From: Actinomycetes bacterium
GTDB taxonomy: Bacteria; Actinomycetota; Thermoleophilia; UBA2241
Direction of reading: 5' to 3'
Length of the DNA stretch: 57,453 nucleotides
Assembly (NCBI GenBank): GCA_029547745.1
Contig: JAKPOQ010000064.1
Location: 1-57,453 of the forward strand
Below the pieces are notes generated by a model. The model worked only from the letters and a program-made list of their open reading frames with translations, did no database searches and had not been told where the DNA came from. The translations under genes were made by a program, and so were the position numbers. The stretch's first letter is position 1. Each line of letters opens with the position of its first letter. Positions 1 to 57,453 of this stretch are shown piece by piece.

Positions 1-1035
1 GCCGGCGCCCTCGGCATGTCGACCGGCCTCATCTACGTCCCCGACATGTACGCATCGACCGCGGAGATCGCCGCGGTGACCGCCGCGATGGCGCCCTACG
101 ACGGGATCTATACGACCCACCTGCGCGCCGAGGGCAAGCTCCTGTTCGACGCCGTGCGCGAGGCCCTCGCCATCGGCCGTCTGGCCGGCGTGCACGCGCA
201 CATCAGCCACCTCAAGCTCGAGGGACGCTTCGCCTGGGGACGGGCCGACGAGTTGCTGAGGCTCGTCCTGGGAGGGGGTGCGACCGGCGACCAGTACCCC
301 TACACCGCGTGGGAGACAGACCTCGCCTCGTTCTTGCCACCATGGGCACCGGTCGGCGACCTCGCGAAGCTCACCGCCGACCCGTCCACGAGGGCGCGGC
401 TCGTCACCGCCATCGAGGAGGGAGAAGAGGGCTGGGAGAGCTCGATCGCCGGGGCCGGCTGGGAGCTCATCGTGCTGGAGGACGACGTCGAAGGGCTTTC
501 CGGACGAACCATCGCCGACGCAGCAGCCGAGCGCGACCAGACACCCGTCGACTTCACCCTGGACCTTCTGCAACGCCACCCCGCCGCGGCGTGCAGCGGT
601 CACACGATGCGCGAGGAGGACGTCAGGGCCATCCTCGCGCATCCCGACGTGATGGTCGGGTCCGACGGCACGGCCGTCTCGCCCGAAGGGCCGCTCGCCG
701 GGACGCTCCTGCACCCGCGCAGTCACGGGACCTTTCCGCGGGTGTTGGGCAGATACGTCCGCGACGAGCGCCTGCTGACGCTCGCGGCCGCCGTCCACAA
801 GATGACCGGCCTGCCCGCGCAGGTGTTCGGCCTCAGCGGGCGCGGTCGCGTCGCCGAGGGCGCGGCGGCGGACCTCGTGCTCTTCGACCCCGCCGCCGTC
901 GCCGACACGGCGACGTTCACGGCGCCGCACGCCTACCCCCAGGGCATCGACCTCGTCGTCGTCAACGGTGTCGTGGCCTGGGACGGCGCCCGCCGGGAGC
1001 GCGCGGGACGCGCGCTGCGGCGGGCGCCGCGCTGA
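1..1035 (+). CDS. N-acyl-D-amino-acid deacylase family amidohydrolase, 3' part
   Basis: The reading frame is open from the first base, so the gene is cut by the left edge and the ATG at 16 is internal. It encodes the C-terminal part of a D-aminoacylase/dihydroorotase-like amidohydrolase. Visible family motifs are GALGMSTGLIYVP, the metal-site TTHLR and HAHISHLK histidines, SDGTA near residue 215 and the C-terminal G-x-G-x-V-A-x-G-A-A-A-D-L-V-L-F-D that closes the beta-sandwich. The family hydrolyses N-acyl-D-amino acids or related amides in the cytoplasm with one or two metal ions. The gene runs into an EamA pair and faces a peptide-type ABC importer, consistent with import and deacylation of acylated or D-amino acids, but the exact substrate is unknown. 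Confidence 0.85.
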   Translation, partial: AGALGMSTGLIYVPDMYASTAEIAAVTAAMAPYDGIYTTHLRAEGKLLFDAVREALAIGRLAGVHAHISHLKLEGRFAWGRADELLRLVLGGGATGDQYPYTAWETDLASFLPPWAPVGDLAKLTADPSTRARLVTAIEEGEEGWESSIAGAGWELIVLEDDVEGLSGRTIADAAAERDQTPVDFTLDLLQRHPAAACSGHTMREEDVRAILAHPDVMVGSDGTAVSPEGPLAGTLLHPRSHGTFPRVLGRYVRDERLLTLAAAVHKMTGLPAQVFGLSGRGRVAEGAAADLVLFDPAAVADTATFTAPHAYPQGIDLVVVNGVVAWDGARRERAGRALRRAPR

Positions 1036-1118
1036 AGCGGCGGTGTCGCGAGTCTGATAGGTTCTCAGGACCGGCCGGCATCCCGCCGCGCCGTCGTGAT
1101 CGTCCGGAGGGAGCGGCA

Positions 1119-2018
1119 CTGGCAGCGATCGCCCTCGCCTTTCTCGCCAGCCTCGGGTGGGGCTGCTCCGATTTCCTTGGCGGCCTCCGCACCCGGAGCC
1201 TGCCGCTGCGGACCACCGTGACCGGAGCGCTCCTGGGCGGCGTGCTCGCAGCGAGCCTCGGCGTCGCGCTGCTCGGCGGTGGTTGGCCCGGCTCCGGGTT
1301 CATCGTCCCCGGCGTCCTCGGTGGTCTCGCCAGCCTGGTGGCCTTCCTCACCCTGTACAAGGCCCTCGCCATCGGCTCGATGAGCATCGTCGCCCCCATC
1401 AGCGCCGCATACCCGGTCGTGCCGGTGATCTACGGCCTGGCGCGCGGCGAGCGCCCGGCCGCCGTCCAGCTCGTGGGCATGGCGCTCGTCCTGAGCGGCG
1501 TCCTGATGGCCTCGTACGTTCCGTCGCGCGACGAGGAGCCGGCGTTCGTCCCCGCCCCCGACATCGCCGGCGCCGTCGCTCCGCCGCCGCACCACGTGAG
1601 CGGCGTCAATGGCGCCAGCCTGCTCCTCGCCGCCGTCTCGGCGCTCGCCAGCGGCGCCGCCCTCACCGGCGTGAGTAGCGCTTCCGAGACGTCGCCGTAC
1701 TGGGGGCTCGTAGTCCTGCGCGGCACCGCCCTCTTTTGCATCGTCGTGTACGTCGCAGCGACACGGCAGGGTTTCGGCGCACCCGTCGCCACCCTGCCGG
1801 GACTGCTCGTGATCGGGGCACTCGACACCGTCGCGACCGGGCTCTTCGCCGTGGCCAGCACGTACGGCTACCTGAGCGTCGTGTCGGTGATCGGTTCGCT
1901 CTTCCCCCTCGGTACCATCGCGCTCGCTCGACTGACACTCGGCGAGCGCATCCTGCCCCACCAGAACGCCGGCGTCGCCGTCGCTCTGACGGGCGTGGCA
2001 CTGGTGGCCCTTGGCTAG
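1119..2018 (+). CDS. EamA/DMT-family transporter (tandem copy 1), probable CTG start
   Basis: A 299-residue ten-helix drug/metabolite transporter made of two EamA repeats. The frame has no ATG, GTG or TTG near its natural beginning. A CTG at 1119 lies about 7 bases after GGAGGG, and from it the protein aligns without gaps with the start of the next gene (both reach ASLGWG after the same number of residues). I therefore chose CTG. The two tandem genes share nearly identical segments such as LYKALAIGSMSIV and YPVVPV, so this is a recent-looking duplication; the two products may work as a pair. The substrate cannot be read from sequence. The gene ends with TAG. Confidence 0.8.
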   Translation: MAAIALAFLASLGWGCSDFLGGLRTRSLPLRTTVTGALLGGVLAASLGVALLGGGWPGSGFIVPGVLGGLASLVAFLTLYKALAIGSMSIVAPISAAYPVVPVIYGLARGERPAAVQLVGMALVLSGVLMASYVPSRDEEPAFVPAPDIAGAVAPPPHHVSGVNGASLLLAAVSALASGAALTGVSSASETSPYWGLVVLRGTALFCIVVYVAATRQGFGAPVATLPGLLVIGALDTVATGLFAVASTYGYLSVVSVIGSLFPLGTIALARLTLGERILPHQNAGVAVALTGVALVALG

Positions 2019-2051
2019 CGCGCCCCCCATGAAGAACCGCTGGGGCGCGCC

Positions 2052-3017
2052 GTGACCGCCGTCGTCCTCGCCCTCGTCGCAAGCCTCGGCTGGGGAGCGT
2101 CGGACTTCCTCGGCGGATTGACCACGCGCCGGATCCCGTTGCGAGCCGTCACCACCGGGATGATGGCCGGCGGCCTGCTCACCGCCGCGGCCATGGCGCT
2201 GGTCACGGGCTCGCCATATCCCGGGCGTCAGGTCCTGCTCGCCGGGTTCATCGCCGGGCTTGCCAGCATGACGGCCGTCCCGACCCTCTACAAGGCCCTC
2301 GCCATCGGCTCGATGAGCATCGTCTCCCCGATCAGCGCGACATACCCGGTCGTCCCGGTCGTCTACGGCCTCCTGCGCGGCGAACGGCCTTCGGCACTCC
2401 AGCTCGCGGGCATGGCCCTGGTCGTCGTCGGCGTCGTCGCGGCCTCGTACACGCGACAGGGCGAGGGCGGCGGCAAGCCGCAGGCGACGGGCCGCAGCCA
2501 GGAGGCGGAAGGACCGGCGGAGATGCCCCCTGTGGTGCCGCTGCCCGACGTGGGCGAGGCGATCGCGGAACCCCACCCGGCGGCCGGCGGCGAGCACCAG
2601 CCTCGCCTGCTGGCGAGCGTCGTGCTCGCCGCCGTCGCCTCTCTGGCGAGCGGTACGGTCCTCACCGCGCTGAGTTCCGCGGCGCAGGCGGACCCCTACT
2701 GGGGGCTGATCGTCCTCCGCGGTGTCGCCCTCTCAGGCATGCTGGTGGTCGTCGCGTTGGGCGGCAAGGGCTTCGGCGTGCGACCGCGCCGCTTCCCGCT
2801 GCTGCTCGGCATCGGCGCCCTCGACACCGTCGCCACAGGCCTGTTCGCGGTCGCCTGCACTCACGGGTACCTGAGCGTGGTGTCGGTGATCACCTCGCTG
2901 TTCCCCGTCGTCGTCATCGCGCTCGCCCGAGTCTTCCTCGGCGAGCGCATCCGGCCACACCAGGGCGCCGGCGTGGCCGGAGCTCTGGCGGGCGTCGCGC
3001 TGGTGGCCCTGGTCTGA
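2052..3017 (+). CDS. EamA/DMT-family transporter (tandem copy 2)
   Basis: A 321-residue paralogue of the preceding gene, GTG start, 33 bases downstream and probably co-transcribed. Two EamA repeats are separated by a hydrophilic loop of about 40 residues (residues 138-180) rich in Gly, Glu and Pro that is longer than in copy 1. Conserved DMT segments include GWGASDFLGG at the N-terminus and the GERIRPHQ loop before the last helix. The role is probably export or import of a small metabolite, and the substrate is unknown. Confidence 0.85.
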   Translation: MTAVVLALVASLGWGASDFLGGLTTRRIPLRAVTTGMMAGGLLTAAAMALVTGSPYPGRQVLLAGFIAGLASMTAVPTLYKALAIGSMSIVSPISATYPVVPVVYGLLRGERPSALQLAGMALVVVGVVAASYTRQGEGGGKPQATGRSQEAEGPAEMPPVVPLPDVGEAIAEPHPAAGGEHQPRLLASVVLAAVASLASGTVLTALSSAAQADPYWGLIVLRGVALSGMLVVVALGGKGFGVRPRRFPLLLGIGALDTVATGLFAVACTHGYLSVVSVITSLFPVVVIALARVFLGERIRPHQGAGVAGALAGVALVALV

Positions 3018-3105
3018 CGGCGACCCGCCGCCCTACCGCCGTCGCTGCGGCTTGACACCCGTCCGCGACCTTGCCGCCGTCGCACGCCACGCCCAGACGG
3101 GCGTC

Positions 3106-3159
3106 GTTCGACCTTCAGCGGCCGGGCAAAGGGTTCGACCTTCAGCGGCCCGGCAAAGG
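3106..3159. repeat. 27-bp tandem duplication across the end of the ABC ATPase gene
   Basis: Two adjacent 27-base copies, 3106-3132 and 3133-3159, differ at one position. The second copy contains the TGA stop (3144-3142, minus strand) and the last codons of the fused ATPase. The other copy lies just beyond the stop, so the gene end has been duplicated without lengthening the protein. Confidence 0.85.
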
Positions 3160-5376
3160 GCCAAGCTCGGCGAGCTGCAGCTCGCGCAACTCGTTGGGCG
3201 AGATGTGGCAGCGGTACCGATGGCCCTCGCCGGCTTCGCGCCAGGGCGGCGCCTCGCGCCGGCACAGATCGCCGAGGAAGCGGTGGCAGCGCGTGTGGAA
3301 GCGGCAGCCTGTGGGCGGGTCGCTGAGGCTCGGGATGGCGCCCCTGAGCGGGATACGCGGCCGCCGGTGGTCGAAGTCGAGCGTAGGGATCGCCGACACC
3401 AGGGCCTCGGTGTACGGGCAATGCGGCGGGCGGAACACGTCCTCGGCGTCGCCGATCTCCATCAGCCAGCCGAGGTACATCACGCCGATGCGGTCCGACA
3501 GGTAGCGCACGACGGCGAGGTCGTGGGAGATGAAGATGTAGCTCACGTTCTGCTCGGCCTGCAGGTCGGCGAGCAGGTTGAGGATGGTCGCTTGCACCGA
3601 CACGTCGAGCGCTGATGCGGGCTCGTCGCACACGACCAGCGTCGGGCTGCCGGCGAAGGCGCGGGCGATGGCGATGCGCTGTTTCTGACCGCCTGAGAGC
3701 TCAGCCGGCTTGTTCTCGAGGTACCGTGGTTCGAAGTGGACCTTGCGGGCGAGTTCCTCGACGCGCTCCCGTCGCGCGGCGCCTCTGCAGCCCGCAAGGC
3801 GTGCTGCGGAGCGGCTCAGGATGCGGCGCACCGACCAGCTCGGGTTCAGCGTCGAGTCCGGATTCTGGAAGACCATCTGGATGGCGCGCAGCACGTCTCT
3901 GTCGCGCTCCGCCGCCCGCGGCGGCAGACGCTGGCCGAGGAACCGCACCTCGCCCCCGTCGGCGGCGTACAGACCGGCGATCACGTTCGCGAGCGTCGTC
4001 TTGCCGCTGCCTGACTCGCCGACCAGCCCGAAGGTCTCACCAGCCACCACGTCGATCGTCACGTCGTCGACCGCCACCAGCCGGCGGCCGCCGTCCCTGA
4101 ACGCCTTGCTCACGCCGGCCGCCGCCAGCACGTCGTCGGCGCGGGCGGCGCGCGCCTGCACCTTGTGGACGTGCTCCTCTTCGACCCTCATGGCCGGCAC
4201 CTCGTCGGGAACGTAGCAACGCGTGTGTCGCGCCGCGTCGCCCACCGGCTCTGCGTCGTGCGGCGACTGGGCGGTAGGGGCGGGCGGCTCGCCTTCGGCC
4301 GCCGCCCGCCCTTTCGCCGCCAGGTCGCCGGGGACGGCGAAGAGGTCGGGCTCGCGGCGCGTGCACACCGGGCGGACGAGGCGACAACGCGAGGCGTACA
4401 CGCAGCCCGGCATGGTCGAGCCGAGCGGCGGGACCGAGCCGGGGATGGGCACGAGCGACACTTCGTCCTTGCGCACGCCGAAGCGCGGCAGACAGCGCAG
4501 CAGCCCCATCGTGTACGGGTGACGCGGGTCGGTGAAGAGCTCCCGGGCCGGCCCCTGCTCGACGATCCGTCCCGCATACATGACGCCGACGCGCTCGCAC
4601 AAGCGGGCCACAAGGCCGAGGTTGTGACTGATCAGGAGGATGGCGGCGTCGACCTTGCCGCGCAGCTCCTCGATCAGGTCGAGCACCTCGGCCTCGACGG
4701 TCGCGTCGAGGCCGGTGGTGGGCTCGTCGAGCACGAGCAGGCGGGGGTCGCCGGCGAGGGCCATGGCGATGACGACCCGCTGCTGCTGCCCACCGGAGAG
4801 CTGGAACGGGTAGCGCTCGAGAGTCGCATCGGGATCGGGCATGGCCACCCGCTCGAGGCTGTCGCGGGCGGCCGCCAGGGCGGCCGCCCGCGACAGCCCC
4901 TCGTGGAACCGGTACACCTCGGCGATCTGCTCGCCGACCTTCATCGACGGGTTCAGCGCCGAGGCGGGGTCCTGATAGACCATGGCCAGCTTGGTGCCCC
5001 GGAGCTCACGCAGACGCTCCTCCGGGAGCGAGAAGACGTCCTCGCCGTCGATCCGCACGGATCCTGCATCGACACGACCGTTGGCCGGCAGGTAGCGCAT
5101 GAGGGCGAGCGCCAGGGTGGTCTTGCCGCAGCCCGACTCGCCGACGAGCCCGTACGCCTCCCCCGGGGCGATCTCCAGACTGACGCCCTTGACGACCGGC
5201 AGCTCGCGGTCACGGCGCACGAACGTCACCTTGAGGCCGGCGACGCTGAGCACCGGACCCGGCGCCCGACCGCCGACGCTCCCGCCGCCGCCCGAGCCTT
5301 CGCACGCGCCGGTCCCCGTGGCCACGCCCGTCCCGCCGGTCCCCGCGGTGACGCCGCTCGCGTCCGTCGCGCCCAT
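3142..5376 (-). CDS. Fused dipeptide/oligopeptide ABC transporter ATPase (DppD-DppF type)
   Basis: About 744 residues with two complete ATPase units in one chain. The first unit has Walker A GESGCGKTT, signature LSGGQQQR and Walker B LLVLDEP. It is followed by the oligopeptide-transporter C-terminal extension with its cysteine-containing SRCRLVRPVC segment. The second unit has GESGSGKTT, LSGGQKQR, LVVCDEP and a second extension (FHTRCHRF). A Gly/Thr-rich leader of about 40 residues precedes the first unit. Start choice: GTG 5388, GTG 5382 and ATG 5376 are all possible and overlap or abut the permease stop; a GGAG precedes them. The protein powers peptide-type import with the two permeases and binding protein upstream. 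Most relatives use two separate genes. Confidence 0.88.
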   Translation of the reverse strand: MGATDASGVTAGTGGTGVATGTGACEGSGGGGSVGGRAPGPVLSVAGLKVTFVRRDRELPVVKGVSLEIAPGEAYGLVGESGCGKTTLALALMRYLPANGRVDAGSVRIDGEDVFSLPEERLRELRGTKLAMVYQDPASALNPSMKVGEQIAEVYRFHEGLSRAAALAAARDSLERVAMPDPDATLERYPFQLSGGQQQRVVIAMALAGDPRLLVLDEPTTGLDATVEAEVLDLIEELRGKVDAAILLISHNLGLVARLCERVGVMYAGRIVEQGPARELFTDPRHPYTMGLLRCLPRFGVRKDEVSLVPIPGSVPPLGSTMPGCVYASRCRLVRPVCTRREPDLFAVPGDLAAKGRAAAEGEPPAPTAQSPHDAEPVGDAARHTRCYVPDEVPAMRVEEEHVHKVQARAARADDVLAAAGVSKAFRDGGRRLVAVDDVTIDVVAGETFGLVGESGSGKTTLANVIAGLYAADGGEVRFLGQRLPPRAAERDRDVLRAIQMVFQNPDSTLNPSWSVRRILSRSAARLAGCRGAARRERVEELARKVHFEPRYLENKPAELSGGQKQRIAIARAFAGSPTLVVCDEPASALDVSVQATILNLLADLQAEQNVSYIFISHDLAVVRYLSDRIGVMYLGWLMEIGDAEDVFRPPHCPYTEALVSAIPTLDFDHRRPRIPLRGAIPSLSDPPTGCRFHTRCHRFLGDLCRREAPPWREAGEGHRYRCHISPNELRELQLAELGPLPGR

Positions 5377-5384
5377 CGTCACCG

Positions 5385-6269
5385 TCACTCCGAAAGCGTC
5401 CGCCGCAGCCCGTCGGCGACGAGGTTGGCGCCCACGACCAGGGTGGCCAGCGCCACGGCGGGGAAGATGACCGTCCACCAGGCGACCTGGATGTTCTGGC
5501 TTTGCTGCGAGATGGTGAGCCCCCAGTCGGGTGAGGGCGGCTGCAGGCCGAAACCGAGGAACGACAGGGTGGCGGAGGTGAACACCGCGTACCCCAGCCG
5601 CACGCTGCCCTCGACGATGATCGGCGGCAAGCAGTTGGGGAGGATCTCGGCGGCCATGATGAACAGGCCGCTCTCCCCCCGCAGGCGCGCCGCCTGCACG
5701 TACTCCCGCTCCCGTTCGGCGAGCACGGCGGAGCGGACAGTGCGCGACACGGGCGGCGTGAACAGGATGGCGATCACGAGGATGATGACGGCCAACGAGG
5801 CGCCCAGTCCCGAGACGATGACGATGCCCGCGATCACGACGGGGATGGCGAGCAGGACGTCGACGGCGCGCATGAGGACCTCGTCGACGATGCCCCGGTA
5901 GTAGCCGGCGGTGAGCCCGATCGTGGTGCCGGCCAGCAGCGCCAGGAGGGTCGCCAGGGGCGCGACCTCGAGCACCGGTCGCGCCCCCGCCAACGTGCGT
6001 GACAACACGTCGCGTCCGCTGTCGTCGGTCCCGAACCAGTGTTGCGCGCTCGGTCCGGTAAGGGTGTTGTATGGGTCGATGGCGAACGGCCCGTAGCGCG
6101 TGACGTACGTCGAGAACAGCGCCATGAAGATCCAGAAGAGCAGGATGGCGAGACCGACAAGAAAGGTCGGACTGCGCAGGAGCTTACGGACCACGTAGCG
6201 GCGGCGCAGAGCCTGCTCACTGACGACGGTCTCGGCCGGCAGTCCGACCGGCGGCGACGCCTGCTCCAC
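5385..6269 (-). CDS. Peptide-type ABC transporter permease (DppC-like)
   Basis: A 294-residue BPD_transp_1 permease with the DppC/OppC N-terminal region, a cytoplasmic lead, then a first membrane helix (LVGLAILLFWIFMALF) and the HWFGTDDSGRDVLSR motif diagnostic of the C-type subunit. The EAA loop reads EYVQAARLRGESG. Four more helices follow. It starts one base after the stop of the DppB-like gene and its TGA overlaps the possible GTG start of the fused ATPase, so the three are translationally coupled. It should pair with the DppB-like subunit in the cytoplasmic membrane. Confidence 0.93.
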   Translation of the reverse strand: MEQASPPVGLPAETVVSEQALRRRYVVRKLLRSPTFLVGLAILLFWIFMALFSTYVTRYGPFAIDPYNTLTGPSAQHWFGTDDSGRDVLSRTLAGARPVLEVAPLATLLALLAGTTIGLTAGYYRGIVDEVLMRAVDVLLAIPVVIAGIVIVSGLGASLAVIILVIAILFTPPVSRTVRSAVLAEREREYVQAARLRGESGLFIMAAEILPNCLPPIIVEGSVRLGYAVFTSATLSFLGFGLQPPSPDWGLTISQQSQNIQVAWWTVIFPAVALATLVVGANLVADGLRRTLSE

Positions 6270-6270
6270 C

Positions 6271-7218
6271 TCAGCCTCCCAGCCGCACGCGCGGACTCAG
6301 GGCCGCCACGACGACATCGGCCGTCAAGTTGCTCAGCATGTAGATGGCGGCGACGACGAGCACGGTCGCCTCAAGGACCTTGACGTCGTGCAGCGTCGCC
6401 GCCTGCGCCATCAGACGGCCGATACCCGGGTAGTTGAAGAGCTTCTCGACGACCACGAGGCCGCCGACGAGCCATCCCACCTGCGCGCCGACGACGGTCA
6501 CGGTCGAAAGCAGGCCGTTACGCAGCACATGCCGCGTCACGACCCGCCGCTGTGGGAGGCCTTTGAGCACGGCCGTGCGGACGTACGGCATGTCGAGGAC
6601 CTCGAGGGTGCCGGCGCGAGCCATCCGCGCGATGTAGCCCATCTCCACGAACATGAGTGGGACCGCGGGCAGGATGAGGTGGTAGATGCGCGTCAAGAGG
6701 TCGGCGCCCGGCGGGGCGCTGGCCGTCACCGGGAACCACGGCAGGACCACGGCGAAGAGCACGAGAAGGATCACGCCGCTGACGAACTCGGGGATGACGG
6801 TCAGCGAAAGACTCGTCACGCTGATGAAACGGTCCAGGAGCGAGTCGCGGCGCAGCGCGGCCAGTACGCCCAGCACGATCGACGTCGGCACGATCACCAC
6901 CAGGGCGATGGCGGCCAGAAGCAACGAGTTGACGAGGCTCTCGAAGGTGACTCTGGTGACGGGCGCCTGCAAAATGGGGGATTCGCCCCAGTCGCCCGTG
7001 ACGAACCCGCCCAACCAGCGTACGTAGCGCTCGACCAGGGGTCGGTCGGCGCCCAGTTTATGGTTGAGCGCCGCCACCTGCTCGGGCGAGGCGTACGGCC
7101 CCAGGATGCTCCGGCCCACGTCCCCAGGCACGATCTCGGCCATCAGGAAGATGAGCACCGACACGACGAGCAGCGTGGGCACCATCAAGAGCAGACGCCG
7201 GACGACGAGCCGTCTCAC
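6271..7218 (-). CDS. Peptide-type ABC transporter permease (DppB-like)
   Basis: A 315-residue B-type permease. It begins with a membrane helix (LLLMVPTLLVVSVLIFLM) followed by the typical V-P-G-D and LGADRPLVERY elements. The EAA loop is around DMPYVRTAVLKGLPQRRV, and the C-terminal NYPGIGRLM is typical for DppB/OppB. It is the first permease after the binding protein, separated by 36 bases. The ligand class (dipeptide, oligopeptide, nickel or sugar oligomer) cannot be fixed from the permease alone. Confidence 0.93.
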   Translation of the reverse strand: MRRLVVRRLLLMVPTLLVVSVLIFLMAEIVPGDVGRSILGPYASPEQVAALNHKLGADRPLVERYVRWLGGFVTGDWGESPILQAPVTRVTFESLVNSLLLAAIALVVIVPTSIVLGVLAALRRDSLLDRFISVTSLSLTVIPEFVSGVILLVLFAVVLPWFPVTASAPPGADLLTRIYHLILPAVPLMFVEMGYIARMARAGTLEVLDMPYVRTAVLKGLPQRRVVTRHVLRNGLLSTVTVVGAQVGWLVGGLVVVEKLFNYPGIGRLMAQAATLHDVKVLEATVLVVAAIYMLSNLTADVVVAALSPRVRLGG

Positions 7219-7254
7219 CGGCCGCCTCGCTTGTCCGTCCGCTTGTTCAGGACG

Positions 7255-8907
7255 CTACGCCAGGAACGCCTTGGTCAGGTCCAGATACTCGGCCGGGTCG
7301 GCCGTCACGCCGTTGACATTCTTGCGCGTGGCCCGGTTCACGCTGATGGTGTAGGGGATGATGGCAGGCGTCTCGTCCAGCAGCAGCTCGGCGGCTTGCT
7401 TGGCGATCGTCCGCCGGCTGGCCTCGTCGAGGGTGGTCTCGAAGTCGACCGCCAGCTTGTCGAACTGCGCGTTCTTGAAGTGCGACGAGTTCCACACTCC
7501 CTTCGAGGTGAAGGCCGGCAGGTAGTACTGCGCCGGGATGCCACGGAAGGTCCAGTCCGTGATCCCCATCGGCACCTCGAGCCACGGCTGGTTCTTGCCC
7601 GAGCCGTAGTAGTAGCTCACGGTCACCAGGTTGGTTTTCACGTTGATGCCGGCCTCTTTCGCCATCGCCTGGAGCAGCGTGGCGTACTGGGGGATCTCCT
7701 CGAACTGCTCGACGGTGAGGTCCATGTCGATACCGTCCGGATAGCCGGCGTCGGCGAGGAGCTGCTTCGCCTTGGCGATGTCCTTGTCGCGCTGCGGGAG
7801 GTCCTGTGGCGCCAGCGGGTAGAGGGTGAAGAACACGTTGTCGTTCGCGACCTCGCCCTTGCCCTTGAGCACCGCCTCGACCAGCGCCGGTCGGTCGAGC
7901 GTCCAGGCAAGCGCCTGTCGCACGCGCTTGTCGGTGAAGGGCTTCCTGTCGACGCGCATGTGCAGCTCGCGATGCATGGTCGAAGGCGTCGTCAGGACAG
8001 TCACGTTGGGATCGCTGAACAGCGCCTGGGAGCCGTGGACCGGCGTGATCAGCATCATGTCGATGCTGCCTGCCTGGAGAGCCAGCGCCTGCGCCTGCGT
8101 CTCCTCGTTGAAGACCACCTGGACACCGTCGAGGTATGGCAGCCCCTGCTGCCAGTACTTCGGGTTTTTCTTCAGCGTGGCGCTCTGCTTGGGCTTGTAC
8201 TCCGTCAGCATGAACGGCCCGGTGCCCACGGGGTTCTTCTGCCAGGTGCCCGCCTTGTAGTCGGAGGGCAGGATGAGGCAGTCGTAGTTGGTCGAGGCAA
8301 CGAGGTAGGGGAAGTCGGCGAACGCCTGGTCGAGATGGAAGACCACGGTACTGTCGTCCACCTTCTCGACGCCGCCCTTCGAGAGGATGCCCTGGAAGCT
8401 CGAGAGCGCCGCCGACACCGTCTTCGGGTCCAGCAGGATGTCCATAGTGGCGACGACGTCATCGGCGCCGAAGGGCTTCCCGTGCTGGAAGGTGACGCCC
8501 TGGCGCAGGTGGAAGGTCCAGTTCTCGGCCGTGGCGTCGGGCTCCCACTTCTCGGCGAGCACCGGGCGCAGCGTCAGGTCGTTGTTCACCCAGATCAGGT
8601 ATTCGGCGACCTGCTGCGTGATCGCGATCGACCCGGTGTCGTACATCGTCGTCGGGTCGAGCGCGACGATCGGCGAGACCATGCCCACCTTGAGGGTGCC
8701 GCCGACCTTCGGTGAGACCGTGGCCGTCGGCGACGCGGTGCTGGTGGTCTCCTCGCCGCCGCAGGCGGCTAGTATCCTGCCGGCGGCGGTGGCCGACAGG
8801 CCGACCACGGAGGCTCGTACCAGGAGCTGACGCCGCGTCATGCGCCCCTTTCTCGCCTCCTCGACCAGGTGCTGCGCATACTCTCGCTGCAACGGCGTAT
8901 CAGACAT
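7255..8907 (-). CDS. ABC transporter substrate-binding lipoprotein, SBP_bac_5 family
   Basis: About 550 residues, starting at ATG 8907 behind GGGGGA. The N-terminus has an unusually long cytoplasmic lead, then TRRQLL (Tat-like twin arginine), a hydrophobic stretch and the lipobox ILAAC, so it is probably a Tat-exported lipoprotein. A low-complexity Ser/Thr linker leads to the binding domain (GGTLKVGMVSPIVALDPTTM, and WTFHLRQGVTFQHGKPFGADD typical of family 5). It captures peptides or similar ligands for the downstream permeases and fused ATPase. It ends with TAG. Confidence 0.92.
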   Translation of the reverse strand: MSDTPLQREYAQHLVEEARKGRMTRRQLLVRASVVGLSATAAGRILAACGGEETTSTASPTATVSPKVGGTLKVGMVSPIVALDPTTMYDTGSIAITQQVAEYLIWVNNDLTLRPVLAEKWEPDATAENWTFHLRQGVTFQHGKPFGADDVVATMDILLDPKTVSAALSSFQGILSKGGVEKVDDSTVVFHLDQAFADFPYLVASTNYDCLILPSDYKAGTWQKNPVGTGPFMLTEYKPKQSATLKKNPKYWQQGLPYLDGVQVVFNEETQAQALALQAGSIDMMLITPVHGSQALFSDPNVTVLTTPSTMHRELHMRVDRKPFTDKRVRQALAWTLDRPALVEAVLKGKGEVANDNVFFTLYPLAPQDLPQRDKDIAKAKQLLADAGYPDGIDMDLTVEQFEEIPQYATLLQAMAKEAGINVKTNLVTVSYYYGSGKNQPWLEVPMGITDWTFRGIPAQYYLPAFTSKGVWNSSHFKNAQFDKLAVDFETTLDEASRRTIAKQAAELLLDETPAIIPYTISVNRATRKNVNGVTADPAEYLDLTKAFLA

Positions 8908-9043
8908 GCTCGTCCCCCAATCGGCCAGGTCGTCGTCCGTTCGCGGCCACGCCCCGGCCGCCGCGCGGACCATTCTTGCGGGCGGCGAGTACGGCCCGGC
9001 GGCGCACCCGCGCCTGCCGGCCACCCGCCGTCCCGACCGCGTG

Positions 9044-9071
9044 ATTGTACGCTCGGGTACGCGGACTTGCA
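9044..9071 (-). promoter_or_regulatory. Candidate promoter of the peptide-type ABC operon
   Basis: On the minus strand TACAAT (9049-9044) lies 16 bases downstream of TGCAAG (9071-9066), about 135 bases before the binding-protein start. The -10 is good and the -35 weak. The rest of 8908-9172 shows no gene. Confidence 0.4.
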
Positions 9072-9172
9072 CCATCGGAGTGATCTTCACGTGGCGCAAC
9101 AGGCATCGCCGGTCGGTCCGTCCCGGGGTCGCTCGTCCCCGCGACCGCCGGTCGGCCGGCGGCGGAGTCGTG

Positions 9173-14701
<5,529 letters not shown>

Positions 14702-14846
14702 CTCTGCCTCCCTCCGTCGCCGGTTCGACGATCGGCATGCTGTCTCTTGCCCGGCGCATGCAGCCGGCCGCAGGGCGCGTCGTCCGCCCTCCTGAGGATC
14801 GATCCCGCCGCCACCATGCTACGCCCCGGGTGGACGGAGCGCGCGA

Positions 14847-16100
14847 TCATGCGCCCCCGGCGCCGTCTTTCGTCACATCTGCGTCCCCGGTGCCGTCGTT
14901 CGCCAGAGACACGCCGCCGTTCGCGAGCGGCAGATCGATGACGGTGGCGGCTGCCAGCTCCTCGTCGGTGAAGTAGTGGAGGTTCGTCGTCGTGACGATC
15001 GCCTGTCCGGCGTCGGCCAGCATCGCCACGAGGAGACGACGGCGGGCGTCATCGAGTTCGCTCATCACGTCGTCGAGGAAGAGCGTTCCCGTCTCGCCCG
15101 TCCGCTCCGCCGCCAGCGCATGCTCGGCGAGCAGGAGGGCGAGGACTGCGGCGCGCTGTTCGCCCTGCGACCCGAAGAGGCGCAGGTCGCGACCGCCGGG
15201 CGGCGGACCGACCGGGCCGCAGGCTGCAGCGGTCTCGGCGCCGCGGGCTGCCCGACAGGCCTCGCCCGCGGCGCCCTCCGGCGTTTCACTAAGCTCGACG
15301 AAACGCAGGTCGTCGCGCTGTGGACCGACGTCCGTAAGCCCGCGCTGCACGTCCGCCGCCCTGCGCGCCCGCAGCCGCTCGAGCAGGGCGCTCTCGTCGT
15401 AGTCCATCCTCGCGAGCTGCGAGACGAGCTCGAGGGCGAAGCGCCCTCCATCCGGCGCCAGGGCCGCCGCGACTTCCGCGAAGCGCGCGCCGAGGGCGCG
15501 CACCACCGCGGAGCGGCGGCGGCCAAGCGCGATGGCCGAGCGCGCGAACTGTGCGTCCCAAGGGTCGAGCGTCGCGGGCGGGGCGCCGGCGCGCACGTTC
15601 GCGAGCTGTGCGTTGCGCTGCCGCAGCGCCACCTGCAGGTCGCGGACCGTCGCCGCGTACGGTGTCTCGACTGTCGCGGCATACGCATCGATGTGCGCGC
15701 GCCGCCGCGCCGGACCGCCTTTGACCAGCAGAAGACTCTCAGGGACGAAGATGAACGCCTGACAGCGGCCGCGAAGGTCGTGGAGCGCCGTCGTCTCGAG
15801 CCCATCCCAACGCACGCGCTTGCCCTCGCCGGGCGAGTAGCCGACCTCCATGGTGTGGGGACGGTCGCCCACACCGTCCATCCGCACGCTCACGCGCGTG
15901 AACCGCCGGCCCCACGCGACGAGCTTCTCTTCGCGTCTCGTCCGCGGCGAACTGCCCCGCAGAGCGAAGCACGCGCCTTCGAGGAGATTGGTCTTGCCGC
16001 TCGCGTTCGGCCCGACCACCACGTTGAGGCCGCGTCCGAAGACCACGGACGCGTCGCAGTATGAACGGAAGTTGACGAGTCTTACCTCGCTGAGGAACAC
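14847..16100 (-). CDS. recF: DNA replication and repair protein RecF
   Basis: 417 residues, GTG start at 16100 that overlaps the S4 gene by 19 bases. Walker A is GPNASGKTN, the ABC-type signature region is around FGSQGEQRAAVLALLLAEHAL, and Walker B is TLFLDDVMSELD. RecF binds gapped DNA and, with RecO/RecR, loads RecA. An Ala/Pro/Gly-rich insertion of about 30 residues before the signature (EACRAARGAETAAACGP region) is not typical, and the C-terminal tail is acidic and Gly/Asp-rich. Confidence 0.95.
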   Translation of the reverse strand: MFLSEVRLVNFRSYCDASVVFGRGLNVVVGPNASGKTNLLEGACFALRGSSPRTRREEKLVAWGRRFTRVSVRMDGVGDRPHTMEVGYSPGEGKRVRWDGLETTALHDLRGRCQAFIFVPESLLLVKGGPARRRAHIDAYAATVETPYAATVRDLQVALRQRNAQLANVRAGAPPATLDPWDAQFARSAIALGRRRSAVVRALGARFAEVAAALAPDGGRFALELVSQLARMDYDESALLERLRARRAADVQRGLTDVGPQRDDLRFVELSETPEGAAGEACRAARGAETAAACGPVGPPPGGRDLRLFGSQGEQRAAVLALLLAEHALAAERTGETGTLFLDDVMSELDDARRRLLVAMLADAGQAIVTTTNLHYFTDEELAAATVIDLPLANGGVSLANDGTGDADVTKDGAGGA

Positions 16101-16297
16101 AGCCTGAACTCCCGTCCCTCCACGGCGACCACGTCTCCGGCAAGCAGCTTGTGCCCCCGCCTCGTCTCGACGTGTCCGTTCACCCTGACAGAGCCGCTCT
16201 GCACCATGAGCTTTGCCTCGCCCCCGGTCACGGCCGCGCCGGCGAGCTTTAGGAAAGCGCCAAGTGTGACCGGGCAGCGGGCGACGACCTCGTCCAT
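16082..16297 (-). CDS. S4-domain RNA-binding protein, YaaA type
   Basis: A 71-residue single S4 domain (LGAFLKLAGAAVTGGEAK, then GSVRVNGHVETRRGHKL). In many Gram-positive bacteria a small S4 protein lies between dnaN and recF, as here. Such proteins bind RNA, but the precise target is not known. It overlaps recF and is 49 bases downstream of dnaN. Confidence 0.9.
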   Translation of the reverse strand: MDEVVARCPVTLGAFLKLAGAAVTGGEAKLMVQSGSVRVNGHVETRRGHKLLAGDVVAVEGREFRLCSSAR

Positions 16298-16346
16298 GGT
16301 GACGCGCGTCCGGCGCGGCGCTGTCGGCTCCGGCCCCAGGCGACGC

Positions 16347-17459
16347 TCAGCCGCTGAGACGGATAGGCATGATGAGGTAGATGAACGACCCCTCCCCGCC
16401 TGAGAACAGACCGGGTCGGAGCGGGTTCGTGAAGCTCAACTTCACGTCCTCCTCGTCCACCGCCTCGATGCCGTCGATGAGGTACGTGGGGTTGAACCCG
16501 ATCTCGAACTCCCCGCCGTCGTAATCGACGTCCAGGGTCTCTTCGGCCTGCCCCACGTCCTGCGTGAGCGCGCGCAAGGTCAGCTTGCCGGGGGAGAACA
16601 TCAGCCGCAACGGCGCGTTCCGCTGGGCGAGCAGGCTGATGCGACGCGCCGCCGCCGTCACGAGCTCCTTGCCGAGCGTCACCCGGTGGTCGAAACTCTC
16701 GGGGATGAGCTGCCTGTAGTTCGGGAACTGCCCGTCGATGAGCCGTGACGCGAGGTACACGTCACCGCTCTCGTCGCCAAGACGGAAGACAGCCTGGTTC
16801 TCGCTGATCGCGAGGTCGATGTCCCCGTCACCGAGCGTAGTCGCCAGGCGGGCCACCTCACTCAGGGCCTTGACGGGCACGATCGCCTGCACCTCTGCCG
16901 CGACCTCACCGCCCAACTTCGTCTCTTTGACCGCCAGACGGTAGCTGTCGGTCGCGACCATCTTGAGCGTACCTCCCGACAGGCTGACGAGCACCCCCGT
17001 GAGGATCGGCCGCGTCTCGTCCCTCGACGCGGCCCGCCCCACCTTCGTCAGCGTCTCGATGAACGGCGCACGGCCGATCGTGAGGCCGCCTTCCACGACG
17101 AACGTCGACGTCTGCGGGAAGTCACTCGCCGGCCATGAGTTCAGCGAGAACTCCGCCCGCCCTCCGCTCACGCGCAAGGCCGAATCGGCAGCCTCCAACA
17201 CGACCCTCTCACTGGGGAGGTTGCGCACGACGTCGGTGAACAGACGGGCGGGGACGACGATGTCCCCATCCTGCTCCACCGGAGTCGAGAGACTCGCCTT
17301 GATCGAGAGCTCCATGTCGGTCGCGTACAAATCGAGCCGACCGTTCGCCGCCTGGAGCAGGATGCCGGAGAGCACGGGAAGGGCGCTCCTCGTAGACGCT
17401 CCCCGCGCGATGATGTTGAGCTTGTCGACGAGGGCGGTGCGGTCGGCTGTCAGTCTCAT
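16347..17459 (-). CDS. dnaN: DNA polymerase III beta subunit (sliding clamp)
   Basis: 370 residues, ATG at 17459 with AAGGAG about 6 bases upstream. Three clamp domains are recognisable: N-terminal TALVDKLNIIARGAS with LPVLSGI, the middle domain with TRPILTGVLVSL and the C-terminal NPTYLIDGIEA, ending YLIMPIRLSG. The last segment contributes the hydrophobic pocket that binds polymerase and other clamp partners. It forms a ring dimer on DNA that confers processivity. It lies downstream of dnaA across a DnaA-box-containing spacer. Confidence 0.98.
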   Translation of the reverse strand: MRLTADRTALVDKLNIIARGASTRSALPVLSGILLQAANGRLDLYATDMELSIKASLSTPVEQDGDIVVPARLFTDVVRNLPSERVVLEAADSALRVSGGRAEFSLNSWPASDFPQTSTFVVEGGLTIGRAPFIETLTKVGRAASRDETRPILTGVLVSLSGGTLKMVATDSYRLAVKETKLGGEVAAEVQAIVPVKALSEVARLATTLGDGDIDLAISENQAVFRLGDESGDVYLASRLIDGQFPNYRQLIPESFDHRVTLGKELVTAAARRISLLAQRNAPLRLMFSPGKLTLRALTQDVGQAEETLDVDYDGGEFEIGFNPTYLIDGIEAVDEEDVKLSFTNPLRPGLFSGGEGSFIYLIMPIRLSG

Positions 17460-17795
17460 GCGGGCTCCTTATTACTACAGAGAATGAAGGTATCTCTGTC
17501 CGTCGTCATCGTAAGGCCTGTGGATGACGTGGTCTGTCGTGGTTTGCCCTGCACCTGCACGCCGGCGCCGTGTGGAGCGATCTGTGGATGGTCTGTGGAG
17601 TGTGTGACGCAGTCGCTCACACGGCCTCCGTCGTCGCCGGAAGCATAGCCTGTTTGCCGCCGCTTTGTCAGTCTGTCCACCGCGCCGGTCGGGTTTGTGA
17701 ACAGGGGATGTGGAAACAGGGCGTGCGATGCGCACGAGTAGGGTGCGTGACATGCAGGAGCAGGGCGCGCGATACGTACGGGCGCCGGGCGAAGC
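17460..17795. other. dnaA-dnaN spacer with clustered DnaA-box-like sites (part of oriC)
   Basis: This 336-base gene-free stretch holds six sequences related to the DnaA box (TTATCCACA or its complement): TGTGGATGA at 17519, TGTGGAGCG at 17571, TGTGGATGG at 17583, TGTGGAGTG at 17594, CTGTCCACC at 17673 and TGTGGAAAC at 17709. Most match 6-8 of 9 positions. In many actinobacteria oriC lies in this spacer. No strongly AT-rich unwinding element is visible. Confidence 0.6.
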
Positions 17796-19256
17796 TCAGC
17801 GCCCGGACTTGACGCGCGCCGTGATGAGTTGCACGAGGTCGTGCAGTTGACGATCGTGGCCGTCTTTTAGCTGGCGCTCGATCTTGCTCACAGCGTAGAG
17901 GACGGTCGTGTGGTGGCGTCCACCGAACTTGTCGCCGATCTGCGGCAACGATGACTCGGTGAGCTCACGGGCGAGGTACATGGCGATCTGTCGCGCGTAG
18001 GCGACGTCCTGGGTCCGGCGGCTACCGCGAAGGTCGTTGACGTGCATGCCGAACTGGCGTGCCACCTCGGCTTGGACCATCTCGACGGTGACGGGGTGCG
18101 CGTAGGCTTTGGGCAAGATGTCGCGCAGGGCCTCCTTGGCGAGGTCCAGCGTGACCTCGACGCCGCGGATCGACGCGTAGCTGACCGTACGTGTGAGGGC
18201 GCCGTAGAGTTCGCGGATGTTCGCCGTGACGCGGGCCGCGATCCACTCCAGGACCTCGGGCTCGGCGATCTGATACCCCTCCCACTTGACCTGTCGACGA
18301 AGGATGGCGATCCGGGTCTCGAGGTCGGGACGGCTGATGTCGACGACAACTCCCTGGCCGAAGCGCGAGCGCAGGCGTTCTTCGAGCTCCTCCAGCTCGC
18401 GCGGCGGGCGGTCCGAAGTCATGACGATCTGCCGCCCCGCCTCGTAGAGCGAGTTGAAGGTGTGGAAGAACTCCACCTGGGTCTGCTGCTTCTCGGCGAG
18501 GAACTGCACGTCGTCGACGAGGAGCACGTCGTTGGCGCGGTACGACTGCTTGAAGCCCTCGATACGGCCCTTGTCCGTCACCGCGTTGATGAAGTCATCG
18601 GTGAAGCGCTCGACAGTGACGTACTTGACCTGGAGAGAAGGGTGGTTCTCGACGACGGCGTGGGCGATCGCCTGGATGAGGTGGGTCTTGCCGAGACCCG
18701 TGTCGGCGTAGATGAACACGGGGTTGTACGCCCCGGCCGGCGTCTCGGCCACGCTGTGCGCGACGGCGGTCGCGTACTCGTTATGGGGCCCGACGACGAA
18801 CCGGTCGAAGATGTATCGGGGGTTGAGGTCGGCGAGCACCGGGGGCGAGGCCCCGGCGGCGCGTCCACCACGCGGGACGCGCCGCCGCGCCGGCGGCCGG
18901 GCCTCGCCCCCGCTCCCGGCCTCGCCCCCGCTTCCGGCCTCGATCGTCTGTTCCGTCTTCTCGTCGGCCGCCTCGCCCAGCGCTGCGGCGCGCTCGTCGA
19001 CGACGAGGCTGAGGTGGACACTGTCGCCCAGCACCTGAGCGAGGGCGTCGCTCACGCGCCCGGCGAAGCGCTTCTCGATCCAGTCCTTGGCGAAATCGTT
19101 AGGTACCCCGAGGATGAAGGCGCCGTTGGTGAGGTCGATCGGCAACGTGCGGTCGAACCACAACCGGAACGTGCGCTCGTTCATCTGTGTGCGCAACTGT
19201 TCGCGGACCTCGTTCCAGATGAGTGTGAGCTGGTCGGCGATGGGTGATGCCCCCAG
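17796..19256 (-). CDS. dnaA: Chromosomal replication initiator DnaA, start uncertain (CTG proposed)
   Basis: Contains domain I (IWNEVREQLRTQ..FRLWF), a Gly/Pro/Arg-rich linker, the AAA+ domain (Walker A ADTGLGKTH, Walker B LLVDDVQF, sensor MTSDRPP) and the DNA-binding domain IV (signature GGRHHTTVLYAV). DnaA binds DnaA boxes and opens oriC. The first conventional start, TTG at 19196, would cut off the first helix of domain I. The only start-like codons farther up are CTG at 19256 and 19277. I propose CTG 19256 (486 residues). The frame is continuous back to the TGA of the upstream GHKL gene. Confidence 0.93.
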   Translation of the reverse strand: MGASPIADQLTLIWNEVREQLRTQMNERTFRLWFDRTLPIDLTNGAFILGVPNDFAKDWIEKRFAGRVSDALAQVLGDSVHLSLVVDERAAALGEAADEKTEQTIEAGSGGEAGSGGEARPPARRRVPRGGRAAGASPPVLADLNPRYIFDRFVVGPHNEYATAVAHSVAETPAGAYNPVFIYADTGLGKTHLIQAIAHAVVENHPSLQVKYVTVERFTDDFINAVTDKGRIEGFKQSYRANDVLLVDDVQFLAEKQQTQVEFFHTFNSLYEAGRQIVMTSDRPPRELEELEERLRSRFGQGVVVDISRPDLETRIAILRRQVKWEGYQIAEPEVLEWIAARVTANIRELYGALTRTVSYASIRGVEVTLDLAKEALRDILPKAYAHPVTVEMVQAEVARQFGMHVNDLRGSRRTQDVAYARQIAMYLARELTESSLPQIGDKFGGRHHTTVLYAVSKIERQLKDGHDRQLHDLVQLITARVKSGR

Positions 19257-19301
19257 TGTCCGGGGACGCGGCGGCAGATCCCCGGAGAGGTCGAGCGTCG
19301 G

Positions 19302-20153
19302 TCAGACGATGCTGTCGAGCAGGCGCAACCCTTCCTCGCGCAAGCCCCGCTTGCCGTCGCCGAGCGAGTGTATCAACCCCTTCTGTTCCAGTAAATTGAG
19401 GTCGCGGAAGGCCGTCGCGGGGGAGATCCCGAGCTCGCGCGCGACGGCCTTCGGTCCCGCCGACCCGAGCTCCATGAGCAGGACGAGGACCTTCGTCTGT
19501 CGCGTCGTCAGCTTGACCGACGGGGCTTCGCGGTGCGCTTCCTCCTCCCGCGGGCGGCTGGGCAGCTTGATGGTCACGACGGCGCCCCCGCCCAGATTGT
19601 CCTCCACGGTGAGTACGCCGCGCAGGAACTGCAACGCCTCCCGCGCGATCGGCAATCCCGACCCTACGCCGCGGATGAACCGGCGCTGCGCGGACGTCGC
19701 CGTCGTGAACCCCGGGAGGAAGGCACGCTCCTTCTCCTCGATGCCGGGACCATGGTCCGAGATGCGGATCGTCTGGCCGTTGTCGAGAACGGTCACCACG
19801 ACGTCACAAAACGACGCGTGGAGCAGGTTCTCGATGAGCTCCTGGATGACGGTGAAGGGGATCTGACCGCCCTGCTCGCGGCACGAGTTGTAAGTCTTCT
19901 CCGCAAGCGACGCTATCAGCGCCGGGAGGTCTTTCTCTTCCACGGCGATGATCCGCGGCGGGCTGGTGAGTGTGTCGTAGACGGCGATGCGGGGCGCCCC
20001 CGGCCCCTGGGGCGCGGTCAGGGGGGGCGGCTCGTCGCCGGCGGCCGGAACGGCCGCCGGCGACGAGCCGCCCCTGGCCGCAGCCACATTGTCGTCGGGG
20101 GGCCTGGTGGCCGCCCGGCTCTCGGCGAGGAGCCTGTCGAGGAACGACTCCAT
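19302..20153 (-). CDS. GHKL-ATPase protein with C-terminal winged-helix domain, upstream of dnaA
   Basis: 283 residues. Residues 1-55 are a low-complexity Pro/Ala-rich lead. Residues of about 95-215 form a histidine-kinase-like ATPase fold: N-box IQELIENLLHASF, G1 SDHGPGI, and a GVGSGLPIA segment. There is no phospho-acceptor histidine domain, so it resembles an anti-sigma-type or stand-alone GHKL ATPase. The C-terminal 60 residues (LTTRQTKVLVLLMELGSAGPKAVA and STPATAFRDLNLLEQKGL-like segment) form a winged helix. It lies immediately upstream of dnaA in the same reading frame, 45-105 bases apart, suggesting co-expression and a possible link to replication control. Function is not established. 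Confidence 0.85.
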   Translation of the reverse strand: MESFLDRLLAESRAATRPPDDNVAAARGGSSPAAVPAAGDEPPPLTAPQGPGAPRIAVYDTLTSPPRIIAVEEKDLPALIASLAEKTYNSCREQGGQIPFTVIQELIENLLHASFCDVVVTVLDNGQTIRISDHGPGIEEKERAFLPGFTTATSAQRRFIRGVGSGLPIAREALQFLRGVLTVEDNLGGGAVVTIKLPSRPREEEAHREAPSVKLTTRQTKVLVLLMELGSAGPKAVARELGISPATAFRDLNLLEQKGLIHSLGDGKRGLREEGLRLLDSIV

Positions 20154-20163
20154 GGGGGCGACG

Positions 20164-20169
20164 AGTATA
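20164..20169 (-). promoter_or_regulatory. -10 element for the GHKL-dnaA unit, giving a nearly leaderless mRNA
   Basis: Minus-strand TATACT ends 11 bases before the ATG at 20153, so a start of transcription about 7 bases later leaves only a few untranslated bases. There is no Shine-Dalgarno sequence before this ATG. Nearby DnaA-box-like sequences could provide autoregulation. Confidence 0.45.
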
Positions 20170-20240
20170 GCACCGCCACCTCGCGCTGAAACGCGTTCCG
20201 CAAGGCCAGGCGAGCTCGCTCAGAGTCTCTTCGGGAAGAC

Positions 20241-20565
20241 TTGTCCACAGGGTGTTCAAGAACTGTGGAGACGCTTTCAGTCACGACAGCGTAAGTCCTC
20301 CAATTTGCGACAGTTGTGGAAAATCGTGTTTCACGACGCGGTGACGATGGCAGAGCGTCTCGTCCGAGACCGCGGAGAGGTAGGCGACGGTGTCGACCCT
20401 GCGTCGCCACGTGAGCGCGGCATGAAAAGACCTGCGTGATGGCCCCTTTGTCGATGATCTGACAAGGGCGGACGTTGTCAAGAGCACTCGTCCCCGTCAA
20501 CGCCTTATCCACGGCAGTCGTGAGCCTGTGAGCACGGCAAATGATCGTTGTCCACATTTTCCACA
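20241..20565. other. oriC: Probable chromosomal origin, second DnaA-box cluster
   Basis: DnaA-box-like sites: TTGTCCACA at 20241, TGTGGAGAC at 20264 (complement orientation), TGTGGAAAA at 20315 (complement), TTATCCACG at 20505, TTGTCCACA at 20548 and TTTTCCACA directly after it at 20557. The last two are adjacent direct repeats. The stretch 20154-20642 has no gene. Genes to the left run on the minus strand and genes to the right mostly on the plus strand, as expected where two forks diverge. Together with the dnaA-dnaN spacer this looks like a bipartite origin flanking dnaA. Confidence 0.7.
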
Positions 20566-20642
20566 GACGCCGGTGAACGGCCGCCCTCCACTCTGAAACG
20601 GTCGCTGGACCGGCGCCCTCGTCGGCGCTACACTCCGGAATG

Positions 20643-20760
20643 TCCCTGCGGAGCTCCTGATGAGGGGCTGAGAAGGCGCTTCCTAGCGCCGACGCACCGA
20701 ACCTGACCACCTGCGGGTGGCGGCGTCATCCGACGCTGCTGGGTAATGCCAGCGAAGGGA
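20643..20760 (+). ncRNA. TPP riboswitch (THI element) with an extra hairpin
   Basis: Recognisable by CTGAGA (20668-20673), AACCTGA (20700-20706) and GGGTAATGCCAGCG (20741-20754), closed by P1 TCCCT (20643) with AGGGA (20756-20760). Between AACCTGA and the TAATGCC element there are about 30 additional bases that include a hairpin (20719-20738, GCGGCGTC with GACGCTGC) not needed in the minimal motif. The 3' strand of P1 is the purine-rich ribosome-binding site of thiT, so ligand binding would hide it and block translation. Confidence 0.93.
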
Positions 20761-20769
20761 GAGATGAGC

Positions 20770-21363
20770 ATGGAGTCCCACTCGGTCACCCTCTCCGGGG
20801 TGCGTGCGCGCCTCAACTTCAACCCGGCGCGCTGGGGCGTGCAGGCTTACGCCGAACTCGGTGTCGCGGTGGCGCTCGCCGCCGTGCTCGGCCAGGTGCG
20901 CCTGTTCGGCATGCCTCAGGGCGGCTCCGTGAGCCTGGAGCTGCTCCCGATCGTCTTCATCGCCGCGCGCCGCGGCGTCGCCCCGGCGCTGGCCGCCGGG
21001 GCGACCTACGGTCTTCTTCAGCTCATCCTGCCCGGGGCGTTCGTCTATCACCCACTGCAAGCGTTCCTCGACTACCCGCTGGCCTTCGCTGCTCTCGCGG
21101 TCGCCGGGGTGGTGGGCGCGACCGGCCTCAAGTCACTGGCGGTCGCGGTCGCGCTGGGTCAGGGGAGCCGCTTCGTGTGCCACTTCCTCTCGGGGCTGAT
21201 CTTCTTCGCCGAATACGCCCCGGCATGGGAGGCGCCGTGGCTCTACGCGATCACCTACAACCTGCTGTACCTCGTGCCCGAGGCCCTACTCACATGGGTG
21301 TTGCTGTGGCCGTTGCTCAAGGCGTACGACGCCGCGTTCCCGGGTGTGAGGGCGCCACGGTGA
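20770..21363 (+). CDS. thiT: Thiamine transporter ThiT (ECF-type S component)
   Basis: A membrane protein of about 197 residues with six hydrophobic segments. Family features are FGMPQGGSVSLELLP near residue 55, YHPLQAFLDYPLAF, the conserved histidine in SRFVCHFLSGLIFFAEYAP and ITYNLLYLVPEA near the end, which form the thiamine pocket. The ATG at 20764 is only two bases from the GGGAG site; the ATG at 20770 has correct spacing, so I chose it. It is controlled by the TPP riboswitch. The ECF energising module (EcfAA'T) is not in the window. Confidence 0.93.
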   Translation: MESHSVTLSGVRARLNFNPARWGVQAYAELGVAVALAAVLGQVRLFGMPQGGSVSLELLPIVFIAARRGVAPALAAGATYGLLQLILPGAFVYHPLQAFLDYPLAFAALAVAGVVGATGLKSLAVAVALGQGSRFVCHFLSGLIFFAEYAPAWEAPWLYAITYNLLYLVPEALLTWVLLWPLLKAYDAAFPGVRAPR

Positions 21364-22088
21364 GCCTCGCCGCCGTCTTCCTCGACGGCACGTACGAGGA
21401 CGGGGACTACTACGTCGCCTGGGCGCTGGCGGCCGACCTGGTCGTGGCTGCGGACGGCGGCGGCGGGTTCCTCGCCGCCGCCGGATTGACGCCGGACGCG
21501 CTGGTCGGCGACTTCGACTCGCTCGACGAGGCGGCGGTCGAGGAGGCGCGCGCCCGGGGGGCACGCGTCGTCCGCCACCCGGTCCGCAAGGACCAGACCG
21601 ACGGAGAGCTCGCGGCGGCCGAGGCGCTGCGCGCCGGCGCGGGAGAGATCGTCCTTGCCGGCGCCCTCGGCGCCCTCGACCACGTCCTCGGCCATCTCGC
21701 GCTCCTGGGCCGCGTCGAGGCGGGTGGTACGCCGGCGCGGCTCGTGGCCCCGGACCTGACGGTGCGCGTGCTCACCGCGCCGGCGATCGTGAGCCTCGAC
21801 GCGGCCCCCGGCACCCGCGTCTCCCTCGCGCCGCTCGCCGGTGATTGTGTCGTCACCCTCGCGGGCTTCGCCTATCCCCTCGTTCGCGGGCGCCTGCCGG
21901 GCGACGCCTGCCTCGGTCTGGGCAATGCGGTGGCCGCTCCGGCGACGCCGGGAGGTCGGTCAGGCGTACCGTTGGGCGGCCAGGCGAAGATCGACCTGCA
22001 TGAAGGCCGGGTCACCGTCCTCGTGGCGAGCGGGCGCGAGTCCTTCGGCGGTCTGGTCCTGCCTGACCTCTCGGGGGTGGACGGTTGA
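21360..22088 (+). CDS. thiN: Thiamine pyrophosphokinase
   Basis: 242 residues with a GTG start overlapping the thiT stop (GTGA). It transfers pyrophosphate from ATP to thiamine to give TPP. Family motifs are VVAADGGGGFLAAAGL, VGDFDSLD and KDQTDGELA in the catalytic domain, followed by the C-terminal beta-sandwich (thiamine-binding). In this riboswitch-controlled operon it activates the thiamine imported by ThiT. Confidence 0.95.
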   Translation: MSLAAVFLDGTYEDGDYYVAWALAADLVVAADGGGGFLAAAGLTPDALVGDFDSLDEAAVEEARARGARVVRHPVRKDQTDGELAAAEALRAGAGEIVLAGALGALDHVLGHLALLGRVEAGGTPARLVAPDLTVRVLTAPAIVSLDAAPGTRVSLAPLAGDCVVTLAGFAYPLVRGRLPGDACLGLGNAVAAPATPGGRSGVPLGGQAKIDLHEGRVTVLVASGRESFGGLVLPDLSGVDG

Positions 22089-22495
22089 ACGAGGGGCGCC
22101 TCGCCGGGCGTCTCGCGCTGGCCTGGGCCGGCATCGTGCTCGCCTTCGCCGTCATGCCGGTCCATGAGCTCCTGGGGGGCACGATAGGCGAGCGCGAGAC
22201 TCTGGCGACGCAGGCCGGTCACTTCCTGGAGTTCGCCCTGCTGGCGGGGCTCCTTGCGGGTTGGGCCTGTGCGCGCATGGAGGCGGTATGGCAGGCCATG
22301 GCCGCCGCGTGGCTCGCGGCGACCGCCTACGGCGCTCTCATCGAAGTCCTGCAGATGCCGCTGCCGTACCGGTCGGCGCAGTGGGGCGATCTCGCCATGG
22401 ATGCAGGCGGCGCCGGCGCCGGCCTGCTCGTCCTCCTCGTCCTCAGGTGGACCCGCTGTCCGAGGGCGCCTGCAGGCCGAAGGCGCGCCGGATGA
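22085..22495 (+). CDS. VanZ-family membrane protein
   Basis: 136 residues, TTG start overlapping the thiN stop by 4 bases. Four hydrophobic segments and the VanZ-type pattern H-F-x-E-F-A-L-L, YGALIEVLQ, RSAQWGDLAMDAGGA are visible. VanZ-like proteins are widespread with poorly defined roles, and there is no glycopeptide-resistance context here. Its last 53 bases overlap the convergent FlgM-like gene. Confidence 0.85.
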   Translation: MNEGRLAGRLALAWAGIVLAFAVMPVHELLGGTIGERETLATQAGHFLEFALLAGLLAGWACARMEAVWQAMAAAWLAATAYGALIEVLQMPLPYRSAQWGDLAMDAGGAGAGLLVLLVLRWTRCPRAPAGRRRAG

Positions 22496-22640
22496 TGCGT
22501 GCCGCGACCTCTTCGGAGGGGACGCGATAGGCGCTTCTGTGCACGAGGTCCTTGATGGTCTCGAGGCGCTGCTCCTGGCGGTTCTCCATGTCCTCCATGT
22601 CGTCTCTCATGCGCGAAGCCTGCGGTTCGGCGGACGTCAT
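22443..22640 (-). CDS. FlgM-like anti-sigma factor
   Basis: 65 residues with a good AAGGAG 6 bases before the ATG. The C-terminal half (RLETIKDLVHRSAYRV followed by SEEVAARIIRRAF) matches the anti-sigma-28 FlgM helix pattern. FlgM binds and inhibits the flagellar sigma factor. No flagellar gene or sigma factor lies in the window, so the partner is unknown. It is divergent from moeA across a short spacer with an inverted repeat. Confidence 0.65.
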   Translation of the reverse strand: MTSAEPQASRMRDDMEDMENRQEQRLETIKDLVHRSAYRVPSEEVAARIIRRAFGLQAPSDSGST

Positions 22641-22691
22641 CCGGGACTCCTTCGACTGCTCACTCTGCTTATCGGACGACTCCCGCGCGAG

Positions 22692-22711
22692 GTTTACTTA
22701 CAAGCGTAAAC
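22692..22711. promoter_or_regulatory. AT-rich inverted repeat between flgM-like gene and moeA
   Basis: GTTTAC and GTAAAC flank 8 bases in an otherwise very GC-rich spacer of 90 bases between divergent genes. The size and symmetry suit an operator for a dimeric helix-turn-helix repressor or activator. Nothing identifies the regulator. Confidence 0.45.
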
Positions 22712-22730
22712 AGTTGAGACTTCGTGAGAC

Positions 22731-23963
22731 ATGGCCGGACTGCTGCCCATAGACGCGGCGATCGACATCGTCCTCGCCGCCACGAGGCCGCTCTCGGTCG
22801 AGACGGTCGGACTGCTCGAGGCGCTGGGGCGGACGGCGGGCGAGGATGTGGTCTCGCACGCGCAGGTCCCGCCGTTCGACAACTCCGCCATGGACGGGTA
22901 TGCGGTGGATGGGGCTGCCCTCGCCGTCGGCCGCACGACCTTTCGCGTGACCGTTGAGATCCCGGCGGGTCGCTACGTCGGCGAACCCGTGGGGCCAGGC
23001 GCGGCGGCCAAGATCATGACCGGCGCGCCGTTGCCGCCGGGCGTCGACACGGTGGTGCCTGTCGAGCTGACGCGCCCGGACGGCGCCGAGGTCAGGGTGC
23101 TGGAGCCGGTGGAACCGGGCGCCAACGTGCGCGGCGCGGGCGAGGACGTCGCCGTCGGCGACGTCGTCATCCCGCGCGGGGCACGGCTCGGCCCGGCCGA
23201 GATCGGCCTCCTCGCGTCGCTCGGAGTGGAGCAGGTCACCGTCGCGCGCCGGCCGCGCGTCGCGGTCCTCGCCACCGGCAGCGAGCTGGTCCCGCCCGGG
23301 CAGCCGGTCGGCCCGGGGCAGATCCGGGACTCGAACTCCTTCACCGCCTTCGGGCAGGTCCGCGAGGCTGGGGGCGAGCCGGTGATGCTGGGTATCGCCC
23401 GCGACGAGCCCGAGGAGACGCGGCGGCTCGTCGCCGCCGCCCTCGAGGCGGATGTCGTGATCACGAGCGGCGGCGTCTCCGTGGGTGAGTTCGACTTCGT
23501 CAAGCAGGTCCAGGAGGAACTCGGCGTCGAGCGGCGGTTCTGGGGCGTGAAGACCAAACCGGGCAAGCCCCTCGCGTTCGGGGCGCGTGGACGCACTCTC
23601 GTCTTCGGCGTGCCTGGCAACCCGGTCGCGGCCATGGTGAGCTTCGAGCTGTACATCCGGCCCGCCCTTCTGGCGCTCCAGGGCCGGACGGCCATCTACC
23701 GTCCGTACGTCGTCGCCGCGAGCGCCGAGCCCGTCACGGGCACGAAGGAGCGCACGGAGGTGAGGCGCTGTCGCCTCGAGCGCGGGAACGACGGCTGGAC
23801 CTTCACGACCACCGGGCCGCAGGGCTCCGGCATCCTGCGCTCGATGGTGCTCGCCGACGGGCTCGCCTTCGTGCCGGCCGGATACCCCGGCGGCGCCGCG
23901 GGCGAGCGGTTCCTCGTCCAGTTGCTGGACGGATCCCGCCCGGAGCGGCCGCCATACCCTTGA
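22731..23963 (+). CDS. moeA: Molybdopterin molybdenumtransferase MoeA
   Basis: 410 residues. Domain order is typical: N-terminal PPFDNSAMDGYAV, domain II with GPGAAAKIMTGAPLPPG, the MoCF-like domain III (VLATGSELV, RDSNSF, TSGGVSVGEFDFVK, KPGKPLAFG, VFGVPGNPVAAMVSFELY) and the beta-barrel C-terminus. MoeA inserts molybdate into adenylylated molybdopterin. No other molybdenum-cofactor gene is adjacent, so the enzyme that uses it is elsewhere. Confidence 0.97.
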   Translation: MAGLLPIDAAIDIVLAATRPLSVETVGLLEALGRTAGEDVVSHAQVPPFDNSAMDGYAVDGAALAVGRTTFRVTVEIPAGRYVGEPVGPGAAAKIMTGAPLPPGVDTVVPVELTRPDGAEVRVLEPVEPGANVRGAGEDVAVGDVVIPRGARLGPAEIGLLASLGVEQVTVARRPRVAVLATGSELVPPGQPVGPGQIRDSNSFTAFGQVREAGGEPVMLGIARDEPEETRRLVAAALEADVVITSGGVSVGEFDFVKQVQEELGVERRFWGVKTKPGKPLAFGARGRTLVFGVPGNPVAAMVSFELYIRPALLALQGRTAIYRPYVVAASAEPVTGTKERTEVRRCRLERGNDGWTFTTTGPQGSGILRSMVLADGLAFVPAGYPGGAAGERFLVQLLDGSRPERPPYP

Positions 23964-23987
23964 GCTGCGCCCGGCTGTCGGCCCCGG

Positions 23988-24731
23988 TCAACCCTGCGTC
24001 CGTAGACGGCGGTCGATGTCGAACGAGACCAGTCGCCCCCAGACGATGAGCCGGTGACTCGCGCTGTACCTCGGCGTGCAGGTGGTCAGCACAAGGCCGT
24101 AACCGCGGTCGAACAGCACGCCGACTTCGTCGGGGGTCACGGTCGTGACCTTGGCGACGGCGTAGGTGAAGCGCGCGTAGGGCGTGTCGACCACGATGCG
24201 GTCGCCCTTGTCCAACTTGTCGAGGCGCGAGAAGGGGGCGCCGTAGGTGGTGCGGTGACCGGCGACGGCGAAGGGCTCACCTGTGCCCGGCAGTGGTGTG
24301 GACCCGTAGTGGACCGGGCCGTTGCGCAGGAGTCCGCGGTCGCCGTCGGGATCGAGAGCCGCTCGCCCACGGACGCCCTCCTGGATGACGCGGCTCAGGC
24401 CCAAGCTGGGGATCGTCAGCTTCCCCACTGCGTCACCCGGCTGTAGGGTTCCGGCGAACACCTCCGCGAGTCGGCGGACCTCGACCTCCGGCGGGAGCCG
24501 ACGCTTGGAGGTCGCGTCCTTCGTGGCGCGCACGGTCTCGCCGAACCGGGTGACGTCCTGTCCATAGACGTCGCTCAGGCGATCTTGCTGGAAGACGGTG
24601 ACGAGTCCCGACCAGAGCGGGTATGCGAGCACCAATCCGCCGACCACAAGGAGGAGGTCGGCGACGATGCGCCGCAGGTCGACGGCTTCGCCGGCAGGCG
24701 CCGTCGGCCGCTCAACGGGTGCTCCGGGCAT
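23988..24731 (-). CDS. Class E sortase
   Basis: About 247 residues from ATG 24731: a short cytoplasmic lead, one membrane helix (LLLVVGGLVLAYPLW), then a sortase barrel. The catalytic histidine is in AGHRTTYG, the catalytic cysteine in LTTCTPRYSASHR, with the following arginine. This TxTCTP...R arrangement is that of class E sortases in high-GC Gram-positives, which attach surface proteins carrying LAXTG-type signals to peptidoglycan. No sorted substrate was recognised in the window. It converges with moeA. Confidence 0.92.
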   Translation of the reverse strand: MPGAPVERPTAPAGEAVDLRRIVADLLLVVGGLVLAYPLWSGLVTVFQQDRLSDVYGQDVTRFGETVRATKDATSKRRLPPEVEVRRLAEVFAGTLQPGDAVGKLTIPSLGLSRVIQEGVRGRAALDPDGDRGLLRNGPVHYGSTPLPGTGEPFAVAGHRTTYGAPFSRLDKLDKGDRIVVDTPYARFTYAVAKVTTVTPDEVGVLFDRGYGLVLTTCTPRYSASHRLIVWGRLVSFDIDRRLRTQG

Positions 24732-24825
24732 CCCGTCATGGTACGGTCCACCGAAGGGACCGGCAAGCGTGGGCCGGCGGCCCAGAGGTCCGCCGGCGGG
24801 CATGGTCTGACGGCCGGGACGGTTC

Positions 24826-25293
24826 ATGCGCACCAGCAGCGACGTGCACAACTACCTGGAGGAGCGGGGCGTTCCTCACGAGATGCTGCCGATGCCCGAC
24901 AGGTCGGCGAGCGCCGAGCGCGCCGCGCAACTGCTCGGGGTGCGTCTCGGGGAGATCGTCAAGTCTATGGTGTTCATGGTCGACGGCGTCCCGGAGCTCG
25001 TGCTGGTCCCAGGTGACGCGCGAGTGGCAGCCCAAAGCCTTGCCGGAGCGACGGGAGCGAGGAAGGTGGCGCTCGCCAGGGCGCAGGAGGTATTGGCCGC
25101 GACCGGGTACAGGGTCGGCGCCGTCCCACCCTGCGGGCTGGCGAGCGCCCTGCCCGTGGTCGCCGACCCGCGCGTGTTCGACCCGCCCGTGGTCTACTGT
25201 GGCGGCGGCGCGGCGGCGACCATGCTGAAGATCCGCAGCGCCGACCTCAGGACCGTCGTCGATCCGCTGGTCGCGGACGTCGCCGAGCGGTGA
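24826..25293 (+). CDS. YbaK/ProX-type aminoacyl-tRNA deacylase
   Basis: 155 residues of the YbaK/EbsC family (residues 5-150), with VHNYLEERGVPHE at the N-terminus, the EIVKSMVFMVDGVPELVLVPGD substrate-binding lysine region and the GAVPPCGL-plus-VVYCGGG elements. Members hydrolyse mischarged tRNAs such as Cys- or Ala-tRNA(Pro). Specificity cannot be assigned. The gene is divergent from the sortase gene. Confidence 0.9.
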   Translation: MRTSSDVHNYLEERGVPHEMLPMPDRSASAERAAQLLGVRLGEIVKSMVFMVDGVPELVLVPGDARVAAQSLAGATGARKVALARAQEVLAATGYRVGAVPPCGLASALPVVADPRVFDPPVVYCGGGAAATMLKIRSADLRTVVDPLVADVAER

Positions 25294-25417
25294 GCGGCCT
25301 CCGGCCCGCGAGTGCGGGCCCCGTGTCGGCGGGCGTCCGTGCCCGCGTCCGACCGGGGACTCGAAGTCCGCGGACACGGTACGATACTCATCGGCACGAG
25401 CGGCGAGCGAGGTGGAC

Positions 25418-26776
25418 ATGACCAGTGACGCTGACCATTCAATGGGGACGGCGGGACCGCTGAAGATCCTGACCGGCGATGATCTCGGAGAGCTGGACGC
25501 CGCGGCGCTCGCGGTGCTGGCCGAGACCGGCGTGTCGATCCCTTCGGAGCGCGCGCGCGCCGGCCTGGCCGCCCGCGGGGCGGCCGTCGACGGCGCGCGT
25601 GTCCGCCTGCGGCCGGAGCTCGTGCGCGAGCTCGTCGCCCTCGCGCCGCCGCGGCTCACGCTCGGCGCCCGTGCCGCTGCGCCCCTCGTGACGGGTGAAC
25701 GCTCGTTGATCACCACGGACGGGTGCTGCGTCGAGATCTACGACATCGCCGGTGGCGAGAAACGGGGGACGAGGGCAGAGGACGTCGCCGACATCGCCCG
25801 GGTCGTCGACGCGATGCCCGAGATCGACTTCTGCTGGCCGGCCGTCAGCGCCCAGGACCGCCCGTCCGAGGTCCGTGGCCTGCACGAGTTGTACCTGGCC
25901 ATCGCCAACACGGGCAAGCACGTGCAGACGGTCACCGTGGTCGAGCCCGCACAGGCGAGGGTCGCCGTCGCCATGGCGCGCGCCCTCTGCGACGGCGACG
26001 ACGTTCGCCTGCGCGCGGAGCCGCCCATCTCGGCGCTGCTCGGGACGGTGACGCCGCTGGGCAACGACGCCGCGACGCTCGAGGCGGGCCTCGAGTTCGC
26101 CACCGCCGGCATCCCGGTCGGTTTCGTGACCATGCCCATGGGCGGCTCGACGACGCCGATCACGATGGCCGGCTCCCTCGTCGTCGCCATCGCCGAGGCG
26201 CTCTGCGCGGTCGCCGTCGTCCAGGCCGCCTGCCCCGGGGCTCCCGTCTTCATCTGCTTCATCCCCAGCGTGATGGACCTCAAGACCGGCGACTTCACGG
26301 GCGGCGCCCCGGAAGACACCGTGATGGGCGCCGCCGTCGCCGACGTCGGCCGCTTCTACGGGCTGCCGACGCAGTGCGGAGTCAACTCGTCCGGGGCGAA
26401 GGCACCGTCATGGCAGTCGGCCCTCGACGACACGACGACGACCCTTCTCTCGCTGGCCGCCGGTGTCGACATGCTTGCCGGCGTCGGCATGGTGTTCGGC
26501 GGCCGCATCTTCTCGTACACCGAGATGGCCGTGGCTGCGGAGACGGTCACGCGCGCGCGGCGACTTGCGGCGGGCCTCGATCTGGCGGCGCTGGGCGGGC
26601 CGCCGGCCCGCCCAGCGCCGCCAGCGGGCCCGCCGCTGACCGATCTCGCGCGCTCGCCGGATGCTGTCCTCGAGGCGGCGCACGACCGCGTGGCGGCAAT
26701 CTTGGCGACGCATCGCGCGGCGCCGCTGCCGCCGGCGGTCGACGACGAGCTGCGGCGGCTGGCGTCGGTGGCCTGA
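25418..26776 (+). CDS. MttB-superfamily methyltransferase-like protein, C-terminally reduced
   Basis: 452 residues from ATG 25418 (GAGG just upstream; a GTG at 25412 is possible). The barrel follows the MttB pattern (LAVLAETGVSIPSERARAGL, TTDGCCVEIYDIAGG, IDFCWPAVSAQDRP, GKHVQTVT, MPMGGSTTPITMAGSLV). The pyrrolysine position has sense codons (CGVNSSGAK). The usual C-terminal block with DDE-x-LA and VGxGGxFL, present in the other complete paralogues here, is missing. A Pro/Ala-rich segment follows the YTEMAVAAETV helix instead. Such homologues demethylate quaternary amines to a corrinoid protein in other bacteria. Activity of this shortened form is doubtful. Confidence 0.85.
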   Translation: MTSDADHSMGTAGPLKILTGDDLGELDAAALAVLAETGVSIPSERARAGLAARGAAVDGARVRLRPELVRELVALAPPRLTLGARAAAPLVTGERSLITTDGCCVEIYDIAGGEKRGTRAEDVADIARVVDAMPEIDFCWPAVSAQDRPSEVRGLHELYLAIANTGKHVQTVTVVEPAQARVAVAMARALCDGDDVRLRAEPPISALLGTVTPLGNDAATLEAGLEFATAGIPVGFVTMPMGGSTTPITMAGSLVVAIAEALCAVAVVQAACPGAPVFICFIPSVMDLKTGDFTGGAPEDTVMGAAVADVGRFYGLPTQCGVNSSGAKAPSWQSALDDTTTTLLSLAAGVDMLAGVGMVFGGRIFSYTEMAVAAETVTRARRLAAGLDLAALGGPPARPAPPAGPPLTDLARSPDAVLEAAHDRVAAILATHRAAPLPPAVDDELRRLASVA

Positions 26777-26836
26777 GCGCTCCGGGAGGAACGAGTTGCG
26801 CAGGCTGGCGTCGGTGGCCTGACCGTTCCCGCAGAA
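26745..26836. repeat. 46-bp imperfect tandem duplication of the gene's 3' end
   Basis: Copy 1 (26745-26790) contains the last codons and TGA of the MttB-like gene. Copy 2 (26791-26836) would encode the same ELRRLASVA followed by TGA. The three differences in the coding part are all synonymous (CTG/TTG and the two Arg codons), while the non-coding part has diverged more. It may be the remnant of a deleted tandem gene copy. Confidence 0.75.
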
Positions 26837-26872
26837 CGGACCGCGGGTGCCGCGTCGCCTGGCTTTTTGTGC

Positions 26873-26900
26873 TTGCGGGGCTCTCGTAACGATGTATATT
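26873..26900 (+). promoter_or_regulatory. Candidate promoter for the polar amino acid ABC operon
   Basis: TTGCGG (26873-26878), 16 bases, TATATT (26895-26900). It is the most AT-rich patch in the spacer and would start transcription near 26907, directly before a hairpin. Confidence 0.6.
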
Positions 26901-26909
26901 TGGCCGACT

Positions 26910-26937
26910 CAGTGGCCGCGGAGTGACGCGGCCACTG
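26910..26937 (+). promoter_or_regulatory. Perfect hairpin at the predicted mRNA 5' end
   Basis: CAGTGGCCGC (26910-26919) pairs with GCGGCCACTG (26928-26937) around an 8-base loop, immediately after the predicted transcription start and about 90 bases before the binding-protein GTG. It may stabilise the mRNA 5' end or serve as an operator. Confidence 0.5.
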
Positions 26938-27028
26938 TCCTGTCGGCGGATACGGCCGCGGCGACACGCGGCCGATGAAGCCGGCGGTCTCAGGAGAGCA
27001 GGGGAACTCGAAAGGGGACGGTGATCAC

Positions 27029-27970
27029 GTGACGAAGCGGAAGAGTCTCCCGGCAATGCTGCTCGTGCCTACGGTGCTGCTTGCCCTGGCCTTCGGGCTG
27101 GTGGCATGCGGCGGCGACGAGGGCGACGAAGGCGGGACGGCGGAGGGACAGACTGCGGCCGAGAAGGCGGCGAGCATCCTCGGGCACGAGCCCGCAGGGC
27201 TGGCCAAGATCATCGTCGATCGCGGCTATCTCGTCGTCGCGAACGACCCCAACTATGCGCCGCAGAGCTCGATCAACAAGGAGACGGGCGAACTCGAGGG
27301 CTTCGACGTCGACGTGGCGAAGCTGGTGGGCGAGGCGCTGGGCCTGGAGATCAGGTTCGAGAACCCGAAGTGGGACTCGGTCATCCCGGGGTTGCAGGCG
27401 GGCGCCGAGACGGGCAGCAAGTGGAACGTCTCCATCGGATCGATGACGGTCACGCCGGATCGGGCGAAAGCTGTGGACTTCACCGACCCGTACTACTACG
27501 CCCAGGGTCAGATGCTCGTGCGACAGGGGTCGCCCAAGATCACGACCATCGAGGAGCTCAAGGGCAAGACGATCGGTGTTGGCGCGCAGACCACGTATCA
27601 GTACTTCCTCGATGCCGTAGGTGGAGTCAACATCCGCTCGTACGACACCGACCTGGACGCCTTCCCGGTGCTCGAGAACGGCGGCCTCGACGGGGTCATG
27701 ACTGCCGACCTGACGGCGAGCGAGGCGATCTCATCGGGCAAGCCCTTCGAACTGTCCGGCAAACCCTTCTACTACGAGCCTCTCGCGTTCGCGATCGCCA
27801 AGGACCAGCCAGACCTGCTCGCGCTGCTCAACTATTCGATCAAGTGGATGCGCGACAACGGCAAGCTCACTGAGGCCTCGAAGAAGTGGTACCACGGCTT
27901 CGACGTGACCGCTGAGCCGGCCTCCGGCGTGCCGTCCTACGACGAGGTGATGGCGCAGCTCCAGAGCTGA
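27029..27970 (+). CDS. Polar amino acid ABC transporter substrate-binding lipoprotein
   Basis: 313 residues from GTG 27029 (AAAGGGG about 11 bases upstream). Signal peptide with lipobox LVACGG, an acidic Gly-rich linker, then a family 3 binding domain: GYLVVANDPNYAPQS, EGFDVDVAKLVGEALGLEIRF, IGSMTVTPDRAKAVDFTDPYYYAQGQ and KTIGVGAQTT. These segments form the amino-acid carboxylate/amine site in relatives. It feeds the permease and ATPase downstream. Its position beside MttB-family genes makes an N-methylated amino acid a reasonable but unproven ligand. Confidence 0.93.
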   Translation: MTKRKSLPAMLLVPTVLLALAFGLVACGGDEGDEGGTAEGQTAAEKAASILGHEPAGLAKIIVDRGYLVVANDPNYAPQSSINKETGELEGFDVDVAKLVGEALGLEIRFENPKWDSVIPGLQAGAETGSKWNVSIGSMTVTPDRAKAVDFTDPYYYAQGQMLVRQGSPKITTIEELKGKTIGVGAQTTYQYFLDAVGGVNIRSYDTDLDAFPVLENGGLDGVMTADLTASEAISSGKPFELSGKPFYYEPLAFAIAKDQPDLLALLNYSIKWMRDNGKLTEASKKWYHGFDVTAEPASGVPSYDEVMAQLQS

Positions 27971-27993
27971 GCCGCACCGTTCCGTGGGCTTAT

Positions 27994-28032
27994 GCGCGGG
28001 GACGCCGCCCCGTCGGGGCGGCGTCCCCGCGC
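27994..28032 (+). terminator. Perfect 18-bp stem-loop between binding protein and permease
   Basis: Arms 27994-28011 and 28015-28032 pair without mismatch around the loop GTC, with no U-tract. Its place between the binding protein and the permease suits partial termination or 3'-end protection that yields more binding protein than membrane components. Confidence 0.7.
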
Positions 28033-28055
28033 CCGAACCGAGAGGCAGCGATCGG

Positions 28056-29222
28056 ATGAAGAAGCTCGTCCTCACGATCCTTGCGCTCGTCCTCGTCCTC
28101 GGGGCGATGGCGCCGGCCGCGTCCGCCGCCGGCAAGCTGCCGGAGGTGACGCAAGGGTCTCCGTATGACGGCATGGCCTACGAGTGGGGCGTCACGGCCG
28201 TGCAGGTCTACTACATGCCTGGGTCGTCGCCCGTCGACCCGCTCAAGTGCGAGCTCTACGTCAACGGCGAGCGCGTGACGCCCCTCGGCGATCCCGTCGA
28301 CAGTCAGCTCGCCCAGGGCGCTTCCCTGCAGTTCAACCTTCCCGAGGACTTCCAGCCGCCGAAGGGCGAGCTCGAGTTCCGGGCGGTGCTCGTCACCAAG
28401 GCCGGCGACGAGGTGTCCTACGACTGGACCTACACCTACGGCGGTCAGAAGCGGAAGCCGCTCATCGACTTCGCACTCATGCGTGACTGGTTCACGTTCA
28501 TCGCCCAGGGAGCCCTCGTCACCATCGAGCTGACCGTCCTGTCGATCCTCTTTGCGACGCTACTGGCGCTTCTCGGCGCCCTCGGGCGGCTGTCGAAGAG
28601 CACGAGCGCCCGCGAGGCGTGGACGAAGTACCGGAGCTGGACGTACATGGTCGGCTGGGTCGGGCGCATGGTCCCGTACGGCATCGCGACCTTCTACACG
28701 TCGCTGTTCCGGGGGACGCCCCTGCTGTTGCAGATCATCTTCATCTACCTGGCGATCCCGGGCTTCAACAACTACGCGTACGGCGCCTGGGGCTTCAAGA
28801 TCCCCGAGCCGGGGCCTTTCGCGTCCGCAGCCGTGGCCCTGTCTCTCAACTACGGCGCCTACCTGACCGAGGTGTGGCGGGCCGGCATCCAGGCGGTCCC
28901 AAAGGGGCAGACCGAGGCGGCCTGGGCGTTGGGCATGACGGGCATGCAGACCTGGCGACGCATCACCTTGCCGCAGGCCTTCAAGATCGTCATCCCGGCG
29001 ATCGGCAACGACTTCATCGCCCTCATCAAGGACACCTCACTGGCCTCGACGATCGCGTTGCCGGAGCTTCTGCAAAAGGCGCGGCTCGTGGGCGGACGGA
29101 CGTACGACTTCCTTTCGCCCCTCCTCGTCGCCGCCGCCGTGTACTGGGCCCTGACGATCTTCTTCAGCTTCTGGCAAGCGAGACTCGAGCGCCGGCTCGA
29201 GCGCGACACGGCGAGGGGGTAG
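28056..29222 (+). CDS. Amino acid ABC transporter permease with N-terminal exported domain
   Basis: 388 residues from ATG 28056. The first 26 residues look like a cleavable signal peptide (MKKLVLTILALVLVLGAMAP, then AASAAG). Residues 27-145 form a soluble, probably extracytoplasmic beta-rich domain (YEWGVTAVQVYYMPGS, YDWTYTYGGQ). From residue 150 on it is a normal HisM/GlnP-type permease: first helix QGALVTIELTVLSI, FRGTPLLLQIIFIYL, and the EAA loop TEAAWALGMTGMQTWRRITLPQ. Most family members lack the exported domain. It ends with TAG, one base before the ATPase ATG. Confidence 0.88.
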   Translation: MKKLVLTILALVLVLGAMAPAASAAGKLPEVTQGSPYDGMAYEWGVTAVQVYYMPGSSPVDPLKCELYVNGERVTPLGDPVDSQLAQGASLQFNLPEDFQPPKGELEFRAVLVTKAGDEVSYDWTYTYGGQKRKPLIDFALMRDWFTFIAQGALVTIELTVLSILFATLLALLGALGRLSKSTSAREAWTKYRSWTYMVGWVGRMVPYGIATFYTSLFRGTPLLLQIIFIYLAIPGFNNYAYGAWGFKIPEPGPFASAAVALSLNYGAYLTEVWRAGIQAVPKGQTEAAWALGMTGMQTWRRITLPQAFKIVIPAIGNDFIALIKDTSLASTIALPELLQKARLVGGRTYDFLSPLLVAAAVYWALTIFFSFWQARLERRLERDTARG

Positions 29223-30137
29223 ATGATGGCGACGGAGCCCAGAGAGACCGGGGCCGCAGACGACGTCCTCGTCCGGGTCGAGGGTCTGCACAAGTCGTTC
29301 GGCAAGCTGCATGTGCTGAAGGGCGTCGACTTCGCGGTACGCCGCGGCGAGGTCGTCGTGGTCATCGGTCCGTCGGGCTCGGGCAAGAGCACGTTGCTCC
29401 GCTGCCTCAACTTTCTCGAGGAGCCGCAGAAGGGCGTCATCACCATCGGCGGCGTCTCGGTGACGTGCGGCGGCAGGGGCAAGGCGCACAAGAGGGCCGT
29501 CCGTGACGTGCGCCTCAAATGCGGCATGGTCTTCCAGGAGTTCAACCTCTTTCCGCACAAGTCCGTGACCGAGAACGTCATCGAGGCGCCGATGCTGGTG
29601 AAGGGCTTGAGCAAGGAAGCGGCCACCGAGAGGGCGTTCGCCTTGCTCGCCAAGGTGGGCCTGAGCGACCGCGCCGACTACTTCCCGTCGCAGATCTCGG
29701 GCGGGCAGAAACAACGGGTGGCGATCGCCCGCGCCCTCGCCATGGACCCCGAGCTCATGCTCTTCGACGAGCCCACGAGCGCGCTCGACCCTGAGCTCAT
29801 CGGCGAGGTCCTCGGCGTGATGAAGGACCTCGCCCAAGAGGGCATGACCATGATCGTGGTCAGTCACGAGATGGGCTTCGCCCGCGACGTCGCCGACCGG
29901 GTCATCTTCATGGACGGCGGCTACTTCGTCGAGCAGGGGCCGCCGTCCGAGGTCTTCTTCCATCCGCGTGAGGACCGCACGCGGCAGTTCCTGCGCCACA
30001 TCCTGCCCGAGCAGGAGCCCGAGCACGCGGCCGAGCTGGGCATCACGGGCGAGGCCGAAGAGGGGGCGTCGGAGGAGGAAGCGCAGGGAGAGGAGGCGGC
30101 GGAGGAGGCGCCGGCAGGCGGCTCGCCGGGCGCGTGA
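29223..30137 (+). CDS. Polar amino acid ABC transporter ATPase
   Basis: 304 residues (ATG 29223 or 29226). Walker [11 protein letters not shown]-loop [11 protein letters not shown] (typical of GlnQ/HisP), signature ISGGQKQR, Walker [15 protein letters not shown] and H-loop [10 protein letters not shown] Glu/Ala-rich tail of about 40 residues after residue 260 is additional. It energises the preceding permease. The gene abuts the permease stop and is the last of the operon. Confidence 0.95.
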
Positions 30138-30215
30138 TCCGGCCGGCCGCGTGACCTTGCCGACTGATCGCGCCGCCGACCTCGCCCTGCGCCTGGCCGC
30201 GCCGCCGGTCCGGAC

Positions 30216-31706
30216 TTAGAGGTACCGGACCGGCGGCGCGGCGACGCCCTTCTCGCGGTCGGCCGCCTCTACGATGGCGCGGATCTGCTTCGCCGCGTCC
30301 CTGTCGAGCGGCTCCGGCTTGTGGTCCTCGATGATCTCCAGCGCCGCCTTCCTGGCGCGCTCGTAGAGGTCGCTCGCTCCCCGCTCCTTCCAGTCCTCGC
30401 GCACGCGGCGGTCGAGGTACCGTGGCTGGCTCTGGTCGCGCATGTGTCGCAGGGTGGCATCCAGGCTGAGGAAGTCGCCGAAGGGGCCGACCGCGGCGAT
30501 GTCCTCCACCGCCAGGGCCTCATCGTCCACGCGGAACCCCTGCACCACCTGCAGGATCATGCCCGCGATCTCGTCGTCGATCACGAGCTGCGCGCAGTCG
30601 AAGGTGACTCCCGACTCGATCATCCCCGCGCCGTAGATCTGGTTGGCCCCTGCCAACGCAGCCGTCAGGCCGGTGAGCGTCTTCTCGTGACCAGTCTGGG
30701 CGTCACCGAGCTTGGAGTCTGTCTACAACCCGGCCACGAAGCTCGGGATGAGGTAGCGGCGGGCCATCTGGGCGGTGGCGGCGCTGAGGAGGGCGAGCTC
30801 CGGCGAGCCGACCGAGGCGGCCGCCAGCCGCAGGTCCATGGCCGTCGTCGACGAGCCGTAGTCGATCGGCGCCCCGCGTGTCGTGAGCTGCGAGAGGGTG
30901 ATGCCGGCGAGCACCTCGGCGTTGTGCTGCACGAAGGTCCCAGCGAGCGTCACCGGCGACGAGCCGCCGGACATCGCCATCGAGAGACAGCCACAGGGCA
31001 GGCCGCGGCGGGCGCACGCGACGATCACCTCGGTGGCGTCGCGCGGCAGCTTCAGCGGGCTGACGGGGCAGACGCCGAAGCCCACGATCGGGTTGTCGCG
31101 CAGAGCGTCCTCGTCGCCGACGACGCAGGTCGCCATCTCCACGACCTTGCGCACCTCCCAGGCCGATGTCGCTTCGGTGCCGACGACCTTGGTCGTGTTG
31201 TGCAGCGCCGCCTCGGTGCCGTGCAACACGGCGGTCTCCTGGGGGCAGTCCGTCGGGCTGCCGGCCGGCTCGTACATGTCGATCGAGTCCAGCGTGTCGA
31301 TCAGACGGACGATCTCGGCGACGTCCTGCAGCACCGGGGGGCGATGTTCGCCCGTGCGCAGGTCGTTGACCATGATGCCCTCGTCGAAGTTGCAGAACGA
31401 AACGCGTCCAGGCTCGAGAACGATGCGCTTCTGCGGGTCGCGCGCCCCGCGCACCATCTTCGCCGGGACCGAGCGGATGGCGTCCTCGACGACGAACGGC
31501 GGGATCCGGACCATGCGCGTTTCGCGGTCGACGCGGCAGCCGCCGTCGCTGAAGATGTCGAGGGCCTCGTCGTCCTCCACCCAAACGCCGGTCCGTTCGA
31601 GCACCTCGAGGGTGGCGAGATGGATGTCGTCCATCTCCGCTTCGGTGAAGACGTTGAGGCTGAGGCCGCCGCTGCGTGGGTTGCCGGCGTGCGGGTTCCG
31701 TTTCAT
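30216..31706 (-). CDS. mttB: Trimethylamine methyltransferase MttB, pyrrolysine (UAG) containing
   Basis: 496 codons from ATG 31706 (AGGAGG, 7-base spacing) to TAA at 30218-30216, interrupted only by TAG at 30725-30723, codon 328. Coding homology continues without a gap: RYLIPSFVAGL, UAG, TDSKLGDAQTGHEKTL, then VDDEALAVEDIAAVGPFGDFL. Archaeal MttB is 495 residues with pyrrolysine at 334, so both length and position fit. The sense-codon paralogue at 31998 aligns here with LPSFSYAGH-SDSK, His replacing pyrrolysine. MttB moves a methyl group from trimethylamine to a corrinoid protein. The alternative is a nonsense mutation, since pyl genes and the MttC partner are not in the window. Divergent from the next methyltransferase gene. 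Confidence 0.85.
30723..30725 (-). other. In-frame UAG, predicted pyrrolysine codon
   Basis: The only in-frame stop inside a 496-codon MttB frame. It is immediately followed by the conserved TDSK-x-x-D-x-Q element. Decoding would require tRNA(Pyl) and PylS encoded elsewhere. Confidence 0.8.
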
Positions 31707-31735
31707 GGGGCTACCTCCTGTCGTGATGAGGCTAC

Positions 31736-31774
31736 GGCGGCGGGGCGCGGCCGTAAAGCCCACGCCCCGCCGCC
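31736..31774. promoter_or_regulatory. Hairpin in the spacer between the divergent methyltransferase genes
   Basis: GGCGGCGGGGCG (31736-31747) is the perfect complement of 31763-31774 with a 15-base loop. It would lie in the 5' leader of the pyrrolysine MttB mRNA, just ahead of its Shine-Dalgarno site. The rest of 31707-31997 shows no clear promoter or gene. Confidence 0.45.
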
Positions 31775-31997
31775 CGCGAAGTTCGCCCAGGTATCCGCGC
31801 CGGGGCGCGGGGCAGGAGGCTACGACTCGGCCGACTCCGCCCAGCGAGGGGCTGACTGGTGTCCGACCGGGTTCGAAGGATGGCGCCGGACCGGGTCCTC
31901 TGGGAGGCGGTTGGCGTTGGGCCCGGCCCGTCGGCGAGAATGGGGCACGTTTCCGATGCGTGCCCGCCGGGCCGCGGTCGACTGGGGAGGTGGCAAC

Positions 31998-33410
31998 GTG
32001 AACGACGCCCGTCTGGTGATCTGGGAGGACGACGCCTGCAAACGCGTGCATGAGGCGACGTGCGAGGTGCTCGCCGAGACGGGCGTCGAGGTGCGCTACG
32101 CGCCGGCGCTCGAGATCTTCGCCGGCGCCGGCGCGCAGGTCGACGGGACGCGGGTGCGGATCCCGGCGGAGCTTGTCGAGGCGGCGATCGAGAACGCGCC
32201 GCGCGGCTGGGTGCTCAAGCCGCGCGGCGGCGAGACGGCGCCGCTCGTCCTCGACGCGCAGCACACGTACTGCGGCACGGGGTCCGACGTCCTCTACATC
32301 TGCGACCCCGACACGCGCGAGCGCCGACGGGTGCGCAAGGCCGACGTCGAAGGCCAGGCGGCGCTCTGCGAGAAGCTTCCCAACATCGACTTCGTGATGA
32401 GCATGGGCCTGCCCGAGGACGTCCCCCAGGCGGTCGATGACCTTGCCCAGGTGGACGCCATGCTGCGCGGGACGCGCAAGCCGCTCCTCGTGGCGCCGCG
32501 CGACGGGCACATCCTCGGCCACATGAAGGAGATGTGCGCCGTCGCCGGGGCGGCCGACAGCTTCGGCATCTACGCGATGCCGGTGCCGCCGCTCATGCTG
32601 GACGAGGACGGGGCCAGCAAGGTGATCGCCTGCGCTGAGCTCGACGTCCCGCTCATCTGGGCGCCGGCGCCCGCCGCGGGTACGACGGCGCCGGCGAGCA
32701 TCGCGGCGACGATCGTCGTCGCCAACGCCGAGACGCTCGCCGGCCTCGTCCTGAACCAGGCGGTCAAGGCCGGCGCCCCCTTCGTCTGGGGCGTGGGCGT
32801 CGGGGCCATGAACATGAAGACGATGAACGAGGTCTATGCGTCCGCCGGCCCGATCCAGGGCTACCAGGCGCAGGCCGACCTCGCCCGCTGGTACGACCTG
32901 CCGAGCTTCAGCTACGCCGGCCACAGCGACAGCAAGACGCTCGACCAGCAGTGGGCGGCCGAGGCGGCTATCACGACGATCACCGCCATGCTCTCACGCG
33001 CCACCTTGCTGCACGACGTCGGCTATCTCGAGGCCGGCCTGCAGAGCAGCTACGAGTCGATCCTCTTCGGCGACGAGCTCGTCGGCTACGCCAAGGCGTT
33101 CATGAGCGAGCTCTCCGTGGACGACGAGGCCTTGGCGTTGGACGAGATCAAGGCGGTGGGTCCCGGCGGGAGTCACCTGGGCCGGCCGTACACGCGCAAG
33201 CACTACCGCGAGATCTGGCAGAGCGACCTCTTCGACACGATGCGTCACGACCACTGGGTGGAGCAGGGTTCGGCGACGCTGCTCGACCGGCTGCGGGCGC
33301 GGGTGGCGGCGCTGCGCGCCGAGCCCCGCGCCTTCGAGCTCGACGCCTCCGTCACGGGCGAGCTCGACCGCATCCTCGCCGAGGTGGAGGCGCACCGGCC
33401 GGGGAGCTGA
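31998..33410 (+). CDS. MttB-superfamily methyltransferase, non-pyrrolysine
   Basis: 470 residues with a GTG start and GGAGG 7 bases upstream. It resembles MtgB-like quaternary-amine methyltransferases: VLAETGVEVRYAPALEIF, TYCGTGSDVLYICDP, KLPNIDFVMSMGLPEDV, LPSFSYAGHSDSKTLD and VDDEALALDEIKAVGPGG. Residue 309, the site of pyrrolysine in true MttB, is His. Such proteins transfer a methyl group from glycine betaine, carnitine, proline betaine or gamma-butyrobetaine to a corrinoid protein. The substrate of this one is unknown. The truncated gene at 56868 is its closest relative in the window. Confidence 0.9.
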   Translation: MNDARLVIWEDDACKRVHEATCEVLAETGVEVRYAPALEIFAGAGAQVDGTRVRIPAELVEAAIENAPRGWVLKPRGGETAPLVLDAQHTYCGTGSDVLYICDPDTRERRRVRKADVEGQAALCEKLPNIDFVMSMGLPEDVPQAVDDLAQVDAMLRGTRKPLLVAPRDGHILGHMKEMCAVAGAADSFGIYAMPVPPLMLDEDGASKVIACAELDVPLIWAPAPAAGTTAPASIAATIVVANAETLAGLVLNQAVKAGAPFVWGVGVGAMNMKTMNEVYASAGPIQGYQAQADLARWYDLPSFSYAGHSDSKTLDQQWAAEAAITTITAMLSRATLLHDVGYLEAGLQSSYESILFGDELVGYAKAFMSELSVDDEALALDEIKAVGPGGSHLGRPYTRKHYREIWQSDLFDTMRHDHWVEQGSATLLDRLRARVAALRAEPRAFELDASVTGELDRILAEVEAHRPGS

Positions 33411-33497
33411 TTCGACCAGCGTGCGACCGAACGGACGGCTCCACACGCACCCGCGTGGGCGCCGTCCCCGCAGAACGTCAACGCCGCAACCTATCGT

Positions 33498-33541
33498 CGC
33501 CTTATCGTTTGGCGATGAACCACGCTAAGCTCGATAAGGCG
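33498..33541. terminator. Inverted repeat in the convergent spacer
   Basis: CGCCTTATCG (33498-33507) pairs with CGATAAGGCG (33532-33541) across 24 bases. It lies between the methyltransferase stop (33410) and the convergent racemase stop (33636). A 29-codon frame (33515-33604) overlaps it but has no visible ribosome-binding site or family. Confidence 0.4.
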
Positions 33542-33635
33542 TTCCCGCCGACGGTCGCATCCGAGGGCGCGCCGCTTCCGCAGCATGCCGCCCGGAAGCG
33601 TTGAGTGGAGCGGGTGTGGTCGCCGCGCGGACCGG

Positions 33636-34715
33636 TCAGCGGGCGAGCTCGTGCACGACCTTGGTCGTGCACGAGCTCGCCCACCCGGTCGACACCGCCG
33701 GGTACAGCGTGTCGAAGCCCAGCTCCTCGCCGAGCCGCACAGGAGGCTCCGCCTCAGTCACGTCCAGGACCAGGTGGTCGGAGCTCGCCCCGACGATGGT
33801 GACCCCGGGGCGCATCGGCTTGAGGCTTGCGGTGCGCAGGTCGATCTCGCCGAGAGCGAGGATCGCCCGCCGCCGCACGCCCAGGTCCGGCCACTCGTGC
33901 ACCTGCATGAAAGCGTCGGGGCCGACCTGGCCGTCGGGGGCGGACGGCTTGTCCTTGACCTCGATGACCTCGGCGTAGACCGTGAACGCGTCCTGGTAGG
34001 GCATCGGCAGGGGGGCCCAGGTGGAGAAGTCGGTGCCGGTGAGGATCGCCTCGCCGACGCGGAAGTGGTTGAAGCGCGCGGGGACCTGACCGGACTGGAC
34101 GAGGTGCAGGTTGCCCGTGTGGCCCGCCGAGACCAGGCGGAAGCGGATGCCGAGCTCGGCCTCGACACGCTCGACGAGGTCGGCGAAGGCCTGTTGGTTC
34201 TGTGGCGTCGGCAGCACACCGCAGAGGCAGTTGAGGCTGGTGCCGACGCCGGCCAGCTCGATGTTCGGCAGGGCGAGGATGTCACGGCAGGCGGCGACCG
34301 TGTCCTCGGGCATGACGCCCTCGCGGCGGTCGCCGCCCTCGACCATGAGGATCACCTGGTGGGTCGCGCCCTGTCCGCGCGCTGCGGCGGAGAGCGCGCG
34401 CACGGTGTCGACCTCGCTCACGAGACTGAGGTCGCAGAGGTGGACGACGTCGGCGGTCTCGCTGAGCGCCGGCAGGCGGAGCAGGAGGATGGGCGCCTCG
34501 ATGCCTGCGTCGCGCATCCGCGCGATGTTCGCGAGGCGCGCGTCGGCCAGCATCGTGCAGCCGCCGGCGAGCATGGCGCGCGCCACGTCGGGCTCGCCGC
34601 AGACGCACTTCGTGACCCCGGCGACCGCGATGCCGTGGCGCGCGCAGAGCTCGGTCACCGCCACCGCGTTGGCGCGGATCTTCTCGCAGTCGGCCTCGAT
34701 CCTCATCGCTGCCAT
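33636..34715 (-). CDS. PLP-dependent alanine/ornithine-racemase-family enzyme
   Basis: About 359 residues from ATG 34715 (GAGGAG upstream). Fold-type III alanine-racemase N-terminal domain: PLP lysine K36 in AVAGVTKCVCGEP, LADARLANIARMRDAGI, APILLLRLPA and ILMVEGGDRREGVMPED, a signature of the ornithine racemase group. Others are FRLVSAGHTGNLHLV and FRVGEAILTGTD. It would interconvert L- and D- forms of an amino acid (ornithine, lysine or an analogue). In this neighbourhood, next to an aminomutase, a lysine-type substrate is attractive but unproven. The last codons are formed by a perfect palindrome. Confidence 0.85.
   Translation of the reverse strand: MAAMRIEADCEKIRANAVAVTELCARHGIAVAGVTKCVCGEPDVARAMLAGGCTMLADARLANIARMRDAGIEAPILLLRLPALSETADVVHLCDLSLVSEVDTVRALSAAARGQGATHQVILMVEGGDRREGVMPEDTVAACRDILALPNIELAGVGTSLNCLCGVLPTPQNQQAFADLVERVEAELGIRFRLVSAGHTGNLHLVQSGQVPARFNHFRVGEAILTGTDFSTWAPLPMPYQDAFTVYAEVIEVKDKPSAPDGQVGPDAFMQVHEWPDLGVRRRAILALGEIDLRTASLKPMRPGVTIVGASSDHLVLDVTEAEPPVRLGEELGFDTLYPAVSTGWASSCTTKVVHELAR
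33641..33682. repeat. Perfect 42-bp palindrome at the racemase 3' end
   Basis: Two 20-base arms (33641-33660 and 33663-33682) are exact complements around TT. It begins two bases beyond the TGA stop (33638-33636) and encodes about the last 14 residues of the racemase. It probably serves as a terminator for the two converging genes. Confidence 0.75.
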
Positions 34716-34895
34716 CTTTCTCCTCTCGGGCAGCGTGCGTGATGCGCGCACGCCCATCTTCGCCGTCTGGCGCTACTGTACGACGTAGCGCATGAGGCGG
34801 CGAGCGGCCGCCGCTCGGCTGCGGCGCGCGGCCGCCGGATGGTAGAGTTGAGATGTGATGCGATGCCGCCGGATCCCGAGGAGGAGCTGCAAGGA

Positions 34896-34919
34896 ATGAG
34901 CGAGGCGCATCCCGCATGA
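34896..34919 (+). CDS. Seven-codon upstream reading frame coupled to the next gene
   Basis: ATG at 34896 follows GAGGAGGAG with 9-base spacing and encodes MSEAHPA. Its TGA overlaps the ATG of the MttB-like gene (ATGA at 34916-34919). The downstream gene has no good ribosome-binding site of its own, so reinitiation from this short frame may set its expression. It could also simply be an untranslated leader. Confidence 0.4.
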   Translation: MSEAHPA

Positions 34920-36376
34920 CGGAGATACAGACCTCCAGCGCCGCCGATCGCCGCGCCCGCCTGTCGTTGCGGCTGCTCGCGGCCGAAGACGCCCGGCGCG
35001 TCTACGCGGCGGCCCTCGAGCGGCTCGCCGGCCCCGGCATCGTGCCGGGCGGCGAGGAGGCGCGAGCCGCGCTGCTCGCCGCAGGGGCGACGCCCGTCGC
35101 CGGCTCGCCGGCGGCGGGCGTCGCCCCTGCGCTCGCGTTGCGCCCGGATCTCGTCGAAGCCGCGGCTGCGCAGGCGCCGAAGCAGGTCGTCCTCGGTGGC
35201 CGTGACGCGGACGGTGACGTCGTCCTGACGCCGGGAGCCGCCCTGCTGGGCGCCGGCGGCCGGCCGGCGCCGCTGGTCGAGCCGGTCGCCGGCGGACCGC
35301 CGCGCGACGTTGTCCTGGACGACGTCGGCGAGGCCTGTCGGCTGGCCGACGCGCTGCCCGACGTCGCGGTCGTCGTCGGGCCGCCCGTCTCCCCGCCCGG
35401 CGACGAAGGGACTCAAGTCCTCGCCCTGGACGCAGCCGTCCGTGCCACGAGCAAGCACGTGCAAGTTGCCGGCGTCGCGTCGCCCCGAGTCGCCGCCACA
35501 GCGGCGCAGATGGCGGCGGCGTTGCGCGGCGACGCCTCCGCGGTCCGTCGCCGGCCGCCGCTTTCGCTCGTCGGCGGCGCGACATCGTTCGCCGCCGCCG
35601 CGGTGTTCGCGGGCGCCGGCCTGCCGGTGGGCGCACTCGTCGCGGCGCCGGAGGCGTCTGGCGCCGTCGTCGGGCCCGCGACATCGCCGGCCGCGCTCAC
35701 CGAGGCGGTCGTGTCCTTCGTCGCCGACGTGCTGGCGGCGAATGCGGCCGTCCAGGCGCTGGCGCCGGGAGCTGCGTTTGTCGCTCCGGTCTGGCCCGCG
35801 GCGGCGGGCCTTCCGGCCGCCGGCCCCGACGCGACGACCTTCATCGTCGCCGTGACCCAGGTCCTGACCGACGCCGGGTTGCCCGTCGCGGCGCACGTCT
35901 TCGCCACGTCCGCCGGTGAGCCTGACTGGCTCGCCTGCACGGACGGCGCGTTCGCGGCGCTCAGCGCCGCGGCCGCCGGCGTCGCCCTCCTGACCGGCGC
36001 CGGCACGCTGCGCGGCGGCGAGGTCTTCTCGCCACGCGAGCTCGTCGCCGACGCCGAGATCCATTCCTGGTGCACCGCGGTCGCCGCCGGTATCCCCGTG
36101 GACGACGAGACACTCGCCGTCGAGGCCATCAAGGACGTCGGCATCGGCGGCAACTTCCTCGGTCAGAAGCACACCCGGCGTCACATGAAGGACGTGTGGC
36201 GGCCGCGTCTCCTTGACCGGTCACCGTGGGACGCGTGGGTGGCCGAGGGCCGCCTGAGCGCAGCCGACAGGGCGGCTGAGCTCGCCCTGACCTTGCTGGC
36301 GCAGCATGAGGTCGCGCCGATCGACGAGGAACGCGCCGCCACCCTCGAACGCATCATCGCGAGCGCTGGTCTGTAA
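34916..36376 (+). CDS. MttB-superfamily protein, divergent and Ala-rich
   Basis: 486 residues. The C-terminal 130 residues keep the family pattern (LRGGEVFSPRELVADAEIH, VDDETLAVEAIKDVGIGGNFLGQ, HTRRHMKDVWRPRLLDR). The barrel is rich in Ala, Val and Pro and has lost many usual motifs; the pyrrolysine-site region reads ATSAGEPDWLAC. The catalytic cleft may be altered, so it may be a non-catalytic partner or act on a different substrate. It is divergent from the racemase and precedes the aminomutase. Confidence 0.8.
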   Translation: MTEIQTSSAADRRARLSLRLLAAEDARRVYAAALERLAGPGIVPGGEEARAALLAAGATPVAGSPAAGVAPALALRPDLVEAAAAQAPKQVVLGGRDADGDVVLTPGAALLGAGGRPAPLVEPVAGGPPRDVVLDDVGEACRLADALPDVAVVVGPPVSPPGDEGTQVLALDAAVRATSKHVQVAGVASPRVAATAAQMAAALRGDASAVRRRPPLSLVGGATSFAAAAVFAGAGLPVGALVAAPEASGAVVGPATSPAALTEAVVSFVADVLAANAAVQALAPGAAFVAPVWPAAAGLPAAGPDATTFIVAVTQVLTDAGLPVAAHVFATSAGEPDWLACTDGAFAALSAAAAGVALLTGAGTLRGGEVFSPRELVADAEIHSWCTAVAAGIPVDDETLAVEAIKDVGIGGNFLGQKHTRRHMKDVWRPRLLDRSPWDAWVAEGRLSAADRAAELALTLLAQHEVAPIDEERAATLERIIASAGL

Positions 36377-36397
36377 TAATCTGATTCGTAGTCGAAT

Positions 36398-36431
36398 GCG
36401 GCGCCGGCGGGGCTACGCCGGCCGGCGCCGC
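36398..36431 (+). terminator. GC hairpin before the aminomutase gene
   Basis: Arms 36398-36408 and 36421-36431 (GCGGCGCCGGC and complement) with a 12-base loop, 21 bases after the stop of the MttB-like gene. No U-tract. Confidence 0.5.
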
Positions 36432-36491
36432 TGACGCGTTGCACGACCAGGGAAGCATGGGCCCGGGGCCCGGAGAAGGAGCTGGAAGACC

Positions 36492-37790
36492 ATGGCGCGA
36501 CATTACAGCGAGATACCGCTCTTCAAAGACGTCACCGACGAGCAGTGGAACGACTGGCGCTGGCAGGTTCGCCATCGTCTCACGAAGATCGAGGAGTTCG
36601 AACAAGTCCTCAATCTGACCGAGACGCAGAAGGCCGACCTCGAGCAGTGCATGGGCAAGTTCCGTGTCGCCGTGACCCCTTACTACTCTTCGCTCATGGA
36701 CCCGGACGACCCGTCCTGTCCGGTCCGTATGCAGGGGGTCCCGACCCCGGCGGAGCTCGTCGTCGGCGCGGCCGACATGAAGGACGCGCTCACTGAGACG
36801 ATCGACGCCCCGACCACGCTCATCACGCACCGCTACCCGGACCGCGTACTGTTCATCACCACCGAGATGTGCTCGATGTACTGCCGGCACTGCACCCGGC
36901 GTCGCATCGTCGGCGAGCACGAGGGGGCAGTGTCGGACCAGGACTACGAGAACGCCTTCACCTACATCCGCCGCAACCCCGAGGTGCGCGACGTCCTGCT
37001 CAGCGGCGGCGACCCGCTCACCCTGTCGGACGAGCGCCTCGAGTGGCTGCTGCAGAAGGTCACGGAGATCCCGCACGTCGAGATCGTGCGCCTTGGGTCG
37101 CGCATGCCGGTGGTCTGCCCGCAGCGCATCACGCCCGCGCTCTGTGAGATGCTGCACAAGTACCATCCGCTGTACCTGAACACGCACTTCAACCATCCCA
37201 AGGAGATCACGCCCGAGTCGACCCGCGCCTGCGCGATGCTCGCCGACGCCGGCATCCCGCTCGGCAACCAGACCGTGTTGCTGCGCGGCGTCAACGACTG
37301 CGCCAGGGTCATGAAACGCCTCGTCCACGGCCTCGTGAAGATCCGCGTCAAGCCCTACTACTACTACCAGTGCGACCTGGCGGAGGGCATCAGCCACTTC
37401 CGCACCTCGGTCGCCAAGGGCATCGAGATCTACGAGAGTCTGCGCGGGCACACCACCGGCTTCGCGGTGCCGACGTACATCATCGACGCCGTCGGCGGCG
37501 GCGGGAAGACGCCCGTCTTCCCGAACTACGTCATCTCCCAGACCGACCACCAGGTCATCCTGCGCAACTACGAGGGGATCATCAGCAAGTACACCGAGCC
37601 GGACGACTACAAGTTCGAGTGCCACTGCGCGGACTGCGAGGCCGAGCGCCAGCGTCTCGGTGTCGCACACATGTTCGACAGCTCGGAACCGACGCTCGGA
37701 GATGTGTGGGCGGCGCGGTGGAAGAAGGTCGAGGACCGCAAGGCCCTGATGGCCGACATCCATACCGAGCCGTTCCGCGTCGCGCACTGA
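36492..37790 (+). CDS. kamA: Lysine 2,3-aminomutase (radical SAM, PLP)
   Basis: 432 residues, AAGGAG about 10 bases before the ATG. Radical-SAM cysteines are C127, C131 and C134 (CSMYCRHC). LLSGGDPL follows. D295 in QCDLAEG, D332 and PLP lysine K339 in DAVGGGGKTP correspond, with a constant offset of two, to C125/C129/C132, D293, D330 and K337 of the clostridial enzyme. Both aspartates that grip the side-chain ammonium are kept, which argues for lysine (or a lysine-like cation) rather than glutamate as substrate. It makes beta-lysine from L-lysine. No kamDE or kdd genes lie nearby, so the classical fermentation route is not present here. Confidence 0.9.
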   Translation: MARHYSEIPLFKDVTDEQWNDWRWQVRHRLTKIEEFEQVLNLTETQKADLEQCMGKFRVAVTPYYSSLMDPDDPSCPVRMQGVPTPAELVVGAADMKDALTETIDAPTTLITHRYPDRVLFITTEMCSMYCRHCTRRRIVGEHEGAVSDQDYENAFTYIRRNPEVRDVLLSGGDPLTLSDERLEWLLQKVTEIPHVEIVRLGSRMPVVCPQRITPALCEMLHKYHPLYLNTHFNHPKEITPESTRACAMLADAGIPLGNQTVLLRGVNDCARVMKRLVHGLVKIRVKPYYYYQCDLAEGISHFRTSVAKGIEIYESLRGHTTGFAVPTYIIDAVGGGGKTPVFPNYVISQTDHQVILRNYEGIISKYTEPDDYKFECHCADCEAERQRLGVAHMFDSSEPTLGDVWAARWKKVEDRKALMADIHTEPFRVAH

Positions 37791-37804
37791 CGAAACCCTG
37801 ACCA

Positions 37805-37836
37805 GCGGCGGGGCCACCGTCCGGCGGCCCCGCCGC
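37805..37836 (+). terminator. GC hairpin between the aminomutase and corrinoid activator genes
   Basis: GCGGCGGGGCC (37805-37815) and its exact complement (37826-37836), 10-base loop. The following bases contain further GC-rich self-complementarity up to the next gene. Confidence 0.5.
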
Positions 37837-37883
37837 GCGGGCGGCGGGGCCCCGCCCGCCCACGCGGGTGCGAGGAGGCGCGG

Positions 37884-39671
37884 ATGACGCAGGTCTTCGT
37901 CGAGCCCATCGGGGTGACCGTCGAGGTCCCCGAGAGCGAAACGCTCATGGACGCGCTGGCACGCGTCGGCATAGACGTGCCCAACGTCTGCGCCGGGCGT
38001 GGCACCTGCGGCAAATGCCTGATACGGCTCGGGGCCGGCGAGCTCACGCCGCCGACCGAGGTCGAGCTGCGCAAGGTCCCCGAGAAGCTGCGCGACGCCG
38101 GCTGGCGCCTGGCGTGCCAGGCGCGGCCGGCGTCGTCGCGGGTCAGCGTCGAGGTCCGCGAGACGAGCGGTCGGCGGCGCATCTTGACGACGAGCCGACT
38201 GCACCACGGCCGGCCGCACCCGGCCGTCACACGCGTCACTGCCGCCCTCGACCCGCCGGCTCTGGGTGACGCGCGCAGCGACCTCGAGCGCGTGCAGGCG
38301 GTCCTGCACGGCGTCGAGGTCCCGTACCAGGCTCTTCTTGAGATTCCCGACGTGCTGCGCGAGAACGGGTGGCGGGCGACGTTCACGCGCTACGGGCGGC
38401 GCCTGATCGACGTCGAGACGCCGGAGGCGGCCGGCGTCGCGTACGGCGCCGCCGTCGACATCGGCACCTCGAAGATCATCGCCTACCTCTTCGACCTCGT
38501 GCGCGGGGAGCAGATCGACGCGGAGGCGGTCGAGAATCCGCAGATGCGCTACGGAGAGGACGTCGTCAGCCGCATCGCCAGGGCGACGCCGGAGGCCCGT
38601 CCGGAGCTCGCCGCAGCGGCGCGCGCCGGCATCAACCAGTGCCTCGGCGTGCTGTACGCGCGCCAGGGCATCGCTCCGCGGCATCTCTACGACGTGACCG
38701 TCGTCGGGAACACCGCGATGCACCATCTCGCCCTGGGCCTGCCGGCGCAGGGTCTCGGCGCTGCGCCCTACGCCCCGGCCGCGGCCGAGGCCGTCACGGT
38801 GCGCGGCGCCGACCTCGGCCTCGACATGAACCCGGAGGGCGGCGTCCACTTCCCGCCTCCGATCGCCGGCTTCGTCGGTTCAGACGCCCTCGCCGTGATC
38901 GCGGCGACGCGGCTCGCGAGCAAGCGTCGCCCGTCGCTCGCCATCGACATCGGGACCAACACCGAGATCGCCCTCGTGCACGACGGCCGCGTGACGGTCA
39001 CGAGTTGCGCCTCAGGGCCGGCCTTCGAGGGCTACCAGATCACGCACGGCATGAAGGCCGTCGCCGGAGCGATCGAGAAGGTGCGCATCGACCACGAAGG
39101 CCGGCCGGCCCACCTCGCGACCATCGGTGGTGGGCAGCCCATCGGCATCTGTGGCTCGGGGGTCGTGGACCTGCTCGCCGGCCTCGTCCGCAGCGGCGTG
39201 GTCGATCCGAGCGGGCGCATGGTCTCCCATCCGCTCGTGCGCAAGGGCGAGAACGGGTCCTCCGAATACGTCCTCACCTCCGGTCCCGTCGGCGAGATCG
39301 TGTTCACGCAGCACGACGTCAGGAACCTGCAGCTCGCCAAGGGGGCCATCGCCACCGGTTGGTCACTGCTGCTCCAGAGCCTGGGCATCGGCGTCGACGA
39401 CCTGTGCCGCGTCTACGTGGCCGGCGCGTTCGGCAACTACCTCGACCTCGCCAACGCCCAGGCCATCGACCTGCTGCCGCCGGTGCCCAGGGAACGCGTC
39501 GTGTTCGTGGGGAACGCCGCCGGAGTCGGGGCCCAGATGGCGCTCATCGATGTGCGCGCGCGCCGGCGCATGGCGCGGCTGCGCGCGCGCATCACGTTCC
39601 TCGAGCTGGCCGGGAACAGCGACTTCCAGGACGCGTTCGCGGCGCGTTTGGGGTTCCGCGACGTTGGCTGA
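37884..39671 (+). CDS. Corrinoid protein reductive activator (DUF4445/ASKHA) with N-terminal 2Fe-2S domain
   Basis: 595 residues. The N-terminal ferredoxin domain has C36, C42, C45 and C78 (CAGRGTCGKC and LACQ). Residues of about 190-595 are the ASKHA-type ATPase domain of the RACE/COG3894 family: AVDIGTSKIIAYLFD, VVGNTAMHHL, SLAIDIGTNTEIAL and GICGSGVVDLLAGL. Members use ATP to drive reduction of an inactivated Co(II) corrinoid protein to Co(I). Methanogen RamA instead carries C-terminal 4Fe-4S clusters, so this is the bacterial type. It should serve the corrinoid partners of the MttB-family enzymes, which are not in the window. Confidence 0.92.
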   Translation: MTQVFVEPIGVTVEVPESETLMDALARVGIDVPNVCAGRGTCGKCLIRLGAGELTPPTEVELRKVPEKLRDAGWRLACQARPASSRVSVEVRETSGRRRILTTSRLHHGRPHPAVTRVTAALDPPALGDARSDLERVQAVLHGVEVPYQALLEIPDVLRENGWRATFTRYGRRLIDVETPEAAGVAYGAAVDIGTSKIIAYLFDLVRGEQIDAEAVENPQMRYGEDVVSRIARATPEARPELAAAARAGINQCLGVLYARQGIAPRHLYDVTVVGNTAMHHLALGLPAQGLGAAPYAPAAAEAVTVRGADLGLDMNPEGGVHFPPPIAGFVGSDALAVIAATRLASKRRPSLAIDIGTNTEIALVHDGRVTVTSCASGPAFEGYQITHGMKAVAGAIEKVRIDHEGRPAHLATIGGGQPIGICGSGVVDLLAGLVRSGVVDPSGRMVSHPLVRKGENGSSEYVLTSGPVGEIVFTQHDVRNLQLAKGAIATGWSLLLQSLGIGVDDLCRVYVAGAFGNYLDLANAQAIDLLPPVPRERVVFVGNAAGVGAQMALIDVRARRRMARLRARITFLELAGNSDFQDAFAARLGFRDVG

Positions 39672-40551
39672 CGCCCGCGTCCGCGGCTACGGCGAGATCT
39701 TCGCCGCGGCGCTCGTCAACGGGTCCATCGGGACCATCGTGAGCTACACGACCATGCCGGTGGCGATGCTCGTGTCGCTGCGCATGTGCTTCGCCGCCGG
39801 CGCGCTCGCCCTGGTGCTGGGCCTGCGGGGCCGCTGGCCGCGGCCGAGCGACCGGCGCACCGTCCTGCGGCTGTTCGTCCTCGGCCTCGTGCTCGCCGCC
39901 AACCTGACGTGCTACTTCGTCGCCATCCGCGAGACGGGCGTGGCGATCGCCATCTTCACGTCGTACCTCGCCCCGGTGTACGTCGCCGTCGTGGCCCCAC
40001 GCCTCTCCGGTGAGCGGACCGGACCGGTGGTCGTCGCGGCGCTGGCCGTCGCCCTGGCCGGCATGCTGCTCATCCTGGCGCCGTCGCTGAACGGCGCCGG
40101 CCTGGACCCCGGCGGCCTTGCCGCCGGGGTCGCCGCCGGCGCCTTCTACGCCGCCTATCTCCTCCTGAGCAAGAGCCTTCGTCGCTCGGGCATGGAAAGC
40201 GCCGGCATCGTCTTCGTCATCGCCGCGATCACCGCCGTTGTGCTCTTGCCCTCGGGTCTCGCGCAGGCGACGGCGAGCGACTTCACCGCGCTCAACGTCG
40301 CCATGGCGGCGCTGCTCGGCGTCGCGACCACGGCGCTCACCTTCAGTCTGTTCATCGACGGGCTGCATTTCGTGAAGGTGCAGCACGCCTCGATCATCGG
40401 CTACATCGAGCCTGTGAGCGCGCCGCTCTACGCCCTGTTCCTCCTCGGCCAGCGGCCCTCCGCGTGGACGGTCGCCGGCGGCGTCCTCATCGTCGTCGCC
40501 GGCTTCGTCGTCGTGGCTCTCGGCAAGGCCGAGGAGGAGGTCTACGGATGA
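39664..40551 (+). CDS. EamA-family transporter (operon copy 1)
   Basis: About 295 residues with a TTG start at 39664 inside the end of the activator gene. Ten predicted helices in two EamA repeats (FVAIRETGVAIAIFTSYLAPVY in the first, HASIIGYIEPVSAPLYALFLLGQ in the second). Coupled to the next two EamA genes by overlapping stop/start codons. Tight linkage to the corrinoid activator suggests export or uptake of a product or substrate of the methyl-amine pathway. Confidence 0.88.
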   Translation: MADARVRGYGEIFAAALVNGSIGTIVSYTTMPVAMLVSLRMCFAAGALALVLGLRGRWPRPSDRRTVLRLFVLGLVLAANLTCYFVAIRETGVAIAIFTSYLAPVYVAVVAPRLSGERTGPVVVAALAVALAGMLLILAPSLNGAGLDPGGLAAGVAAGAFYAAYLLLSKSLRRSGMESAGIVFVIAAITAVVLLPSGLAQATASDFTALNVAMAALLGVATTALTFSLFIDGLHFVKVQHASIIGYIEPVSAPLYALFLLGQRPSAWTVAGGVLIVVAGFVVVALGKAEEEVYG

Positions 40552-41489
40552 GTGCGCCGACGAAGGGACAGGCGCGGCCGCGCGACGTCATGGAGGGCTA
40601 CGCCCTGGTCGCCGTGAGCTTCCTCATCTGGGGACTCATCGGCGCCCTGGTGCGCTGGGTGACCATGCCGGAGAGCGCTCTGAACGTGCTCCGCATGGTG
40701 ATCGGCGCGGCGCTGGTCGGCGCGCTGTTCGCGCGACGCGCGACGTTCGCCGAAGTCCGCCGCCGCGACGTCTGGCCGAACCTGCTGCTGATGGGCGCCT
40801 TCAGCGCCAGCACGATCCTGCTGTTCTTCGTCGCCATGCGCCTGACGGACGTCGCGGTGGGCATGTTCCTGCTGTTCACGAGCCCGGTCTACGTCGCCCT
40901 CCTTGCGCCGCGGTTCATGCGCCAGCCGGTGGACCGTGTCGTTTATCCCGCGCTCGCCATCGCCGTCGCCGGGATGCTCGTCATCCTCCTCCCCGGGTTG
41001 CTCGGCGTCGGCGGTCTCTCGCTTCTCGGTGTCGCCTGCGGGGCTGCGACCGGCTTCCTGTACGCCTGCTACGCCCTGGTCACGAAGCGCCTGACCGGTC
41101 GCGCGCGGAGCACGACGATCGCCTTGGCCGAGATGGTGATCGACGCGGTGCTCCTGTTGCCTCTGGGGGCGTGGCAGGTGTTCGGTACGGGGTACGACAT
41201 CACACGCAACGACGTCGTGGCCGCCGTCGTGCTTGGCGTCGTCTGCACGGCGCTGCCCTACGTCCTCTACGTCGAGGGCCTGCGCCGCGTGCGCGTCGAG
41301 CACGCCTCGATCATCGGCTACCTTGAGCCGGTGAGCGCGCCGTTCTACGCCTACCTCCTGCTCGGCGAGGCGCCGGCGCCCACCACCGTGCTCGGCGCGG
41401 TGCTCATCACCGTCGCCGGCGTGCTCGTCATCGTGTACGGCCAGCGGGAGACGCCGGTCGGACCCGATGCCGGAGACGCCGGATCGTGA
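40548..41489 (+). CDS. EamA-family transporter (operon copy 2)
   Basis: 313 residues, ATG overlapping the previous stop (ATGA). Paralogue of both neighbours, with FVAMRLTDVAVGMFLLFTSPVY and HASIIGYLEPVSAPFYAYLLLGE. Probably cytoplasmic-membrane exporter. Substrate unknown. Confidence 0.9.
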   Translation: MSAPTKGQARPRDVMEGYALVAVSFLIWGLIGALVRWVTMPESALNVLRMVIGAALVGALFARRATFAEVRRRDVWPNLLLMGAFSASTILLFFVAMRLTDVAVGMFLLFTSPVYVALLAPRFMRQPVDRVVYPALAIAVAGMLVILLPGLLGVGGLSLLGVACGAATGFLYACYALVTKRLTGRARSTTIALAEMVIDAVLLLPLGAWQVFGTGYDITRNDVVAAVVLGVVCTALPYVLYVEGLRRVRVEHASIIGYLEPVSAPFYAYLLLGEAPAPTTVLGAVLITVAGVLVIVYGQRETPVGPDAGDAGS

Positions 41490-42409
41490 AGAGGCGCCCG
41501 ATCGTGACAAGTCGATCGGCGTCAGGCTACGCGCTCGTCGCCGGGTCGTTCGCGATCATGGGGCTGATCGGCACGCTGGTGGAGTGGGCCACGGCGCCGG
41601 AGAGCGCGCTGCTCGTGATGCGCTTCGTGGTCGCCGGCGCGGCCCTGAGCGCGGTGTTCGCGCGCCGGCAGCCTTTGGCCGGCGCGCGCGACCGCGCCGT
41701 CTGGCCGCGCCTCCTCCTGATGGGGGCGATCGACGCCGTGTCGCTGCTCCTGTTCTTCGTCGCGATCCGCGAGAACGGCGTCGCCATCGGGATGTTCCTC
41801 CAGTTCCTCGCTCCGGTGTGGGTCGCGGTCATCGCCCCCTGCGTTCTCCACTCGCGCACCGACCGCATCGTCTTTCCGGCGCTCGCCGTCGCCCTCGCGG
41901 GTCTCGCCGTGATTCTGGCGCCGTCGCTCGTCGGCGACGGCGCCGACCTGTCCCGGTGGGGTGTCGTCGCCGGCCTGCTCGCCGGGCTCGCGTACGCCGG
42001 CTTCCAGCTCACGGTGAAGGACCTGACCGCCCGGGTGTCGAGCGTCGGGATCGTCGTCGCCGAGGCGTGGCTGGACGCGGCGTTCCTGCTCCCCCTGGCG
42101 CTCGCACAGACGGTCGGCGCCGGCTACAGACTGACGCGTACGGACCTCACCTCCGCCCTCATCCTCGGCCTCGTCTGCACGGCGCTCGGGTACACGATGT
42201 GGACGGAGGGGACGGCACGGATCCGCGTGCAGCACTCCGCCATCTTGGGCTACCTCGAGCCGGTGACCGCGCCGGTCTACGCGCTGCTCCTGCTCGGGCA
42301 GACGATGTCGGGCTGGACGGTGGCCGGCGGCGCCCTCATCGTCCTCGCCGGCGTGCTGATCCTGGTCTGGGGCGAACGGGAGGAGCCGGTCGCCGAGCCC
42401 CCGACGTGA
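41486..42409 (+). CDS. EamA-family transporter (operon copy 3)
   Basis: 307 residues with a GTG start overlapping the previous stop (GTGA). Same architecture: FVAIRENGVAIGMFLQFLAPVW and HSAILGYLEPVTAPVYALLLLGQ. Three consecutive, overlapping EamA genes are unusual and may provide hetero-oligomers or a set of related substrates. Its stop codon is inside a large hairpin. Confidence 0.9.
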   Translation: MKRRPIVTSRSASGYALVAGSFAIMGLIGTLVEWATAPESALLVMRFVVAGAALSAVFARRQPLAGARDRAVWPRLLLMGAIDAVSLLLFFVAIRENGVAIGMFLQFLAPVWVAVIAPCVLHSRTDRIVFPALAVALAGLAVILAPSLVGDGADLSRWGVVAGLLAGLAYAGFQLTVKDLTARVSSVGIVVAEAWLDAAFLLPLALAQTVGAGYRLTRTDLTSALILGLVCTALGYTMWTEGTARIRVQHSAILGYLEPVTAPVYALLLLGQTMSGWTVAGGALIVLAGVLILVWGEREEPVAEPPT

Positions 42410-42456
42410 TCCCGGGGCGCGGCGCGCCATCTTGGCGCGCCGCGCCCCGGGATCAC
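42406..42456 (+). terminator. Perfect 23-bp stem-loop over the stop codon of the EamA operon
   Basis: Arms 42406-42428 and 42434-42456 are exact complements around ATCTT. The left arm contains the TGA stop. There is no U-tract, but the length makes termination very likely. Confidence 0.75.
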
Positions 42457-42494
42457 CAAGCGGGCGACGGCGCCGGGGTGACCGTTCGCCGCCG

Positions 42495-42544
42495 TTCCGA
42501 TACCCTTGACGTAGAGGCCTTCCGATACCCTTGACGCAGAGGCG
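42495..42544 (+). repeat. 25-bp tandem repeat carrying CCCTTGACG in front of the aminotransferase gene
   Basis: TTCCGATACCCTTGACG followed by TAGAGGCC or CAGAGGCG, two adjacent copies (42495-42519, 42520-42544). Each copy includes TTGACG, a good -35 hexamer, about 110-130 bases before the aminotransferase start. It could be a duplicated promoter or an activator site. No convincing -10 follows at 17 bases. Confidence 0.6.
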
Positions 42545-42653
42545 ACATGACCTGCGTGCGCGTCTCATCTCCGGCCTTACCCGACCGGCCTGTCGCCGGG
42601 TCTCTCGCTCGTGCCGCTCACTCCGCGCTGAGGCGCTGAAAGGAGCCCACAAG

Positions 42654-43922
42654 ATGAAGAAGCGCGTCGAGAGCGCACCCAAGCTCAACCTCACGAAGTC
42701 CATGGCGATGCTCGAGGAAGCCCAGCGCCTCACGCCTGGCGGCGTCGGCGGCATCCGCCGGCCGTACAACTTCGTCATCGGTGAGTACCCCGTCTTCATC
42801 GAGCGCGGCGAAGGCGGCCACATCATCGACGTCGACGGCAACGAGTACATCGACATGCTCTGCGCCTACGGGCCGATCATCCTCGGCTACGTCGAGCCCG
42901 AGATCAATGAGGCCGTCAAGAAGCGGATGGACCTGGGCTTCTGCTTCAGCCTCGTGCAGCCCGTCCAGAACGAGCTCGAGGAACGGCTCGCGCAGATCCT
43001 GCCCTGCGGCGAACAGACGATCATCGTGAAGACGGGCAGTGACGCTACGAACGCGGCCGTGCGGGCGATGCGCGCCTACACGGGGCGTGACGTCATCGCC
43101 CGTTGCGGCTACCACGGCTGGGGCGACTGGTGCGTCGAGAACCACGGCGGCGTCCCGCAGGCCGTCGTCGAGCTCACCAAGGAGTTCGAGTACGGCGACG
43201 TGGCCGACCTCGAGCGCGTCTTCGCCGAGAACCCGGGCAAGGTCGGCGGGGTCATCCTCACCCCGGTCGGTCACCCGACGGCCAAGGCCGTCGTCCCGCC
43301 GCCGGACGGCTACCTGCAAGCGGTGATCGACCTCTGCCACAAGAACGACACCCCCATCTGCTTCGACGAGATCCGCACCGGCTTCCGGGTCGCCATGGGC
43401 GGCGCCCAGCAGCGCTACGGCGCCACCCCCGACCTGACGACGGTCGGCAAGGCGATGGCCAACGGCTACCCGATCGCCGCCGTGGTGGGCAAGGCCGACA
43501 TCCTCGGCGTGTACGTCAAGGACGCCTTCCTGAGCTCCACCTTCTTCTCGAACAGTCTCGAGATGGTCGCCGCCATGAAGTGCATGGACATCCTCGAGCG
43601 TGAGAAGGTCCAGGATGTGATCTGGGAGCGGGGGACACGCTTCCTCGACCGCCTCGGCAAGATCGTCGCGGCCTCCGGCGTCCCGGTCACGATGAGCGGT
43701 ATCCCGCCGATGCCCTTCCTCACGTTCGACCACGCGGACGATCACTACCGGGAGCGTCGCACCGAGTTCTACACGCAGTGCATCCGCCGCGGGCTCTTCG
43801 TGCAGCCGTACCATCACTGGTACATCGCCTACCGGCACACTGGGGAAGACCTCACGCGGGCGCTCGACGTCGTGGAAGAGAGCCTCGCCTACGTGGCGCA
43901 GGAGTACCCGTACAGCGCATGA
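42654..43922 (+). CDS. Class III aminotransferase, GSA-aminomutase-like
   Basis: 422 residues, AAAGGAG 8-9 bases before the ATG. Fold-type I PLP enzyme: TPGGVGGIRRPY at the N-terminus, VKTGSDATNAAVRAMRAYTGR, YHGWGDW, PLP-binding aspartate D238 in CFDEIRTGFR and PLP lysine K266 in TVGKAMANGYP. These are shared with glutamate-1-semialdehyde aminomutase and with beta-amino-acid transaminases. As no heme genes are nearby and it precedes a beta-keto-acid cleavage enzyme, a role in turning a beta-amino acid such as beta-lysine into the 3-oxo acid is plausible. It is inferred from context only. Confidence 0.88.
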   Translation: MKKRVESAPKLNLTKSMAMLEEAQRLTPGGVGGIRRPYNFVIGEYPVFIERGEGGHIIDVDGNEYIDMLCAYGPIILGYVEPEINEAVKKRMDLGFCFSLVQPVQNELEERLAQILPCGEQTIIVKTGSDATNAAVRAMRAYTGRDVIARCGYHGWGDWCVENHGGVPQAVVELTKEFEYGDVADLERVFAENPGKVGGVILTPVGHPTAKAVVPPPDGYLQAVIDLCHKNDTPICFDEIRTGFRVAMGGAQQRYGATPDLTTVGKAMANGYPIAAVVGKADILGVYVKDAFLSSTFFSNSLEMVAAMKCMDILEREKVQDVIWERGTRFLDRLGKIVAASGVPVTMSGIPPMPFLTFDHADDHYRERRTEFYTQCIRRGLFVQPYHHWYIAYRHTGEDLTRALDVVEESLAYVAQEYPYSA

Positions 43923-43926
43923 CCAA

Positions 43927-43962
43927 GGGGCGAGGGGGCGGGGTGACCCGCCCCCTCGCCCC
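43927..43962 (+). terminator. Perfect 16-bp stem-loop between aminotransferase and cleavage enzyme
   Basis: Arms 43927-43942 and 43947-43962 (G-rich and exact complement), loop GTGA. It lies 5 bases after the aminotransferase stop and 21 before the next start, so it probably tunes rather than ends expression. Confidence 0.65.
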
Positions 43963-43983
43963 CGTCCCGACCAGGGGGAGGAG

Positions 43984-44811
43984 ATGGACAAGCTCATCAT
44001 CACCGTCGCCGGCGTGGGCGCCGAGACGACGAAAGAGGCGCAGCCCGCGCTTCCCGTCACGGCGCAGGAGATCGGCGAGGACGCCGCCCGTTGCCGCGAG
44101 GTCGGCGCCAGCATCTACCACCTCCACGTGCGGCGGCCCGACGGCACGCCGACGCAGGACAAGGACGTGTTCGCTGCTGCCATCGCGGAGATCCGCAAGC
44201 GCACCGACATCATCATCCAGACCTCGACCGGCGGCGCCATGGGCATGACGGCCGATGAGCGACTGCAGCCGCTCGAGCTCAACCCGGAGATGGCGTCGCT
44301 GACGACCGGGACGGCCAACTTCGGCGACGACGTCTTCTTCAACGACAAGGCGCTGATGCAGGAGTTCTACAGGCGCATGCAGACGAAGGGAGTGCGCCCC
44401 GAGTTCGAGATCTTCGAGGCCGGGCAGATCGACAATGCCCTGCGCCTCGTCAAGGAGAACGGCCCGGCCGGGCCGCTCATGCATTGGGACCTCGTTCTCG
44501 GTGTCCCCGGCAGCATGAGCGGTGAGCCGCGCAACGTCGTCTTCCTCGTCGACCGCCTCCCCGCCGGCTCGACGTGGACGGCGACCGGCATCGGCCGCTG
44601 GCACATGCCGGTCACCATGACCGCGCTCGCCCTGGGGGGCAACGTGCGCGTCGGCCTCGAGGACAACATCTTCTACCACAAGGGTGTGCTGGCCGAGGGG
44701 AACGCCCAGCTTGCGGCGCGGGTGGCGCGCATCGCCGCCGAGTGGGGGCGCGAGTGTGCGACACCAGACGAGGCGCGCCGGATACTCAAACTGGCGCCGT
44801 ACGACAAGTAG
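43984..44811 (+). CDS. Beta-keto acid cleavage enzyme (BKACE, Kce family)
   Basis: 275 residues. Zn ligands H46 and H48 (HLHVR) are at the same numbers as in the characterised Kce enzyme. TSTGG at 80-84, R222 and E226 in NVRVGLEDN complete the active site. The family condenses a beta-keto acid with acetyl-CoA to give acetoacetate and a shortened acyl-CoA. Known substrates include 3-keto-5-aminohexanoate and 3-dehydrocarnitine. Adjacent to the aminotransferase and downstream of lysine 2,3-aminomutase, a 3-oxo-6-aminohexanoate or its trimethylammonio form is a reasonable guess. GGGGGAG precedes the ATG. It ends with TAG. Confidence 0.92.
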   Translation: MDKLIITVAGVGAETTKEAQPALPVTAQEIGEDAARCREVGASIYHLHVRRPDGTPTQDKDVFAAAIAEIRKRTDIIIQTSTGGAMGMTADERLQPLELNPEMASLTTGTANFGDDVFFNDKALMQEFYRRMQTKGVRPEFEIFEAGQIDNALRLVKENGPAGPLMHWDLVLGVPGSMSGEPRNVVFLVDRLPAGSTWTATGIGRWHMPVTMTALALGGNVRVGLEDNIFYHKGVLAEGNAQLAARVARIAAEWGRECATPDEARRILKLAPYDK

Positions 44812-44877
44812 GCGGGGGCGATGAGCCCGGACCTGCGTCTCGGTATGCGGGGCGTGCACAACTCTGACAACCCTTGA

Positions 44878-44907
44878 GCCCTCCCTGTGCCTGCCGGCCG
44901 GGAGGGC
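44878..44907 (+). terminator. Stem-loop after the cleavage-enzyme gene
   Basis: GCCCTCCC (44878-44885) pairs with GGGAGGGC (44900-44907), 14-base loop. A possible -10 (TACACT, 44914-44919) for the next gene follows. Confidence 0.5.
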
Positions 44908-44967
44908 CTGGGGTACACTAGCCTGTCAGCCAGAGCGAGCCGAACCTATGCCTTTCGAGGAGCGCCG

Positions 44968-47067
44968 GTGGCCTTCCGGTCAAAGAGACGCACGCCCGAA
45001 CGTGGCGAAGCCGAGCTCCTGCGCGGCCTTGTGAACCTCGCCGGCCGAGTGCAGGCCGGTCGCGAGCTCGAGGGTATCGTGCGCGCCGTGGCCGGCACGG
45101 TGGCGCAGACGTTCGGCTATCGCGAGGCCACGGTCTACATCGTCGAGAATGACGGCGAGACGTTCCGCGCCCAGGCGATCGTCGGTAGGCGCCCCGAGCA
45201 CGACGCCGACTTGTTCGCGCGGCCCGTTCCACGACGCATCTGGGACGAGCTCTTCCTCGAGAGGTACCAGATCGGGTCGTCGTTCTTCGTCGACCACCAC
45301 ATGCACCGCTGGACGGAGGAGCAGTCGTATTACTTCCCGCCCCTTCCGCTCGGCCCGCGCGACGAAGAGGAGTGGCACGAAGACGACGCCCTCTTCGTCC
45401 CCATGTACGACAAACACCAGCGGCTCGTGGGCGTCCTCGACCTCTGTGACCCGATCGACCGGGCGGTCCCGGATCTCGAACAGGTGAAGGCGCTCGAAGT
45501 GTTCGCCGTGCACGCTGCGGTGGCGATCGAGAACGCGCGCCAGTACGAGGAGCTCGAGAGGACGAGCGACGAGCTGCAACGGCAACTCCGGCTGCGTCAC
45601 GAGCTCCTCGACGTGAGCGCCGCGCTGCTTTCGACCCTCGACCAGAACGACGTCTTCGCCCTCATCACCTCGCTGCTGAAGGGGATGGTCGACTACGACA
45701 CCATGGACATCCGTCTCTTCGACGAAGAGGCGCGGGAGCTCGTCGCCATCTACGCGCGTGACGAGAACGCCGACGAGATGCTCGGCTTCCGGAGCTCGAT
45801 CGACGAGGGAGTGAGCGGCTGGGTCTTCCGCCACAACGAAGCGGCGCTGGTCAACGACATGGGCCACGACCCTCGGGCCGTCTTCGTGCCCGGCACCGAA
45901 GAGGGCGAGCCCCAAGCTTCCATCATCGTGCCGCTCAACGTGCGCGGCAACGTCACCGGGGTGCTCTGCATCGACCGGCTGCACGGGCACACGTTCCACG
46001 AGAGCGAGCTCGAGCCGGTGGAGCTCTTCGCCAACATGGCGGCGATCGCCATCCAGAACGCGCGCACATACGAGGAGATGCAGCGTCAGGCCGTCACCGA
46101 TGGCGCGACCGGCATCCACAACTATCGCCACTTCCATGAGACTCTCAAGATGACCGTCAGCCGAGCCCGGCGCTACAAGGAGACGTTCTGCCTGCTCATG
46201 ATGGACCTCGACCGCTTCAAGACGGTTAACGACACCATCGGGCATCAGGCCGGCGACGACGTGCTGCGCGCGGTGGCCGACGTTCTGCGCTCTTGTTCGC
46301 GTGAGTCGGACTATCAGGCCCGCTACGGCGGCGATGAGTTCGTCACGCTCCTGCCGCAGACGGGCCTGGCCGAGGCGGCTACGCTTGCCGAACGCGTGCG
46401 CAGGGACGTCGCCGAGATCGAAGTCGGTCGCGGCCTGCGGGTTACTATGTCGATCGGCGTAGCCGCGTTCCCCGATTCGGCGCGGGACGGCGACGGAGTG
46501 CTGGCGGCTGCAGACGCGGCCCTGTTGCGCGCCAAAGTGACCGGCCGCGACCGGGTCTGCCTTGCCGGCGAAGAGACGACTTGCGTGTCCGCGGCCGGCG
46601 GTGGCGCGCTGGTGGTCTTGGGACGGCGGTTCGCCAGGGCGCTCGAGCTGAGCGAGGTCGAGACCGCCGGTCTCGCCACGGCGCTCGCTGTTTGCGAGGC
46701 GGACGCAGCGCTCAGCGACGAGGTCCAGGCTATCTTGGGGCCCGCTGCCGGCGACGGAACCGGCGGCGATGGCGCCGCCCCGCATGAGGTCCGCCGCCAG
46801 GCGGTCGAGGCGCTGCTCTACGGCAGCGAACGTTGGGATGGCAGCGGGTATCCCGAGGGGCGTCACGGCAGCTCGATCCCGCGCGTGGCCCGCGCCTTCG
46901 CCGTGTGCCTCGAGTACGACAGGGCGGGTCACGACACCGGTGCGGCCGAGAAGCTGCGCGCGGCCGCCGGCCGCCAGCTTGACCCTGGCATGGTCCGGCG
47001 CCTCCTCGGCATGGTGCACGGAGCGCGACGCGAGGTCAAGCGCGAGGTCGCGTCACCGGCTGCCTGA
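44968..47067 (+). CDS. Diguanylate cyclase with two GAF domains and a degenerate HD-GYP tail
   Basis: About 699 residues from GTG 44968 (GAGG 7 bases upstream). GAF domain 1 at about 30-190, GAF 2 at about 215-375, GGDEF domain about 390-555 with intact GGDEF at 454-458. An RESD product-inhibition site ends exactly five residues before it, so it should make c-di-GMP under feedback control. The C-terminus (about 580-690) resembles the end of an HD-GYP domain (ERWDGSGYPEG near 622) but lacks the catalytic HD pair, so it is probably not a phosphodiesterase. No membrane segment; cytoplasmic. The GAF ligands are unknown. Confidence 0.9.
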   Translation: MAFRSKRRTPERGEAELLRGLVNLAGRVQAGRELEGIVRAVAGTVAQTFGYREATVYIVENDGETFRAQAIVGRRPEHDADLFARPVPRRIWDELFLERYQIGSSFFVDHHMHRWTEEQSYYFPPLPLGPRDEEEWHEDDALFVPMYDKHQRLVGVLDLCDPIDRAVPDLEQVKALEVFAVHAAVAIENARQYEELERTSDELQRQLRLRHELLDVSAALLSTLDQNDVFALITSLLKGMVDYDTMDIRLFDEEARELVAIYARDENADEMLGFRSSIDEGVSGWVFRHNEAALVNDMGHDPRAVFVPGTEEGEPQASIIVPLNVRGNVTGVLCIDRLHGHTFHESELEPVELFANMAAIAIQNARTYEEMQRQAVTDGATGIHNYRHFHETLKMTVSRARRYKETFCLLMMDLDRFKTVNDTIGHQAGDDVLRAVADVLRSCSRESDYQARYGGDEFVTLLPQTGLAEAATLAERVRRDVAEIEVGRGLRVTMSIGVAAFPDSARDGDGVLAAADAALLRAKVTGRDRVCLAGEETTCVSAAGGGALVVLGRRFARALELSEVETAGLATALAVCEADAALSDEVQAILGPAAGDGTGGDGAAPHEVRRQAVEALLYGSERWDGSGYPEGRHGSSIPRVARAFAVCLEYDRAGHDTGAAEKLRAAAGRQLDPGMVRRLLGMVHGARREVKREVASPAA

Positions 47068-47133
47068 GCGTCGGCCCGGGTGCGGCGCCGCTTGCGGCGC
47101 GCATGGCCGACGCCCCTGTGCGATACTGGGGGC

Positions 47134-50037
47134 ATGGACAACGTCACGCCCCTGGGGGCCTCGCGCCGGACCGAAAGGCGGAGCGTGAGGCGCGGTCTTC
47201 TCGTCGCCATCATCATCCTCGTGATCGTCGTCCTGCTCGTGGCGGGACGGGCGCTCGGGTTCTACGTCGACTGGCTGTGGTTCGGCGAGGTCGGCTTCCG
47301 CTCCGTCTTCTGGACGACGTTCTGGTCGCGGGTGCTGCTCGGGTTGGCGGCCGGCGCGTTGTTGTTCGTCATCATCTACCCGAACCTGGAACTGGCCCGG
47401 CGGCTGGCGCCGGCTTTCCGTACCACGGCCGCGGGCGACGTCATCGAGCCGAAGAGCGAGCCCCTGCGCCGGCATGCCGGCGCGATCGGGCTCGCCGTCT
47501 CGGCGCTCATCGCCGTCTTCGCCGGCGTCGCCGCCTCCTCGGCCTGGCTGACGTTCCGTAAGGCCTTCGCCGCCACGGACTTCGGCGTCCGCGACCCAGT
47601 GTTCGGCCGGGACCTCGGCTTCTACATCTTCTCGGTCCCGGCGTGGCACGCGGTGCAGAACTTCGTCCTGTTCGCGCTGGTCGCCGCCCTCGTGCTCGCG
47701 GCCCTCATGCACGTCGTGCTGGGCGGCGTGGAGTACCGGGTGGAGGCGCCGGGCCAGGGGGGCGGCGGCGTAGCCGGCCCGCCCCCCTGGCCCGGCGCCT
47801 CCCGCCCTCCGCGCGTCTCCGTGAGCCTCAGCGGGCGAGCGATCGCCCATCTGTCGGCGCTGCTCGCCGCCGTGTTCGCCGTCGTCGGCGTCGGCCAGCT
47901 CTTCCGCGCCTGGGACCTGCTCTACTCGACCGCAGGGGCGACGTTCGGCGCGGGATACACCGACGTCGTCGTGCGTCTTCCGCTGACGCGGGTGACGATG
48001 GTCCTCGCCTTCGCCATCGCGGCGGCGCTCGCCTGGAACGTCTGGCGCCGCCGCTCGCGCTGGCCGGTCGTCGCCGTCGTCGTCTGGATCGTCGCCATCG
48101 TCGTCCTGCGCGGCATCGTGCCGGCGGCCGTACAGGCGCTCATCGTGAATCCGAACCAGTTGGCCAAGGAGCGGCCTTACATCACCCGCAACCTGGCCGC
48201 CACGAAGGCGGCCTTCCAGCTCGATCATCTCACGGCGAAGCCGCTCCAGATGAAGACGCGCGTCACGCCCGCCGTGCTGCGCGACAACGAGGTCACCCTC
48301 CGCAACGTCCGCCTCTGGGATCCCGACACCCTGGTCACGAGCTACCGCCAGTTGCAGCAGCTTCGCCCGTACTATGCGTTCGTCGACGCCGACGTCGACC
48401 GTTACCTGGTGGGGGGCGCCTACACGCAGACCATGATGTCGGCGCGCGAGCTCGACATCGCCGGCCTGCCTGCCGCCGCCCAGACATGGGTCAACCAGCA
48501 CATCGCCTACACCCATGGGTTCGGCGTCGCCATGTCGGCCGTCAACCAGGTGACCAGGGACGGCTCGCCCGACTTCCTCGTCCAGGACGTGCCGCCGCGG
48601 GCGGTCGCCGGGCTCGAGATCGAGCAGCCGCGTATCTACTACGGCGAGATCGGCACCGATTACACGCTGGTGAGGACGAGCCAGCGCGAGTTCGACTATC
48701 CGGGGGCGACCGCGGGCGGGGACGTATACACGGAGTACGACGGTAAGGGCGGGATCCCGATCGACGGCTTCCTTCCCAGGCTGGCCTTCGCCTGGCGTCA
48801 GCGGACCATCAAGTTCTTCACTACCTCGGCGATCGGCGACGACAGCCGCATCATCATCCGCAACAACATCGTCGACCGTGTCAAGGCGGTGGCCCCCTTC
48901 CTCGCCCTTGACGCCGACCCGTACCTCGTGATCGCCGACAAGCGTCTCTACTGGATCCAGGACGCCTACACGAGCACGGGTCTCTACCCGTACTCGACCC
49001 GCGACGAGGGGCACAACTACATCCGGAACTCGGTGAAGGTCGTGATCGACGCCTATAACGGTACGATGCGGTTCTACGTGTTCGACGAGGACGATCCCAT
49101 CCTGCGGACCTACCGGCGCATCTTCCCCGACCTGTTCGTGCTCGGCGACGAGATGCCGGATGCGCTCTACGAGCACGTCCGCTATCCCGAGGATCTCTTC
49201 ATGACCCAGGCGCGGATCTTCGAGACGTACCACGTCGACGACCCTGACGTGCTCTACAACAAGGGCGACCAGTGGCAGATCCCGGAGAAGGTCTCGCTGG
49301 ACGACCAGGGTTCCATGGCGGCCTACTACGTCATCATGAGGTTGCCGGGGGCGGAGAAGGAGGAGTTCCTCCTCATCATGCCCTTCACGCCGAACACGCG
49401 CCCGAACATGGTCGCGTGGCTGGGGGCACGCTCGGACGGCGCCGCTTACGGCTCGTCCGTCCTGTACCGCTTCAGCGAGAGCACGACTGTGTTCGGGCCA
49501 GCGCAGGTGGAGGCGGCCATCAACCAGGACCCGACGATCTCGGCGCAACGCTCGCTGTGGGACCAACAGGGTTCACGCGTCATCCTCGGCAACCTCATCA
49601 TCGTGCCGGTCGAGGACTCGCTGCTGTACGTGCAACCGTTGTACCTGGTCAGCGAGCAGACGCAGTTGCCGCAGCTCAAGCGCGTCATCGTCTTCTACCG
49701 CATGCCGGGAGAGAGCGGCTCCGAGGCGGACGCCGAGCAGCTCGTCATCATGGCGCCGACGCTCGCGGAGGCGCTCGCTGAGGCGTTCGGCGAAGCGCCG
49801 GAGATCGGGCCGCCGGTGGCCGGCGGGGCGGCCGGCGCGAGCGAGGGGACGGGCGCGGGCGAAGGAGCCGGCGCCACGGGCGCCGGCCTCAGCGCCCGCG
49901 TCCAGCAGCTCATCGCCAGGGCGAACGAGCAGTTCGAGGCGGCGCAGGCGGCGCAGCAGGCCGGCGACTGGGCCGAGTACGGGCGCCAGATCGAGCTGCT
50001 GCAGCGCACGCTGCGCGCCCTGCAGCAGCTCCAGTAG
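47134..50037 (+). CDS. UPF0182/COG1615 family large membrane protein
   Basis: 967 residues. Seven hydrophobic segments in the first 360 residues (for example LLVAIIILVIVVLLVAG and VVAVVVWIVAIVVL), then a soluble region of about 500 residues with conserved segments DYTLVRTSQREFDYP, LDADPYLVIADKRLYWIQDAYT and YPEDLF. The C-terminal tail is Ala/Gly/Gln-rich and probably a coiled coil. The family is common in actinobacteria and cyanobacteria and has no assigned function. A Gly/Pro-rich insert interrupts the membrane part near residue 210. Ends with TAG. Confidence 0.92.
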   Translation: MDNVTPLGASRRTERRSVRRGLLVAIIILVIVVLLVAGRALGFYVDWLWFGEVGFRSVFWTTFWSRVLLGLAAGALLFVIIYPNLELARRLAPAFRTTAAGDVIEPKSEPLRRHAGAIGLAVSALIAVFAGVAASSAWLTFRKAFAATDFGVRDPVFGRDLGFYIFSVPAWHAVQNFVLFALVAALVLAALMHVVLGGVEYRVEAPGQGGGGVAGPPPWPGASRPPRVSVSLSGRAIAHLSALLAAVFAVVGVGQLFRAWDLLYSTAGATFGAGYTDVVVRLPLTRVTMVLAFAIAAALAWNVWRRRSRWPVVAVVVWIVAIVVLRGIVPAAVQALIVNPNQLAKERPYITRNLAATKAAFQLDHLTAKPLQMKTRVTPAVLRDNEVTLRNVRLWDPDTLVTSYRQLQQLRPYYAFVDADVDRYLVGGAYTQTMMSARELDIAGLPAAAQTWVNQHIAYTHGFGVAMSAVNQVTRDGSPDFLVQDVPPRAVAGLEIEQPRIYYGEIGTDYTLVRTSQREFDYPGATAGGDVYTEYDGKGGIPIDGFLPRLAFAWRQRTIKFFTTSAIGDDSRIIIRNNIVDRVKAVAPFLALDADPYLVIADKRLYWIQDAYTSTGLYPYSTRDEGHNYIRNSVKVVIDAYNGTMRFYVFDEDDPILRTYRRIFPDLFVLGDEMPDALYEHVRYPEDLFMTQARIFETYHVDDPDVLYNKGDQWQIPEKVSLDDQGSMAAYYVIMRLPGAEKEEFLLIMPFTPNTRPNMVAWLGARSDGAAYGSSVLYRFSESTTVFGPAQVEAAINQDPTISAQRSLWDQQGSRVILGNLIIVPVEDSLLYVQPLYLVSEQTQLPQLKRVIVFYRMPGESGSEADAEQLVIMAPTLAEALAEAFGEAPEIGPPVAGGAAGASEGTGAGEGAGATGAGLSARVQQLIARANEQFEAAQAAQQAGDWAEYGRQIELLQRTLRALQQLQ

Positions 50038-50501
50038 GCGCCGTCGCGCCGGCGGGGTCGCGCGTCTCTCGTCGCACTGGTGGCTCTCGGCGGCGCGCCC
50101 GTCGCGGATCGCGGCGATGCCGGGGCCGACCTCGTCGAGGCAGTCCTGTCTCTTGAGGTGGACGATGCGGCGCTGCAGTACGTCCGGTCTCACGTGGCTT
50201 CGCGCAGGGGCGGCCTCGAGCGACCATGCGCTGGACGTGCGAGGACCGGAAGGGGCGAGGTCGGTTCGATCGTGCGCAAAGGATGGCCGTGGCCACGGCG
50301 GGCAACGTGGGTGTCTAGGTCTATCCTGTGAAAACCAGTAAAGTAGAGTGTCACGCTGAGCAGGGTCGATGCCCGTGGCGGCCATGCGGTGTACGGTGGC
50401 GGGTTGTCTCGCCGGACGACGCCACGTAGTCGGCGAGATTCAGGACTTGTCGTGAAGCGCCGATACGGAGTTGAGACGGAGTCGAGACACTGGCCGGGCG
50501 C
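50038..50501. other. Spacer without a recognised gene
   Basis: Reading frames here look like chance products of high GC. It contains an 8-bp stem-loop (TCTCGCCG 50407-50414 with CGGCGAGA 50431-50438) and an AT-richer patch at 50315-50350. I see no clear riboswitch or promoter, although the leader of the prepilin operon must lie here. Confidence 0.5.
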
Positions 50502-51395
50502 ATGTATGTGTCGAACACCAAGGACGGAGCGTGTGACGGTTCGCGGGGGCGGTCGATCGTGAGTGCAGCGAAGAGGCGACGCGACTCAAGCCTTGGGCGC
50601 AGGGGATCGTTCGGATTGAGTCGCGGTTTCACGTTGGTCGAACTTCTGGTCACGATCGTCTTGACGGCGATCGTGCTGGCGGCGATGGTGCCGGCCTTCC
50701 TCTCTGCCCACAAGGCATCGGCAGGGGATCGAGCCCGGAACATCGCCGCGAACGTCGCTCAGGACCGCATCGAGAAGATCCGCCTGCTGCCCTTCGACCA
50801 GATCATCGACGACGCCGATCATCTACAGTCAGCCTCGTTCGCCGGCGCCCAGTTCGGCACAACGTATACGCCTCCGGGCTCATCGAAGGTCTATACGATC
50901 GACTACACGGTCCAGAACGTCCCCGCGACTGGAGCGGTCAGCTACAAGCGTGTCGAGGTCACCGTCGCATGGACGGCGCCTCCGTCCCCAGTGCAGCCCG
51001 TGACGATGCGCACCATCATCATGAACCCGGCCGTGAGCGGCAGCCCGTCTCCGTCGCCATCATCATCGCCGAGTCCCACTCCGACGCCCACGCTCACCCC
51101 CACCCCGACGCCGCCGACGACCACGTACAAGCTGACCGTCTTGGTCAACAAGGATTACGTGAACCCGTCGCTCGGGGTCACTGTGGTGCGGACCGATGTC
51201 ACCCCCAACACGACGATGCCGCCAGCGATGCAAGTGCCCACCACGTCGTCGCCGAAGACGTGGACCGGGCTTCCTCCGGGAACTTACCTCATCACCTGCA
51301 ACTACTACAAAAAGGGAAATACGAACCAGCCACGTACGCTGCAGCAGACGATCTACATCACCAACACCGACCAGACCTACACTTTCCAGCTCTAG
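50502..51395 (+). CDS. Type IV prepilin-like protein with Pro/Ser/Thr linker
   Basis: Up to 297 residues. The leader is basic and long, ending SRG^FTLVELL with Glu5, followed by a hydrophobic helix, so it is a prepilin-peptidase substrate. Starts at ATG 50502 or GTG 50559 are possible; the second has a G-rich site 8 bases upstream. After a pilin-like domain there is a repetitive Ser/Pro/Thr linker at about 170-205 and a second small beta domain (YKLTVLVNKDYVNPSLGVTVVRTD, ending YTFQL) resembling a carboxypeptidase-regulatory-like fold. First of three pilin genes. It ends with TAG. Confidence 0.85.
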   Translation: MYVSNTKDGACDGSRGRSIVSAAKRRRDSSLGRRGSFGLSRGFTLVELLVTIVLTAIVLAAMVPAFLSAHKASAGDRARNIAANVAQDRIEKIRLLPFDQIIDDADHLQSASFAGAQFGTTYTPPGSSKVYTIDYTVQNVPATGAVSYKRVEVTVAWTAPPSPVQPVTMRTIIMNPAVSGSPSPSPSSSPSPTPTPTLTPTPTPPTTTYKLTVLVNKDYVNPSLGVTVVRTDVTPNTTMPPAMQVPTTSSPKTWTGLPPGTYLITCNYYKKGNTNQPRTLQQTIYITNTDQTYTFQL

Positions 51396-51402
51396 GCGCG
51401 CG

Positions 51403-52113
51403 ATGCAGATGAGCCCTTTCCGACGATCAAACGCGCAGGGCGGCGTCACCCTCATCGAGCTCCTTGTCTCGATCGCCATCCTGGGTATCATCACGGCCCT
51501 GCTCGTCACGAGCTGGATCGCGTTGCAGAACTCCTATGGCCACTCGGTCAGGTCCAGTAACGCTCGCGGCCAGGCGCGCGACGCCCTCGCGCGTGCGAGC
51601 CGCGAGATCCGCGACGCTCAGCCGCTCACGCTCACCTCGCCGCTTCCGCCGCCGTTCCTCCTCGCACAGCCGACGGAGATCCAGTTCTACTCGGCTTTCA
51701 ACAACCCCGGCGTGAGACAGGACGGCAGCGGGACGGGAGCCCTCCGCAAGACGCGCATCTACCTTGATACCGGCGGAAGCTCGGCGCAGAAGGCCCTGAT
51801 CTGGCAACGCGATACGAACAACAGCGGGGGGTTTGACGCGGGCGACCGCGCGATCATCCTCGCTACCAACGTCGTCAACAACAGCGTCGCGAACACGAAC
51901 GTGACGCCGAGCACGTCGTACACGGCGATCTTCACGTACACTTGTCGGAACGCGTCCGGCGACATCACTGCCTCCGATACTGTAGGTGCCGCCGATCTGG
52001 GCAAGATCGTCGCCGTGCAGATCCACGTTATCGTCGACGACAACCTCGCCCACGCACCTGCGCCCGCGGATCTTCAGACCACTGTCCGCCCGCGGAACGT
52101 CGCTGGGGAGTAG
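51403..52113 (+). CDS. Type IV prepilin-like protein, PilW/GspJ type
   Basis: 236 residues from ATG 51403 or 51409. Short basic leader with GG^VTLIELLVSIAILGIITALLV. The soluble part has an EF-like Asp/Asn/Gly-rich segment (RDTNNSGGFDAGD). Probably a minor pilin forming a tip complex with its two neighbours. No pilus assembly ATPase or PilC is in the window. It ends with TAG, 8 bases before the next ATG. Confidence 0.85.
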   Translation: MQMSPFRRSNAQGGVTLIELLVSIAILGIITALLVTSWIALQNSYGHSVRSSNARGQARDALARASREIRDAQPLTLTSPLPPPFLLAQPTEIQFYSAFNNPGVRQDGSGTGALRKTRIYLDTGGSSAQKALIWQRDTNNSGGFDAGDRAIILATNVVNNSVANTNVTPSTSYTAIFTYTCRNASGDITASDTVGAADLGKIVAVQIHVIVDDNLAHAPAPADLQTTVRPRNVAGE

Positions 52114-52121
52114 GAGGAGTC

Positions 52122-53765
52122 ATGAGTAGAGTCGGCAGACAAAGGGGCAGCGCTCTTATCCTCTTCCTGGGAATCAGTGCGGCGCTCGCGATTCTCGCGA
52201 CCACACTGGTGCTGGTGGTCGGCAACCAGCAGCATGCCACTGCCGCCGAGCGTACGAGAAACCAGTCGTTCGACTATGCGGAGGCCGGTCTCGAAAGCGC
52301 CGTCATGGCGGTCCGGTCAGCGACATGGCCGGAGGCCGGCGAGTCGTTTTCCGACGCCGCTTTGAGGGCGGCATACGATGCGACATATCCGGCGGCCAGC
52401 AGGCCGACGTTGCAGGTGAAGGTCTACGACAACCAGGCGACGGTCGATGAGGCCATCACGTGGGACAAGGGAGGACCGACCGCTGCGACGACGCCCGACG
52501 GCAAGCTGTGGGTCGAGGCGAAGGTGACGTACAACAAGAAGACGACGCGTTTGCGCCAGTTGGTCGGTCAGGTGAACTCCACCAGTTCGTTGAGTCTGCC
52601 CGCGGCGGCGTTGTACACGGACGGCGACATCATGGTCGGGCCTAACGGCTCCGGTGATGTGTATGCGGTCAAGGCCGACGGCACACCCGCTGTCGGCCCG
52701 CCGTTCAGCGCCTCGGTGTACGGAGGCGGTGAGTTCGTCGGCAACTGGAGCTCCGACCTCTCGCCGAACGGCGGGAATGCGACCCTCGAGGTGAAGACGA
52801 ACGGCACTGTGTACAACCCGGCGGAATATGGCGACACACAGGAACACCCGGGCACGGGCGGGGTGGCCCCGCTCAGTACCTATCTGCCGCAGAACACGAT
52901 CGACACGCTGACCGCCGAGGCGAAGACCGGCACCCCACCGAAGGCCAATGCGCAAGGTACGGTGGTCGGCGCGGCGTTGCTCGCCCAGCTTCAGGCGACC
53001 TCCCCGCAGACATACACGGCGTCAGATGACTTGGTCGTGAACGGCGACCTGACGCTGGGAGGCGGAGAGAGCTGGTTCAACTTCAAGTCCCTCTATGTCA
53101 CCGGCAATCTCACGTTGAACGGCAACACACATACGAACACGACGGCGCTGTATGTGGGCGGGAACTTCACCATCAGTGGCCCCTCTGGAACCAGCCAGTT
53201 CGGCTCGATCTACGTCGGCGGCAACGTGGATTGGGGCGGTGCGCTCACCGTCAAGACGACGGACTACACGGATGCCGGCAAGGATCCGGCCCCGATGTAC
53301 GTGGGCGGCAGCTTCAAGTCGCAAGGCGGCCCGTTCACGCACGTCCTGGGGCCTACCTACGTCGCGGGCGCGTGCACGTTCTCGGGGAACAACGCCCTCA
53401 TCATGTGCCCGCTGCTGGTCAGCCCGAGTCAGATCACCACGTCGGGTAGCGCGAGCTTCGGGACAGTCGACCAGCCGATGGTGCTCCTTGGCCTGGACAA
53501 CAGCGACGGCCAGAACAAGGACATCCAGCTTGGGGCGAACGGGACGTTCACCGGCGTGATCATCAACATGGACGGCGGCGTGACGTTCAGCAACAGCGCG
53601 AACCCGGACGTCCGTGGCGCAGTGTTCGCCGAGGGCACGATCACGTTCAGTGGTAACACCAAGGTCGAGTACAACCCCAACGTCCTCGCCAATCTCGACG
53701 TGAGTGCGGCGACCACGGTGACGACGGTCGTCCCGGGCACCTGGCAGGAGTTGCCGGCGGACTGA
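52122..53765 (+). CDS. PilX-like pilus-associated protein with beta-helix-like repeats
   Basis: 547 residues, AGGAGG 5 bases before the ATG. Short basic lead and a hydrophobic helix (GSALILFLGISAALAIL), with Glu-x in the AAERTRNQSFDYAEAGLESA segment typical of PilX. The C-terminal half carries at least five repeats of the type L-Y-V-x-G-N-x-T-x-x-G (for instance LYVTGNLTLNG, LYVGGNFTISG, IYVGGNVDWGG, MYVGGSFKSQGG), which suggests a beta-solenoid stalk. It probably forms the surface-exposed part of the minor-pilin complex. Function is inferred. Confidence 0.85.
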   Translation: MSRVGRQRGSALILFLGISAALAILATTLVLVVGNQQHATAAERTRNQSFDYAEAGLESAVMAVRSATWPEAGESFSDAALRAAYDATYPAASRPTLQVKVYDNQATVDEAITWDKGGPTAATTPDGKLWVEAKVTYNKKTTRLRQLVGQVNSTSSLSLPAAALYTDGDIMVGPNGSGDVYAVKADGTPAVGPPFSASVYGGGEFVGNWSSDLSPNGGNATLEVKTNGTVYNPAEYGDTQEHPGTGGVAPLSTYLPQNTIDTLTAEAKTGTPPKANAQGTVVGAALLAQLQATSPQTYTASDDLVVNGDLTLGGGESWFNFKSLYVTGNLTLNGNTHTNTTALYVGGNFTISGPSGTSQFGSIYVGGNVDWGGALTVKTTDYTDAGKDPAPMYVGGSFKSQGGPFTHVLGPTYVAGACTFSGNNALIMCPLLVSPSQITTSGSASFGTVDQPMVLLGLDNSDGQNKDIQLGANGTFTGVIINMDGGVTFSNSANPDVRGAVFAEGTITFSGNTKVEYNPNVLANLDVSAATTVTTVVPGTWQELPAD

Positions 53766-53826
53766 GCGGCTGCGGACCTCTCTCTCGAAGGAGGGCGGTT
53801 CCAGCGAAGGAGGGCAGCGGACACGC

Positions 53827-54630
53827 CTACCCGAGCCGCCGAAGCTGCTGCTGCGGCGTGAACAGGCGACGCGGGGTGAGCAGGGCGGCGGTCGTGGCCG
53901 AGACGGCCGTCGCCGCCGCCAGCATGTACATGATCACCACCTGCAGCTTGACGGCTTCGAGCGGGTCGGCGCCCGCCAGGATCATGCCGGTCATCGCCCC
54001 GGGTAGAAAGACGATGCCCATCGTCTTCGTGCTGTCGATGACCGGCACCATGGCCAAGCGTACCGACCCGCGGATGAGGTCGTCCGCCGCCTGACGCGGC
54101 GTCGCGCCCAAGGCCAGCGCCGCCTCGATGCGCGGACGCTGGTCGCGTGCGTCTTCGAGCAGACGGACGACGGTGACCGAGGCCACTGTCATCGTGTTGC
54201 CGATGATCATGCCGGCGATGGGGATCACATAGCGTGCCCGGCTGTCGATGATACCGAGGCCCAGCATGAGCCCGAGGGTGAGGGCGGCCGAGAGGCCGAT
54301 CGCCGCCGCCATGATCCACCAGGACCCGGGCAGCGCCCTGGCCCGCCGGGTAGAAGTGAACGTGGCGAACGCGGCCATTGCGACGACCATGAGCAGGACC
54401 CAGATGAACCGTTCGGCGCCGAAGATAAGGTCGATCACGTAGCCGATCGCCATGAGTTGGACGAAGGCGCGCAGCGAGGCGACGAGGAGGTCCTTCTCGA
54501 GGCCGAGGCGCTCGCGGTACGAGAGGACGACGGCGATCGCGAGCATGGCCAGGGCAGCTACGACGTCGAGGTAGCCGAACTGCTGTGCCGCGATGACGGC
54601 GAGGCCTTTGTCGAACCACGCCTCGCTCAT
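53827..54630 (-). CDS. fetB: FetB-type ABC transporter permease (UPF0014)
   Basis: About 267 residues from ATG 54630. Seven helices. Family segments are LGLEKDLLVASLRAFVQLMAIGYV, PIAGMIIGNTMTVASV, EAALALGATPRQA and DSTKTMGIVFLPGAMTGMILAGADPLEAV. FetAB exports iron and confers oxidative-stress resistance in E. coli. In-frame ATGs also occur at 54660 and 54690 within a 30-bp tandem repeat, so the true N-terminus may carry one or two extra copies of MRE-x-R-x-AGVA. Ends with TAG. Confidence 0.9.
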   Translation of the reverse strand: MSEAWFDKGLAVIAAQQFGYLDVVAALAMLAIAVVLSYRERLGLEKDLLVASLRAFVQLMAIGYVIDLIFGAERFIWVLLMVVAMAAFATFTSTRRARALPGSWWIMAAAIGLSAALTLGLMLGLGIIDSRARYVIPIAGMIIGNTMTVASVTVVRLLEDARDQRPRIEAALALGATPRQAADDLIRGSVRLAMVPVIDSTKTMGIVFLPGAMTGMILAGADPLEAVKLQVVIMYMLAAATAVSATTAALLTPRRLFTPQQQLRRLG

Positions 54631-54717
54631 CGCGACGCCTGCCCGTCGGTTCTCACGCATCGCGACGCCTGCCTGTCGGCTCTCACGCATCGCGACGCCT
54701 GCCCGTCGCCTCTCATG
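54628..54717 (-). repeat. Three tandem 30-bp units at the FetB start
   Basis: Units 54628-54657, 54658-54687 and 54688-54717 differ at a few positions. Each is ten codons long and supplies an in-frame ATG for FetB. The third merges with the end of the FetA gene. Confidence 0.85.
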
Positions 54718-55486
54718 TCGTCGGCTCACCTCCGAGCCTGCCGGCGAGGAAGAGGCGCGTCGCTTCGTCACCGGGACGGTCGAACAGCTCGGGCAGCGGA
54801 CCCTGCTCGACCACCCGGCCATCGACGAGGAGCAGGCCGTGGTCGCCGATGCGTCGCGCCTGGGCGAGGTCATGGGTGACGAACACGAACGTGAGCTCGG
54901 TGTCGGCGGCGAGGCGCAGCAGGAGATCCTCGACCACGCGCGCCGCGCCGGGGTCGAGCGACGCCGTCGGCTCGTCGAGAAGGAGCACCTCGGGATCGTT
55001 CGCCAGGGCGCGGGCGAGACAGACGCGCTGCGCCTCGCCGCCGGAGAGCTGGTCGGCCGACCTGTCGCAGAAGTCGGGGGGCAGGCCGACGCGGCCCAGC
55101 AGGTCGCAGCCCTGCTCGCGCCCGCCGTCGGCCTGCCCCCCGATGATGCCGTGCAACCGTGGCCCGTAGAGGACGTTGTCGAGCACCGTGCCCGCGAACA
55201 GCGCCGGCGTCTGGAAGACCATCCCGACGCGCCGGCGCAGCTCTTGGACCGGGAGCGTGTTGGTCGGTCGGCCGTCGAGGAGCACGCGACCCCCCGTCGG
55301 CTCGACGAGCCGATCGATGGCGCGCAGGGTGGACGACTTGGCGGAGCCTGAGGGGCCCACGATGGTGAAGACCTCGCCGGCGCGCACCGCAAACCCGACA
55401 TCGTCGAGGATCAGCCGCGGCGCTCCGTCGTTCGGCATGATGAGAGTGAGGTGTTCGACGGAGAGCTTCCACTCCGCGGGGTCCAT
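54713..55486 (-). CDS. fetA: FetA-type ABC transporter ATPase
   Basis: 257 residues with Walker A GPSGSAKSS (Ala in place of the usual Gly before Lys), Q-loop MVFQTPALF, signature LSGGEAQR, Walker B VLLLDEP and H-loop FVTHDLAQA. Partner of the FetB permease immediately downstream. The pairing and order match fetAB. Expression start is close to 55500, next to the divergent tRNA-Val. Confidence 0.9.
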   Translation of the reverse strand: MDPAEWKLSVEHLTLIMPNDGAPRLILDDVGFAVRAGEVFTIVGPSGSAKSSTLRAIDRLVEPTGGRVLLDGRPTNTLPVQELRRRVGMVFQTPALFAGTVLDNVLYGPRLHGIIGGQADGGREQGCDLLGRVGLPPDFCDRSADQLSGGEAQRVCLARALANDPEVLLLDEPTASLDPGAARVVEDLLLRLAADTELTFVFVTHDLAQARRIGDHGLLLVDGRVVEQGPLPELFDRPGDEATRLFLAGRLGGEPTT

Positions 55487-55541
55487 GGGGCGCCGAGTAT
55501 AGCAGGTGACCCCGGCACGAGGACGACCGATGGTCCCGGTG

Positions 55542-55547
55542 TATACT
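55542..55547 (+). promoter_or_regulatory. -10 element of tRNA-Val
   Basis: TATACT 17 bases before the mature tRNA. No obvious -35 at the correct distance. Confidence 0.55.
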
Positions 55548-55563
55548 GCCGGGCGCCTCGCCC

Positions 55564-55635
55564 GGGCGATTAGCTCAGTGGAAGAGCGCCTGCCTTACAA
55601 GCAGGGGGTCGGTGGTTCGAACCCACCATCGCCCA
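55564..55635 (+). tRNA. tRNA-Val (anticodon UAC)
   Basis: Full cloverleaf: acceptor GGGCGAT/ATCGCCC, D-arm GCTC/GAGC, anticodon stem CCTGC/GCAGG with loop CTTACAA (anticodon TAC, reads GUA/GUG), T-arm GGTGG TTCGAAC CCACC, discriminator A. CCA is encoded at 55636-55638. Confidence 0.95.
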
Positions 55636-55784
55636 CCACCGCCCTCCACCCTTCCTCCGCTTCTCCTTCCCTGTCCCGCCTCCGTCTCTCCTTCTCTGTC
55701 CGACTTTCCCTCGGCCCCCCTCCCTCTTCGTCTCCCTTCTCCTTCCTTCTCGTCGCGCCGGCGAGATGCGGTATCGTTGCTCGC

Positions 55785-56519
55785 ATGGACGCGGTGGCCG
55801 ACGACGGGCATTCCCGGGCAGGCGCCCTCGCGCCGGCGGACGCCCAGTCGTACGTGCGTCACGAGCTCCGCACGCCGTTGGCTGTGATCCAGCCGCTCTT
55901 GGAGATCCTCCTTGGCGGTTCCTCCGGCTCGCTCGACGAGAAGCAGCTCAGCTACCTCCAGATGCTCAAGCGGAACGTCGAGCGCCTGTCGGCGATGATC
56001 ACCAGCCTTGTGGAGACCGGCTGGCTCGAAGTTGCGGCCATCCCGCAGGAGGCGCGACCGGTCGGTGCCGCCGAGATCGTCTCGGACACGGTGGCGAGCG
56101 TCCGGGCGGCGTTTCCCGAGGCGCCCTCGATCGTCGTCGACCTGGAAGAGAGGCTTCCTCCGGTCCACGGAGACGCACACCGCTTGCGCTGCGCCCTGCG
56201 CAACGTCTTGGTCAACGCTTGCACGTTCGCGTCTGCGAGTGAACGGGTCGACGTCCGCGTAGGGATGGCCGGGCACGTCGGGCACGTCGCGATCGTCGTC
56301 ACCGACCGGGGTCCCGGGATCACAGCGGAGGACTTGCCTCGCGTGTTCGACCTCGGGTATCGGGGCGCGGCGGCGCGCGATCGGGGCACCCGGGGCCTTG
56401 GCCTCGGCCTGCCGGTGACGCGGGCGCTCGTCGAAGAGGCCGGCGGGCGCGTGGTCCTCGAGTCGGCGCTCGGTCGCGGAACAAGTGTGACGCTGGAGCT
56501 GCCAGCAGCCTCAGGTTGA
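55785..56519 (+). CDS. Small histidine kinase without sensor domain
   Basis: 244 residues from ATG 55785. HisKA region with phospho-acceptor motif VRHELRTPL near residue 26, then N-box RNVLVNACTFAS, G1 DRGPGI and G2 GTRGLGLGLPV. It has no membrane helix and no sensor domain, so it is a cytoplasmic kinase or a partner that receives input from another protein. No response regulator is adjacent. A pyrimidine-rich stretch of about 110 bases separates it from tRNA-Val. Confidence 0.88.
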   Translation: MDAVADDGHSRAGALAPADAQSYVRHELRTPLAVIQPLLEILLGGSSGSLDEKQLSYLQMLKRNVERLSAMITSLVETGWLEVAAIPQEARPVGAAEIVSDTVASVRAAFPEAPSIVVDLEERLPPVHGDAHRLRCALRNVLVNACTFASASERVDVRVGMAGHVGHVAIVVTDRGPGITAEDLPRVFDLGYRGAAARDRGTRGLGLGLPVTRALVEEAGGRVVLESALGRGTSVTLELPAASG

Positions 56520-56612
56520 CGATTGGGGGCGGCGACCGAGTCGCCCTCGCCCCGCCCCTCGCCCCTCGTCCCGCCCCTCGCCCCGCCCCCTCACATGTTC
56601 ATGGGTCCGGCT

Positions 56613-56641
56613 TTGTGGGCTCTGTCGCCCTGTGCTACACT
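56613..56641 (+). promoter_or_regulatory. Promoter of tRNA-Asp
   Basis: TTGTGG (56613-56618), 17 bases, TACACT (56636-56641), about 55 bases before the mature tRNA. Confidence 0.65.
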
Positions 56642-56695
56642 GCGCTTCCGCCGCCGCGGCAGCACCATGACGATGCTTGCGGCGCCGCCTTTTGC

Positions 56696-56769
56696 GGGGG
56701 CGTAGTTCAGCTGGTTAGAACGCCGGCCTGTCACGCCGGAGGTCGCGAGTTCGAGTCTCGTCGCTCCCG
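56696..56769 (+). tRNA. tRNA-Asp (anticodon GUC)
   Basis: Acceptor GGGGGCG/CGCTCCC (one G-T pair), D-arm GTTC/GAAC, anticodon stem CCGGC/GCCGG with loop CTGTCAC (anticodon GTC), T-arm GCGAG TTCGAGT CTCGT, discriminator G. CCA is encoded at 56770-56772. Confidence 0.95.
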
Positions 56770-56867
56770 CCACTTTCTCCCCTATGCCGATGTTGCGTCG
56801 TCGGACATGCCGTTCTCGGGCGACGTCGTCGGACTCGGGGCGCGCCGCCGGACCCACGGAGGACGAC

Positions 56868-57453
56868 ATGACGCACAGTGATGACTTCGGCGCTGAGGCG
56901 ATGCCCGCGGGAGGGGGCACATCGCCTCCCGTGGCGTCTCACGTCCGGGCGCAGGTCTGGGACGAGGCGGCGTGTCGCACCGTGCACGCGGCGACCCTGC
57001 GGGTGCTCGAGCGGACCGGCGTCGAGGTGCATCACGAGCGTGCGCAAGAGGTGTTCGCCGCAGCCGGTGCACGGGTCGCGGGCACGCGGGTGCGCATCGG
57101 CCGCGACCTTGTCGAGAGGGCGATCGCCACGGTGCCGCGCGACGCGGAACTTCGCGCGCGCGGCGGCCGACCGTCGGTGACGCTTCGCCCCGGCGCCGGG
57201 CTCTACGGGACGGGTCCGGACTGTCTCTACGTGCTCGACCCGGACCTCCACCAACGGCGCCGCGCCCGGCTCCACGACGTCGCGGCCGCCGCGGCGCTCT
57301 GCGACCAGTTGCCGAACATCGACTTCGTCATGTCGATGGCTCTGCCCGAGGACGTCCCCCGGGGCGAGGAGGACCTCGCCCAGTTCGGCGCCATGCTCGG
57401 CGCGACGACGAAGCCCATCATCATGTCGACGCCGCGCGAGGGCGAGCGCTTGC
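56868..57453 (+). CDS. MttB-superfamily methyltransferase, 5' part
   Basis: ATG at 56868 behind GGAGG (5-base spacing), open to the right edge, 195 codons seen. It closely resembles the paralogue at 31998: VLERTGVEVHHERAQEVF, GLYGTGPDCLYVLDPDL and QLPNIDFVMSMALPEDVPRG. The pyrrolysine site lies beyond the edge, so it cannot be classed as pyrrolysine or non-pyrrolysine. It starts 98 bases after tRNA-Asp. Confidence 0.88.
   Translation, partial: MTHSDDFGAEAMPAGGGTSPPVASHVRAQVWDEAACRTVHAATLRVLERTGVEVHHERAQEVFAAAGARVAGTRVRIGRDLVERAIATVPRDAELRARGGRPSVTLRPGAGLYGTGPDCLYVLDPDLHQRRRARLHDVAAAAALCDQLPNIDFVMSMALPEDVPRGEEDLAQFGAMLGATTKPIIMSTPREGERL

Follow-up and report, generated by a model that had tools for sequence, protein, structure and literature searches.

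A putative pyrrolysine-type mttB gene with a candidate recoding signal in Thermoleophilia that also use UAG as a stop codon

The mttB locus

The window (the whole 57,453-nucleotide stretch analysed) is contig C94 of a metagenome-assembled genome of 2.27 Mb in 203 contigs, 95.8% complete. It contains a gene of the MttB family on its minus strand (Table 1). The initial annotation had given no strand for this gene, and a plus-strand reading of the interval was rejected. The same annotation had proposed a single frame broken once at codon 328, and this description stands: a TAG is the sole internal stop in the frame, and the Pfam MTTB family (PF06253) matches through it without a shift (model positions 27–494 of 500). 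The separate fragments that it expected from ordinary annotation are also seen; standard ORF calling cuts the gene, and the 3′ portion is listed as a 146-aa ORF with a TTG start (30216–30656).

Table 1. Positions of mttB, its associated sequence elements and neighbouring genes within the window
Feature	Position	Strand	Evidence and remarks
mttB, pyrrolysine-type (putative)	30216..31706	-	ATG at 31706, TAA ending at 30216; 496 codons + stop; O328; PF06253 330.3 bits across the UAG
In-frame UAG, codon 328	30725-30723	-	Aligned with Pyl334 of 7XCL; preceding codon TTG (Leu)
Conserved hairpin GUUGGC-AGGG-GCCAAC	30642..30657	-	nt 69–84 from the U of UAG; codon bias, pair counts
Rfam RF02510 PYLIS_3 match	30626..30725	-	72.6 bits; gathering threshold 38
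Non-Pyl MttB paralogue, divergent	31983..33410	+	PF06253 250 bits, no internal stop; His at the Pyl position
Non-Pyl MttB-family protein	25412..26776	+	PF06253 204 bits
Non-Pyl MttB-family protein	34916..36376	+	PF06253 147–150 bits
Amino-acid-type ABC transporter	26975..30137	+	Binding protein 26975–27970, permease 27984–29222, ATPase 29223–30137
AcsV/RamA-like reductive activase of corrinoid proteins	37884..39671	+	NF040756 380 bits, TIGR04270 128 bits, both below cut-off

Codon 328 was aligned with known MttB, as the initial annotation had suggested. In a phmmer search of the PDB, the best match was Methanosarcina barkeri MttB (7XCM/7XCL; full-length homology, 379 bits), and residue 328 fell exactly on its modified residue 334, described as pyrrolysine in PMC9842639. 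Met249 and Tyr364 of the archaeal enzyme are both kept in the window copy, including therefore the active-site tyrosine looked for in pyrrolysine-type MttB. Gly110-Thr111, however, is replaced by Asp-Glu, with Asp108 at the glycine position. Gly110 works via its main-chain carbonyl and is reported to be fully conserved in a published alignment (PMC9842639). Since the position is Ser or Gly in the other copies of this genome, and Ser also in Desulfobacula Pyl-MttB, Gly110 was not taken as defining for bacterial Pyl-MttB. The present system further differs from that of M. barkeri in being bacterial and in using UAG as an ordinary stop as well.

The divergent paralogue, whose start lies about 300 bases away, aligns with mttB at the UAG, as had been noted, and has LPSFSYAGHSDSK there. 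The ABC transporter is possibly an importer of methylated amines. No mttC was found in the immediate neighbourhood of the window mttB. Beside the MttB genes, a row of genes (36492–44811) encodes a lysine-2,3-aminomutase-like radical SAM protein, the corrinoid activase, an EamA-type transporter, a glutamate-semialdehyde-aminomutase-like protein and a 3-keto-5-aminohexanoate cleavage enzyme; this row suggests a lysine-derived methylated amine as a substrate in use.

Pyrrolysine genes in the genome and its relatives

The initial annotation had proposed searching the same genome for pylT, pylS, pylB, pylC, pylD and an mttC corrinoid gene. All of the pyl genes were recovered on contig C81, apart from the window contig. 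There, pylB, pylC, pylD and tRNA-Pyl(CUA) are consecutive, the tRNA gene (L020:12978-13050, minus strand) adjoining pylD; pylSn lies farther along the same strand as pylBCD, and pylSc is on the opposite strand. Scores exceed the respective cut-offs for PylB (439 bits, cut-off 348), PylC (358, 248), PylD (186, 150), PylSc (TIGR02367; 299, 178) and PylSn (TIGR03912; 121.5, 51). In bacterial split PylRS systems such as that of Desulfitobacterium hafniense, the genes form a single pylTScBCDSn operon, whereas here pylSc and pylSn are divided between the two strands with about 2.5 kb separating them, and both lie away from pylBCD-pylT. The closest relative of the PylSc is the solved D. hafniense PylSc (3DSQ, 2ZNI; 292 bits to 3DSQ), with which the PylSn/PylSc split is shared. 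Seven MttC-type corrinoid proteins match TIGR02370 (130–229 bits), two of them above cut-off.

The in-frame TAG is not confined to the window. Among 20 MttB-family matches in the genome, five have exactly one internal stop, which is TAG every time, and each of the seven mtbB (dimethylamine) genes also carries one TAG (L154-L160, L023, L024). Because they are split at the UAG, Pyl-methylamine genes are normally lost to annotation. Sense-codon paralogues without UAG occur in this genome for both MttB, as in the non-Pyl glycine betaine methyltransferase, and MtmB, as in the non-Pyl MtqB (PMC13044021). The one MtmB homologue in the genome (L161, G000:C115:15572-16933) has no TAG; it carries Ile at the Pyl202 position and adjoins an MttC-type corrinoid gene. 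Within the family, two groups of non-Pyl MtmB that resemble MtqB recur.

An actinobacterial host had been proposed, and the organism is indeed a Thermoleophilia actinobacterium whose nearest named PylC comes from MAG UBA2241. A PylC match exceeding the cut-off is present in every one of the 15 genomes sampled from its family, as well as in two genomes that belong to a different family of the class, and actinobacterial PylC sequences form one clade in a quick tree (SH-aLRT 96). A scan for tRNA-Pyl in 17 other actinobacterial contigs placed it beside pylC in 15. UAG-containing mttB is present in 15/15 sampled family genomes. Every pylC-positive genome (17/17) has at least one TAG-mttB, and in genomes without an above-cut-off pylC none of the matches listed has an internal TAG. 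These enzymes appear to be a trait of the whole Thermoleophilia family. Within a single genus, G017 has both pylC and UAG-mttB and G027 has neither, a contrast that points to a recent gain or loss.

A nonsense mutation or assembly error that left mttB a pseudogene might be entertained for a single copy from a MAG, which is all that the window holds. However, the five mttB and seven mtbB genes each carry one TAG at the homologous codon, there is no decay downstream of the UAG, and the pyl genes are present. A hand count of internal stops among the MttB matches listed for 28 genomes gave 56 TAG, 2 TGA and 0 TAA, and we regard this explanation as extremely improbable. That an ordinary suppressor tRNA decodes the UAG as something other than pyrrolysine is scarcely more credible, given a tRNA-Pyl(CUA) and a full set for pyrrolysine synthesis and charging, conserved together with the UAG genes. 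The initial annotation had named absence of pylS and pylT, or a sense codon in close relatives, as findings that would tell against pyrrolysine; pylS and pylT are both present, and in congeners this codon is still TAG. The two internal TGA codons fall one each in two MttB-family genes (G010:C25:3524-4999 and G012:C464:1786-3273).

The reading of UAG codon 328 as pyrrolysine is thus strongly supported by sequence and gene content. The locus very probably encodes a pyrrolysine-type MttB-family corrinoid methyltransferase in a member of the Thermoleophilia with a complete Pyl system, with a downstream hairpin and a UUR leucine codon before the UAG as a candidate cis signal. In such a scheme, PylB, PylC and PylD would synthesise pyrrolysine from lysine, the split PylSn and PylSc would charge tRNA-Pyl(CUA), and the ribosome would insert pyrrolysine at codon 328. 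The resulting MttB would move a methyl group from trimethylamine, its presumed substrate by homology, to an MttC-type corrinoid protein.

The initial annotation had also suggested an extension of the known range of pyrrolysine use. Use in a bacterium is supported, but novelty at the phylum level is not, because pyrrolysine has already been reported in Actinobacteriota: two actinobacterial PylRS are known (PMC11764691), and Pyl mttB and mtbB were expressed in Actinobacteriota MAGs from Stordalen Mire, according to a 2023 report (PMC10805028). Those MAGs share the phylum and enzyme types described here, and one of them, bog_752, has a related pylC with tRNA-Pyl. Pyrrolysine was deduced there from gene truncation, and the sections of that report consulted name no pyl genes, hairpin or stop-codon use. 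As far as the open-access literature shows, the family-wide spread, the common co-use of UAG as a stop and the mttB hairpin have not been described, though earlier reports may exist.

UAG as an ordinary stop codon

In 455 kb sampled from the genome, TAG terminates 66 of 329 genes predicted by a codon-usage gene caller (~20%); the caller counts every TAG as a stop, so Pyl codons enter this tally, though at most ~7 of the 66 are such codons. Some of the longest TAG-ended genes resemble uvrA, polA, lon and secD by sequence. Several Pyl genes themselves terminate in TAG (e.g., L001, L003, L157 and L158), and the mtbB genes L157 and L158 accordingly combine an internal with a terminal UAG. The share of TAG stops is 30–49% in other pylC-positive genomes.

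No prfA (RF1) scored above cut-off in this assembly, an observation that by itself would favour whole reassignment of UAG to pyrrolysine after loss of RF1. However, 12 of the 15 family genomes, that of the sister species G001 among them, have a complete or partial prfA. The flanks of the G001 gene match the extreme ends of contigs C153 and C11 of the present assembly, with the 2.3 kb between them missing; since the flanks stop at these contig ends, prfA falls in an assembly gap. Full reassignment is also contradicted by the 66 TAG-ended genes, those like uvrA, polA, lon and secD among them, and by TAG use that is equally high in pylC-positive G017 (49%) and its pylC-negative congener G027 (56%). 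On the basis of relatives, contig-end synteny and stop-codon counts, RF1 loss with full reassignment was rejected; we consider its probability negligible. Because ordinary TAG stops are common and the loss of prfA is an assembly gap, UAG has two meanings in these cells. With UAG remaining a stop elsewhere, insertion of pyrrolysine would have to compete with RF1.

Sequence context of the pyrrolysine codon

Downstream of the UAG in Pyl-mttB, at a distance of 66 nt, lies a 6-bp hairpin with the consensus GUUGGC-AGGN-GCCAAC. The six codons at +22 to +27, counted from the UAG, are typically GCG TTG GCA GGN GCC AAC across 52 Pyl-mttB genes of Thermoleophilia. The hairpin TTG is found in 48/52 and the GCA in 51/51, though these make up 5.8% of genomic leucine codons and 3.5% of genomic alanine codons, respectively. 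With codon expectations taken from one genome, the TTG/GCA columns are outliers at 4.83 and 3.52 bits from genomic codon usage (123 columns; mean 0.31, s.d. 0.59). Non-Pyl MttB paralogues lack the hairpin and have GCA in only 1/26 and TTG in 2/19 (Fisher p = 2e-19 and 9e-11 against Pyl-mttB, ignoring kinship).

Base pairing points in the same direction. At least five of the six pairs can form in 51 of the 52 Thermoleophilia genes, as compared with an average of 9.3 and a maximum of 19 when synonymous codons were resampled at genomic frequencies (2000 trials). Across 62 distinct bacterial sequences from several phyla, standard pairs fill 91.9% of pair cells versus at most 54.6% when slid, in shuffles that treat related Thermoleophilia sequences as independent. 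In three pairs both partners have changed in a compensatory manner; in L284, for example, TTG to CTG accompanies AAC to AGC. Among 16 Pyl-mttB of other phyla, six pairs form in nine, five in three and fewer in four. The pattern occurs only five times in 455 kb of the genome, once per Pyl-mttB. RNAalifold, applied to a 42-nt alignment, recovered the inner three pairs only, so that the argument for the hairpin is built on its conserved codons and on the counts of pairs. By these measures the hairpin reflects a genuine constraint on the nucleotide sequence, and one linked to Pyl-type genes.

Comparison with existing models of pyrrolysine insertion elements is mixed. The Rfam PYLIS_3 model for mttB matches downstream of the UAG but does not include the hairpin at nt 69–84. 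Its base pairs are mostly not kept here, with the central helix forming in 0, 8 and 7 of 18 sequences; the match was therefore read as sequence similarity rather than the described structure, and rejected as proof of RNA structure. A 2013 paper had found no significant structure in mttB (PMC3639795). For mtbB, the 3′ hairpin of the PYLIS_2 model, with its AGAY loop (nt 81–84), is common to the model and the genes described here; it is kept in 17 mtbB, with a rare GGA codon at the hairpin in 17/17.

A second regularity lies directly upstream of the UAG. Where leucine precedes the pyrrolysine codon, it is encoded by UUR in 23/23 Thermoleophilia Pyl-mttB, where the context is TTG-UAG, and in 15/16 mtbB. 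The codons involved before Pyl UAGs (mttB, mtbB, mtmB), UUG and UUA, are rare leucine codons in these GC-rich genomes. The broader idea that a purine generally precedes the UAG was dropped and the claim limited to the UUR-Leu context, since G also precedes 45 of the 66 predicted TAG stops. Even this is a weaker claim than the hairpin, because 6 of 11 predicted TAG stops that follow leucine also have TTG, some of them being Pyl genes cut at the UAG by the gene caller.

For a cis signal favouring insertion, we infer that the UUR codon and the hairpin are the leading candidates. The mttB hairpin may help to separate Pyl UAGs from ordinary UAG stops, presumably by promoting pyrrolysine insertion, and together with the UUR context may favour insertion over termination. 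The fuller proposal is of a PYLIS-type recoding signal in bacterial Pyl-mttB, comprising the AGGN hairpin with its AGAY counterpart in mtbB and the UUR codon, and giving selective insertion although 20–50% of genes stop at UAG; we consider its prospects evenly balanced. The hairpin lies too far away to touch a ribosome that has halted at the UAG, so any action would have to come through a bound factor, folding over a long range or altered mRNA stability.

This distance, with the UAG in the A site, and the perfect dyad of GTTGGC-N4-GCCAAC would also fit a function other than recoding, as a DNA-binding site, a translational pause or an element governing mRNA stability, an alternative that competes solely with the hairpin part of the preferred explanation. 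However, the palindrome is confined to Pyl-type genes and absent from the sense-codon paralogues, it recurs in Pyl-mttB of other phyla, and both its conserved AGGN loop and the similar mtbB hairpin with an AGAY loop are as an RNA element predicts. This alternative is a serious possibility, if one with somewhat less than even chances.

Whether a cis signal marks Pyl UAGs has been a question since PYLIS was proposed, and for the recoding signal suggested here the hairpin and UUR context make specific, mutable predictions. Many Pyl-mttB copies and sense-codon paralogues in a lineage that uses UAG stops form a natural control set for them. Milder synonymous bias was also observed around the hairpin, at Pyl-mttB codons +11, +33 and +37 (GGT, GGG and TCG), and a larger structure there is possible.
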